Shown here: positions 1 to 44,826 of the stretch, piece by piece | How positions within the stretch are numbered: the stretch's first letter is position 1 | How the letters are laid out: every line of letters begins with the position of its first letter | NCBI GenBank assembly: GCA_026388335.1 | Contig: JAPLJZ010000126.1 | Span: 1 to 44,826, forward strand | DNA length: 44,826 nucleotides | Origin: Deltaproteobacteria bacterium | Lineage (GTDB): Bacteria; Desulfobacterota; Syntrophia; Syntrophales; UBA8958 | Direction: 5' to 3' | Program-made: the position numbers and the translations under genes | Notes under the pieces: generated by a model | The model's input: only the letters and a program-made list of their open reading frames with translations | Told to the model about the DNA's origin: nothing | Databases searched by the model: none

Positions 1-302
1 GTTTGGGAAGTTGCGGGCTTGTGACGGACTTGCTGCCGGATATTACGCAGGGGTGTGATCTGCGCAAAACAATGATTTACGCCTGCGGGCCTATGGCCAT
101 GCTGAAAACCCTTGCCGAACAATTGGCCCCGACCGGCATCCCCTGCCAAGTCTCAATTGAGGAGCGTATGGCTTGCGGCGTGGGCGCTTGCCTGGGTTGT
201 GCCGTTGCCATCCGGAATCGGCGCGGGAAAAGAGAACAGAAATCGGTCTGCAAAGACGGCCCTGTTTTCGATATCGAGGATATCTGCTGGGATCAGCTAT
301 GA
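1..302 (+). CDS. pyrK: Dihydroorotate dehydrogenase electron-transfer subunit, 3' part
   Basis: This is the C-terminal part (about 99 residues) of the FAD/[2Fe-2S] subunit that passes electrons from dihydroorotate oxidation by PyrD to NAD+ in pyrimidine synthesis. The gene runs off the left edge, so the FAD domain is missing here. What is visible is the end of the NAD-binding lobe (IYACGPMAML) and the cluster-binding pattern C-G-V-G-A-C-L-G-C with a further Cys 19 residues on (SVCKDGP), which is the usual four-cysteine PyrK arrangement. The stop overlaps the start of pyrD (ATGA at 299), so the two subunits are translationally coupled, as is common in type 1B operons. The TTG at 3 is an internal codon and not a real start. 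Confidence 0.93.
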   Translation, partial: LGSCGLVTDLLPDITQGCDLRKTMIYACGPMAMLKTLAEQLAPTGIPCQVSIEERMACGVGACLGCAVAIRNRRGKREQKSVCKDGPVFDIEDICWDQL

Positions 303-1240
303 AGAACCGGAAAGATCATGACACGCAACAAATAAATCTCGCAATCGAAATCGGGACGCTGAAGCTGAAAAACCCCGTAATGACAGCATCAGGAACCTTC
401 GGTTATGGCGAAGAATATGCCCCGTATGTGGACCTTAACCGTCTCGGAGCAATCATCGTCAAAGGGTTGTCATTGAAGCCGCGCCACGGTAATCCCTCAC
501 CGCGCATTATGGAAACGCCCGCCGGCATGCTCAACGCCATCGGTTTGCAGAATGTTGGCGTTAAAAGCTTTATCCGGGACAAACTACCCTATCTTCGACA
601 ATTCGATACCGCAATTATTGCCAATGTTTATGGGGAAACGATCGAGGAGTATCTCCGGGTCAGCGAGATCTTGACGGCGGCAGGCGGAGTTCATGCCCTG
701 GAAATCAATGTGTCCTGCCCCAATGTTAAAAAAGGCGGTGTCGCCTTTGGAACGGACCCGGACATGGTCACGGAAGTGACAGCGGGAGTGAAGGGAGTTA
801 CCGATCTGCCCGTGATCGTCAAACTTTCTCCTAACGTCACGGATATTGTCGTCATAGCGAAAGCGGCGGAAGCCGCCGGGGCCGATGCCGTATCGTTGAT
901 CAATACGATTACCGGTATGTCTGTCGATGTAGAGAAAAGAATCCCCCATCTGAAGAATGTTACCGGGGGATTGTCCGGCCCGGCCATCAAGCCGATCGCG
1001 CTGAGAATGGTCTGGCAGGCGGCCAGTCAGGTCCACATTCCCGTCATTGGCGTGGGCGGGATAATGTCTGCCGCTGATGCCCTGGAATATTTTATTGTCG
1101 GGGCCCGGGCGATTCAGGTAGGGACGGCTAATTTTGTAGAGCCCCGGGTGACCATGAGCATTATCGAAGGCATAGAGGAGTACATGAAGAGACATCATGT
1201 CGTCGATATGGATGATCTCGTGGGATCATTGAGAATATAG
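299..1240 (+). CDS. pyrD: Dihydroorotate dehydrogenase, catalytic subunit (class 1B)
   Basis: FMN enzyme that oxidises dihydroorotate to orotate in the cytoplasm, working as a heterotetramer with PyrK. The open frame extends upstream to 173, but ATG 299 is chosen because it overlaps the pyrK stop (ATGA) and gives a normal 313-residue protein starting MKNRKDHD. The class 1 fingerprint is clear: TASGTFGYG near residue 30, the active-site loop NVSCPNVKKGG with the catalytic Cys that marks class 1B, the KLSPNV strand, and the phosphate-binding GVGGI and AIQVGTANF motifs near the C-terminus. Its partner lies immediately upstream, which supports the NAD-dependent 1B type. No unusual residues were seen. 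Confidence 0.96.
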   Translation: MKNRKDHDTQQINLAIEIGTLKLKNPVMTASGTFGYGEEYAPYVDLNRLGAIIVKGLSLKPRHGNPSPRIMETPAGMLNAIGLQNVGVKSFIRDKLPYLRQFDTAIIANVYGETIEEYLRVSEILTAAGGVHALEINVSCPNVKKGGVAFGTDPDMVTEVTAGVKGVTDLPVIVKLSPNVTDIVVIAKAAEAAGADAVSLINTITGMSVDVEKRIPHLKNVTGGLSGPAIKPIALRMVWQAASQVHIPVIGVGGIMSAADALEYFIVGARAIQVGTANFVEPRVTMSIIEGIEEYMKRHHVVDMDDLVGSLRI

Positions 1241-1291
1241 AGGGTGCGGAGATCTGTAAGGGGCTCTGCTTGGGGAAAGGAGAATAATCTG

Positions 1292-1975
1292 ATGGCAGGA
1301 TACGAGGTCATTGCCGAAGGCATTTATCTTGTAGGTGGTCCGAACATTTCACGATCTGAGGATGCCACGGTTTTCGTTGTTGATTTTGATGGCGAACTCA
1401 TCATGATCGATTCCGGGTCCGGACGGAGCTCCCGTATTCTCGAAGATAATATTCGCGCCGCCGGCCTTGATCCCCATAAGATCAGCCGTCTGATTCTAAC
1501 TCATTGCCATATCGATCACATCGGCTCTGCCCCTTATTTCCGCAGCGAATATGGATGCCGGATCCTTATTCACGAGGAGGACGCGGAAGCGCTTGAGGCG
1601 GGCGATCCGGTGCAAACGGCGGCAAACTGGTATGAAACGGATTTCCCGCCCACGAAGATCGATGAAAAACTGAAAGGCGATGGGGGCAGCCTGGATTTCG
1701 GAAAAGACAGGCTGCTTTGGCTGCACACGCCCGGACATACCCCCGGTTCTATTTGTCTTTATCTAGATCGGGGCGGGAGAAGGATTCTTTTCGGCCAGGA
1801 TATTCATGGGCCGTTTCTGCCCAGCTTCAGATCGGATATCGGAAAATGGCAGGAGTCGATGGAGAAACTTTTGTTATTAAAGGCGGATGTCCTCTGTGAG
1901 GGTCATTTCGGTATCTTTCAGCCGCAAGAGCGCGTAACGGGGTATATAAAAAAACATTTACGCCAGAACAGTTGA
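1292..1975 (+). CDS. MBL-fold metallo-hydrolase
   Basis: A 227-residue metallo-beta-lactamase-fold hydrolase. The metal ligands are seen as THCHIDH, the later His in HTPGHTPGS, the Asp in LFGQDIHG and a last His in CEGHFG. This is the set expected for a two-metal glyoxalase-II-like enzyme; the substrate cannot be read from the sequence. A GTG further upstream (1244) would add 16 residues, but ATG 1292 is preceded at the right distance by GGGGAAAGGAG (1272-1282), so that start is preferred. It follows pyrD by about 50 bases and probably shares its transcript. It ends 14 bases before the convergent HD-GYP gene. Confidence 0.88.
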   Translation: MAGYEVIAEGIYLVGGPNISRSEDATVFVVDFDGELIMIDSGSGRSSRILEDNIRAAGLDPHKISRLILTHCHIDHIGSAPYFRSEYGCRILIHEEDAEALEAGDPVQTAANWYETDFPPTKIDEKLKGDGGSLDFGKDRLLWLHTPGHTPGSICLYLDRGGRRILFGQDIHGPFLPSFRSDIGKWQESMEKLLLLKADVLCEGHFGIFQPQERVTGYIKKHLRQNS

Positions 1976-1989
1976 CGCCCTTGCTAAAG

Positions 1990-3903
1990 TCACTCCCGCG
2001 CAGGCAGGAGTCCCGGCCCTTGTCCATAGAGTTGCAGACATGCATCGACGACCTCGGGGTCGTAGAGAATCCCCCGGTTATTCCGTAGTTCCTCCAGGGC
2101 CTGATCGATGCCCAGCGCTTCCTGATAGGGACGGTGAGAAGAAATGGAATCGATGACGTCAGCTACGGCGATAATTCTGGCCTCCAGGCAGATTTGATCT
2201 CCCGACAAACCATGCGGGTATCCGGAACCATCCATACGTTCATGATGCTGAATGATTATAGGAGCAATAGGAACGGGGAAATCGATATTATTTAAGATGA
2301 CATGTCCCATTTCAGGGTGAGACTTGATCAGATTGAACTCCACGTCATCTAAAGCGCTTGGTTTACTAAGGATTTCAGCGGGAATATAAATTTTGCCGAT
2401 GTCGTGGATCTCAGCGCTGATTTTGATGATATCCGTTTGTTCCTTGGAAAGATTCATTTTCTGGGCAATTGCTTCGGCGATCCTGGCAACGGCGCGCTGA
2501 TGTCCGGCCGTGTAGGGATCCCTTATTTCAACCATGGCGGAAATGGTGTCGATAATGCCGCTCATTATCCGCTTCAGTTTCTTGATATTATCTTCCAGTG
2601 AGATTTTATTGAGAACATGCTCGTTGACATCATGGGTAACCACGACGGCGTGGGTGATCTCACCATCTGTTGATCGTCGGTAAGGGTAATAGCTGACATC
2701 ATAGTGACGTGATCCTCCCCGGTCAAATTCAAAGGATTCCTGGTAGGAAACCTCCTGTCCTGAGAAACAGCGGTCCAGATGCGACTGGATGACATCAGCC
2801 GACTCCGGTCCCCATATCTCCTGGACGGTCTTGTTGAGGATCTGATCGGGGCTCTTTTTATGAGCGATGCAGTAAGAATTGCTTACCGCTTCATACCGCA
2901 GATCTCTATTGATGAGGGTCATGAATTCACGAGCAGTGTTCACAATAAAGGCATACCTTCTCCACATCTCTTGTGTCTCCTGCAGAGACGCTTCGATTTG
3001 TTTCCTATCATGAATCTCCTTGGCAAGGGCTTCGCTTTTTTCTCTCAGCAAAAGTACCTGCTGTTCTGAACGGTGGTGAAGAACAGTATTTCTCAAGGCG
3101 AAATTAATTGTTGAGAGCATGACCGAAATCGTCTGGAGATCTTCTTCAACGAATGGCTTACGATCCTCGTTACGAACAAGCATCAAGACTGCCGTCATAT
3201 CGTCTTCGTTGACAACCGGGATGGAAAGAGTTGATTTCCTGCCCGGGCCGGTAGTTGCGATCTGGGGTTTCATTTTTAAAATGGCGAGACGGGCCTGACA
3301 CTCAAGGTCATAAGTCAAGGTTTCTTTATCAGGCTGACGTGCAAGTCCATCCCCATGAAGAAGCTGAAGAGGTTGGTTATTTTCAACAAGAAAAATTACG
3401 CCGAATGTCGCATTGGCAACACTTTGAGACTTGCCGGCAAGAGAATCCAGTAAGTTCCTGATGTCCATAGCTTGATTGGCAATTTCTGTAAGTTCCTTAA
3501 TGGCGGCGAGTTCATTTACCCTGCTTTTCAATTCTGTTGTCGTTTCCTGAAACTTGACAAGAAGACTTTGGAATGAATGGCTGATATCGTTTAGTTCCAC
3601 CATATCAGCCTGGCTGTCCAGAGCGCTTTGGACATTGAATCCCGTCGCGACTTTTTCCGCAATATGAGATACTTTAAGAATCCGATCAAAAATCTGGCGC
3701 AAAATGATCAGTCCCGATAAAACCACAAAGAGTATCATAAGGTATGCAAGAATATACTCCGTATTAGCGAAAGCTTCTTTCGTATAGAGGAGGTAGGTGA
3801 GAATGGAAAAAGGCAGGACGAATAAGAGTGCCTGAATAATAACCAGCTTATATTGAAGACCTTTTCCCTCAATGCTTAATCCTTTTAAAACCGATGTAGA
3901 CAT
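1990..3903 (-). CDS. Membrane HD-GYP sensor protein (HAMP-like/GAF/PAS/HD-GYP)
   Basis: 637 residues, predicted cyclic-di-GMP phosphodiesterase with sensory input. In order: two N-terminal membrane helices (about residues 18-70) separated by a very short loop, so there is almost no periplasmic domain; a HAMP-like helix and coiled coil; a GAF-like region (about 140-280); a second coiled coil; a PAS domain (about 315-430) with the PAC end YDVSYYPYRR; and an HD-GYP domain. The catalytic HD is in HDIGK (500-504) and the diagnostic HHERMDGSGYP is at about 553-563, so the metal and GYP motifs are complete. The start at 3903 has a good GAGGAG site upstream. It is transcribed alone, downstream of hrpA on the same strand. 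Which ligand the GAF or PAS domains sense is unknown. Confidence 0.92.
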   Translation of the reverse strand: MSTSVLKGLSIEGKGLQYKLVIIQALLFVLPFSILTYLLYTKEAFANTEYILAYLMILFVVLSGLIILRQIFDRILKVSHIAEKVATGFNVQSALDSQADMVELNDISHSFQSLLVKFQETTTELKSRVNELAAIKELTEIANQAMDIRNLLDSLAGKSQSVANATFGVIFLVENNQPLQLLHGDGLARQPDKETLTYDLECQARLAILKMKPQIATTGPGRKSTLSIPVVNEDDMTAVLMLVRNEDRKPFVEEDLQTISVMLSTINFALRNTVLHHRSEQQVLLLREKSEALAKEIHDRKQIEASLQETQEMWRRYAFIVNTAREFMTLINRDLRYEAVSNSYCIAHKKSPDQILNKTVQEIWGPESADVIQSHLDRCFSGQEVSYQESFEFDRGGSRHYDVSYYPYRRSTDGEITHAVVVTHDVNEHVLNKISLEDNIKKLKRIMSGIIDTISAMVEIRDPYTAGHQRAVARIAEAIAQKMNLSKEQTDIIKISAEIHDIGKIYIPAEILSKPSALDDVEFNLIKSHPEMGHVILNNIDFPVPIAPIIIQHHERMDGSGYPHGLSGDQICLEARIIAVADVIDSISSHRPYQEALGIDQALEELRNNRGILYDPEVVDACLQLYGQGPGLLPARE

Positions 3904-3996
3904 AATCAGGACTCCTCAAAGATGATCATTTACGTAATGTAAGCGAAGATTAGCAAAAATGAAAAAATTTATAAAGAGTTATTTATGGAGCGGGTT

Positions 3997-6900
3997 TCAG
4001 ATAAGAGATTGGATCTCGGCAATTTTTATTTCAAGCCGTTTTCCGGATACGGGAAAAGGAGTCTTGAGTTCCTGAGCGAAGAGGGACACTTTATACTCTT
4101 CGATCATCCAGAATAGCTCGTCAATGGCTGCTTTTTTACCGTCTGATGTCAGTGCCGAGATATCATTTCTGAGGGCTTGCCACTCAGTGGTGTAAGACTG
4201 AATTTCCCGCGTCCTGTCCAGGGCCTTTTCGAGGTGAAAAAGTCCTCTGCCGGCGCGAATTTCCAGGGCGCAGATGTAGCGGCTTAATTGCGATATCCTT
4301 TCGTGAGGATAAGCCTCGAGAAAATCAAGAGGAAGAAGCGCTGCGAGTTCCTGCCGCAACTGGCGGAGATAGGACACGGCCTGTTTATGAGAATGATTCT
4401 CCTTTTCAAGGCGGTTCAGGGTCTGAATGGCCTGGAAATTAGCCTCCAGAACCGGCATAGCCAGAGAGAGGGCATCCTGCCCCTTGGGGATAATATTTGA
4501 TCGCATTTTTTGGGCATGGTCGATAAATAGTTCTTTATTTCTGATATATACAAATAATAGATCATGTATAACTTTATTGTAGAGGATCTTGGCGACGGCC
4601 CTGGTTCCCCCAAACATTTCCGCCCAGATTTTCAGATTTCCTGTTGGGACCAAGGTTTTCCTCAAATACTTTAATTCACCCTCAAAGTGCTTTTCATAAA
4701 GGGCGGCCACCCCGGAACGGTGGGAGGCCTCGGCATCCGGAAAGGAAGGGAAAAGACGTAAATTTATGCTTCCTTCCGCAAACTCCAGGGCAGGGAAGGC
4801 GACACCCGCCGGCTGGTCTGGAGTTCCCAGGGGTATGGATTCCGGCAAGTCACCGAAATCCCAAGAGGTGATATTTCCACGTTCCCATGTTTTGCGGGCC
4901 CTTTGGAAGCTTTCCGATTGAATCTGACCGAGGAACTGTTCATGCAAGCTGTTGATATCCCGACTGCTGGCCAGGGTTTGACCATTTTCATCGGCGACAA
5001 CAAAGCGCATCTTCAGTTGGTCGGGCAACGCCGTAAGGGGCCACACGGCAGGAGGGATGGTGACGCCAAATTGCTCCTTCAAAATCCGGCCGAGAACAAT
5101 CGGCAGGTTCTGCTCATTCCTGTTCAGATGCATAATAAGCGTTTCCGCCACCGTTTTTAAGGGCGGTAATTGCTTGCGGTAAACCTTGGGGAGTCCCCTG
5201 ACCAGGGAATGAACCTGTTCCGGAAGCAAACCGGGTACGGCCATTTCAAAGGAATGGGGAGAAAGCGCCGTAATGATGGAGACAGGAATTTCGGCGGTGA
5301 CGCCGTCTTCCGGTGTTCCCGGCGTGAAGCGGTAGGTTAGGGGGATGCGGACCCCATGGACAACCGTCTCATCAGGCCAGGCGCTCAAAGCCTCGGTATC
5401 CGGGGATTGAAGAAGAATATCTTCTTCCTTCATCCGGAGAAAATCTTCGCCTCCCTGTTGGCGGATATATTTCTGGAAGGTCCGCTCATCATGAATTTTT
5501 AGGAGCCGCCGGCGGTAAAAACTGAAGACGGCCTCTTCGCTGAGAAGCACTCCCTGACGGCGGAACTTGTTTTCCATGATACGGACCTTTTCGATGACCT
5601 CCTCGTTGTGACTCAGGAACGGGTAGTCCCTTTTCATGGACCCCTGCATGAGCCCTTCACGAATGAAAATATCGTTGGCGGCGGCGGGATCGATCCGCCC
5701 GTACGAAACTATCCTCCTGGGGATGATCAAGAGACCGAAGAGGCTCACCTGGGCGAAGGCTTGGACTTCCCCCCGTTCTTTGCTCCAGTAGGGTTCGGAA
5801 TAGGTCACCCGACACAACGAACCGGCGACTTCCTCGATCCATTCCGGCTGGATCGTGGCCACCGTCCGTGCGTAGAGTCGCGATGTCTCCACCCATTCTG
5901 CGGCAACGATCCATTGCCCGCCGCCGCCGCGCTTGAATAGTCCGGAACCGGGAAAGATCATCGCCTCCTTGCCTTTGGGAGCGGTGTAGAGATTCTTCTC
6001 CTTTTTCGTCGCAATACCGGAAAGAAGCCCGCTCAGAATCACCTTGTGGATGGTTGCATATTTATCTTCAGTTAAATTCAACTCCTTGGCGATGCCCTGC
6101 TTCATCTCTTCAGCGATGATGACCCGGAGTTGGCGATGGAGATCCTGCCACTCCCGCATCCGCCGGTATGAGAGAAAATGTTCCCGACAGAATTTTCGCA
6201 GCCGCCCCTGAGATTTATCTTTCTCCCATGCTTCGTGGTAAACATTCCAGATCCGCAGCAAAGTTGCAAAGTCCGATGCCGGGTCCCGGAAACGGGCGTG
6301 CATCTGATCCACCTGGGCTGCTTTCTCCTGGGGCCGCTCCCGGGGATCGACAATGCTCAGGGCCGCAGTGATGATCAAAATATCTTCCAGGCAGCCTCGT
6401 TTCATGGCCTCGATGATCATCCTCGCAATGCGCGGGTCGAGGGGCAAGCGGGCCATCAGGCGGCCAATATCGCTCAGTACGGGCTTTTCTTCGATCCGGA
6501 CGGCGCCGAGTTCCTTGAGAATCTCTATGGCATCGCTGAGCTGTTTCTTGGCCGGGGGATCCAGGAAAGGGAAGGTGTAAACATCCCCGATAGCGAGATA
6601 GAGCATGCGCAGGACAACTCCGGCCAGATTGGCGCGGATGATTTCCGGCGGGGTAAAGGCGGGGCGGGTCAGATAATCGTTTTTCTCATAGAGACGGATG
6701 CAGACCCCGTTACGAACCCGGCCGCAACGCCCCTGCCGCTGATCCGCGCTGCTTTGGGAGATGTTCTGAATGGGCAGGCTGGCCGTGCGCGTCCGGGGAT
6801 TATACTGAGCGATCCGCGCCAGACCGGTATCAACAACATAACGGATGTTGGGGATGGTAATGGATGTCTCCGCCACGTTCGTGGCAACGACAATCTTTTG

Positions 6901-7788
6901 CTGCGCCGAGGGCTGGAATACCCGCTGCTGCTCCGCCCAGGTCAGGCGGGAAAACATGGGCAGGATCGTCATGTCCTTTCCAAAGCGTCCGGCAAGCAAG
7001 TCGCAGGTCTCCCGGATGTCCTGTTCCGTGGGCATGAATATGAGGATGTCTCCCTGATCGCGATCCTCCCGCAGGGCCTCTACCGCCTCTACCGCGGCGT
7101 CAAGATAAGAGCCGCCGTCTCCGTTATCGTCCTCCCCTTCGGGGGCGAGGGGCCGGTAGCGTACCTCCACGGGATAGAGCCGCCCGGAAATCTGAATGAT
7201 GGGAGCCTTGTTGAAGGCTTGGGAGAATTTCTCCGTATCCATGGTGGCCGAGGTGATGATGACCTTCAGATCCGGGCGCCGGGGAAGGATCGTCCGGAGG
7301 ATACCGATGATGAAATCGATATTGAGGTTCCGTTCGTGGGCCTCATCGACGATAATGGTGTCATAGCGGCGCAGGAGGCGATCCCCCTGGGCCTCCATGA
7401 GCAGGACGCCGTCCGTCATCAGCTTGATATAGGAATGGAGACCCGCCTTTTCATCGAAACGGATCTTGTAGGCGACGGATTGGCCTATCTGTTCGCCCAG
7501 TTCCTCGGCAATGCGCTGGGCGACCGTAATCGCCGCCACCCGCCGGGGTTGGGTGCAGCCGATGAGTCCCCGGATTCCCCGCCCGGCGTCAAGGCACATC
7601 TTGGGGATCTGGGTCGATTTCCCGGAGCCTGTTTCCCCCGCGATGATCAGTACCTGATGCTTCCTGATCGCCGCCACGATTTCTTCTTTCCGGGCGGTAA
7701 TTGGCAGTTGGAGGGGATAAGTGGTCTGTGGCGCCAGGTCCTGACGTTCTTCCCATCTTTTTTGCAGAGTCGAGCGGGTTCGTTCCAT
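3997..7788 (-). CDS. hrpA: ATP-dependent RNA helicase HrpA (DEAH family)
   Basis: 1263 residues, the normal size for bacterial HrpA, a DEAH-box helicase acting on mRNA and on stalled ribosomes. Walker A is GETGSGKST (51-59), the DEAH box is at about 148-151, the SAT motif (ITSATMD) follows, and motif VI is QRQGRCGR. Behind the helicase core come the HA2/OB region and the long C-terminal HrpA domain (DUF3418). The start at 7788 has AGGGA eight bases upstream. Two short pieces of this gene (7094-7117 and 7532-7598) recur as a fused copy at 8713-8799, outside the gene. Large open frames on the opposite strand are codon-usage shadows. Confidence 0.97.
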   Translation of the reverse strand: MERTRSTLQKRWEERQDLAPQTTYPLQLPITARKEEIVAAIRKHQVLIIAGETGSGKSTQIPKMCLDAGRGIRGLIGCTQPRRVAAITVAQRIAEELGEQIGQSVAYKIRFDEKAGLHSYIKLMTDGVLLMEAQGDRLLRRYDTIIVDEAHERNLNIDFIIGILRTILPRRPDLKVIITSATMDTEKFSQAFNKAPIIQISGRLYPVEVRYRPLAPEGEDDNGDGGSYLDAAVEAVEALREDRDQGDILIFMPTEQDIRETCDLLAGRFGKDMTILPMFSRLTWAEQQRVFQPSAQQKIVVATNVAETSITIPNIRYVVDTGLARIAQYNPRTRTASLPIQNISQSSADQRQGRCGRVRNGVCIRLYEKNDYLTRPAFTPPEIIRANLAGVVLRMLYLAIGDVYTFPFLDPPAKKQLSDAIEILKELGAVRIEEKPVLSDIGRLMARLPLDPRIARMIIEAMKRGCLEDILIITAALSIVDPRERPQEKAAQVDQMHARFRDPASDFATLLRIWNVYHEAWEKDKSQGRLRKFCREHFLSYRRMREWQDLHRQLRVIIAEEMKQGIAKELNLTEDKYATIHKVILSGLLSGIATKKEKNLYTAPKGKEAMIFPGSGLFKRGGGGQWIVAAEWVETSRLYARTVATIQPEWIEEVAGSLCRVTYSEPYWSKERGEVQAFAQVSLFGLLIIPRRIVSYGRIDPAAANDIFIREGLMQGSMKRDYPFLSHNEEVIEKVRIMENKFRRQGVLLSEEAVFSFYRRRLLKIHDERTFQKYIRQQGGEDFLRMKEEDILLQSPDTEALSAWPDETVVHGVRIPLTYRFTPGTPEDGVTAEIPVSIITALSPHSFEMAVPGLLPEQVHSLVRGLPKVYRKQLPPLKTVAETLIMHLNRNEQNLPIVLGRILKEQFGVTIPPAVWPLTALPDQLKMRFVVADENGQTLASSRDINSLHEQFLGQIQSESFQRARKTWERGNITSWDFGDLPESIPLGTPDQPAGVAFPALEFAEGSINLRLFPSFPDAEASHRSGVAALYEKHFEGELKYLRKTLVPTGNLKIWAEMFGGTRAVAKILYNKVIHDLLFVYIRNKELFIDHAQKMRSNIIPKGQDALSLAMPVLEANFQAIQTLNRLEKENHSHKQAVSYLRQLRQELAALLPLDFLEAYPHERISQLSRYICALEIRAGRGLFHLEKALDRTREIQSYTTEWQALRNDISALTSDGKKAAIDELFWMIEEYKVSLFAQELKTPFPVSGKRLEIKIAEIQSLI

Positions 7789-8115
7789 GCCGTCCCTATT
7801 TCATAACTAAAAAGGTTCTGTCAATGATCTATGCGCCTGATCTTGAAATATGTGATTATCTTCTATGGCTATCGTCCTCCATCTCTCTTCCCCAACCGCA
7901 TCGCCAACCCCTGATTTTCGATGCCAAATATCCCTTGACTCGCAGAAACATCTCCCCTATACCTCGACCCAACAAAAGAAATTCCTTGACTCCAATCCAA
8001 TAAAAAAGATTTGGCCAGCGAAAAATCCGGTGGCGGTCCGTGCTATAACAACACACCGGATAAAAATCTCAGTGACGGCATTTGCCGTCACTGATTCAGG
8101 ACAAAGGATAGTAAT
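7789..8115. other. 327-base intergenic region between divergent hrpA and a membrane-protein gene
   Basis: No gene of convincing quality is seen. It should hold the divergent promoters. Two TTGACT boxes occur in similar contexts (7935-7940 and 7986-7991), but neither has a good -10 at normal spacing. The stretch ends in a perfect inverted repeat at 8069-8094 and a Shine-Dalgarno AAGGA before 8116. Confidence 0.5.
8069..8094. promoter_or_regulatory. Perfect 12-bp inverted repeat upstream of 8116
   Basis: The arms TCAGTGACGGCA and TGCCGTCACTGA are exact reverse complements separated only by TT. The repeat lies 21 bases before the start codon of the membrane-protein gene. It has no T-run after it, so it is more likely an operator or a 5'-UTR hairpin than an intrinsic terminator. 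Function is inferred from position only. Confidence 0.5.
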
Positions 8116-8727
8116 ATGAAGAATACGGAAAGTTTCATTCCTGATTTTAAAGAGCTTGGACTTCTGATGCTGGGTTTTCTCCCATGGATGCTTTTTCTCT
8201 TTCTTTCCGGTCACACAATGACGAGCCTGAAGATCGCTATTGTCATCAGTCTGGTTGCTACGGTTATACTTGGTTATGGCGATTTAAAACGGGGCTTTAT
8301 CCTTAGTTGGGGTACCTTTATCTTTTTTTTAATTTGTCTCATCATGATTGATTTCCTGAATAATGAATGGCTGGCCATGGAAATGGATTTAGTGTCGAAT
8401 GTGTCACTTGCAGGCATTATGTGGTTTACTGTTTTAATCGGTAAACCCTTTGCTCTGCAATACGCCCGGTTAGGTATGCCGAAAGAAAGCTGGAATGATC
8501 TCAGTTTCATCCGTGGTTGCAGGTTCATCACCGTGGTGTGGGCCTGCCTGATGACCTTTGCGGTTCTGATATCGATCCTCAAGAGAACCACCTGGTTGCC
8601 TTTTCCCACCTGGGTTTATTTTGATCTGACCCTCTTAAATATTGTGGTTGGACTTGCTTTCACAACCATCTTTAAAAGGAAAAAACGGTTGCAACGCGAA
8701 CTTGCCACCACTGCTGCGTCGAGATAA
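8116..8727 (+). CDS. Multi-pass membrane protein of unknown function
   Basis: 203 residues with about six hydrophobic helices (around residues 15-30, 38-55, 63-82, 93-112, 138-157 and 167-187) and a basic C-terminal tail (KRKKRLQRE). The overall look recalls small integral membrane proteins such as the septation-protein A group, but no diagnostic motif was recognised and no function is claimed. The start has AAGGA eight bases upstream and a perfect inverted repeat just before it. The last residues (AASR and the stop) fall inside a short sequence that is nearly identical to part of hrpA antisense, so the natural C-terminus was probably replaced by the rearrangement that made the 8713-8799 mosaic. 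Confidence 0.75.
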   Translation: MKNTESFIPDFKELGLLMLGFLPWMLFLFLSGHTMTSLKIAIVISLVATVILGYGDLKRGFILSWGTFIFFLICLIMIDFLNNEWLAMEMDLVSNVSLAGIMWFTVLIGKPFALQYARLGMPKESWNDLSFIRGCRFITVVWACLMTFAVLISILKRTTWLPFPTWVYFDLTLLNIVVGLAFTTIFKRKKRLQRELATTAASR

Positions 8728-8799
8728 GAGCCGCCGCCACCCGCCGGGGCTGGATGCAGCCGATGAGTCCCCGGATTCCCCGCCCGGCGTCAAGGCACA
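8713..8799. repeat. Mosaic duplicate of two hrpA segments
   Basis: Bases 8713-8736 match hrpA 7094-7117 (22 of 24 identical) and bases 8733-8799 match hrpA 7532-7598 (65 of 67 identical), all in the same orientation. The two pieces join through a shared GCCG(CC) microhomology, as if a longer hrpA copy had lost about 415 bases between short repeats. It overlaps the 3' end of the membrane-protein gene and lies about 90 bases before the parB gene, at the left edge of accessory island 1. Confidence 0.9.
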
Positions 8800-8889
8800 C
8801 CTGAATTTCCTTGCTAATTACGTGAATTTGAGTATTATATTGCCGAAGCCATATGAATCAATCTGCTCGGATCAGGAGGATAAGAGAAC

Positions 8890-9711
8890 ATGCTCGACAC
8901 CCCCCAGTATGAAAAAGGCATGCTCTACAACATTTCCATCATCGATTTCCGCAAAGACCCCAATCAGCCCCGTAAATACTTTGACCCCGAGGCCCTGGAG
9001 GAATTGGCCGCCTCCATCAAGAAGCACGGCATCCTCCAGCCCGTGCTTTTCCGGCCCGATCCCGGAGAACAGGGCTGGCTGACCATTGTCGCCGGCGAGC
9101 GGCGCATCGAGGCGGCGAAAATAGCGGGGGTAAATATGATTCCCGCCCTTATGGTCGAGGGGAACGCCGATGAAATCGCCCTGGTGGAGAACCTCCAGCG
9201 CAAGGACCTCATGCCTGTCGAGGAGGCGGAGGCTATCGACAGGATGATGAAGAACCACAACTACAACCAGGAAGACCTTTCGGGCATAGTCAATAAATCC
9301 CAGCCGATGATCTCCAAAATCCTCTCCCTGAACCGTCTTCCACAGCAGATCCGTGACGAATGCCGTAGCGATCCAACGGTGCCCCGGGCAGTCCTTATCG
9401 CCATCGCCCAGAAGAAACAGGAACGGGCCATGCTGCGCCTCTACAATGAATATCGTGAAAAGACACTGAACCGCGAGGAGATCAAAAAGGAAGCGGGCGA
9501 CCGCAAGGGCAAGACCGCCATCCAATATGTCGCCATGATCAGTGATATGGACAAGCGTTTGGGAGAGATGGATCGTAGTGCCTGGACGGAAGATGACAAT
9601 ACTGCCTTTCAGGACGCTCTTGTCAACATGCGGGAAACGTTCACGCTCCTTCTCGATCCGGAGTCGCCGACACCCCTCCGCCCAAAAGTAAAATCGCGGG
9701 AGTTATTGTGA
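8890..9711 (+). CDS. ParB/RepB/Spo0J-type partition protein (orphan)
   Basis: 273 residues. The N-terminal ParB/Srx nuclease-like domain (about residues 15-105) shows the family signatures DPNQPRKYFD, LAASIKKHGILQPV, VAGERRIEAAKIAG and LVENLQRKDLMPVEEA; the GERR box is the CTP/phosphate-binding signature. A helix-turn-helix follows (SGIVNKSQPMISKILSLNRLP, about 130-152), and then a short C-terminal region unlike the usual Spo0J dimer domain. Start at 8890 with AGGAGGA at 8874-8880. No parA lies next to it, so it is either a regulator or a plasmid/ICE remnant rather than a complete partition system. A 16-bp palindrome sits 30 bases after the stop. Confidence 0.88.
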   Translation: MLDTPQYEKGMLYNISIIDFRKDPNQPRKYFDPEALEELAASIKKHGILQPVLFRPDPGEQGWLTIVAGERRIEAAKIAGVNMIPALMVEGNADEIALVENLQRKDLMPVEEAEAIDRMMKNHNYNQEDLSGIVNKSQPMISKILSLNRLPQQIRDECRSDPTVPRAVLIAIAQKKQERAMLRLYNEYREKTLNREEIKKEAGDRKGKTAIQYVAMISDMDKRLGEMDRSAWTEDDNTAFQDALVNMRETFTLLLDPESPTPLRPKVKSRELL

Positions 9712-9741
9712 ATAAGCGTATAATAACAATATTTTAAGTCG

Positions 9742-9757
9742 TATTCCCCGGGGAATA
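9742..9757. promoter_or_regulatory. 16-bp perfect palindrome, possible ParB or operator site
   Basis: TATTCCCCGGGGAATA is self-complementary over all 16 bases and is flanked on both sides by AATATT-like sequence. It lies 30 bases downstream of the orphan parB gene. It does not match the chromosomal parS consensus (TGTTTCACGTGAAACA) in sequence but has the same length and symmetry. Its role as a binding site for the neighbouring ParB is inference. Confidence 0.45.
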
Positions 9758-9826
9758 ATATTTAGGATAACCAAAATATCATCGGAAGAAGGGGTATTGA
9801 TAAAGAGCAATAAAAAGCGGGGATAC

Positions 9827-9909
9827 CGGGGTTAGAAAACCCCGACTAATGAACTACCCCGCAGCAAGCTTTGGGGTATCCGAGACGGCAAGGAACGAAG
9901 CAAGCTTCG
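9827..9909 (+). repeat. Cluster of three REP-like hairpins
   Basis: Three stem-loops follow each other: 9827-9844 (CGGGGTT / AACCCCG, perfect 7 bp), 9855-9878 (TACCCCGCAGC / GCTTTGGGGTA, 11 bp with one wobble and one mismatch, AA loop) and 9896-9909 (CGAAGC / GCTTCG, perfect 6 bp, AA loop). The second and third share the AGCAAGCTT core. This compact GC-rich layout resembles REP/BIME elements mobilised by Y1-type (RAYT) transposases. No other copy was seen in this window. Confidence 0.6.
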
Positions 9910-9947
9910 GGGAATATGACCCGGAGATTCAAACAGGACTCGGTCTG

Positions 9948-10667
9948 ATGACGAAGCGCGAAAAACATACACCATACTGCCATCTTTCCCGCCGAAAACA
10001 GCGTGACAGTTTCATCCGGCTGCGTCAGAAAATACGGAACGAAACTCCTGTTTATGGCGGACAGTTTACAAGCCCCCATGTTCTTGACGAGCCGGGACGT
10101 CCTGCCCTCTACAACCAGTGGGCCGACGCTTACTTCCTTGGGAGCGACGGGTTGACCATCTGGAATGCCGCCATCGTTTCCGCCGTCCATGAATTTTGGG
10201 ATACTGTTTCGGATATGGCGCATACCCGAGCATGGGAGATGCTGACCCCGGAAGAGCAGTCCGCAGAGGCGGAGATGAAGTTTGAGCCGATCTGGTCAAA
10301 AGGTAAACGGATGTACCGATGGATAGAAAAACCGAAGATTGCCTATGAAAAATTCGGCGGGCTGACCTATCGTAACTACCAGAAAAAGCTAACCGACGAG
10401 ATTATCCAGAACGAACCGCCGGAGGTATTCGAGTCGTTCACGACGGATCGCTCTTATCAATACGGCATCGGGCTGAATATCGTTATCCATGTTGAAGAAA
10501 TCAACCGTGTGACCATCAACGAAGCCATCCGTAGATTCCGTGAGATTGGCGAAACGGACTGGCGGGCGGCAGCGCCCGTGCCACGGACCGAATTGCCCTT
10601 CGAAAGCCTCGATGCGGCCTTTCAAAAGATCAAGTTTGATGACCACAATTCTGAAAGCATTGAATGA
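9948..10667 (+). CDS. Hypothetical protein, first gene of a three-gene operon
   Basis: 239 residues from ATG 9948; the frame stays open back to 9849, but that extension translates the REP-like hairpins, so the internal start is preferred although its ribosome site (AGGACT) is weak. The protein is soluble, with no membrane helix. Recognisable stretches such as YNQWADAYFLGSDGLTIWNA and an acidic C-terminus do not place it in a family I know. Its stop overlaps the start of a 36-codon frame (ATGA), which ends two bases before the MmeI-like gene, so it is probably co-expressed with that restriction enzyme and may be an accessory or immunity factor. This is context only. Confidence 0.7.
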   Translation: MTKREKHTPYCHLSRRKQRDSFIRLRQKIRNETPVYGGQFTSPHVLDEPGRPALYNQWADAYFLGSDGLTIWNAAIVSAVHEFWDTVSDMAHTRAWEMLTPEEQSAEAEMKFEPIWSKGKRMYRWIEKPKIAYEKFGGLTYRNYQKKLTDEIIQNEPPEVFESFTTDRSYQYGIGLNIVIHVEEINRVTINEAIRRFREIGETDWRAAAPVPRTELPFESLDAAFQKIKFDDHNSESIE

Positions 10668-10774
10668 TGCTGGCACAATACGAGATAAAATTATTGCGGC
10701 AGAGCAAGAAGGAATTAGGAGAGTTTGTACGGAAAATGTTCCGTGACACCTCCGCAGATCGGAAAGCGATGTAA
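10664..10774 (+). CDS. 36-residue micro-ORF coupled to its neighbours
   Basis: The frame begins with two ATG codons (10664, 10667), the first overlapping the upstream stop as ATGA, and ends with TAA at 10772-10774, two bases before the ATG of the MmeI-like gene. The peptide is basic and helical-looking (MMLAQYEIKLLRQSKKELGE at the N-terminus). The perfect fit between two genes suggests translation, either as a small protein or simply to couple translation through the operon. No family is recognised. Confidence 0.45.
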   Translation: MMLAQYEIKLLRQSKKELGEFVRKMFRDTSADRKAM

Positions 10775-10776
10775 AC

Positions 10777-13629
10777 ATGGCCATAACGCCCGAACAATTC
10801 ATCGACCTATGGAAAGACAACAAACTCACCGAGCGCGGCGGGGCGCAGCCGCATTTTGACGACCTTTGCGACCTTCTCGGCGTTGACAAACCGCGTGATC
10901 CGGTCAACTATTGCTTTGAGCGCGGCGCTAAAAAATCAGGTGGCAGCGACGGCTGGGCCGATGTCTGGAAACGCGGCTATTTTGGCTGGGAAAACAAAAA
11001 ACCAGGGCGCGACCTTGGCGCCGCCCTGAAGCAGCTCACCGACTATGCCCTGCAACTCGAAAACCCGCCGCTCCTCGTCGTTTCCGATCGCGAACGCATT
11101 ATCATCCACACCGCCTTCACCGACTACCCCGACGAGGTGCGCGAAATTCGCATCGAAGAGCTGGTCAATCGCGAAAAGCTGCAAATTCTGCGTTGGGTAT
11201 TCACGGACCCCCAAAAACTGCGCCCGGAAAAATCCACCGCCGCCATCACTGCCGAAGCTGCCGGGCACTTTGCTGAACTCGCCAAGGCCATGCGCGCCCG
11301 CGGGATTGACGGCCAACAAGTGGCTCATTTTCTTGTGCAATGCCTGTTCTGCATGTTTGCCGAAGACGAACTCCTGCTTCCCGGCAAGGTGTTCACTGAA
11401 ATCCTCAAAAACGCCGTCGGCGACGCCGACAAGGCCGGAAAACGCATTGGCAAGCTCTTTGCGGCCATGCAGCAAGAAACCGGCGGCGAATATGGCGATC
11501 ACGACATTGCCTGGTTCAATGGCAGTCTCTTTAAAACCATCGACATTCCCCCATTGAACAGAGACGATCTGGCCGCCCTGTACACCGCCGCCGCCGACAT
11601 GGACTGGCGCGCCATCGACCCTACCATTTTCGGCACCCTCTTCGAGCGGGGCCTTGATCCCGCCGCCCGCGCTCCTCTCGGCGCTCACTACACCGATACC
11701 GGCACCATCGCCAAGCTCATCCAAACGCTTATTACCGAACCGTTACTGGCCAAATGGCAGACCGTCAAAGCAGTTATTGCCGCCGGGCAAGGCAAAGGTC
11801 CACGCACCAGGGAATACAAGAAAGCCCGTGCCGCCTACCAAGGCTTTCTGCTGTACCTCCATCTCTTTCAGGTCCTCGACCCCGCCTGCGGATCGGGAAA
11901 TTTTCTTTACCTCGCCCTCAAAGCCCTGCGCGATGTGGAAAAGCAAGCCCACATCGATGCCCAGGAACTTGGGTTTGAGTCGGAACTCCTGATGCAAACC
12001 GGACCGCACAACATTCGCGGCATCGAAATCAACGAATTCGCCGCCGAACTCGCCCGGGTCACCGTCTGGATCGGCGACATTCAGTGGTGCCGCCGCAATG
12101 GACGGGAGATTGCCAGAAACCCAATCCTGCGCGCCCTGGATAGTATCGAACACCGCGACGCCCTCCTCAACCCGGACGGCAGCGAGGCCGCCTGGCCGCA
12201 GGCGGATGTAATCGTCGGTAATCCGCCGTTTTTGGGTGACAAGATGATGCGCAGTGAACTGGGCGATACCTACGTCGAGACGTTGCGCAAACGTTATGAA
12301 GGTCGAGTTCCCGGCGGCGCGGATCTGGTAACATACTGGTTTGAGAAGGCGCGGGCGCAGATCGCCGCAGGACAAACGGGTGCTGCGGGGCTGGTGGCCA
12401 CCAATTCCATCCGACAGAAACGCAACCGCACCGTACTGGAACGCATTCTTGAAAGCACCCGCATCTTCGCAGCCTGGTCGGACGAGGATTGGATAAACGA
12501 GGGGGCGGCCGTGCGGGTTAGCCTGGTGTGTTTCGGCCAAGGCGGCGACACGCGTCTCGACGGAAATCCCGTGGCCACCATCCATGCCGATTTGACCGGC
12601 AGCGCCCAGGGAGGTGAAACATCGGACCTCACCCAGGCCCTGCCTCTCCCCGCCAACAAGGGGCGCTCATTCTTCGGAATTTGTCTGGCCGGCCCCTTTA
12701 AAGTCGATACGGCCACGGCCCTGCAATGGCTCAAGGACAGCGGCAACCCGAACGGACGCCCCAACAGCGACGTCGTGCGGCCCATCTACAACGGCTCCGA
12801 CATCACCCGGCGTTGGGCGGGCAACTGGGTGATCGACTTTGCCGGAATGGATCTGGCTGCCGCCGCCGATTACCTCGCGCCTTTCGCCTATGTAGAGGCC
12901 AAGGTCAAGCCGATACGAATCGGCAATCGCGAGACTTCAAGGGCTGAAAGGTGGTGGCGGCACGGTCGATTTCGCCCGGAGTTGCGCGCCTCTCTCCAGG
13001 GCCTAACCCACTTTATCGCCACTTCGGAAACTGCCAAGCACCGATTCTTCGTTAAATTCACGGTGGAGGTGGCGCCTGAACACAAGCTAATCGTCATCCC
13101 TCGCCAAGACGACGTGACACTTGGGATACTATCCTCACGCATCCATTGCCTATGGGCGATTGAAAACGGAGGGCGTTTGGGCGTTGGAAATGACCCTGTT
13201 TACAACTCAAGTCTTTGCTTTGAAACCTTCCCCTTCCCACCCGGATTCGATCTCAAGGCAGAGGTAGCCCCGGATGGCGATCAGTTCGTCGCCATTGCCG
13301 AAGCCGCCGCCGACCTCGATACCTGGCGCGAAAAATGGCTCAACCCGGAGGGCTGGCTGGACTGGGAGAGTACACCGGAAGAGCAAAACGCCGGTTTTCC
13401 GCCCCGCCCGGTCCCCAAGTCGGAGTACGCTGCGGCCTGGAAGAAACGTACCCTGACGAACCTCTACAACGAAATGCCCGCCGGGCTGAAACTGCGCCAG
13501 GAAAAGCTCGACCGGGCCGTCGCCGTCGCTTACGGATGGACCGATTACACCCCGGACATGTCCGACGAAGACATCCTGCACCGCCTGCTGGCGCTTAACC
13601 TGGAGCGGTCAAAGGCTGCGAAAGCATAA
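10777..13629 (+). CDS. MmeI-like type IIL/IIG restriction-methylation enzyme
   Basis: 950 residues, the usual length of MmeI-family single-chain enzymes that both cleave DNA and methylate adenine on one strand. The N-terminal nuclease shows the exact MmeI spacing D62-x9-E72-N-K74 (within GWADVW...GWENKK). A helical linker follows (about 150-300), then the N6-adenine methyltransferase with motif I DPACGSGNFL (368-377) and motif IV NPPF (482-485). The target-recognition domain would cover about 620-850, and the C-terminal helices end at 950. The start lies two bases after the micro-ORF stop, so it is part of the 9948 operon. All catalytic motifs are intact, so the enzyme is probably active. The recognition sequence cannot be read from the protein. 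Confidence 0.9.
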   Translation: MAITPEQFIDLWKDNKLTERGGAQPHFDDLCDLLGVDKPRDPVNYCFERGAKKSGGSDGWADVWKRGYFGWENKKPGRDLGAALKQLTDYALQLENPPLLVVSDRERIIIHTAFTDYPDEVREIRIEELVNREKLQILRWVFTDPQKLRPEKSTAAITAEAAGHFAELAKAMRARGIDGQQVAHFLVQCLFCMFAEDELLLPGKVFTEILKNAVGDADKAGKRIGKLFAAMQQETGGEYGDHDIAWFNGSLFKTIDIPPLNRDDLAALYTAAADMDWRAIDPTIFGTLFERGLDPAARAPLGAHYTDTGTIAKLIQTLITEPLLAKWQTVKAVIAAGQGKGPRTREYKKARAAYQGFLLYLHLFQVLDPACGSGNFLYLALKALRDVEKQAHIDAQELGFESELLMQTGPHNIRGIEINEFAAELARVTVWIGDIQWCRRNGREIARNPILRALDSIEHRDALLNPDGSEAAWPQADVIVGNPPFLGDKMMRSELGDTYVETLRKRYEGRVPGGADLVTYWFEKARAQIAAGQTGAAGLVATNSIRQKRNRTVLERILESTRIFAAWSDEDWINEGAAVRVSLVCFGQGGDTRLDGNPVATIHADLTGSAQGGETSDLTQALPLPANKGRSFFGICLAGPFKVDTATALQWLKDSGNPNGRPNSDVVRPIYNGSDITRRWAGNWVIDFAGMDLAAAADYLAPFAYVEAKVKPIRIGNRETSRAERWWRHGRFRPELRASLQGLTHFIATSETAKHRFFVKFTVEVAPEHKLIVIPRQDDVTLGILSSRIHCLWAIENGGRLGVGNDPVYNSSLCFETFPFPPGFDLKAEVAPDGDQFVAIAEAAADLDTWREKWLNPEGWLDWESTPEEQNAGFPPRPVPKSEYAAAWKKRTLTNLYNEMPAGLKLRQEKLDRAVAVAYGWTDYTPDMSDEDILHRLLALNLERSKAAKA

Positions 13630-13659
13630 AATATTTGGACAGCGATGTTGGGGCGATGA

Positions 13660-13839
13660 AAGAGAGGTTTTAAATGGGCCGGGGAAGTATTTCGACAGCC
13701 TCATTGGCGGCTCGATGCGGTATTTGGAAAACCGGAAAAGAATGAATTCAAGGCATGCCGACATCCGGACATGTGCGTCATGTGCGGGAAAAGACTCCGT
13801 GATGCTGCCGCAGATAACGATTTGAAAAAATCTGAATAG
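13660..13839 (+). pseudogene. Open frame without start, Cys/His-containing remnant
   Basis: Between the MmeI-like and Bro-N genes a 59-codon frame runs from just after a TGA to TAG at 13837-13839 with no ATG or GTG at its beginning. Its end contains a CRHPDMCVMCGKRL stretch that looks like a small zinc-binding knuckle. It may be the 3' end of a lost gene or may be translated from an internal ATG at 13771. Codon use looks natural, but the evidence is thin. Nothing else is seen in this 224-base gap apart from the Bro-N ribosome binding site. Confidence 0.3.
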
Positions 13840-13853
13840 GAGGGTGGAAAAGG

Positions 13854-14705
13854 GTGCCGGAAAAAGCGATAGCTGTTTTTGAAGGAAAGGAAATTCGCCG
13901 TTATTACGACGAGACGACGGAGAAATGGTATTTCTCTGTCGTCGATATTATTCAGGTTTTAGTTCAACAAGCTGATTATCAAACTGCCCGAAAATATTGG
14001 AACAAACTAAAGGAACGTCTAACGAAGGAAGGAAGTGAGTCGGTGACAAATTGTCACCGACTGAAAATGGAAGCGGCGGACGGTAAAAAATACCTTACCG
14101 ATACAGCTGATGCGGAAACGCTCCTTCGTCTCATCCAAGCTGTTCCCAGCCCCAAGGCGGAACCGATCAAGCTCTGGCTGGCCAAAGTCGGCTATGAGCG
14201 TATGCAGGACATGGCCGACCCGGCGCGGTCTTTAGACCGGGCGCGGGAATACTGGCAGCAGCATGGTAGAAGCGAAAAATGGATTCAGCAACGGATGATG
14301 GGACAGGAAACCCGCAACAAGCTTACTGACTACTGGAAAGACCACGACATTACAAAAGATGAAGAATACGCCATTCTTACCAATATTATCCATCAGGAAT
14401 GGTCGGATATTACCGTAAAGCAACATAAGGCAATGAAAGGATTGAAAACGCAAAACCTCCGTGATCATATGAACGAAGCTGAGTTGATATTCACTGCCCT
14501 TGCCGAACTTTCTACTCGGCAGATAGCTGAAAGCATGGTGGCTGTCGGCATGGATGAAAATAAGAATGCCGGCCGGAAAGGCGGTAGGATTGCCAAAAAA
14601 GCGAGACTGGACCTGGAATCGAAAACCGGCAGGAAAGTTGTAACCGGAGAAAATTTTCTCCCGTCGGGGGTGAAGAAATCCCTGCCAAACCAGAATAAAG
14701 ATTAA
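13854..14705 (+). CDS. Bro-N domain protein (phage antirepressor-like)
   Basis: 283 residues starting at GTG 13854, chosen because AGGAGG lies about 12 bases upstream. The N-terminal Bro-N domain (about 5-120) has the typical run from IAVFEGKEIRRYYDE through WYFSVVDIIQVL to YLTDTADAETLLRLIQAV and KLWLAKVGYERMQDMADP. The C-terminal part is helical and basic, with the ARLDLESKTGRKVV end common in stand-alone bacterial members. Such proteins are DNA-binding and usually prophage- or mobile-element-derived; in bacteria they are often annotated as antirepressors or as DNA-damage-inducible. It lies in the accessory island between the restriction enzyme and a broken nucleotidyltransferase, consistent with foreign origin. 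Confidence 0.85.
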   Translation: MPEKAIAVFEGKEIRRYYDETTEKWYFSVVDIIQVLVQQADYQTARKYWNKLKERLTKEGSESVTNCHRLKMEAADGKKYLTDTADAETLLRLIQAVPSPKAEPIKLWLAKVGYERMQDMADPARSLDRAREYWQQHGRSEKWIQQRMMGQETRNKLTDYWKDHDITKDEEYAILTNIIHQEWSDITVKQHKAMKGLKTQNLRDHMNEAELIFTALAELSTRQIAESMVAVGMDENKNAGRKGGRIAKKARLDLESKTGRKVVTGENFLPSGVKKSLPNQNKD

Positions 14706-14835
14706 AAAAATAGAAGCCGAGGAAAACGTACGGATTGTCTATGCCTGCGAATCCGGCAGCCGGGCATGGGGTTTTCCATCCGCATTGACCAAGGCATGGG
14801 ATATACGGTATTATCTGCCCACATCTATTCCTTGA
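14701..14835 (+). pseudogene. Remnant of a YcgL/RlaP-type nucleotidyltransferase
   Basis: A 45-codon frame directly after the Bro-N stop encodes IEAEENVRIVYACESGSRAW followed by GFPS. This is the N-terminal signature of the predicted nucleotidyltransferase family PF10127 (YcgL/RlaP), where the GSRAWGF box precedes the metal-binding DSDYD. Here the DSDYD is replaced by ALTKAWD and the frame stops soon after WDIRYYLPTSIP, so the active site is lost and at least 200 residues are missing. No ATG precedes the conserved part. It is read as a decayed gene at the right end of accessory island 1. Confidence 0.7.
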
Positions 14836-14987
14836 TAATGAAAACAATTAGTCATATGGTTTCACTATGAATGAAAACTATTGGCATACGTGCTGGACGG
14901 ACTATCGAGATCCGCGCCCTTGCCGAGTGGCTCCTGGAGAGATAGGATCATCCGGAACACCCTTGATTCCCGAATAAGGAACTATTT
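14836..14987 (+). other. Leader region of the GH57-GT5 gene
   Basis: A 36-codon frame (14867-14977, beginning MNENYWHTCW) ends 10 bases before the next start. It is rich in Trp, Cys, Arg and Pro and has no clear ribosome site, so it may be chance or a leader peptide. The AAGGA before ATG 14988 serves the downstream gene. Confidence 0.3.
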
Positions 14988-17690
14988 ATGCCGCTTCTAA
15001 CCATTTATTTTCAGCTTCATCAGCCTTTCCGGCTCCACCCGGACCGGGACAAATTTCTCTGGGAGGAGAAAAACCGGGAGATCTTCGCTAAGGTGGCCGA
15101 GAAGTGCTATCTACCCGCCACCTACCTTTTCACCGAACTGCTCCAGGCATATCCCGAATTCAAGATCACCATGAGCATGTCCGGGGTCTTTCTCGAACAG
15201 GCGGAAAACTATCAGCCCGAGGTAATCAAGGCCCTCCAGGGACTCGTCGATGCCGGCAAGGAGCGGGGACAGATCGAGTTTCTTGACGAAACATACTACC
15301 ATTCCCTGACCAGCCTTTTTAAGGACACGGGGAAACGGGAATTTCGCGATCAGGTGTCTCTCCATCGTGATAAAATGCGCCGTCTTTTCGGTGTCTTCCC
15401 CACTGCTTTTCGCAACACGGAATTGATGTATAACAACAATATCGCGGAAGTCGTCGCGGACATGGGCTACCGGGCTATCCTCTGCGAAAAACGGAACGAC
15501 ATGTTTATGAATGAGCAGGTCCCCATATCTCCGAACGCCGTCTTCCGTGCCCGCGATTTGAATTTGCTGGTCCTGCCGCGGCACCGGGAACTCAGCGACG
15601 ATGTGGCCTTCCGTTTTCCCCACCGCCCCCTGACACCGGAAATGTACGCCTCTTTTATATCCAAAATTGATGGAGAAGCGGTAATTCTCGGCTTCGACTA
15701 CGAACATATCGGAGAGCACATATGGGAGGATAAAGGCATCTTTGCCTTCTGGCGTGGCCTTCCCGAGGCGCTCCGTCAATATCCCGCCATCGTCATGGCC
15801 AATCCAACCGAGATTGCAGACAATTTTAAGGACGCTACCTGCCCGGATGTGGACATAGACGGACTGGCGACCTCTTCCTGGGCGGACGCTTCACGGGACA
15901 CCTTTGGCTGGTTGGGCAATTTGACTCAGTATGAATTATTCCGGGACATCGAGTCAATGGAGAACGACGCCCGCCGGGCCGGGGCGGAGGAGATGACCCG
16001 CTGGCGCCATCTGACGACATCGGATCATGTCTACTTCCTCCATGAAAACATCGGGGAAGATCATGCCGTGCACGCTTATTTCAACCCCTATGGAGGATCC
16101 ATCTCCCAACCAACCTATATTCTGACCCGCAAAATTGACCAGTTGCAGATTGCCATTCAGCGCTTCGAAGTGATCAAGAGAAAAGAGAAAACCGCAATTC
16201 TCATCATTACCCCGGAGACGGGACCCCTGCCGGAGGAGATGGGCGATCTGGCCAAATACATTTCGGGAAAGAGCGGCGGCCAGGGGGAGGTGGTTTCCGC
16301 CCTGTGCGAGGGCATGACCGAGCGCGGTATCCATGTGCACCTGGCGACGCTGAATCTTAAACGCCGGTTTCAACGGGAAAGCATGATGAACGAAAGTGAG
16401 TGGCGCGAGGTTCGCTATCAGATCGATCCGAAAAGGATACATCTGGTCAGTTCCGCCGTGTTTGCTGATAATCTGAGCGCCTATGCCGGTAATCCCCTAC
16501 TGACGGCAGCCGAATTTCAGCGGGAAATCATCAACAATGTCATAAAAACCATCCGGGCGCAGCATCAGGGCAAACTAATCATCCACTCTCACGACTGGAT
16601 GGCGGGGGGCGCCATAACCGCCTATGCACGTGAAACGGGGTTGCCGGTCCTTCATACCGTTCATAACGTCTTTACGGCCCATCTCCCGCTGGAGTTTCTG
16701 GGGGGGGTTAATCTCAATAATTTCAATCAGCATCTCTTCTTATCCTTAGACAATGGCAGGCAATGTGTGGATTGTCAGGCGACGGCGATCAAGAATGCCA
16801 CCATGATCAACTTTGTCGGCGAGCGGTTTCTTAAAGAAGTTGTGGACGACTACTTCATGGACCGAACGATTATTCCGCCGAGTGTCCGGCAGGAAGTAAA
16901 GGCCAAATATTATCATGATGCAGCGCGGGCAATCATCAATGCCCCGGCGTCAAACATGTATCCCGAAAACAGTCCCCATCTTGTCAGGCAGTATGGAGCC
17001 AATGACGACATTATTGCGGTAAAGGCAGAAAATCTTGAGGAGTTTCAGCGCCGGATAGGACTGAACATAGATCGTGACGCTATTCTTTTTTACTGGCCCT
17101 CCCGTCTCGATCCCTTCCAGAAGGGGGTTGAACTGCTGGAAGTAACAGCTCAACATTTTGTGAATGCCCATCATGATGTCCAGATAGCCATTGTGGGCGA
17201 TGGGGTAGGAAACGACCGCACCCATGTAGATATTTTGGGCAGGATCGCCTATGCCTCCCAGGGGCGGATCGCCTATCATCCCTTTACAGAAGGCATCTCT
17301 ATGCTTGGCTACGCGGCGGCCAATGATGTCTTCGGCGCTTCATTATACGAACCCTGCGGGCAGATCGATCAGGTGGGTAATCTGTTTGGGGCCACCGCTA
17401 CAAATCGTGATACCGGGGGGTATCATGACAAGATTCGTGAATTAAGACTGAAGGAAGACGGCGCCCCTCAGGACGTCGGAAACGGTTTTCTGTTCCGTGA
17501 TTATGATCCGGGCGGACTCTGGTATGCCTTGCAGAGAAGCGTCGATTTCCATCGTAAACGCAGTGAAATAAGAGAAATGCAGCTCAAACGGATCATGAGG
17601 GAAGCCAGGGAAAAGTATGATCTGGGGATTATGATCGCCGAATACATCCGAATCTATGAGCGGCTAAATGGAGATCAGCCGCTGATCTGA
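14988..17690 (+). CDS. GH57 glycoside hydrolase fused to GT5 glycogen/starch synthase
   Basis: 900 residues with two catalytic modules. Residues 1-400 are a GH57 (amylopullulanase/4-alpha-glucanotransferase type) barrel: YFQLHQPFRL motif, GQIEFLDETYYHSL, the nucleophile region FRNTELMYNN, the acid region GFDYEHIGEHI, and SSWADASRDTFGWLGNLTQ. Residues from about 405 to the end are a GT5 synthase of the GlgA type with SHDWMAGGA, HTVHNVFTAH, SRLDPFQKGVELL and the donor-binding EPCGQIDQVGNLFG. The protein can therefore in principle both build alpha-1,4-glucan and cut or rearrange it. It stands alone between two accessory islands, starts with a good AAGGA site, and is followed by a short hairpin with a T-run. 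Length and motifs are complete. Confidence 0.93.
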   Translation: MPLLTIYFQLHQPFRLHPDRDKFLWEEKNREIFAKVAEKCYLPATYLFTELLQAYPEFKITMSMSGVFLEQAENYQPEVIKALQGLVDAGKERGQIEFLDETYYHSLTSLFKDTGKREFRDQVSLHRDKMRRLFGVFPTAFRNTELMYNNNIAEVVADMGYRAILCEKRNDMFMNEQVPISPNAVFRARDLNLLVLPRHRELSDDVAFRFPHRPLTPEMYASFISKIDGEAVILGFDYEHIGEHIWEDKGIFAFWRGLPEALRQYPAIVMANPTEIADNFKDATCPDVDIDGLATSSWADASRDTFGWLGNLTQYELFRDIESMENDARRAGAEEMTRWRHLTTSDHVYFLHENIGEDHAVHAYFNPYGGSISQPTYILTRKIDQLQIAIQRFEVIKRKEKTAILIITPETGPLPEEMGDLAKYISGKSGGQGEVVSALCEGMTERGIHVHLATLNLKRRFQRESMMNESEWREVRYQIDPKRIHLVSSAVFADNLSAYAGNPLLTAAEFQREIINNVIKTIRAQHQGKLIIHSHDWMAGGAITAYARETGLPVLHTVHNVFTAHLPLEFLGGVNLNNFNQHLFLSLDNGRQCVDCQATAIKNATMINFVGERFLKEVVDDYFMDRTIIPPSVRQEVKAKYYHDAARAIINAPASNMYPENSPHLVRQYGANDDIIAVKAENLEEFQRRIGLNIDRDAILFYWPSRLDPFQKGVELLEVTAQHFVNAHHDVQIAIVGDGVGNDRTHVDILGRIAYASQGRIAYHPFTEGISMLGYAAANDVFGASLYEPCGQIDQVGNLFGATATNRDTGGYHDKIRELRLKEDGAPQDVGNGFLFRDYDPGGLWYALQRSVDFHRKRSEIREMQLKRIMREAREKYDLGIMIAEYIRIYERLNGDQPLI

Positions 17691-17699
17691 TTCATTAAT

Positions 17700-17720
17700 A
17701 TGTATGAAGATACATTTTTT
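17700..17720 (+). terminator. Weak intrinsic terminator after the GH57-GT5 gene
   Basis: ATGTAT-GAAG-ATACAT forms a 6-bp stem with a four-base loop followed immediately by five more T. The stem is AT-rich, so efficiency is doubtful, but the position nine bases after the stop fits. Confidence 0.5.
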
Positions 17721-17767
17721 GAGCCGATAATTCTTGAATGATGATCATTTTTGTAATATGAGATCCT

Positions 17768-18898
17768 ATGATTTATCTTGATCACAATGCAACAACTTCC
17801 ATTGCGCCAGAAGTTTTGGAGGCAATGATGCCGTATTTAACCACGGAGTGGGGCAATCCCTCCAGCAGTTATAAATTTGGATCGCATCTGAAAGCCGTGA
17901 TTGAAAAAGCACGAGGACAGGTTGCGGAATTAATTGGCGCCTACCCTTCCGAGATCGTTTTCACGTCTTGTGCAACGGAGAGCAATAACACTGCCATTAA
18001 TGCGGCGCTAAAGACAAATCCCGGGAAACGACATATTGTTACATCGTCCGTGGAGCACTCGTCGGTTTTAAACCACTGCATGGCACTCGAAAAAGAAGGT
18101 TACAGAGTAACTTATCTTCCTGTTGACACAGAAGGCTTACTCAGTCTAACCAATCTGGAGAGCGTCATTACTGAAGAAACAGTCATTGTGTCATTAATGT
18201 GGGCCAATAATGAAACTGGGGTTCTTTTTCCAATACAGGAAATAGCGGAGATATGTGACTCGCGTGGAGTCCTTTGCCATTGTGATGCGGTTCAAACAGC
18301 CGGTAAGGTCGAGATTGACATTAAAAAAACCAAGATCGACTACTTATCACTGACAGGACATAAATTCCATGCACCAAAAGGCATCGGCGCCCTCTACGTT
18401 AGGCGAAAAACACCATTCATACCATTAATACATGGAGGGCATCAGGAGCGTAATATGCGCGGTGGTACAGAAAGTGTGCCGCTAATCGTCGGCATAGGCA
18501 AAGCTGCAGAATTAGCGCGGAAACACTTGCCAAAATATGAGAACAACGTACGACCATTGCGGGATGCGCTTGAAGATGGGATTCTGAACTCGATTCCAAA
18601 TACGGAGTTAAATGGCCACAAGAAAAAACGGTTGGCAAATACAACCAATATTACATTCAAGGGCATCGAATCCGAAGCTCTTTTAATCTTGCTGGATCAG
18701 GACGGCATATGTGCATCATCAGGATCTGCATGCCTTGCTGATTCTGACGAACCATCGCATGTTATTAGAGCTATGAAATCGGATTCTGAGGCTTCACGAC
18801 AGATGATCAGGTTTTCATTAAGTGAATTAAATACACCGCAGGAAACTACAAGTGTGATTAATGCGATTCGCAAATCATCTATAGTTCTTCGCTCATAA
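17768..18898 (+). CDS. dndA: Cysteine desulfurase, probable DndA
   Basis: 376 residues, class V PLP enzyme of the NifS/IscS type. The substrate and cofactor motifs are YLDHNATT, SCATESNNTA, VEHSSVLN, the PLP lysine K199 in SLTGHKFHAPKG, and the mobile loop SSGSAC with catalytic Cys322. It converts cysteine to alanine and carries persulfide sulfur. It could be housekeeping, but no iscU, iscR or tRNA-thiolation gene is nearby; instead its stop lies 11 bases from the convergent end of a dndC-dndD operon, so sulfur supply to DndC for DNA phosphorothioation is the likeliest role. The ribosome site before ATG 17768 is poor (GAG). The DNA is AT-richer than the preceding gene, as in the rest of the dnd region. 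Confidence 0.8.
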   Translation: MIYLDHNATTSIAPEVLEAMMPYLTTEWGNPSSSYKFGSHLKAVIEKARGQVAELIGAYPSEIVFTSCATESNNTAINAALKTNPGKRHIVTSSVEHSSVLNHCMALEKEGYRVTYLPVDTEGLLSLTNLESVITEETVIVSLMWANNETGVLFPIQEIAEICDSRGVLCHCDAVQTAGKVEIDIKKTKIDYLSLTGHKFHAPKGIGALYVRRKTPFIPLIHGGHQERNMRGGTESVPLIVGIGKAAELARKHLPKYENNVRPLRDALEDGILNSIPNTELNGHKKKRLANTTNITFKGIESEALLILLDQDGICASSGSACLADSDEPSHVIRAMKSDSEASRQMIRFSLSELNTPQETTSVINAIRKSSIVLRS

Positions 18899-18909
18899 AT
18901 CATAACCCA

Positions 18910-19902
18910 CTATGTGTATATGGCCTCAACAAACGCGGGAAAATATCTATAAAGCTCTGCATATGTTTCTATATCGTCGGTTGGGACACCCGGCAGATTT
19001 ACTGTCTCACCGCGGGGAAGTTGGGCATTTAAATGACGCATTTCCTTGCTTGTTAAGCAGGGTACTTTAATATTGTATGCTGTATCCTCATAGCGGACAA
19101 AATTGAGTTCATTGAAAGAGCATGCATCAAGTTTATTTTCCTCACTAGTTTCATAGAAGATCCATCCAAGTGTCATCATCGGTGCACCATCAGTATAAAG
19201 AAAATTAATTATCTGGCGCTGAACCAACTTATTCTCAGTTAGCAAGACACCGTTTCGCGCAGAGAAAGCCTCCGCAATTCTGCTTTTAAGTATATTACGA
19301 GAGATTTTCCCGACTCCCTTTCCCCTCAAGTCAGTGCCTTTAACCTCTCTTGGTACAGCGTCGCCAAGTCGCTTTCTGAATTCATGAAGCGCGTAATCAT
19401 CAACATTATATTCCATACCTGTCTGTTCAGTGTATGCCTTCTTTTGCTCTTCATCAGGATTTCTATCTGTATGAACATTAAAAGTCACTATTAACAAACT
19501 GCCCGAACCAGCCTTGGCACACACAGTACAGACGTCCGACAAGATTGACTCATCCAGCTTTGATTCGTAGTCAAGCCAAACGATTGATTTGGAGCTCATA
19601 TCTAACTCCGGCAAGACCTCCGAAGACTTCCGGTAATCGATAGTTATGCATTTGTAAGGCTTATTGAACTCAAAACATTCCTTTGCATATGCATCTTTTT
19701 CAATGCTGAGCATATTGTCTATTCCGAGATTGCGGTGAAACAATTGAAAATCACTGAAGTAAATTGATCCGAAACCTATATAACGGTAATTTTCGATCTT
19801 ACCAAAAGGGTAGAGTCGGTGGAAGACTTCACAAAGCATTTTCCGCTCAATGGTCTTTGCAGGTCTAAGGGAGTAGTTAATGGTTCTATAGCTACCAGAC
19901 AT
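18910..19902 (-). CDS. Rossmann methyltransferase-like protein, last gene of the dnd operon
   Basis: 330 residues. The N-terminal half resembles a class I SAM-binding fold: YRYIGFGSIYFSDF can be motif I, LSIEKDAYAKECFEFNKPY the acidic post-I loop, and KSIVWLDYES the motif IV strand. It looks like the group catalogued as putative O-methyltransferases, which has no firm substrate. No NPPY/DPPY is present, so it is not an ordinary DNA N-methyltransferase; the C-terminal half is unassigned. Its ATG overlaps the stop of the GHKL-ATPase gene by one base (TAATG) with GGAG upstream, so the two are made together. In this operon it takes part of the place where dndFGH or pbe effector genes would be expected. 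Effector or modifier function is inference. Confidence 0.75.
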   Translation of the reverse strand: MSGSYRTINYSLRPAKTIERKMLCEVFHRLYPFGKIENYRYIGFGSIYFSDFQLFHRNLGIDNMLSIEKDAYAKECFEFNKPYKCITIDYRKSSEVLPELDMSSKSIVWLDYESKLDESILSDVCTVCAKAGSGSLLIVTFNVHTDRNPDEEQKKAYTEQTGMEYNVDDYALHEFRKRLGDAVPREVKGTDLRGKGVGKISRNILKSRIAEAFSARNGVLLTENKLVQRQIINFLYTDGAPMMTLGWIFYETSEENKLDACSFNELNFVRYEDTAYNIKVPCLTSKEMRHLNAQLPRGETVNLPGVPTDDIETYAELYRYFPAFVEAIYT

Positions 19903-21287
19903 TATTCTGCTCCTTCGTATTCCATATAATAGTCAAATGTCTTTTCTCCAACGGCAACATATGTGTGCACATTAAGACGCTTCATTGCCTTCTTCACTTC
20001 AGAGAGCGGTTTGGTATATTGAATTTTTTGCATAGGTGGCCCAGCTTGTATTGGGTTCGGTTGAGGTGCAACAAATTTGGTTGATATTTGAAACGTTTCT
20101 GTTCGTTGAGCTGTCGCACTTTTGATTGCTTGGTCGAGAGATTTATCAGTACTATCACCTTTTTCGACTGCAGCCCTTTCCTTTTCTAAATTAGACAAGA
20201 ATGTCAGAACAGGTTTAGAAAGTTCGATCATTTCTTGTTGAACACTCCTGTAAATCGGAGAATCAACATCAACTCCTGTTTTAGTTGTTGTCCACGGCAA
20301 CAGAGTAGCATCATCCGAATCGAAATATGCATAACCACGGAAATAGGCAAAGTCAGGATGGTATTGGCGCATATCATGCGCTTGACCCCAGATTGTTATT
20401 GCGCTCTGATCTGCTCGTATTACTAGACGACCATTACAAAACACATACCAGCCCCCCTCATGCAAAATTCTTTCTGCTACGCCAGCAAAAAGCTTAACAG
20501 TAACAGGTAAGCCAGGTTTACCATCAAGAAGTTCTCTCTGGTAGATTTTCTCCACAAACGCAGGTTTTAGCTTATCAGATATAAAAAGTTTCGCGGGCTC
20601 ATTGTTTAAAGGTATCGTGTTAACGGTAATAGTAAGACCCTTATCAATACTAAGCGTGTGTGCAAGACTCATCTCATTCTTTAGCCGAGTTAAAAAGTTA
20701 TCAAGAGCAAAACTTTCAGCAACGGATTCATAGAGCTCGCTAATTTCAATACGAGTACCGATTTTGTCAGCGGGCACATCAGAAAGATCTTCCTCGACTG
20801 TTTTAAATTCAAAATGCCAGTCGTCAGCTTTTCCTGCCTGATCCGTTGCTTTCCATTGTTCGACGTCAATATCCATTTCAAATTGAGACGTCATTGTCGC
20901 CGAGCAAACAGTGAAATGGCGTCCTAATTTGAAAAAAGTCCGTTTCATTCCGACACCAAATTGTCCCACTGAACCAGGTGTAAGAGGTGCGTCCTTGGGA
21001 CGGCCAAAACGAAAAGCATAGTTACGCGCTATATCCACTGGGATGCCACCACAGTTATCCGCTATCTTGAAATGATTTTTATCGAGTTCTACACGAATGG
21101 TTAGATCATTAAAGTTGCCGTTTGATCTCATACGCCTTGCACCGTCCACGGAATTGTCTATCAAGTCAAGGATCGCACGGGTAAGCGGAATATCCCGTGT
21201 AAGCATGTAAATAAAGAATTCCTTTGTTGGTGATGCGTTAATGAGTTTTGGGTTTTTGTCCAGTGCCGGCTTGGATTGCTCTGGCAT
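19902..21287 (-). CDS. GHKL (MORC/MutL-like) ATPase of the dnd operon
   Basis: 461 residues from ATG 21287 (the frame extends 7 codons further, but this ATG has GGAGG upstream and overlaps the previous stop as TAATG). The Bergerat fold is clear: N-box AILDLIDNSVDGA, G1 box IADNCGGIP, G2 box GSVGQFGVGMKRTFFKLG and the later G-T-R-I-E-I strand. The N-box carries Asp where MutL and Hsp90 have the catalytic Glu. A transducer-like S5 region follows (about 215-370), with a polar, possibly coiled C-terminus and no nuclease motif seen. MutL/MORC-type ATPases accompany several restriction and defence systems, where they clamp or remodel DNA. Its one-base coupling on both sides puts it firmly in the dnd system. 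Confidence 0.85.
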   Translation of the reverse strand: MPEQSKPALDKNPKLINASPTKEFFIYMLTRDIPLTRAILDLIDNSVDGARRMRSNGNFNDLTIRVELDKNHFKIADNCGGIPVDIARNYAFRFGRPKDAPLTPGSVGQFGVGMKRTFFKLGRHFTVCSATMTSQFEMDIDVEQWKATDQAGKADDWHFEFKTVEEDLSDVPADKIGTRIEISELYESVAESFALDNFLTRLKNEMSLAHTLSIDKGLTITVNTIPLNNEPAKLFISDKLKPAFVEKIYQRELLDGKPGLPVTVKLFAGVAERILHEGGWYVFCNGRLVIRADQSAITIWGQAHDMRQYHPDFAYFRGYAYFDSDDATLLPWTTTKTGVDVDSPIYRSVQQEMIELSKPVLTFLSNLEKERAAVEKGDSTDKSLDQAIKSATAQRTETFQISTKFVAPQPNPIQAGPPMQKIQYTKPLSEVKKAMKRLNVHTYVAVGEKTFDYYMEYEGAE

Positions 21288-22771
21288 TATTTGCCTCCAT
21301 CTTTCCAAAATTGCCTACTCATCCCTTGAAGCAGCCTTCCATGCAGGCGAAGAGCTGCTTCAGTCTTCTTTAACTTTGCATGAATGACTCCTCCAAGGAT
21401 CATCCGTTGCTGGGCATCCGTCAAGGTTTGCGGAGAAAAATGGATACCACACTCGGCCAACTCAGCAAAGTTAGTCTCATTAGCGCCGGTGGTTAAAAAT
21501 TTATCGGCGTCTTGCGATGCCAACCATACTGGAAATCCCCATGAGCGGCCTTGACGCGCCAACGCACTAAGGAGGCCCGCCTTGTTTTCTTTTGGTAAAA
21601 GCAGGTGGGCTTCATCAACAAATAAAACCATTTTAAGAGGCTGAATGTCATTCTTAACAGCCAATTGTTGCCCCAGTTTCTTGATTAGGAAGTTAAGGAT
21701 GAGTGCAACTGCAAGTGCCTTTGTCTCACTATCCGTACCAAATTCTTTGAAATCAATAACGATTGAGCTACTAAGCCACTCTTCAGGGCTGATACTTGAC
21801 TGTTGGCTCGCAAAGAGATCAAAAGCTACAATTTTTTTAAGAATTGCTACATCAACACCACTAGCATTTCTCTGCTCCACAGCTTCCGTAAGTGTCGCGA
21901 AGTCGGGTGCATCCAAGTCCATGTATGCTTCTCGGATTGTCATTTCCTGCTTTGCACCCAGTTGTTGCGCAAAAGCTTTGATTAGAGAGGCAATCTCAGA
22001 TGCAACTTGAGCGTTTTGCGTAGGATTTGGATGTCGGAAAAAGGGATTGATCGGAAGGCCTTGCTGAATGAGCCGAACGTACTGCGCGCCTGTTTGATCT
22101 AGAAAACGAGAGCGATTCTTTCTTTGCTGAGCATTGTTGGGATCGTCTTCCAGTTCGCCCTTTAGATCAAAGAAAACAAAGCGAACCCCTTGCCCAGATA
22201 ATTGAGCAAGCAGATCAAGAGCGAGCTGACTTTTCCCCGAACCTGGTTCGCCTGAAATAACCAGAAGGCCATTTTTAGTGCCGGGTCCGTTCATGCTCCA
22301 TTCAGTCCCATCTATAAGTAATTTGAGCTTTACTTCCTTTTCGACAACCGGCATTACGGGCACTTCCGGTTTAAAAGTCCCTTGGAGCCCGAAATCATCG
22401 CCTGCCAATTTGAGCAACGACGAAACGAAATGAGCTTGATCATGGCCGGATTCCTGCCAAATTGATTTGAGCCGCTGGCAGCCAAACTCAAAATAACGAC
22501 GGAACTCATGGCGATAACCACTTTCATCGAGTGTGCGTCCTGCACGGTGATTCAACGCTGCCCGGACAACATCGCGTAATTCATCACCGATGACTTGTTC
22601 ATCATTAAGGGTAACGCCTTTGGAGTCCTTGGGTTTGAACTCAGGGGGGATACCTTCTCCCAAAGCAAGGAATAGGGCAGCGCGTCCCAGTACCGCTTGA
22701 TTGCGCGCACCAACTCGTGTGTGGACAGTCTCGATAAATTCATGGGTATCACGACTTGTATCGAATTTCAT
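21287..22771 (-). CDS. dndE: DndE domain fused to a HerA-like ATPase
   Basis: 494 residues. Residues 1-110 resemble DndE, the small protein that binds nicked DNA in phosphorothioation: a helical domain with NQAVLGRAALFLALGEG, the glycine turn and GDELRDVVRAAL. After a linker comes a RecA/HerA-type ATPase with Walker A GEPGSGKS (174-181), strand RFVFFDLKGE, Walker B MVLFVDEAHLLL (Asp386-Glu387) and the RQGRSWGFPVWLASQ arginine-finger/sensor region of HerA-FtsK proteins. Bacterial DndE is normally a separate protein of roughly 110-130 residues, so the fusion is notable. The start has AAGGGGAAAT upstream and lies nine bases after dndD; the stop overlaps the GHKL gene. The ATPase may drive translocation during modification or restriction (inference). 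Confidence 0.85.
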   Translation of the reverse strand: MKFDTSRDTHEFIETVHTRVGARNQAVLGRAALFLALGEGIPPEFKPKDSKGVTLNDEQVIGDELRDVVRAALNHRAGRTLDESGYRHEFRRYFEFGCQRLKSIWQESGHDQAHFVSSLLKLAGDDFGLQGTFKPEVPVMPVVEKEVKLKLLIDGTEWSMNGPGTKNGLLVISGEPGSGKSQLALDLLAQLSGQGVRFVFFDLKGELEDDPNNAQQRKNRSRFLDQTGAQYVRLIQQGLPINPFFRHPNPTQNAQVASEIASLIKAFAQQLGAKQEMTIREAYMDLDAPDFATLTEAVEQRNASGVDVAILKKIVAFDLFASQQSSISPEEWLSSSIVIDFKEFGTDSETKALAVALILNFLIKKLGQQLAVKNDIQPLKMVLFVDEAHLLLPKENKAGLLSALARQGRSWGFPVWLASQDADKFLTTGANETNFAELAECGIHFSPQTLTDAQQRMILGGVIHAKLKKTEAALRLHGRLLQGMSRQFWKDGGK

Positions 22772-22780
22772 TATTTCCCC

Positions 22781-24847
22781 TTATAAGTCATGGCCAAAGT
22801 AATCACTAGCGACACGTACTTCGTACCCAATACCGTCTGGTTTGCCCTGCGGGTGCAACGTATATACTCTGGCGACCTGGTGGCGAATCCGGTCAAATAG
22901 TGGTCCCTCAGGATCAATCTCTGCATTCGTACTTAAAATAATGGACTGATGTCCGCCCAAGTAAAGCTTGTCAAGAACATTGGCTCGCACTTCTTTGTCG
23001 AGACGTGCCAATGGTGTATCAACCACAAGCGGCGGCACGAGTTTCGCTAGCCGTCGTAAAGCCTCATAGAAGGACAACATGCGCACTTGTCGTTGTCCTG
23101 CAGAGGTGTTGGTTTCTTCCCAAGTCACACGCTTCCCATCTTTGCGTAGCAGCCAGCATTGCCAATGACTATCAAAATCCATTCCGGCAAACTCGAGCTG
23201 CCGTTCGGTGATTTCTATCCATAAATCACCGACATGTTCGGAAATCCGTTTGCGCATCTGGATGGCTGCGCGGCTGCGAACTTCACCCGCCGCTCCGCGG
23301 TATCGGGCTGCTAATGCAGCTAGGCTCTCACCTTTTTGTGCCTTTTCTACGATTTCAAGCTGATTTGTCTCCTGGCGTTTAAGTTCACTTAGCTCGCTAT
23401 CCAAGCGGATGATATCACTGTTCAGTTCATTGATTCGCTTACTGATTTGATCCCGCTTTGCGATAAGCTCCCCTCGCTTTTGATGTAGTTCCGTACCTCG
23501 TATGAAAGCAGCCGTGTTCTGCTGCATTTGTTTAAGCTTCTGGTCTAGTTCGCGTAACTCAACATCCATTCGTTCAATATTTATACACATGTCGGCCAAA
23601 TCCTGCAACGAACTTACCGATTTAGAGAGCCTTTGCCTAATTTGGGCACTGATGTCGTTTCTCTCTGTTACAAAAACATGGTCGGGAATGCTTTCTGGCG
23701 GTGGATGAAAGAGTCGATTTAAGGCATCGTCCAGCCGTTTCATGAAGAAATCCCTGGTGCTGTTCTCCAATGTATACTCTTCGGGGATGCAGTCGAACAC
23801 ATCCTTTTTAATTTGAGGTATTTTCGGCTCAACGGTTGATTTTGCACTTTCCCACTCACGGCGTCTTTCTTCCGACTTGAGGTATTCATGGAGGTCTTTA
23901 CGATAGCTGCCAAACAAAGCGACGGGAAGCGCCTCTTCCCAAGCGTCAGTCAGTTTTGATTCCAAAGCCGCTTTTATCTTTGTAATTTCATTACGGCGCT
24001 CCTGTGCCTTTTGCAATTCTTCAGGATCCACAGCCCCTAATGTTTTGAGATCGTCTTCAACCTCCAGCAACTCAGCCTCAATTTCGAGAAGCTCACGTTC
24101 AAGTGATTCTTGTTCCTTGTGCCGTGCCTTAAGATACCCATCAGCACGCATCACATCAGCCGTCAGGTCAACCAGTTTGGTTTGCTGGTCTTGTCCTCCA
24201 CTGAGATTAAAGACACGAGGTATTTTTTGTTGAATTAATTGGCGCAAATCTGTTTCCAACTCCCCATATGTCCATAAACCAAGAATTCGTGTGATACCTT
24301 CGATAATATCCTGATGGCTTAGATTTATGCTCTGGCTGCGTTCGGCATCAAAGAAAAAGAATCGTGCAAGATGGCGCGGCAGAAAGGCATCCCGTAGTTT
24401 CTGAATCACCTGCTCGTCTTCTATCTGGCTGGCCGTATCTGACCGTACAGCATATGAGCGCCATACAGGGGGCGAGTTCGTACGGTGCCGTATCTCCCGC
24501 ATCAGATGAACTTTACGGCTGCCTCCACTTCTTTCATCACGAAGAGCTATATTAACTTGGAGCCTAACGGTATCCTTCCCTTCAGCCAAGGCACGTCGGT
24601 TAAGCGATTTATCGAAGGCGAACCTGGTGGCATCTGAACCAGTTTCAACACGCTTTAAATCGCCGACCCCGCTTTCGCCAACAACTGCAAGGTACAATGC
24701 ACGCAGTAGATGTGTCTTGCCAGCACCATTTCTCCCACCAATTAGGATACCACTTAACCCGTCTAGGCTACTAAAATTAAAAATATGCTCGCCGTAGAAC
24801 GGGCCAAAGTTTTCCAGCGTCAATGTGTCAAGATAAACTTCAGACAT
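22781..24847 (-). CDS. dndD: DndD, SMC/Rad50-like ATPase of DNA phosphorothioation
   Basis: 688 residues from ATG 24847, chosen because it has AAGGA upstream and overlaps the dndC stop by 8 bases; the frame extends 27 codons further into dndC. N-terminal half-ATPase: TLENFGPFYGEHIFNF and Walker A GGRNGAGKT (37-45). The middle, about 200-560, is largely charged coiled coil; no Rad50-type CxxC zinc hook is present. The C-terminal half carries the ABC signature region TSAGQRQVRMLSF and Walker B PLVVDTPLARLD followed by the D-loop. This matches DndD, the ATPase thought to nick or open DNA for sulfur insertion by DndC. Confidence 0.92.
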   Translation of the reverse strand: MSEVYLDTLTLENFGPFYGEHIFNFSSLDGLSGILIGGRNGAGKTHLLRALYLAVVGESGVGDLKRVETGSDATRFAFDKSLNRRALAEGKDTVRLQVNIALRDERSGGSRKVHLMREIRHRTNSPPVWRSYAVRSDTASQIEDEQVIQKLRDAFLPRHLARFFFFDAERSQSINLSHQDIIEGITRILGLWTYGELETDLRQLIQQKIPRVFNLSGGQDQQTKLVDLTADVMRADGYLKARHKEQESLERELLEIEAELLEVEDDLKTLGAVDPEELQKAQERRNEITKIKAALESKLTDAWEEALPVALFGSYRKDLHEYLKSEERRREWESAKSTVEPKIPQIKKDVFDCIPEEYTLENSTRDFFMKRLDDALNRLFHPPPESIPDHVFVTERNDISAQIRQRLSKSVSSLQDLADMCINIERMDVELRELDQKLKQMQQNTAAFIRGTELHQKRGELIAKRDQISKRINELNSDIIRLDSELSELKRQETNQLEIVEKAQKGESLAALAARYRGAAGEVRSRAAIQMRKRISEHVGDLWIEITERQLEFAGMDFDSHWQCWLLRKDGKRVTWEETNTSAGQRQVRMLSFYEALRRLAKLVPPLVVDTPLARLDKEVRANVLDKLYLGGHQSIILSTNAEIDPEGPLFDRIRHQVARVYTLHPQGKPDGIGYEVRVASDYFGHDL

Positions 24848-26135
24848 GATCCGTTCCTTGCTCTGCCGCTTGTGAATCCAAGTCGTCCTTGAGAGCATTG
24901 AGCAAGTCATCCTGCAAGCCGTAGGCACGATGACTCTCGCTGTACCCCTCGACTACAGCTAGCATACGGCGAAGCGTATCCGCACGTACACCAAGTTCCT
25001 GGGCGACCTTTTCTTCCATCTCGCGTAGACTGTTCAACTCATTGATGTCGGTATTCATTATGACACCTCGCTGTTCGTTGATGATGCGGGCAACACCCTG
25101 TCCATCGTCAGGATCACGTGCCGTTTTCCACATCTGCTGGATTAGAAGTAGTTCTTCAGGGCTTATTAGGGTCAAACTAAGCTCTTCTTGTAGGTTCAGC
25201 AACTGGCTGAGCAATTCACGACGTGCTTCAATGTGCAGCGGACCAGGCCCATCATTACCGTTCATTCGTTTCATGTCTCTTTTACCATTAGAAGGGTCAC
25301 GGTAATCAAGCAGGGTTTGGCGAAACTCTATCAATTTTTCCATCCGCTCATCACCTGCCGCCAGCAGGCCTTCGCTGGCTTTGTCACGCTCGACAACAGT
25401 ACATGTCCAACATCCAAACCGCGAATTTCCACAGGAAGGTGTACTATTGTCTATATGTATTGGGCACTCGCCGTTGGATGCGTTTGTATAAAGCTTATAT
25501 AGGGCGCGATTATCATCGCCCCAGGGATTATTATTTTGTAACAGGTAAGCCCACACTTCTTCTGTTGTGAGATATTCGATAGGGTTGGAAACCCAGACGC
25601 GTGGTAGGTCGGGGTGTCGACGGAGTCCGTTCCTTTTTTCACGTCCCGCCATTGACTGCGCACGCGAAGCGCTTTCGGCACGGCGTGCTCCAAGATGGAT
25701 TATCGCTTCACCCCAATGGCCCATACGCTGGTTCACAAATTTTGTCACAGGATCAATTTTCATGCGCTGTGTACACCAGCGGAAAACTCGATTAGGTGGG
25801 GGATAACCACGGCCTATTATATTTACCCAAAAAGATTGCTCAGGCGGTGGCTTCAGCAACATAACTTCAACATTGAGATCTAACTTTTGCGAAGACTTAC
25901 TCATCCGTTTCAGCGTGTTTTCCAGAATCTCAACTATGGCTGGGATTTCTGCACGTGTGTCGGTTGATATAATTGTGACAGGTTTATTCCGTTGGTCATG
26001 TGGTATGGATAATATCGTGTTAAATACCAACGCTGCAACTAATGTACTGTCCTTACCGCCACTAAAGCCTACAAGCCAAGGCCTTGAATCGTTTATATAT
26101 TGGTCTCTTAGGTTGTCAAGAATTTCTTTATACAT
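24840..26135 (-). CDS. dndC: DndC, Fe-S sulfurtransferase of DNA phosphorothioation
   Basis: 431 residues from ATG 26135; a TTG at 26201 would add 22 residues, and neither start has a strong ribosome site. It belongs to the PAPS reductase/ATP-pyrophosphatase family: P-loop SGGKDST (25-31), WCTQRMK with Cys121, LGARRAES, and CGNSRFGCWTC giving Cys235, Cys242 and Cys245, the expected ligands of the 4Fe-4S cluster together with Cys121. DndC activates the DNA backbone and inserts sulfur supplied by DndA. About 75 residues at the end, after a short MNTDINEL junction, form a predicted helical extension. It is the first gene of the five-gene operon, and its stop overlaps dndD by 8 bases (ATGTCTGA). 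Confidence 0.93.
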   Translation of the reverse strand: MYKEILDNLRDQYINDSRPWLVGFSGGKDSTLVAALVFNTILSIPHDQRNKPVTIISTDTRAEIPAIVEILENTLKRMSKSSQKLDLNVEVMLLKPPPEQSFWVNIIGRGYPPPNRVFRWCTQRMKIDPVTKFVNQRMGHWGEAIIHLGARRAESASRAQSMAGREKRNGLRRHPDLPRVWVSNPIEYLTTEEVWAYLLQNNNPWGDDNRALYKLYTNASNGECPIHIDNSTPSCGNSRFGCWTCTVVERDKASEGLLAAGDERMEKLIEFRQTLLDYRDPSNGKRDMKRMNGNDGPGPLHIEARRELLSQLLNLQEELSLTLISPEELLLIQQMWKTARDPDDGQGVARIINEQRGVIMNTDINELNSLREMEEKVAQELGVRADTLRRMLAVVEGYSESHRAYGLQDDLLNALKDDLDSQAAEQGTDHV

Positions 26136-26342
26136 GTTTGTTGTAGGTGAAGGCTTTCTTTTGAGTGGAGGCAGTATATGGAAAGGAAGCCTGTGTGTCA
26201 ATGGGTATCCGACGAATATTAAGGATAAGAGGGATAGAAACGAATACGATTGTCGGTGAAGTTAGATGCCAAACTTGGGCAAAACATGAATTTCACAAAC
26301 ACGACTAACCGTAAGTATGTGGATACCAGCCTTTTTACATGA

Positions 26343-27905
26343 TCAACGTCTCCAGCCCAGATCGAGGGGCAGGTTTTTCGGGGCTTCGATAACTACGCCG
26401 GTAGATACAATTTTTTTCTCTCCCGCCGGAATATCCAGCAGCCAGATCTGGCTGGTCGGGTTATTTTCAGATGCCTCAGGGCTGTTCTTGATGGCAATAT
26501 TAATACGTTCATCTCGCGATTGGGGCAGGGGTTCCTCCATGCGGACCCGCACCCCATAAGCACGTCCGTTAGCGATTTCGATCCGCCATTCCCAACGGAA
26601 AGTCTGTTTGTCGGCAAAAAAGGACTTCCCTCCCGCCGCCTGGCTGAGCAGAATGGATGATGCTTTGATTAAAGGATCGGCGCCGAAATATATGGTATCT
26701 TCCCGTCCCGTCAGGGAAAAGGGTCTTTTCCCGACCAGGGCGCCGTCGATCATGAATGACGCCGTTCCCCGGGGGATTTCTTTGTCTGCCTGAAACTGAA
26801 CGGACCCGCGGACAAATGTCTGATCGCCCTGGGAAGGTCTTGCCAAGTGGGTGAATTCCACCGGCCAGGTTTCTTCCTGGACCTGGATGCGTTGCTTAAT
26901 TCCTGCATTCAGTGATCGCTTCCCCAGGTTCCACACGTGAAAGGAGCTTTCCCTGCTCAGGCGAGGCGCCTCAATTGGATTGGCGGCAAGGGCTAACGGC
27001 GCTGGCGCCTCCTCGCTCATTATTTCCTTCTTTGCGCGGCGCTTGGTTTTATAGACCACCTCTTGATGCGGTTTGATTATCCAGGCGGGTAAAGCTTGCG
27101 GTGCAATAGTTGTGTTTGGTTGGAGAGTCGCCAATCGGACATCTACCTGACGCCAATCCTGACCGGAACTCTGCCAGATTTCCGCTTCCCAGGAAAAGAG
27201 GATGCGTTTTCTCAGGGGTTGCGCTTCCAGACGGTAAAGAGAGGTCCATCCGCAACCCGACATGGTATAGGTATATGTCAGCGTAGCTTCGGCAGCGGCA
27301 GGTCCTGACAATAGAACCGTTACCTCCCATACCGTTTCTTTTTTGCCGGCTGTAAGAGATAATTTATCTTGTAATTCCTTGACCTTTTTAGTTGTTTCCT
27401 CAAGTAAAGGTTCAAGGGCCAGTTTGTCCTGAACCATCTTCGTGATATTCTTCCCGATGGCATTGGACATGTTGCCGGCGTCGGCGATGGTCTTTACCCT
27501 GGCCTTGGTCTGCAACTGCCAGAACTGGATTTGAGTATCCAGGGCGCGGATACCGGCCTGAAGCCTGTTCTGTTCTCTTTTGAGTTCCTCAAGTTTTCTC
27601 CTCATGGCAACGATGCCTTGGTCATCCTGAGGGATTATCTGACGCCAGGTCTGGTCCACGATGGTCAAAGAGGCGGGACTTGTGAGCTGAGTCGCCAGGG
27701 TATCGGGATCCGCCTGGCCGGAAATCGTGATGGTGGCTTGCCTCAAATTGCTGTCTATCGGTTTGAGTCGAACCTTCTGTACCTCTTTGACTTGCGCTGA
27801 CTGCGGATAAAATGTCACCTCAACCGGGGCGGCAAACAAGTGTAAAGGGAACAGAAAAAGGGCGAATATGACGGCGAACAATATTTGCTGGGCGCTTCTA
27901 TTCAT
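26343..27905 (-). CDS. Secreted DUF4139 (MuiA-like) protein
   Basis: 520 residues from ATG 27905, which has AGGAGG upstream; a frame extension of 20 codons is ignored. An N-terminal signal peptide (NRSAQQILFAVIFALFLFPL then AAP) directs export. The DUF4140 domain follows with VTFYPQSAQVKEVQKV, then a coiled coil (about 100-190), then the DUF4139 beta domain containing YTYTMSGCGWTSLYRLEA and the terminal LDIPAGEKKIVSTGVVIEAP. Members are called mucoidy-inhibitor MuiA-like, but no biochemical role is established. It is probably periplasmic. The gene is monocistronic or leads from the upstream amidohydrolases, 68 bases away. Confidence 0.85.
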   Translation of the reverse strand: MNRSAQQILFAVIFALFLFPLHLFAAPVEVTFYPQSAQVKEVQKVRLKPIDSNLRQATITISGQADPDTLATQLTSPASLTIVDQTWRQIIPQDDQGIVAMRRKLEELKREQNRLQAGIRALDTQIQFWQLQTKARVKTIADAGNMSNAIGKNITKMVQDKLALEPLLEETTKKVKELQDKLSLTAGKKETVWEVTVLLSGPAAAEATLTYTYTMSGCGWTSLYRLEAQPLRKRILFSWEAEIWQSSGQDWRQVDVRLATLQPNTTIAPQALPAWIIKPHQEVVYKTKRRAKKEIMSEEAPAPLALAANPIEAPRLSRESSFHVWNLGKRSLNAGIKQRIQVQEETWPVEFTHLARPSQGDQTFVRGSVQFQADKEIPRGTASFMIDGALVGKRPFSLTGREDTIYFGADPLIKASSILLSQAAGGKSFFADKQTFRWEWRIEIANGRAYGVRVRMEEPLPQSRDERINIAIKNSPEASENNPTSQIWLLDIPAGEKKIVSTGVVIEAPKNLPLDLGWRR

Positions 27906-27973
27906 TATCAATCCTCCTAAGACAATCATGGAGGTCATCATAGGGAGGATGGGATGGGATGTCAAATAATTAT

Positions 27974-29320
27974 TTAGATAAAGGAGTGTTTTATGTCATG
28001 GGCAATCTTAATGACATTATCCATGACCTCTTCCAGATCAACCGTCAAAAGTCGGTGGTCCTTCATAACGATCTTGCCATTGATGATACTCGTCTGTACA
28101 TCGGCGCCCGAGGCGGCGTAGACAAGCTGGGAGCAGACGTTATAAACAGGCGTCAAATGCGGTTTCTTTAGATCGACGATGATCAGATCCGCCTTCTTGC
28201 CAACTTCGATGGATCCGATCAGGCGATCCAGGCCCAGGACTCTGGCCCCACCCCTCGTTGCCATCTTCAGTACCGTTCGGGCGTCCATGATGGACGGATC
28301 GTTTTTTATAACCTTATGTAATTTTGCGGCGGAATCCATTTCGCCAAACATGTCGTGATCGTTATTGCTGGCGCAGCCGTCCGTGCCCAGTCCCACATCG
28401 ATACCGGCGGCAAGCATCTCAGGAATTGGCGCCACACCAGCGGCAAGCTTCATGTTGCTCTGCGGATTATGTGAAACCTTCACGTGGTTTGCCGCAAGAC
28501 AGGCGATTTCCCCTGCATCGAGCCAGTTGCAATGGACCGCCACGGTCATATCGTCCAGGACCCCCAGGGCATCGAGGTGGTGCACCGGGGTGTTGCCGTA
28601 ACGGTTCATGAGGATTTCTTTTTCATCGCTTGTTTCCGCCAGATGGATAATGAAGGGGACGGCATGGCGACGGGCGACCTCCTTGATGGCGCGGATCGTT
28701 TGTGGGGAACAGGTGTATGGGGAATGACAGAAGAGGGCAGGGGTGATCATCGGTCTTTCCGACAGCCATTTGCCGAGGAAATTTTCCGCCGCCTGCATGT
28801 GTCTTTCAATCTCGGCTTCAGCGACGTGGTCCACATCTGCGTCCAGGAAGCCCATTCCCGGCACGCAGCGGATACCGCTCTTGTGGGCGGCCTGGGCCAC
28901 ACTGCTCTCGAAAAAGTATCCGTCGCAAAAGGTTGTCGTTCCCGACAACAGCATCTCCGCAATCCCAAGCAGGGTGCCCGCATAGACCATTTCCCGGTTG
29001 ACATACTTTCTCTCGGCAGGGAAGATATGGTTGTTTAGCCAGTCCATCAAGGGAAGATCGTCGGCAAGGCCGCGAAAACAGACCATGGGAACATGGGTAT
29101 GAGTATTGACAAGGCCCGGGAGAATGACGCAACCCTCGGCGTGGATGATTTCTTTCGGCGCGTAGAGACTTACCAGGGGGGCATGGGCTTCCTCGATGAA
29201 AAGAATCTCCCCGTCGCGAATGCCGATGAGGGGGTCTTCAATAATCGCATTATCTTCGGCAAGAGTGAGGAGTTTGCCGCCCTGAATCAGAATATCAAGA
29301 GGTGCGCTGCAATGGTTCAT
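27974..29320 (-). CDS. mtaD: 5'-methylthioadenosine/S-adenosylhomocysteine deaminase (copy 1)
   Basis: 448 residues, amidohydrolase superfamily. Metal ligands are visible as NTHTH (strand 1), HLAETSDE, AVHCNW and the Asp in LGTDGCASNN, the layout of the MTA/SAH deaminase family (Zn enzymes deaminating methylthioadenosine or S-adenosylhomocysteine). The C-terminal beta-sandwich closes with GKKADLIIVDLKKPHLTP. The start at 29320 lacks a clear ribosome site, so expression may depend on coupling to the upstream paralog, whose stop is nine bases away. With the second copy it forms a tandem duplication; the copies differ clearly over their length, so the split is old and may reflect different substrates. 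Confidence 0.88.
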   Translation of the reverse strand: MNHCSAPLDILIQGGKLLTLAEDNAIIEDPLIGIRDGEILFIEEAHAPLVSLYAPKEIIHAEGCVILPGLVNTHTHVPMVCFRGLADDLPLMDWLNNHIFPAERKYVNREMVYAGTLLGIAEMLLSGTTTFCDGYFFESSVAQAAHKSGIRCVPGMGFLDADVDHVAEAEIERHMQAAENFLGKWLSERPMITPALFCHSPYTCSPQTIRAIKEVARRHAVPFIIHLAETSDEKEILMNRYGNTPVHHLDALGVLDDMTVAVHCNWLDAGEIACLAANHVKVSHNPQSNMKLAAGVAPIPEMLAAGIDVGLGTDGCASNNDHDMFGEMDSAAKLHKVIKNDPSIMDARTVLKMATRGGARVLGLDRLIGSIEVGKKADLIIVDLKKPHLTPVYNVCSQLVYAASGADVQTSIINGKIVMKDHRLLTVDLEEVMDNVIKIAHDIKHSFI

Positions 29321-29329
29321 GATAATTGG

Positions 29330-30658
29330 TTATGGCTTTCTCAGGCTTTCCCGGACTTTCAACGCTATCTGGTTGACCCGTTCCATGGCTTCCGGTTCAT
29401 TGATCGTCAGGAGACGGCGGTTTTCCATGACTAACTTACCGTTGATAATGGAGGTGTCCACATCCGCTCCCCTGACAGCGTAAACAAGGTGGGAGTACGC
29501 ATTGTACATAGGGGTTAGATGAGGTTTCCGGGTATTGATCAGAATGACGTCGGCCTTTTTTCCTGCTTCAAGGACGCCGGTTAAATGGCCCATCCCCAAT
29601 GCCTGCGCCCCGTTTCGGGTAGCCATTTTAACTACGGTGGGGGCGGGCAGGACGGTAGGATCCAGGGTGGCGACTTTTGCCAGTTTTGCTGCCGTATCCA
29701 TCTCCTGGAACAAATCCAGGTTGTTATTGCTGGCGCAGCCATCCGTGCCGAGGGCGACATCAAGGCCAAGTTTCAGCATCTGAGCGACGGGCGCGATGCC
29801 GGAGGCCAGTTTCATATTGCTTTCCGGATTGTGGACGACCTTGCAGCCGTGATCCGCAAATATCCGCATGTCCTCTTCATCCATACAGACACCATGAAAG
29901 ACAATCAATTGTTCGTCAAGATAACCGATATCCTTAAGAAAGTGCGTTGCTTTCTTTCCATATTTATCCATCAACTGTTGAACCTCGGCGCTGTTTTCAA
30001 GATAATGCACGCCGATGGGAACGTTATATTCCCTCGCAAGGTCTTTAGCGTCCTTGAGAAGGGTCGGCGAGCAGGTATAAAGAGAATGAGGCTCGACAAC
30101 GATCTGCACAAGCGGGTCGCCGGACCATTTTTCAATGAGTTTCCTGGTGTAGTTTATACCTTCCGCGGGAGTTTTGAAATTTGGGGAAGGAAAGTCAAAA
30201 AGGACCTCCCCAACAAGGCATCTCATCCCGGCGTGTTTTGCTGCGGAAGCAGTTTCATCCTCGAAGATGTACATATCACAGAAAGTGGTGGTGCCGGATT
30301 TGATCATTTCTGCGCAGGCCAGCATACTCCCCCAATAGGCAAGCTCCGGAGATACATTTCTGGCTTCGGCGGGAAAGATATAGTCGTTCAGCCAGGTCAT
30401 GAGATCCATGTCATCGGCAATGCCCCGGAAGCAGGTCATGGCGGCGTGGGTATGGCCATTGACCAAACCCGGCATGACAATACAGTTACGGGCGGATATT
30501 TCCTTTTTCCCCCGGTACATTTTTTTTATGTCTTCCGTATTGCCCAAGTCAACTATCTTATCATTTTCAATGACAAGGGCGCCATGATCGTAGATGGTTC
30601 CCGAGTTATCCATGGTGACGATCAGCCCTTCGGTGATCAAGATATCGACTTCATGCAT
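29330..30658 (-). CDS. mtaD: 5'-methylthioadenosine/S-adenosylhomocysteine deaminase (copy 2)
   Basis: 442 residues, paralog of the next gene and first in the pair. NGHTHAAMTCFRGIADDMDL carries the HxH, with HYLENSAE in place of the HLAETSDE of copy 1, VFHGVCMDEED, and LGTDGCASNNNLDLFQEMDTA. The strand-5 His is kept, with Leu-Glu-Asn instead of Ala-Glu-Thr after it, which hints at a different substrate pocket. The ribosome site AAGGGGG lies at good distance before ATG 30658. Both enzymes would recycle SAM-derived nucleosides in the cytoplasm. The tRNA-Leu gene lies upstream on the opposite strand. Confidence 0.88.
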   Translation of the reverse strand: MHEVDILITEGLIVTMDNSGTIYDHGALVIENDKIVDLGNTEDIKKMYRGKKEISARNCIVMPGLVNGHTHAAMTCFRGIADDMDLMTWLNDYIFPAEARNVSPELAYWGSMLACAEMIKSGTTTFCDMYIFEDETASAAKHAGMRCLVGEVLFDFPSPNFKTPAEGINYTRKLIEKWSGDPLVQIVVEPHSLYTCSPTLLKDAKDLAREYNVPIGVHYLENSAEVQQLMDKYGKKATHFLKDIGYLDEQLIVFHGVCMDEEDMRIFADHGCKVVHNPESNMKLASGIAPVAQMLKLGLDVALGTDGCASNNNLDLFQEMDTAAKLAKVATLDPTVLPAPTVVKMATRNGAQALGMGHLTGVLEAGKKADVILINTRKPHLTPMYNAYSHLVYAVRGADVDTSIINGKLVMENRRLLTINEPEAMERVNQIALKVRESLRKP

Positions 30659-30739
30659 CTGCTGCCCCCTTCAGTCCTTCAGTGTTTGGCGAAGTTTGCA
30701 TATCTCTGAGAAAATGTCCAGAGGGAGTAGATGAAATTC

Positions 30740-30768
30740 TTGACATGAATTGCGGGAAATAATATTGA
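30740..30768 (+). promoter_or_regulatory. Promoter of the tRNA-Leu gene
   Basis: TTGACA at 30740-30745 is a perfect -35 box, and TATTGA at 30763-30768 with a 17-base spacer is an acceptable -10. The tRNA begins 16 bases later, which fits a stable-RNA promoter. Confidence 0.6.
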
Positions 30769-30784
30769 TACGAAAACAGATAAG

Positions 30785-30872
30785 GCCTGGGTGGCGGAAC
30801 TGGTAGACGCAAGGGACTTAAAATCCCTCGACGCTTGACGTTGTGAGGATTCGATTTCCTCCCCAGGCACCA
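30785..30872 (+). tRNA. tRNA-Leu (anticodon TAA)
   Basis: 88 bases including an encoded CCA. Acceptor GCCTGGG pairs with CCCAGGC, the D-arm is GGCGGAACTGGTAGACGC, and the anticodon arm AGGGACTTAAAATCCCT has loop anticodon TAA. The class II variable arm CGACG-CTTGA-CGTTG and T-arm GAGGATTCGATTTCCTC are normal. It serves as integration target: bases from 30815 to just past the CCA are repeated at 32063-32122. It is read toward the inserted element. Confidence 0.97.
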
Positions 30873-30880
30873 ATAAAAAC

Positions 30881-30920
30881 AAGCGGTTAGACACATAGTC
30901 TGACCGCTTTTTCTTTTTTC
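30881..30920 (+). terminator. Intrinsic terminator after tRNA-Leu
   Basis: AAGCGGTTAGAC and GTCTGACCGCTT form a 12-bp stem (one wobble) with an ACATA loop, followed by TTTTCTTTTTTC. It lies inside the inserted element, so the element brings its own terminator for the tRNA it occupies. Confidence 0.9.
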
Positions 30921-30992
30921 AGAAAAATCTTGGCGGAAGAATGGCGGAAGAAAAATCCCCTGTCAAAGACAAGGGATTCACAAGGGACTTTT

Positions 30993-31117
30993 GGCAGGGC
31001 AGGGATTTGCACCCTGCATTGCAGACTCGGCTTACCCTGCTTGACGGGTCTTTCTATGAGTGCCTGACACATTTCTGTGCTGTCGCTAACCCGGCGATAC
31101 CTATTCCGCCACCTGCC
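30993..31117 (-). ncRNA. tRNA-like structured sequence, 125 bases
   Basis: Read on the minus strand it begins GGCAGGTGGCGGAATAGGTA and ends with a T-arm-like CAGGGTGCAAATCCCTG plus CCTGCC that pairs with the 5' end. The D-arm closely follows tRNA-Leu. In between there are about 80 bases with a CACA-GAAA-TGTG hairpin and a CGGGT/ACCCG stem, but no convincing 7-base anticodon loop, and the total is too long for a normal tRNA. It may be a decayed or element-borne tRNA-like molecule. No CCA is encoded. Confidence 0.4.
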
Positions 31118-31498
31118 TTAAATATTGTGAGACATAGAAAAAGTAGTATGGTTTGATTCGTTTTTGATAACTATTTTTTGTAATTTCTTGAATAAAATAA
31201 AAATTTCAACATCACTTATATTTCTTCCATATTTTATTGGGTAAACAAAGTCTTCTGAGTCTTCTGATATGTTTTTGTCTAAATAACCCATAGTTAAGGG
31301 ATGGGGAAGTCTTGGATAAAAATACAATTTATCTCCAAGTTTAAAATTATATTTGTATTTTGATTGGAATAAATACGCTCTGATACTATATGTTGAATTG
31401 TAAATATCATCTATTAAAACAGCCCAATAATATTTTTCTGGCATACATTTTTGAACAAAAATCCCGATTGCTAATTGACCAACTGTTCTGAAAGCCAA
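31118..31498 (-). CDS. Hypothetical protein in the tRNA-Leu element
   Basis: 126 residues, strongly AT-rich DNA, rich in Tyr, Phe, Ile and Lys. The protein appears soluble and beta-rich (KLGDKLYFYPRLPHPLTMGY); no domain was recognised. The start at 31498 has only a weak GAG upstream; an internal Met at residue 19 (MPEKYYWAVLIDD) is an alternative. It lies divergent to the 96-residue gene, with about 100 bases of promoter-like AT-rich DNA between them. As cargo of a small element without an integrase it could be a defence or maintenance gene, but this is only context. Confidence 0.5.
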   Translation of the reverse strand: MAFRTVGQLAIGIFVQKCMPEKYYWAVLIDDIYNSTYSIRAYLFQSKYKYNFKLGDKLYFYPRLPHPLTMGYLDKNISEDSEDFVYPIKYGRNISDVEIFILFKKLQKIVIKNESNHTTFSMSHNI

Positions 31499-31599
31499 TT
31501 CAACTCGGGACTATTGTTTGAACAGTTAATTATTGATTATATTATCATTTTAGCATATAGGAAAAATCTGTCAATGTGGATAACTGAAAGGAGGGGGAT

Positions 31600-31890
31600 A
31601 TGATCAAGCTGACATACGGAGGACAGTTTAATGAAATGGATTTAGTGGCTCACATTAAAGCATCAAATCGCAAATACATAATTCAAGGCCAGCAAGCGGT
31701 ATCTCTCAATAATCATACCAAGCCAAACTCTTTGGACTATTGGCTTCGGCAATTTGGATCAAACCCTGACACCAAGCAAGCGGATAAGTGCGTTATTGGT
31801 TTATTGGTTGCCACGGGGCTGTTCAAGGAAGTTAGCAGTCTTCCTTGCCCCGATACTGGTAGGCTAGTCAAGGGGCTGATTCTCATTTAA
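31600..31890 (+). CDS. Small hypothetical protein in the tRNA-Leu element
   Basis: 96 residues, with a very strong ribosome site (AAAGGAGGGGG) before ATG 31600, so it is probably translated. It has a compact alpha/beta look, with VAHIKASNRKYIIQGQQAVS and DKCVIGLLVATGLFKEV; no membrane helix and no known motif. The terminal half resembles a small winged-helix-like layout, but this is too vague to call. It may regulate the divergent gene. Confidence 0.6.
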   Translation: MIKLTYGGQFNEMDLVAHIKASNRKYIIQGQQAVSLNNHTKPNSLDYWLRQFGSNPDTKQADKCVIGLLVATGLFKEVSSLPCPDTGRLVKGLILI

Positions 31891-32382
31891 TACGCCGTAG
31901 GAACATTTAGGAATATCCTCTTTTCGGCGGAAATACGGCGGAAGAAAACAGTTAAAAATAGCATTTTTTGTTCTCAAATCTTCCTAAATATTATTAGGCA
32001 AAATACTAACGTATTCAAATAGATATAGCATTTTCAGCAACTTACAAAAACACGTCTTTAAAGACTTAAAATCCCTCGACGCTTGTCGTTGTGAGGATTC
32101 GATTTCCTCCCCAGGCACCAATTAAAAACAGGGGCTTACATGGTCATTGCTGACCGGTAGGCCCTTTGTTGTTTCTGCCGGCTGTCCGATTTTTCCCCAC
32201 TCTCTCCCCACTTTTGGAAATCCTGTGGCCTTTCCCAGGTAAAAAAAGAGGGGCAACCTTGCCTTGGTCAACCCCCTATTTCAACGCCAAATAAATTTTG
32301 ACTTACAAAATCACTTGCCTTATATTCACCAACGATCAAAATCTATTTCTTAATCATTCCTGAACTCTGAATGGAGGATCTC
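31891..32382. other. Right end of the element and gene-free flank
   Basis: No coding frame is supported. It contains the two GGCGGAA motifs (31925-31948), an inverted repeat ATTTAGGAA/TTCCTAAAT near 31912 and 31981, a 12-bp palindrome GTCTTTAAAGAC (32054-32065) that straddles the start of the right repeat, the tRNA-Leu 3' half (32063-32122), a bulged hairpin GGGGCTTAC...GTAGGCCC with a TTTGTTG tail near 32131-32166 that is probably the original tRNA terminator, and a second imperfect hairpin near 32230-32275. Confidence 0.6.
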
Positions 32383-32832
32383 ATGAAAAAAACCGGTATT
32401 TTCCTAATCATCTTCCTGTCTTTCCTTTGCAACGAGTTTGCATATGGCAAGGACCGACTGGTCATTATCTTTAAAGATGGGACATCACAGAGAGTCACAC
32501 TTGCAGGACCCGCTAACAGTATAAAAAGTATCAATCTCCAGGGAGCGATCTCCACGAGTGGCCGCGGCCAGATTGCTATTGTAGCTGGCACATACGGAAA
32601 GAATTGCGGCGCCGCATACGGGAATAAAACTGAGCATCTTGCTCAGGCATGCAATGGTAAGAGACATTGTGAATACATCATTGACTCCAAAATCATCGGC
32701 GATCCAGTATTAGGCTGCAGCAAGGATTACTTCGCCGAATGGAACTGCGGTAACGATCAAATATTGCGCAGCATGTTGGTTTCTCCTGAAGCTGGATTCG
32801 AAAAGAAAATTACCCTGACATGCCCACAATAA
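32383..32832 (+). CDS. Secreted protein with SUEL-lectin-like domain
   Basis: 149 residues from ATG 32383; the upstream ATG at 32371 contains the GGAGG that serves this start. A signal peptide (KKTGIFLIIFLSFLCNEFAYG) is followed by a short beta stretch (RLVIIFKDGTSQRVTL) and then by a domain resembling SUEL/D-galactoside- and rhamnose-binding lectins: GTYGKNCG, AQACNGKRHCEYIIDSKIIG, DPVLGCSKDYFAEWNC. The Cys spacing C-N-G-K-x-x-C and the GDP-x3-C box are the family marks. Sugar binding at the cell surface is likely but untested. It heads a run of small envelope proteins. Confidence 0.7.
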   Translation: MKKTGIFLIIFLSFLCNEFAYGKDRLVIIFKDGTSQRVTLAGPANSIKSINLQGAISTSGRGQIAIVAGTYGKNCGAAYGNKTEHLAQACNGKRHCEYIIDSKIIGDPVLGCSKDYFAEWNCGNDQILRSMLVSPEAGFEKKITLTCPQ

Positions 32833-32906
32833 TGGGTACGCGCGGGAATGTTCATTGACTTTCTTTTTATCTACGCTTATTGTTTCGACCATGGAGGGCG
32901 TATCTC

Positions 32907-33134
32907 ATGAAATCGGTATTGATGGCGACATTGATTGTGGGGGCTATGGTTATCGGTGGATGTGCACACAGCACCAAGGATATTGATTTAAGCAAAGTTG
33001 AGCCTGCTTGTGCGCAGCGATGTTCTATTTCGCATTCTCGGTGTGCCTCAGAGATGAATATGATGAGCAGTCCTATGATGAGCAAATGTAATGAGGCCTA
33101 CGATACATGCGTAGGGGCTTGTCCGGCTAAATAA
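32907..33134 (+). CDS. Small Cys-rich lipoprotein (twin CX3C)
   Basis: 75 residues from ATG 32907, preceded by GGAGGG. The lipobox VIGGC follows a typical signal helix, so the mature protein is a lipid-anchored 54-residue chain. It carries ACAQRC and TCVGAC, two CX3C motifs, plus two more Cys, with a Met-rich loop between (MNMMSSPMMSKC). The paired CX3C pattern suggests a disulfide-stapled helical hairpin. No known family. A convergent gene (33202) encodes a lipoprotein of similar design. Confidence 0.7.
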   Translation: MKSVLMATLIVGAMVIGGCAHSTKDIDLSKVEPACAQRCSISHSRCASEMNMMSSPMMSKCNEAYDTCVGACPAK

Positions 33135-33162
33135 TACTCCTTTCCTCTCACTACCCATAAAA

Positions 33163-33186
33163 AGGCGGATGCTCTCACACCCGCCT
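33163..33186 (-). terminator. Intrinsic terminator between convergent lipoprotein genes
   Basis: AGGCGGATG and CACCCGCCT form a 9-bp stem with one mismatch and a six-base loop; on the minus strand it is followed by five T, ending the 33202-33414 transcript. Confidence 0.65.
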
Positions 33187-33201
33187 CCGTCAATAAATGT
33201 T

Positions 33202-33414
33202 TCAGTATTTCGAATATCCTTTTGAGTCCATACATTCTTTGAAGCAGACCTCGTATGTATATGCTCCCTGATTATTTTGATAAAAACTGCATTTGTGCTC
33301 GCATCCATCTTTGACTGATTGTGGGGCCTTAATTCCTTCTACGTCACGCCATGTGGCACATCCGGATAACATAGCAATAACGGCAAGCAGTAGAAATATT
33401 TTTGTAATTTGCAT
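33202..33414 (-). CDS. Small Cys-rich lipoprotein (twin CX3C), second type
   Basis: 70 residues from ATG 33414, chosen for its AAGGAG site and because it gives a clean lipoprotein signal (MQITKIFLLLAVIAMLSGC). The mature part has GCEHKC and VCFKEC, again two CX3C motifs separated by an aromatic loop (SFYQNNQGAYTY). It shares the architecture, though little sequence, with the 32907 lipoprotein. An upstream Met would add 24 residues before the signal and is less likely. Function unknown; outer-membrane or periplasmic anchoring is inferred. Confidence 0.7.
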   Translation of the reverse strand: MQITKIFLLLAVIAMLSGCATWRDVEGIKAPQSVKDGCEHKCSFYQNNQGAYTYEVCFKECMDSKGYSKY

Positions 33415-33486
33415 CGTCACTCGCTCCTTCATGAGAATTCGGCATAAATCACCAAGACTATAGATACTTACGTATAATCTTTTCAT

Positions 33487-34047
33487 CTATTTGCCAGACC
33501 GCACCGGGAGGGCTCGGGTGCTGCTGGCATGTGACTGTGGTTTCCAATACCAGCTGCCAGTGTTGAAACTAAAGTAGGCAGCCTCGGAACCACGTGTTTC
33601 TGATGCCCACGGAGCATAACAGGTAAGATCAATCAATTCCGTGGCAACATGGATATTGTAAACTGTATTACATACTGCTGGCCGTGATTTGCTGCTTTCA
33701 TATAACCCCTTCAGCTCGTCCAAAGTTGGCATTCGCCAGTCTGTATACCCGCCTCCACGGTAGTTCACGCAATAGCTCTCAGCTTTCTTCCAGCTAATAC
33801 CACTCCCGTTATCCCTCACCACCCACATCAGTTTAGTCTTTGTGTCTAAAACCGTCCCATCGTTATATGCAATGAACCGGCTTTTGCTTTGGATTTGTGG
33901 AGTAGCCTGTTTTTGTTCATCTGCCGAACGATTTCCAAACGTGACAACTACCATGACGACAATAATAACGATCAGGATCACCGCAATAGGAACCCAAAAT
34001 TTCCTTTTTGCAGGTTGTGCTTTTTTAATGATCGTTTCCTCATCCAT
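33487..34047 (-). CDS. Membrane-anchored DUF1566 (Lcl-type) protein
   Basis: 186 residues: a short cytoplasmic tail, one membrane helix (about 18-37), then a periplasmic DUF1566/Lcl C-terminal domain starting at RFIAYNDGTVLDTKTKLMWV with GGYTDWRMPTLDELKGLYE and ending with a Trp-containing strand and ALPVRSGK. The domain is shared with the neighbouring caspase-like protein (both read DGTVLD-K-LMW, ISW-A-SYC-NY, WRMPT and ALPVR), so one is a duplicate of the other. Lcl domains occur in surface proteins, in some cases with collagen- or polysaccharide-binding roles; here the ligand is unknown. AGGAG precedes the start, 20 bases after the upstream gene. Confidence 0.8.
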   Translation of the reverse strand: MDEETIIKKAQPAKRKFWVPIAVILIVIIVVMVVVTFGNRSADEQKQATPQIQSKSRFIAYNDGTVLDTKTKLMWVVRDNGSGISWKKAESYCVNYRGGGYTDWRMPTLDELKGLYESSKSRPAVCNTVYNIHVATELIDLTCYAPWASETRGSEAAYFSFNTGSWYWKPQSHASSTRALPVRSGK

Positions 34048-34067
34048 GACTTTCTCCTGACCAGAAT

Positions 34068-35456
34068 CTATTTGGCGTTACGTACCGGAAGGGCTCGGTA
34101 GGCTCTGTGGTTGCGGCCCGACTGGGGCCCCCAATCCCGCTCGCCAGCACCGAAATGGAAGTAGGCAGCGTTGGAACTGATTGCTTCTGAAGCCCAAGGA
34201 CAGCAACATGACAAATCTATCAAGTTCGTTAAATAGATTTTATAGTCGTCTGAATGACAGGCCTGATATTTAGGATTGCTCGCATCATACAACCCCGCCA
34301 GTTCAGACTGCGTAGGCATCCGCCAACCCGTAACACCACCCACGCTATAATTCTCGCAGTAGGACTTGGCACCTGCCCAACTAATGTTGCTCCCGTTGTC
34401 CTTTGCCGCCCACATAAGGTTCGTCTTTGAATCAAGAACCGTACCATTGTCATAGGCGATAAACCGGCCGTCTCTTCTAATCTCATTAGCTATGGAGACC
34501 GAGGGGCGCACCACCACAGCCAGCTTTTTCTTTTTTTCTTCCAGTATCCTTCTTTCTTCTTCCAGGGATTCCTGCTGTTCCAATAGCTCCCGTTCCCTCC
34601 TCAATCTGTCTCTTTCAGCCTCAATCTGTCTTTGCTCGACAGATAAATTGTCTGTCGCTGACGAGATTATCGGCGAAGATTGTTTGCCGGGAGAGAAGTA
34701 GAATTGACCCTCCAGTGAGGAAAGTTCCCAGGGAACCTGTTGTCCCCCCGTCTTCCTCCCCAGTTCCTTCCTGACCTCCTTGAAGACCTCTTCTATGGGC
34801 AGCCCTGGTGTCTTTATATGCCGAATCAGAGATTCCGTATAAGGGCTATTGCGGCCACTACCATCAGCAGCCACCTTGCCGGGGCTGGTAGAATAGGTAA
34901 TCAATGTTCCTTTGGGTGCGTCGGAGATGATTGCCAGTCCCCGACTTCCTGTCCTGAAACTTCTTCCAAATGGATTATCCCTACAGGCATCGAGAATTAC
35001 AATATTGAGATTATTCCCGGCATTCCCCATCTCAGCCAGCACTATCTCGGTATCCACGGCCTGGAACTTGACTTCTGTATCCCTATTGATCCTTGCCCCA
35101 ATAGGTAGAAGATAGTTCCGACCGCCAATCTGGACCCCATGCCCGGCGTAAAAGAATAGCCCCACACCACCTTTCTTTAACTGGTCGCCAAACTCCCGGA
35201 TGGCATCCTCCATCTCCTGGTGGCTGGCGTTCTTCTTAAGTGTTACGGTAAAACCGAGTCTCTGGAGGTTGGTGGCCATATCAGCGGCGTCATTAACAGG
35301 ATTCTTCAGTGGCGATGAACTGTAGCTGCCATTGCCGATTACCAAAGCTATCCGCCGCTCCGATGAAGCAGTCACGATACCGGGCAAGGAGAGGGCAATA
35401 AGCATAAAGCAGATAATGCAATGGATAATGACGAGTCGGCTGGTTTTCCTATTCAT
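34068..35456 (-). CDS. Secreted caspase-like peptidase fused to a DUF1566 domain
   Basis: 462 residues from ATG 35456 (AAGG eight bases upstream; a GTG three codons earlier is less well placed). A signal peptide ends near ASS. The C14 caspase-like (metacaspase) domain covers about 35-255: ALVIGNGSYSSSPLKNPVND, the catalytic His in FFYAGHGVQIGG and the catalytic Cys in VILDACRDNPF. A charged coiled coil follows (about 275-325), then a DUF1566/Lcl domain to the end. Because of the signal peptide the protease probably works outside the cytoplasm, unlike defence-type caspases. It is in one operon with the 33487 gene, which repeats its last domain. Confidence 0.88.
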   Translation of the reverse strand: MNRKTSRLVIIHCIICFMLIALSLPGIVTASSERRIALVIGNGSYSSSPLKNPVNDAADMATNLQRLGFTVTLKKNASHQEMEDAIREFGDQLKKGGVGLFFYAGHGVQIGGRNYLLPIGARINRDTEVKFQAVDTEIVLAEMGNAGNNLNIVILDACRDNPFGRSFRTGSRGLAIISDAPKGTLITYSTSPGKVAADGSGRNSPYTESLIRHIKTPGLPIEEVFKEVRKELGRKTGGQQVPWELSSLEGQFYFSPGKQSSPIISSATDNLSVEQRQIEAERDRLRRERELLEQQESLEEERRILEEKKKKLAVVVRPSVSIANEIRRDGRFIAYDNGTVLDSKTNLMWAAKDNGSNISWAGAKSYCENYSVGGVTGWRMPTQSELAGLYDASNPKYQACHSDDYKIYLTNLIDLSCCCPWASEAISSNAAYFHFGAGERDWGPQSGRNHRAYRALPVRNAK

Positions 35457-35728
35457 GGACTGCACCTTGAATCGGACTGTTGTTTAAGGGATGGAATTGG
35501 TTCCTGTTTGTTGTGGAGTATAGGGATATTGAACGCCTGTGTCAATGATAAATGGGAAATGACTGGGACATATTCGACTGAGAAATGGAGGTTTACCAAG
35601 GCAGGGTGACCTCATTTTTGTCTGCCTACTGGGAAAGTCGGGGGGGGGGTACGTATTGAAAAATAATTGATTTAACTCTAAATATTGTCTATATACGGGC
35701 AACACTTCATTCAGAAGAGGAACATCAG

Positions 35729-38506
35729 ATGCACGATCCATCCAGAACAAATCAAGAACCGCACGAAGAGATTGCCTTATTGAAGCAGAGAATCCAGGAA
35801 CTGGAACAAGTGGAGGCGGCACTTAGAAAGAGCGAGGAGTATTTCCGGGTAATCACCCAGAATGCATCAGACATCCTCTTTACCGTGGATGAATTGGGAA
35901 TAATTACCTATGTGAGTCCGTCCGTTGAACGAATAGTCGGCTACAGTCCGGACGAGTTGCTCGGGACGAGCACTTTCGATCTCTTTATATCTGACGATCT
36001 TCCAAGAGCTATAAATGATTTTAGCCAAGCTCTGCTTACAAAAGATGTTGTTATTCCCAACAGCTTCCGAATCAGACATAAAGACGGTGCCGAACGCATT
36101 ATGGAGGGTACCGGCATAAATCTAATGCATAATCCGGCTATTGCCAGTTTTGTGGTTAATGTCCGCGACATCACCGACCGCAGGCGTGCGGAAGAAGCGC
36201 TGCGGGAGAGCGAAGAAAGATACAAGCTCCTTGCTGAAAAAATGACGGATATGGTGTGGATTCTGGACATGAATTTGCGTACCGTTTATGTCAGCCCGTC
36301 CATACAGAAAGTGCTTGGCTTTAGCCCGGAGGAACGGATAGCTCAGGATTTCGATGAACAACTAACCCCACCGTCAATATCCGTCGCGCAGGATGTCCTG
36401 GTAAGGGAGCTTGCCCTCGAACAACAGGGATACGGAGACCCTGAGAGGAACGTAACTCTTGAATTGGAATATTATCGTAAGGATGGTTCCACCCGGTGGA
36501 TCGAAAGCATCGTAAGTGGTATTCGCAACGATCAGGGAGTTCTGACTGGATTCCATGGAGTGTCCAGAAACATATCCGAGCGTAAGAAGGCCGAAAAAGC
36601 ACTCAAAGAAAGCGAAGAGTTGTACCGCACTCTGGTCGAAACATCGCCGGATCCGATCCTGATGTATTCCCTGGACGGGACGATTCTCTCCGCAAACACC
36701 CAGATTGCCAGGACTTACGGCACTTCGAGTGTTGGTGAGTTTTTTCAGAAGGTAAAGACGGTATTTGACCTTCTTACTGAGGATAGTAAAGCATCTGCTT
36801 CAGCAGCCTTACCCCGCACTATTACGGAAGGCTATTCGCAAAACAAGGAATACACGGCACGTCTCCAAGATGGCAAAACCATTCCCGTGGAAATAAACTC
36901 TTCGGTCGTACGGACGGAGGACGGCAAGCCGCGGGCTATCATCAGCGTGGTCCGCGATATCCGGGAGCGTAAAGAGGCCGCAGAAGCCCTTCGGGCCAGT
37001 GAAACCAGATATCAAAGCATTTTCGAAAACGCAGGCACCATCATGATGCTCATCGAGGAAGACATGACGATATCCTTTGTAAACGCAGAATTCGAAATAC
37101 TTAGTGGTTACAAGCGGGAAGAGATAGAGGGCAAGAAAAAATGGACGGAATTGGTTGACAAATCTGATTTGGAAAAAATGGTCAGGCAACATTGGTTACG
37201 GCGTTCAGATCCGAACCAGGCTAAAAGGAGTTATGAGTTTCGACTTGTGCATAGGGATGGTTTCATCAGGGATATTTATTTGACCGTCGACATCATACCC
37301 GGGACAAAAAGGACTGTCGCCTCGCTTTTGGACATTACCGACCGCAAGCGGGCGGAAGAGGAAAAGGCCAAGTTGGAAGCAAAGCTTCAACAGGCCCAGA
37401 AGATGGAAGCCATAGGCACCCTTGCTGGTGGCATTGCCCATGACTTCAACAATCTCCTCATGGGAATTCAAGGGCATGTATCCCTGTCATTGATGAATAT
37501 CTATCCCTCCCATCCCAATTATGACAGACTCAAACGGATTGAGGAACAGGTGCAAAGCGGGGCGGATTTAACCCGGCAACTGTTGGGGTTTGCCCGTGGG
37601 GGAAGGTATGAGGTCAAGCCCTCCGATGTGAACGACATTCTTGAACAGACTTTGTCAATGTTCGGGAGAACCAAAAAGGAAATCTCTATCCATCGGAAAT
37701 ACGGGAAAGATCTCTTGAATGCGGAGGTCGATCGGGGACAAATGGAGCAGGTGTTCATGAATTTGTATGTGAATGCCTGGCAGGCCATGCCGGGAGGCGG
37801 AGAGATCTATCTGGAAACGGGAAATGTCTTCTTCGATAATGATCATGGAATGCCCTACACAATCAAGCCGGGGCGATATGTGAAGGTATCCGTGACCGAT
37901 ACCGGTATAGGGATGGACGAGAAGACAAAAGAACGGATTTTTGATCCCTTTTTCACGACGAAGAAAATGGGAAGAGGAACCGGCCTGGGGCTGGCTACGG
38001 TCTATGGGATCATCAAGGGTCATGAGGGGATGATTGATGTCATTAGTGAGCCCGATCGGGGAACAACATTTAGCATTTATCTGCCGGCAACGGAGAAGAC
38101 AATTGTTAGGAAGAAGACAGATTCGGCTGAGATCTTAACGGGGACAGAAACGATTCTGCTGGTTGATGATGAAAAGATGGGCCTGGAAGTGACCGCTGAG
38201 CTTCTGGAATCCATGGGATACAGGGTCTATGAGGTCGGGAGCGGTCAGGAGGCGATCACCGTTTACATGGAGAAAAGAAACGAGATTGACTTGGTCATAT
38301 TGGACATGATCATGCCGGGGATATCGGGGGGAGAGACCTTTGACCGTCTCCGGGGAATCAATCCTGCGATCCGAGTTCTTTTGTCCAGCGGTTATAGCCT
38401 GGAAGGTCAGGCGCAGCAGATTCTGGACAGGGGCTGCAAGGGCTTCCTCCAGAAACCGTTTCATCCTGAGAAACTCTCCAGTAAGGTCAGGGAGATGTTG
38501 GACTGA
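35729..38506 (+). CDS. Soluble multi-PAS hybrid histidine kinase
   Basis: 925 residues, no membrane helix. After a short coiled coil there are four PAS/PAC units (about 35-155, 160-285, 290-415, 420-545); the joins read [31 protein letters not shown] and [15 protein letters not shown]. The HisKA-type dimer domain has the phosphorylatable His in [13 protein letters not shown]. The ATPase domain follows with N-box [15 protein letters not shown]1 DTGIGM and G2 [15 protein letters not shown] receiver domain closes the protein (about 800-925): LLVDDE, the phospho-acceptor in VILDMIMPG and KPF. GAGGA precedes ATG 35729. No partner regulator is adjacent, so the output is unknown. The 272-base gap upstream holds a G10 run near 35640. 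Confidence 0.93.
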
Positions 38507-38738
38507 AACAGAAGACTCATTCCCATCATTTCGTTCAACCAATTTTAAAGCTTCATTAAAAAACTCTCATATGCTGGCCTGAAAATCGGCGCTTCTCGCC
38601 ATCTATGTATTAATTATATCTAATCATTACATGCACATAAAGCATGTTTGAGGTTGCTCGCCAGACTTGGCATGCTTTAAGCAACACATATAGTCAAAAG
38701 AAAACAAAATGAAAAAAACATATAGGAGGACACAGATC
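38507..38738. other. Intergenic region before the small membrane genes
   Basis: No gene is seen. An 8-bp inverted repeat AAAGCATG/CATGCTTT spans 38639-38678 with a 24-base loop. AGGAGG at the end serves ATG 38739. Confidence 0.4.
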
Positions 38739-39014
38739 ATGAAAAAGACATTAGGAACGATGGTAGCGGCTTTGGCAGTGGTTCTTTTGACGGGAACTTT
38801 CGCTTTCGCAGAGTACGCAATAGCCGGTGTGGGTAGCTTCCCCTACTTCCAGCTTGGTTGCCTCATTGTGGGCGGGATGGTCATCATCTCCCTGAAGCAC
38901 AAGTATGAGAAGATGTACACGGGCGAAGTCGCCGGTGTTTTCGCCCTCTACACAGTGCTGATTGCTCTCTTCACCAATCCGGTTATCGACACCATTAAAA
39001 ACCTGGTTGGCTAA
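38739..39014 (+). CDS. Small membrane protein
   Basis: 91 residues from ATG 38739, preceded by ATAGGAGGACACAG; an ATG 30 bases earlier is too close to that site. The N-terminal hydrophobic segment looks like a cleavable signal (TLGTMVAALAVVLLTGTFAF then AEYA), followed by two membrane helices (about 35-52 and 65-82) with a KHKYEKMYTGE loop between. No family was recognised. It sits 58 bases upstream of an AtpI/AtpZ-like gene and probably shares its transcript, which ends at the strong terminator at 39372. Confidence 0.7.
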   Translation: MKKTLGTMVAALAVVLLTGTFAFAEYAIAGVGSFPYFQLGCLIVGGMVIISLKHKYEKMYTGEVAGVFALYTVLIALFTNPVIDTIKNLVG

Positions 39015-39072
39015 CTGAAACAAAATTTATCGGCAATACAGATCAATATAAAGAGAAAAGGAGGAACAGGTC

Positions 39073-39312
39073 ATGACAACAATACGAAAAACACAAAAAC
39101 CCATGTATCATCAGTATCAGCACATCATGGTCATCAGCGCCTGGGGGTTTGTGATTGCCTTTGCTTCCTTCCTTTTCCTGTATCTGGGACTTAAGATTGA
39201 TCAGTATTTCGGGACGGCGCCAAACTTCATGTTCGGGATGTTCTTCCTGGCCCTCTTCCTGACGATCGGCAGGCTCTACCAGGAGGCGTGGCAACGGCGC
39301 AAAGATGTTTAA
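39073..39312 (+). CDS. AtpZ/AtpI-like small membrane protein
   Basis: 79 residues with two helices (about 18-38 and 47-66). The segment GLKIDQYFGTAPNFMFGMFF matches the D-x-x-x-G-T-x-P loop of the AtpZ/AtpI group, which helps assemble the ATP synthase c-ring or carries Mg/Ca. No atp genes lie in the window, so the link to ATP synthase is by family resemblance only. AAAGGAGGAACAG precedes the start. An intrinsic terminator follows 60 bases after the stop. Confidence 0.65.
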   Translation: MTTIRKTQKPMYHQYQHIMVISAWGFVIAFASFLFLYLGLKIDQYFGTAPNFMFGMFFLALFLTIGRLYQEAWQRRKDV

Positions 39313-39371
39313 GGAGAATTTTCAACCCTTGATACATAAAGACACTGTCCGTTAAGATCTGTGTCCCTTTA

Positions 39372-39407
39372 AAAACCCCCTGATGAAACCGGTTCGTCAG
39401 GGGGTTT
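39372..39407. terminator. Strong bidirectional intrinsic terminator
   Basis: AAAACCCCCTGATGAAACC and GGTTCGTCAGGGGGTTTT form a long stem with one wobble and one bulge, with T and A runs on either side. It separates the + strand AtpI-like gene from the convergent 39438 gene and can stop both. Confidence 0.92.
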
Positions 39408-39437
39408 TGATTATCTGAAAAGCTCGCTTAAAGAAAA

Positions 39438-39803
39438 TCAGGGCAATTTAAGATTGCCGACAGAAGGCGACCCGGGCATGATAATGCGGGACTCCTCCTT
39501 ACGCTGTAATTCTTTTGCCTCCTCAACCATCTTTTTTATAAAGGCGTCCAGGGATTCCGGGAATTTGTCGATTGCCTGCTGAAGGTTATTCGCCTCAATG
39601 GGAAAACGGACGGGGAGGGGACCTTGCTGTGTAATCAGTTGGGTATTGCCGATAAACATGACCTTGCGCTGTTTATCAAGCTCGGCGTTCGGCTTGACGG
39701 GCGTCATCTGGTGTATGGCGCCGACCATCAAATCAGAGAATATTTCTTCCCGGTAAAGATTATTTTGATTGATCCTGATGCTGGCTTGCTTTTTTTCTTC
39801 CAT
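39438..39803 (-). CDS. Conserved cytoplasmic protein of unknown function
   Basis: 121 residues from ATG 39803, chosen because GGGGAGGAAG lies just upstream; the frame runs 15 codons further. No signal or membrane helix. Recognisable blocks are NQNNLYREEIFSDLMVGAIH, a following MTPVKPN, MFIGNTQLITQQGPLPV and a C-terminal amphipathic helix (AIDKFPESLDAFIKKMVEEA). I have the impression of a family common in deltaproteobacteria but no function is known to me. Its transcript ends at the shared terminator at 39372. Confidence 0.75.
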   Translation of the reverse strand: MEEKKQASIRINQNNLYREEIFSDLMVGAIHQMTPVKPNAELDKQRKVMFIGNTQLITQQGPLPVRFPIEANNLQQAIDKFPESLDAFIKKMVEEAKELQRKEESRIIMPGSPSVGNLKLP

Positions 39804-40127
39804 AGAAATCTTCCTCCCCCGATCTTTCCCTTCGATTAAAGCACGCATTTAATGGCGCTATATTTGCCGCCGCCACATAGCACAGATAGTAGATAAAGCA
39901 AATCAGATTTTATTTATCCTTTGCGAACGACTGAAAACACATGGATAATAAGTTGTAATCATTGACTATGTAATAAAAAGACTTGCAATTTGTCTTGGAA
40001 CTTGGCTATACGTTCAGCCACTGCAAGACAGGGCAGAAGCCTTTCTTCGAAGTCAAAGCTGTGTTCGTGTGCCATCGTCTAAACAAGTCCTGACATTGCT
40101 TCATGAAGTGTCTATTGGGAGGTCATC
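39804..40127. other. Divergent intergenic region
   Basis: No gene is supported. Promoter-like pieces TTGACT (39962) and TTGCAA...TATACG (near 39985-40015) face the M23 peptidase gene. GGGAGG lies before ATG 40128. Confidence 0.4.
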
Positions 40128-40982
40128 ATGTGGAAGATGGATCAGATACGGAAATTCCGTAAAAAAATCCTCGCACCTGTAACCATCATGTTTATTCAGC
40201 ACCACCACGCCAGACATTCAATCAATATAAATATCCCGATGTTTCTTATTCCCCTCGCCGCAGTCCTATGTACGCTGGGGGCAATCTATGTAGGCTCCGT
40301 TGTTACCGAACTCTTCAGCTATCAGGTAAGGGAAAATCAGCTTCGTGAATATTCAGCGAAGGTCGGGGAGTTCAATGCCGCCCTTACTTCGGTGAAAAAA
40401 ATGGAAAGCGATCTGAAGACCTTGATTTCATATGGCACCAAAGAAAAAATTCTTGAAAATGTTGATACTGCCGATATGGGAACGATGGATATTTATCAGA
40501 TCCAGAAGCAGATACAATTATCCATGAATACCGTGGCCAGTATCAACGAATTCCTCCGCACCCAGAAAGACATATATCTATCGACGCCAAGGGGCCTTCC
40601 TATTGACGGGAGGATGACATCACTGTTTGGCAGTCGAACAAACCCGATTACCGGACGTGTGGAACTCCACCGAGGCATCGATATTGCTGCTCCATACGGT
40701 ACAAATGTAAAAGCGACAGCGGACGGGGTGGTGAGTTTTTCCGGATGGAATGGGGGAGGCGGAAATACGGTTGTCATCGAACATGGTCATGGTTTTTCGA
40801 GTTGTTATGCCCATAATAGCGCCAATAAGGTAACGGTGGGACAAAGGGTAAAGCGTGGTGAAACAGTGAGTCATGTCGGGGCTACAGGTAACGCCACGGG
40901 CAGTCATGTTCACTATGAAATATGGCAGGGTGGAAGAGTCATCAATCCGAAACAGCATATGGAGGGATCTCATGTTCCATAG
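40128..40982 (+). CDS. M23 family peptidoglycan endopeptidase
   Basis: 284 residues. One N-terminal membrane helix (about 38-60) anchors the protein, a coiled coil follows (about 65-150), then an M23 (LytM) domain with zinc ligands in LHRGIDIAAPYG (HxxxD) and SHVHYEIW (HxH), and the GNTVVIEHGHGFSSCYAH strand. All metal ligands are present, so it should be active on peptidoglycan cross-links. GGGAGG precedes the start. Its last 11 bases overlap the bactofilin gene, a pairing seen in many proteobacteria where the peptidase and the bactofilin scaffold act together in cell shape. Confidence 0.92.
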   Translation: MWKMDQIRKFRKKILAPVTIMFIQHHHARHSININIPMFLIPLAAVLCTLGAIYVGSVVTELFSYQVRENQLREYSAKVGEFNAALTSVKKMESDLKTLISYGTKEKILENVDTADMGTMDIYQIQKQIQLSMNTVASINEFLRTQKDIYLSTPRGLPIDGRMTSLFGSRTNPITGRVELHRGIDIAAPYGTNVKATADGVVSFSGWNGGGGNTVVIEHGHGFSSCYAHNSANKVTVGQRVKRGETVSHVGATGNATGSHVHYEIWQGGRVINPKQHMEGSHVP

Positions 40983-41367
40983 AAAAGCAGACAAGCTTCA
41001 TCTGGTCCTGGGAGAAAACTCGAAGATCACCGGCAATGTTGAGTCGCCGGGGACGGTTTTTATTGATGGGACGATCATCGGCAATGTGGACGGGGCAAAG
41101 GTTATCCTTGGCGAACATAGTTACATCAGTGGAAATATCAAGGCCGGCTCCATCATTATCGGCGGCAAGATTGACGGCCATCTGACAGGAACAGATAAGG
41201 TGGAAATCAAGGCGACGGGCCATGTTACCGGGGATATTACGACGAAAACACTATCCATCGCGGAAGGGGGAATATTTAATGGAGCCTCCCGAATGGAAGT
41301 GGATGCAGAAAAAACGGCAGAAAAGACAAACGCCAAGATTGTCGAGTTCCTGGCGAAGGAACAGTAG
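40972..41367 (+). CDS. Bactofilin (polymer-forming cytoskeletal protein)
   Basis: 131 residues from ATG 40972, with GGAGGG upstream inside the peptidase gene; the open frame reaches 33 codons further back but only as overlap. The central beta-helix (about 12-115) shows repeating strands such as GNVESPGTVFIDGTIIGNV, GEHSYISGNIKAGSIIIGG and KIDGHLTG, the signature of bactofilins. Such proteins polymerise without nucleotide and position cell-wall enzymes, here presumably the overlapping M23 peptidase. Confidence 0.93.
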   Translation: MFHRKADKLHLVLGENSKITGNVESPGTVFIDGTIIGNVDGAKVILGEHSYISGNIKAGSIIIGGKIDGHLTGTDKVEIKATGHVTGDITTKTLSIAEGGIFNGASRMEVDAEKTAEKTNAKIVEFLAKEQ

Positions 41368-41483
41368 CAGACGTCCCGCGTGTCATCACTCCTGATAGGC
41401 CTTCTTATAGGCAAGGCCCTGGAAAACGGCGATGGTGTCATTTATTCCATGAACGAACGACGGAGAAGATCTGAACATTCGTG

Positions 41484-42335
41484 CTATGGAAGGCCACGGG
41501 GAATACCCGCTTCACAGGGAACGGCGGTCTGACAAAAACCGCATCCGTAACTGCTGAACCCATAATGGCTTTTTGCATATTCGGCGGCTATCTCGGACAG
41601 ATATTTTCTGCAAGTATCCTTATTGTGCCCCTTTTCCGTAATCGCTCCGGCGGGACAACGGGAGATGCACTTCCTGCATTTCCCTTTTGCGTAAAAAAGA
41701 CAGTAGTCGTGGTGATGGCGGTATTTTCTTGGGGTGGGCGGGATCACAATTTTGGCAACCAGCGATCCACAGCGCATGGCCTTGCCTTTCTCCGTAATCA
41801 ACCCATCGCACAATCCGAAGGTGCCAAGTCCGGAGACAAAAGCGGCGTGACGCTCGGACCAGTTGGAAGCGAAACCATACCCTTCTGAAGTCTGCCAACC
41901 CCAGGCGGGGGAAAGAACAGGGGCGACAGCGGGATGGCCCTCATGACCAAGAATGTCTGCCAGATGACGGGCGAGGTTGAGATTTGTTTCTTCGCCAAAG
42001 TTGCGTGATCGCGACCATCTTTCGGCGGGATATTTTTTCTGTCGGCGTTGATCTTCCCTCGTCGCGGCAGTCTGGGGGAGAACCCAACTGATGACTGTAA
42101 GGTCCTCAGGCTGGAAGGGAATTTCAGGAAAAGAAAGGGAAAATATTTCTATCGGTGTCCAATAAAACGATCCGATATCGGATTTTAGCTGTTGATAAAG
42201 GGGATCACTGCCGCTGGAAAAACCGATAAGTGCTTCTTCCCAGGCCTTTTCACCCGAAATGGTTTGAAGCGAGTTATGGGATGAGGAAAGAAATTTGTTT
42301 ATTGCCGAGATGATAATCTGGCTTGATGCTGGCAT
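41484..42335 (-). CDS. QueG-like iron-sulfur protein
   Basis: 283 residues with a double 4Fe-4S cassette: CLFYAKGKCRKCISRCPAGA near residues 210-230 and SSYGCGFCQTAVPCE at the end. The middle part (SERHAAFVSGLGTFGLCDGLITEKG) matches epoxyqueuosine reductase, the cobamide enzyme of queuosine tRNA modification. It is shorter than typical QueG and lacks the C-terminal HEAT-like part, so a different reductase role is possible. GGAGGGG precedes the start. After the stop another frame reads about 30 codons (ending GLAYKKAYQE), possibly chance. The divergent partner is the DUF362 protein. Confidence 0.75.
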   Translation of the reverse strand: MPASSQIIISAINKFLSSSHNSLQTISGEKAWEEALIGFSSGSDPLYQQLKSDIGSFYWTPIEIFSLSFPEIPFQPEDLTVISWVLPQTAATREDQRRQKKYPAERWSRSRNFGEETNLNLARHLADILGHEGHPAVAPVLSPAWGWQTSEGYGFASNWSERHAAFVSGLGTFGLCDGLITEKGKAMRCGSLVAKIVIPPTPRKYRHHHDYCLFYAKGKCRKCISRCPAGAITEKGHNKDTCRKYLSEIAAEYAKSHYGFSSYGCGFCQTAVPCEAGIPRGLP

Positions 42336-42419
42336 CGCCCCTCCTTCACGTTATCTGGACAAATTATTTTCCTTGTTCTATAATGGAATCAAAAAAATAA
42401 TGCAAATCGTGAGATAACA

Positions 42420-43436
42420 ATGAAAGATATTTTCTACGCTCCCGTTGATCAATCATCAGGGGATCATGTCCCGGTGTTGCGAAGCCTGCTGGAAAAAATG
42501 TCCTGCCCATTTTCTGCGGGTAAAAAGGTAGGGATAAAGGTGCACTGGGGAGAACGGGGTAACCGGTCATTTCTCTCCCCCGCGTACGTCAGAGAAATTG
42601 TGCAATGGCAGCAAGGCAGAGGCGCCAAACCATATATTTTTGATACGACCGTCTTGTATTCAGGAGGCCGGCGGACCGCCGCAGAATCCCTCAAGACGGC
42701 GCGGGATAACGGCTATGACGAGAAGTACCTGGGCTGTGAGATTATTGTGGCCGATGGCAGCGATGGCCGTTCGGTGACGGATATACCTGCCCACGGTAAT
42801 CACTTTGCGACCGTCCAGGTAGCCGATGTTTTTAAAGAGACTGACGCTTTCATAATATTTTCACATTTCAAAGGTCACATGGCCGCGAGCTTTGGCGGGG
42901 CTATCAAAAATCTGTCGATGGGTTTTGCCTCCCGGGCGCAAAAACAGCGGATGCACGCCGATGTCCATCCGGAATTGATTAGAGCTTCCTGCATTAAATG
43001 CGGTTTATGCAGCGAAGTCTGTCCGACGGGGGCGGCCCGGCAAGAGACGGAAGAATATCCCGAGTTCGATCTGGAAATGTGCATCGGCTGCGCCCAATGT
43101 ATCGGTTTATGTCCGGAAGTAGCGCTAAGAATTCTCTGGGAAACAGACGACCGCGTCTTCCAGGAAAAGCTTGTTGAAACAGCAGCGGCGGTCTGGAAAA
43201 TGATCGCCGGAAAAACGATTCTGATCAATGCCTGTATCCGCATCACCGCCGAGTGCGACTGCTGGCCCGGGCATAATCCGGTTATTGCCCCCGATTACGG
43301 TTTCATCGGCGGGTATCACCCGCTGAGCGTCGATGAAGCCTCCCTGGAGAGAGTCGGCAAGGCGCCCTTTGAGAAAACCCATCCCCATGTAAACTGGGAA
43401 AGACAGTTTACCTACGCCCGTCAGATCGGCATGTAA
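42420..43436 (+). CDS. DUF362 protein with two 4Fe-4S clusters
   Basis: 338 residues. The DUF362 domain covers most of the chain (KVGIKVHWGERGNRSFLSP, then KPYIFDTTVLYSGGRRTAAE and IIFSHFKGHMAASFGGAIKN). A bacterial ferredoxin insert follows at about 190-240: CIKCGLCSEVCPTGA and CIGCAQCIGLCPEVA, both complete CxxCxxCxxxCP sets. Such proteins are frequent in anaerobes and are thought to move electrons, but partners are unknown. The ribosome site is weak (GTGAGA). It is divergent from another Fe-S protein 84 bases away. Confidence 0.88.
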   Translation: MKDIFYAPVDQSSGDHVPVLRSLLEKMSCPFSAGKKVGIKVHWGERGNRSFLSPAYVREIVQWQQGRGAKPYIFDTTVLYSGGRRTAAESLKTARDNGYDEKYLGCEIIVADGSDGRSVTDIPAHGNHFATVQVADVFKETDAFIIFSHFKGHMAASFGGAIKNLSMGFASRAQKQRMHADVHPELIRASCIKCGLCSEVCPTGAARQETEEYPEFDLEMCIGCAQCIGLCPEVALRILWETDDRVFQEKLVETAAAVWKMIAGKTILINACIRITAECDCWPGHNPVIAPDYGFIGGYHPLSVDEASLERVGKAPFEKTHPHVNWERQFTYARQIGM

Positions 43437-43766
43437 TTATCCGTCGTGGGCAGGAGTTTTCCTGACCGCAGGTGTAAAGATGATTTAAGATTATTGCTAT
43501 CTCAGACATCATCTCCTATCTTCATGAAAATCCTGCCTTCAAATAAAATGAAACAGCCTCTTGACTTTTTTATGAGTCAGGCGCACCTGAATACAGAGTG
43601 AATAAAACATCGTTAAAAGGTTATCAACTAATCTGAACCCTTTTGGTAAGGGTGATGCCATGAAGAGATTATCGAAACCCCTTTTCTCAAAAAGAGCGGG
43701 GTTTTACGTTTATTAACACTCAAAAAGAGAAACCGAAAAATATCAACATCAAGGAGGGATTGCGAT
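43437..43766 (+). other. 330-base leader region before the GYD gene
   Basis: No gene. TTGACT near 43562 with a GAATAC-like -10 near 43589 may be the promoter, leaving about 170 bases of leader. This contains ACCCTT-TTGGT-AAGGGT (43637-43653) and a longer hairpin with outer stem AAACCCC/GGGGTTT (about 43676-43703). AAGGAGGG precedes ATG 43767. It could be a regulatory leader, but I match it to no riboswitch class. Confidence 0.45.
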
Positions 43767-44060
43767 ATGCCGATATTTATGATGTTTGGGAAGTATTCCA
43801 CAGAAGCGCTCAAGAAGGTTTCATCGGAACGAACGAGAAAGGCTGTCGAAATTATCAACAAGAATGGTGGGAAAGTAATATCTATGTATGCGGTATTAGG
43901 AGAACATGACCTTGTTTTCACTTTGGATTTTCCTAATGCAGAGAAAGCGATGTTAGCTTCAGCAACGTTAAATATGCTGACGGGGATCTCTTTTGTCACA
44001 TCACCGGTGGTTGATGTGGAACAGTTTGATAGATTGCTATCTGAAATCAAAGATCTGTAG
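43767..44060 (+). CDS. GYD domain protein
   Basis: 97 residues, a ferredoxin-like alpha/beta fold typical of GYD (PF08734) proteins: MFGKYSTEALKKVSSERTRK, then MYAVLGEHDLVFTLDFPNAE and the MLASATLNMLTG helix. The family is widespread in deltaproteobacteria; no enzymatic function is established. AAGGAGGG lies before the start. It has a long, structured leader and stands alone. Confidence 0.85.
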   Translation: MPIFMMFGKYSTEALKKVSSERTRKAVEIINKNGGKVISMYAVLGEHDLVFTLDFPNAEKAMLASATLNMLTGISFVTSPVVDVEQFDRLLSEIKDL

Positions 44061-44123
44061 TTTTTATATAACCTGTAACCTGGGATAGTTATTCTTTTGC
44101 CAACATCTTTCGGTTTGCTGGCT

Positions 44124-44157
44124 ACTCTCAGGTACAGGGCGGCACGGTAGTGAGAGT
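44124..44157 (+). repeat. Inverted repeat upstream of the DUF2892 gene
   Basis: ACTCTCA and TGAGAGT enclose a GC-rich 20-base loop (GGTACAGGG...GGTAG). It lies 57 bases before the next start; it could be a hairpin in the leader or the end of the previous transcript. Confidence 0.4.
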
Positions 44158-44213
44158 GCATGGTCTCATGGTGTAATCGATCATTATCGAAGGAACTACG
44201 AGGAGGAACGCAT

Positions 44214-44411
44214 ATGGAACGAAACGTGGGTACCATTGACAGGGTCATCCGGCTCGTGGTGGCGATCCTTTTTATAATTGCCAATGTCGCGAGCTGGGTA
44301 ACGGGCATTGCGGGTCTCGTCCTCGCCATCCTTGCCGGCATGCTCCTTTCAAGCGTTGCATCAGGACACTGCACGCTCTATGTGATGCTGGGAATTAAAA
44401 AGACGACTTAA
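44214..44411 (+). CDS. DUF2892 inner-membrane protein
   Basis: 65 residues from ATG 44214, which has GAGGAGGAAC upstream. MERNVGTIDRVIRLVVAILF begins the typical YgaP-like DUF2892 domain: two membrane helices (about 10-28 and 31-48) followed by SGHCTLYVMLGI. The family often has the C-P-L motif; here it is C-T-L. Function is not established; in some proteins the domain is fused to rhodanese, which is absent here. Confidence 0.85.
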   Translation: MERNVGTIDRVIRLVVAILFIIANVASWVTGIAGLVLAILAGMLLSSVASGHCTLYVMLGIKKTT

Positions 44412-44799
44412 CCGGAACCGGTAAAAGCCCGTCCTCCGTTACTGCGGCGGACGGGTTCCGTCCGTGCGCCGAGTGACATAAGGGCAGTATCAGGGATTTT
44501 TGAGACTACACGTTCAACAGGCAATTATTATCTCAATTCCAAATAAAAAACCCTTGCTTAGGAGATGAATAAAGGCCCGAATTTATTTAAATTTGATCAA
44601 GATCGGCCATACTGATAGCAAAAACGATAAAGGAAATATCAGCTCATTTCGCTTAATTGCGGTCGAAACATGCATATTGGGGAGATTGATTAATCTGCAT
44701 AAACCACTACCTCTGGTAGTGGTACAATAAGCAGGTTAAACCGTTTAAGTTGTTATAATGTACCTCCCTCCTGAAAGGTACCATTGGAGGGAGGTACAA
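44412..44799. other. 388-base intergenic region and transposon left end
   Basis: No gene. A GC-rich hairpin (CCCGTCCTCCG / CGGCGGACGGG, about 44429-44456) without a T-run follows the DUF2892 gene and may end its transcript. The AT-rich stretch 44515-44690 shows nothing I can name. From about 44700 the IS200/IS605-like left end begins. Confidence 0.5.
44761..44796 (+). promoter_or_regulatory. Hairpin hiding the transposase ribosome binding site
   Basis: TACCTCCCTCC (44761-44771) pairs perfectly over 11 bp with GGAGGGAGGTA (44786-44796), and the latter is the only Shine-Dalgarno before ATG 44800. The stem would block ribosome loading, a recognised way of keeping IS200-type transposase scarce. 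Confidence 0.75.
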
Positions 44800-44826
44800 A
44801 TGAAGAGTCGATTTAGGAAGTTATCA
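44800..44826 (+). CDS. tnpA: IS200/IS605-family transposase TnpA, first 9 codons
   Basis: Only MKSRFRKLS is inside the window. This is very close to the start of many IS200/IS605 and REP-associated Y1 transposases (M-S-R-F-R-K-L-S). With the hairpins upstream the assignment is good, but the catalytic HUH and Tyr residues lie outside. Confidence 0.6.

Follow-up and report, generated by a model that had tools for sequence, protein, structure and literature searches.

The tRNA-Leu(TAA) gene in the window, by which we mean the whole 44,826-nucleotide stretch of DNA analysed here, is followed by a 1,248-bp unit that is closed by a second copy of the tRNA 3′ end. This unit, which we call W, is an insertion at the 3′ end of tRNA-Leu, and we consider it probable that W is a non-autonomous, CIME-like integrative element which uses the integrases of other elements, the helper presumably acting in trans. 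W belongs to contig C201 of genome G000 (4.06 Mb in 268 contigs), and it is present there in single copy.

The insertion at tRNA-Leu

The two 60-bp repeats that bound W start 1,248 bases apart and have a single mismatch, at position 30838, with no identity leftward of the repeat (Table 1). The interior of W has a G+C content of 36.7%, compared with 49.2% for the window, and among 823 other 1,188-bp stretches of the window, taken every 50 bases, none is as low. The main open reading frames, P0001 and P0002, are transcribed divergently and match no family that names a function; for P0002 there is no match in Pfam, PADLOC or NCBIfam, and only a 22-residue match in PHROG (E 0.35). Neither has a match naming an integrase in Pfam, PHROG or NCBIfam, nor a relaxase or conjugation match in these databases or PADLOC. 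The smaller overlapping open reading frames of W are far too short to encode an integrase. The tRNA-like sequence downstream of P0002 was called by ARAGORN with introns allowed and a lowered threshold, while default ARAGORN and the Rfam tRNA model made no call at 30992-31117; 33 bp at its 3′ end are shared with contig C59 of genome G092.

Table 1. Features of W and its insertion site, in window positions
Feature	Position	Strand	Basis or remark
tRNA-Leu(TAA), target gene, rebuilt intact on insertion	30785..30872	+	ARAGORN; Rfam tRNA 56.1 bits
Putative attL, 60-bp repeat, the 3′ part of the tRNA from anticodon loop to CCA plus 2 bases	30815..30874	+	repeat comparison
New tRNA terminator, element-borne	30880..30920	+	sequence; missing behind tRNA-Leu in the empty-site relatives
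Left arm pair, GGCGGAA twice at an 11-bp period, GGCGGAAGAATGGCGGAAGAAAA	30932..30954	+	motif comparison
Hairpin with a T-rich run behind it, probably terminating the minus gene	30954..30978	-	read from sequence
tRNA-like sequence, class II, Leu-type D arm, 36-nt anticodon-loop insertion, 3′ of the minus gene	30992..31117	-	ARAGORN
P0002, minus cargo gene, no known function	31118..31444	-	ATG at 31444 thought likelier than TTG at 31498
Leader, promoter-like TTGACA-N16-TAAAAT and 5′ UTR with long hairpin and predicted pseudoknot-type pairing AACTGTTC/GAACAGTT	31446..31574	-	conserved in relatives
P0001, plus cargo gene, 96 aa, no known function	31600..31890	+	weak match to phrog_20342, E 0.0042
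Conserved right end, inverted TTTAGGAA / TTCCTAAA flanking the arm pair	31899..32053	+	alignments
Right arm pair, GGCGGAA twice, GGCGGAAATACGGCGGAAGAAAA	31926..31948	+	motif comparison
Putative attR, distal copy of the tRNA 3′ end, 59/60 identical	32063..32122	+	repeat comparison
Original tRNA-Leu terminator, now displaced	32123..32175	+	88.7% over 53 bp to G005; 91.5% over 47 bp to G006

The empty site was sought in 60 relatives with the tRNA as query. G005, a genome of the same genus, has the upstream amidohydrolase-like gene at 91.7% and then the tRNA, which carries a 2-N assembly gap, without the insert and with the terminator directly behind it. The tRNA of G006 is identical and is also directly followed by the terminator, its upstream region being without similarity. 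The upstream gene is kept in G002 (92%) and G007 (89%), with different DNA behind the tRNA; different DNA also follows the tRNA in G001 and G003, and the search for the tRNA locus gave no match in G004. We observe that the terminator of G005 and G006 is the one that stands behind the distal repeat in the window, and the terminator behind the proximal copy therefore came with the element. The original prediction had described an AT-rich unit of about 1.2 kb in tRNA-Leu with 60-bp att repeats, two small genes of no known function, a replaced terminator and no integrase, and had asked for an empty site in relatives. All of this is borne out, with the empty site present on both flanks in G005 and on the terminator side in G006. 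The promoter and structured leader, the tRNA-like sequence and homologous units in other genomes were absent from that account.

Homologous units, their leader and their cargo

Units homologous to W are found at other tRNA genes in related genomes. A DNA search with the tRNA-like stretch hits one genome besides its own among 100, and a search with the leader stretch hits four of 155 genomes of the order, its own included. Three of the relatives are complete: unit A (G092:C59; 1,485 bp) lies between tRNA-Lys(CTT) 3′ ends that match over 47 bp at 87%, unit B (G055:C3; 2,032 bp) between tRNA-Lys 3′ ends identical over 48 bases, and unit F (G118:C53; 1,498 bp) likewise between tRNA-Lys 3′ ends. 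F was recovered with a leader model based on W, A, and B, in the one further genome that this model found among 154 of the order. Partial units are A0, a short unit upstream of A that is cut by the contig start; C (G110:C61), a leader with one gene and no att repeats seen; D (G055:C32), found by the arm-pattern search as a right end before the 3′ end of a tRNA-Gln(CTG) read by eye; and, in G283, a relative from the phylum, a right end found with the arm pattern before a 3′ end that by eye is probably tRNA-Leu(GAG). The four complete units known, W included, belong to four genera of one order, and none of the four carries an integrase.

In alignments these units share a frame that comprises, from the tRNA outward, the repeat, the new terminator, the left arms, a terminator-like hairpin, the minus cargo, the leader with its promoter, the plus cargo, the right end, and the second repeat, with the right arm pair sitting inside the inverted TTTAGGAA/TTCCTAAA. 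Read from the alignment, A and B have hairpins at about the same place as the one at 30954-30978 in W. Searches beyond the order were sampled and filtered. Leader model R3 found only the window in 395 sampled phylum genomes, a sample which did not contain the other carriers and in which at most eight candidates per genome were scored, so that the restriction to one order is not firm. A promoter-motif pattern gave two records only, B and C, in a named genome collection that possibly does not hold W's own record, A and F being off-pattern. No relatives of P0001 were found by tblastn in phages, plasmids, viral contigs, and 100 related genomes, and neither W element DNA in phages nor leader DNA in plasmids was detected.

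Hexamers similar to TTGACA and TAAAAT are 16 or 17 bases apart across the units. The predicted minus transcript starts with a long hairpin ending in the terminator-like TCGGG.TTTTTGTT, and this hairpin ends 9 or 10 nt ahead of the cargo start codon (CTG being assumed in A), with no obvious ribosome-binding site ahead of the start as judged by eye. In a predicted second helix, which would make the fold pseudoknot-like, the 5′ flank pairs with the hairpin loop, and the two strands are perfectly complementary in W and A (AACTGTTC/GAACAGTT), B (AACTATCC/GGATAGTT), and F (AACCTTAGC/GCTAAGGTT). Shuffling gives an 8-bp stem by chance 16 to 57 times in 1,000 for the individual sequences, which makes each helix weak singly, and the case for the pairing rests on compensatory changes among W, B, and F: relative to W, B has two positions and F three at which both partners of a pair have changed, as counted by hand from the alignment. 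MAFFT misplaced this helix, which was instead paired by hand. Weak matches of the leader model also fall on the opposite strand of B (E 0.005) and A (E 0.04), as expected of an imperfect palindrome, and C is not listed. A possible leader peptide before the minus gene (MAFRTVGQL..) was rejected, as its frame meets a stop in F; the ATG behind the hairpin, or CTG in A, is therefore taken as the start. The leader may play a role in controlling cargo expression; an oriT or an attC site are further possible readings of it.

The cargo differs from unit to unit. In A, one product of 223 aa matches C5-cytosine methylases (PF00145, 5.6e-7) and another of 109 aa has no known function, and B encodes a CAP12/PCTIR TIR protein (PF10137, 1.7e-34; PADLOC candidate PDC-S35, 5.2e-108) together with two proteins of no known function. 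The 265-aa product of C has a weak type IV restriction match (E 0.005), and F encodes three small proteins of no known function, one of which matches phrog_31971 over its first 29 residues. By these matches, a convincing defence candidate is present in one of the four complete units (B) and a methylase-like gene in another (A).

Arm geometry and the search for a helper integrase

The arm-type GGCGGAA pairs that had been predicted at both ends of W stand out from their background: no 7-mer in the whole window other than GGCGGAA is paired at an 11-bp period at two places far apart, and when the region was shuffled 2,000 times with its dinucleotides preserved, no such pair of pairs arose. Elsewhere in its own genome the pair has just one match, on contig C74, with two mismatches, where by our estimate about one is expected by chance.

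Two of the relatives stand next to integrase-bearing elements. On G055:C3 an intact tRNA-Lys is followed by E1 and then by unit B; E1 spans 10.2 kb and carries genes for integrase, terminase, portal, and capsid, and its pairs TGTGACCAAATTGTGACC (GTGACC type) have an 11-bp period. The order on G118:C53 is tRNA-Lys (cut by the contig end), E2, and unit F, where E2 is 12.8 kb long and has an integrase (PF00589, 5.6e-26) and GGGTA-type pairs. In both tRNA-Lys arrays with that side assembled (E1-B and E2-F), the mini unit immediately follows an integrase-bearing element; W has no neighbour element in its array.

Arm spacings were counted from the first base of each motif as written, which leaves a few bases' play between motif types. 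The right arm pair is 141 bases from the anticodon in W (that of the distal repeat), A, and D, 140 in B and F, and 138 in G283, and in the integrase-bearing elements it is 138 bases away in E1 and 153 in E2. On the left the spacing is 113 bases in W, 94 in A, 90 in B, and 91 in F, and 90 and 91 in E1 and E2; the longer distance in W, compared with 90-94, is due to extra sequence between repeat and arms. The right spacing of E2 departs from the 138-141 of the others. Because all four complete units have nearly equal spacing to the anticodon, and integrase-bearing elements come close to it, the arm pairs of W look like arm-type sites. From the repeats, both arm pairs, and the empty site in G005, W appears to have kept attL and attR as putative sites.

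The arm 7-mers themselves vary among units, being of GGCGGAA, GGCTAAA, and GGGGAAA types, the last of which is a third motif found in F. The arms of E1 and E2 are unlike those of B and F. The mini units keep roughly the attP layout of the integrase-bearing elements at the same gene, with other arm motifs. A second G055 integrase, on C18 at tRNA-Arg, shares its arms with E1, which fits arms that follow the integrase and a core that follows the tRNA.

Seven sites, those known at the time from W, A, B, and D, served to define the pattern SGCKRAANWWYSGCKRAAGAAAA, so that its matches to them are by construction; F lies outside it. In 155 genomes of the order it finds those seven sites and no eighth, with 0 matches for the reversed-pattern control; in the 395-genome phylum sample it finds W (two sites) and G283 (one), the latter being one independent find. 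A looser arm pattern has matches in 47 of the 155 genomes, plus a few control matches. Those that are unit arm pairs by sequence lie on G000:C201 (2), G092:C59 (2), G055:C3 (2), and G055:C32 (1). A match on G112:C45 has no tRNA there and was discarded, and the remaining matches were taken as chance from the matched letters alone.

Four genomes gave 62 integrase matches, from which we took 30 loci; the genome of W has 17 PF00589 matches, among them fragments and probably Xer-type recombinases. At 6 of the 30 loci there are exact 8-mer pairs with an 11-bp period, and at none is there an exact GGCGGAA or GGCTAAA pair. A site that differs from a loose arm form by at most two substitutions is present at 7 of them. 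L060 (G055:C4) was rejected, as its GGGTAAAG pair is oriented the other way relative to its att site, and L048 lies inside the integrase domain by its coordinates. The other near-match loci may include a diverged helper. Viral contigs with the exact arm pattern (L082, L083, and L121-L125) have neither a tRNA nor an att-like arrangement around the match, and we take them as chance; the right-end pattern matched once in viral contigs (L137), inside a gene, and was dropped, and other viral-contig scans gave 0 matches. The helper integrase with matching arm sites that the original prediction had proposed to look for was thus not found in the genome of W, 155 order genomes, 395 phylum genomes, and viral contigs.

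Origin of the units and their relation to known systems

Our favoured reading is that W is a non-autonomous element mobilised by integrases of other elements. It would essentially be an attP site wrapped round two genes. If W is still mobile, its two tRNA repeats would recombine on excision, the exact crossover presumably falling within them, and the arm pairs would end up flanking the core, the layout found at attP sites of phage-type tyrosine integrases. Another element's integrase would act either in trans, its source being a phage, satellite, or island that is co-resident or incoming and has the matching arm specificity, or in cis, when W is excised jointly with an element next to it at the tRNA gene. 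The ends, leader, and promoter, which make up the frame, would be kept and would spread to further tRNA genes and hosts, with exchange of the cargo. A 1.25-kb circle alone is too small to fill a capsid, so that passage between cells would require conjugation or co-packaging with other DNA.

The original prediction had left W as either a satellite mobilised by a helper integrase or the minimal leftover of an island. The satellite fits better than the leftover of one island, because the same integrase-less frame recurs with other cargo in other genera and at other tRNA genes; the main gap in the helper reading is that no matching integrase was found. This also speaks for a rival history, in which an integrase-bearing island or prophage entered tRNA-Leu and lost all but its ends and two genes, which would make W an ordinary CIME and the likeness among units a matter of common island descent. 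Such a history agrees with the account of CIMEs as decayed ICEs or IMEs that retain att sites (PMC5704250), and with A0 and C, which look truncated, and the tRNA-like sequence could be debris. We nevertheless find it rather unlikely, as independent deletions would hardly give four complete units in four genera with a compact frame, divergent cargo, and near-constant arms, and no integrase-bearing relative with the frame or arms was found in the order genomes (155 or 154) and 395 phylum genomes.

It is distinctly improbable that units move purely in cis, without mobilisation in trans, within a composite that excises between its outermost repeats. B and F do stand in tandem with E1 and E2 at tRNA-Lys, their neighbours' arms differ from theirs, and tandem transfer of a CIME with an ICE is on record (PMC5704250). 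However, W stands alone, units also lie at tRNA genes other than tRNA-Lys, and all four complete units have their own arm pairs at both ends, which passengers in cis would not need. Finally, a tandem duplication of the tRNA gene or a chance repeat, which the original prediction had named as its refutation, finds its one argument in a repeat made of tRNA sequence; it is itself refuted by the repetition of just the 3′ 60 nt with foreign AT-rich DNA between, by the empty site in G005, and by the same arrangement at other tRNA genes, where the homologous units bear the 3′ ends of those tRNAs.

The element that we favour, a unit relying on a helper, can be placed beside several known systems. W resembles CIMEs in that its main open reading frames include no integration or transfer gene, and in that attL and attR are apparently kept; tandem accretion at the same gene is seen in its relatives B and F, not in W. 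W has no ICE or IME gene. The mini units differ from CIMEs as units of 1.2-2 kb across genera and tRNA genes, with one frame containing a leader and arm pairs and with differing cargo. At ssrA of Dehalococcoides, 15 islands without an integration module have been likened to CIMEs (PMC3146451). These are also tandem units bounded by direct repeats of the RNA gene end, but they carry reductive dehalogenase and other genes and occur at ssrA only, whereas the mini units are minimal, with two to three genes, several tRNA genes as targets, and conserved arm geometry.

Integrase-less CALIN and transposase-dependent MITEs have been grouped as hitchers (PMC11389934). They are likewise non-autonomous units that use a recombinase from elsewhere, and integron cassettes, too, are small swappable cargo; the mini units, in contrast, have tRNA 3′ ends for boundaries, accompanied by arm-type pairs of the kind known from phage-type tyrosine integrases, and neither transposase-type inverted ends nor an attC site were noticed in them. 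An Rfam scan of the window DNA gave nothing at gathering score besides tRNA, and none of the nine inverted pairs listed joins the two ends of W, which are direct tRNA repeats. Phage satellites (PICI, cfPICI, and PICMI) share the dependence on a helper but differ from the mini units, which have no recognised integrase, packaging, or replication gene. In W no packaging or capsid-redirecting gene is recognised, P0001 and P0002 having no Pfam family and only weak PHROG matches of no known function. E1, beside B, resembles a capsid-forming PICI in its terminase, portal, capsid, and integrase genes. Islands at tmRNA genes with an integrase and defence genes, one of them transduced by a jumbo phage, are described in another study (PMC12595487). 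Among the open-licence papers listed by our text searches, none dealt with integrase-less tRNA units of such a size as a conserved family, which is weak evidence of novelty.

We tentatively raise the possibility, which we rate at somewhat below even, that these units form a dedicated class of integrase-poaching cassettes, each a minimal attP with a standard expression platform of promoter and pseudoknotted leader. They would evolve as parasites, themselves lacking an integrase, of the integrases of phages and satellites, with arms that track integrases, a core that tracks the tRNA, and swappable, partly defensive cargo taken from host to host. Finders of genomic islands at tRNA genes usually rely on an integrase, and units like W are missed for that reason. 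The constant spacing combined with changing arm motifs makes the assignment of integrases to units directly testable. Should the units prove to be a standing family, their relation to tyrosine integrases would parallel that of MITEs to transposases, and they would offer a cheap route by which single defence genes move between bacteria.

A tRNA-like sequence within the tRNA-Leu unit

W, the integrase-less unit in the window's tRNA-Leu gene, contains a tRNA-like sequence that ARAGORN called only when introns were permitted and the threshold was set at 50%. The predicted structure is a class-II fold in which the D arm is of the Leu type and the anticodon loop holds a 36-nt insertion; the T loop reads TGCAAAT. 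The same relaxed run returned two further, less convincing calls close by. The 33 bp at the 3′ end of this sequence have a 94% match in A0, the partial unit on the relative's contig G092:C59.

Features described in this section, with their positions
Feature	Location	Strand	Remark
tRNA-like sequence	window 30992-31117	minus	ARAGORN, introns allowed, 50% threshold
E1, compact 10.2-kb element	G055:C3, L041 about 2400-12000, continuing into L075 1-535
Integrase-less unit, ~1.4 kb	G283:C1, L126 about 9720-11128		in tandem

Other genes in the window

By eye, a row of genes for cysteine desulfurase, PAPS-reductase-like, SMC-like, and HerA-like proteins (17768-26201) resembles a DNA phosphorothioation (dnd) cluster, and a 950-aa open reading frame (10777-13629) has the appearance of a type II restriction-methylation fusion protein.

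Elements at tRNA genes in other genomes

E1, the neighbor of mini unit B in a Syntrophus genome, encodes an integrase, terminases, portal, capsid, and DnaD-like and sigma-like proteins and resembles a capsid-forming satellite. The G283 unit is bounded by tRNA 3′ ends, displays TTTTGCC-type pairs close to either end (by eye), and encodes SEC-C/HicB-like and CopG-like proteins, which suggests that integrase-less tRNA units with frames, or common layouts, other than that of W also exist. The tRNA-Leu 3′ end targeted by W is itself repeated ~10 kb apart in G044:C1 (2182968 and 2193054) and ~6.8 kb apart in G013:C1 (138174 and 145014), and this gene thus seems to be a recurrent insertion target within the order.
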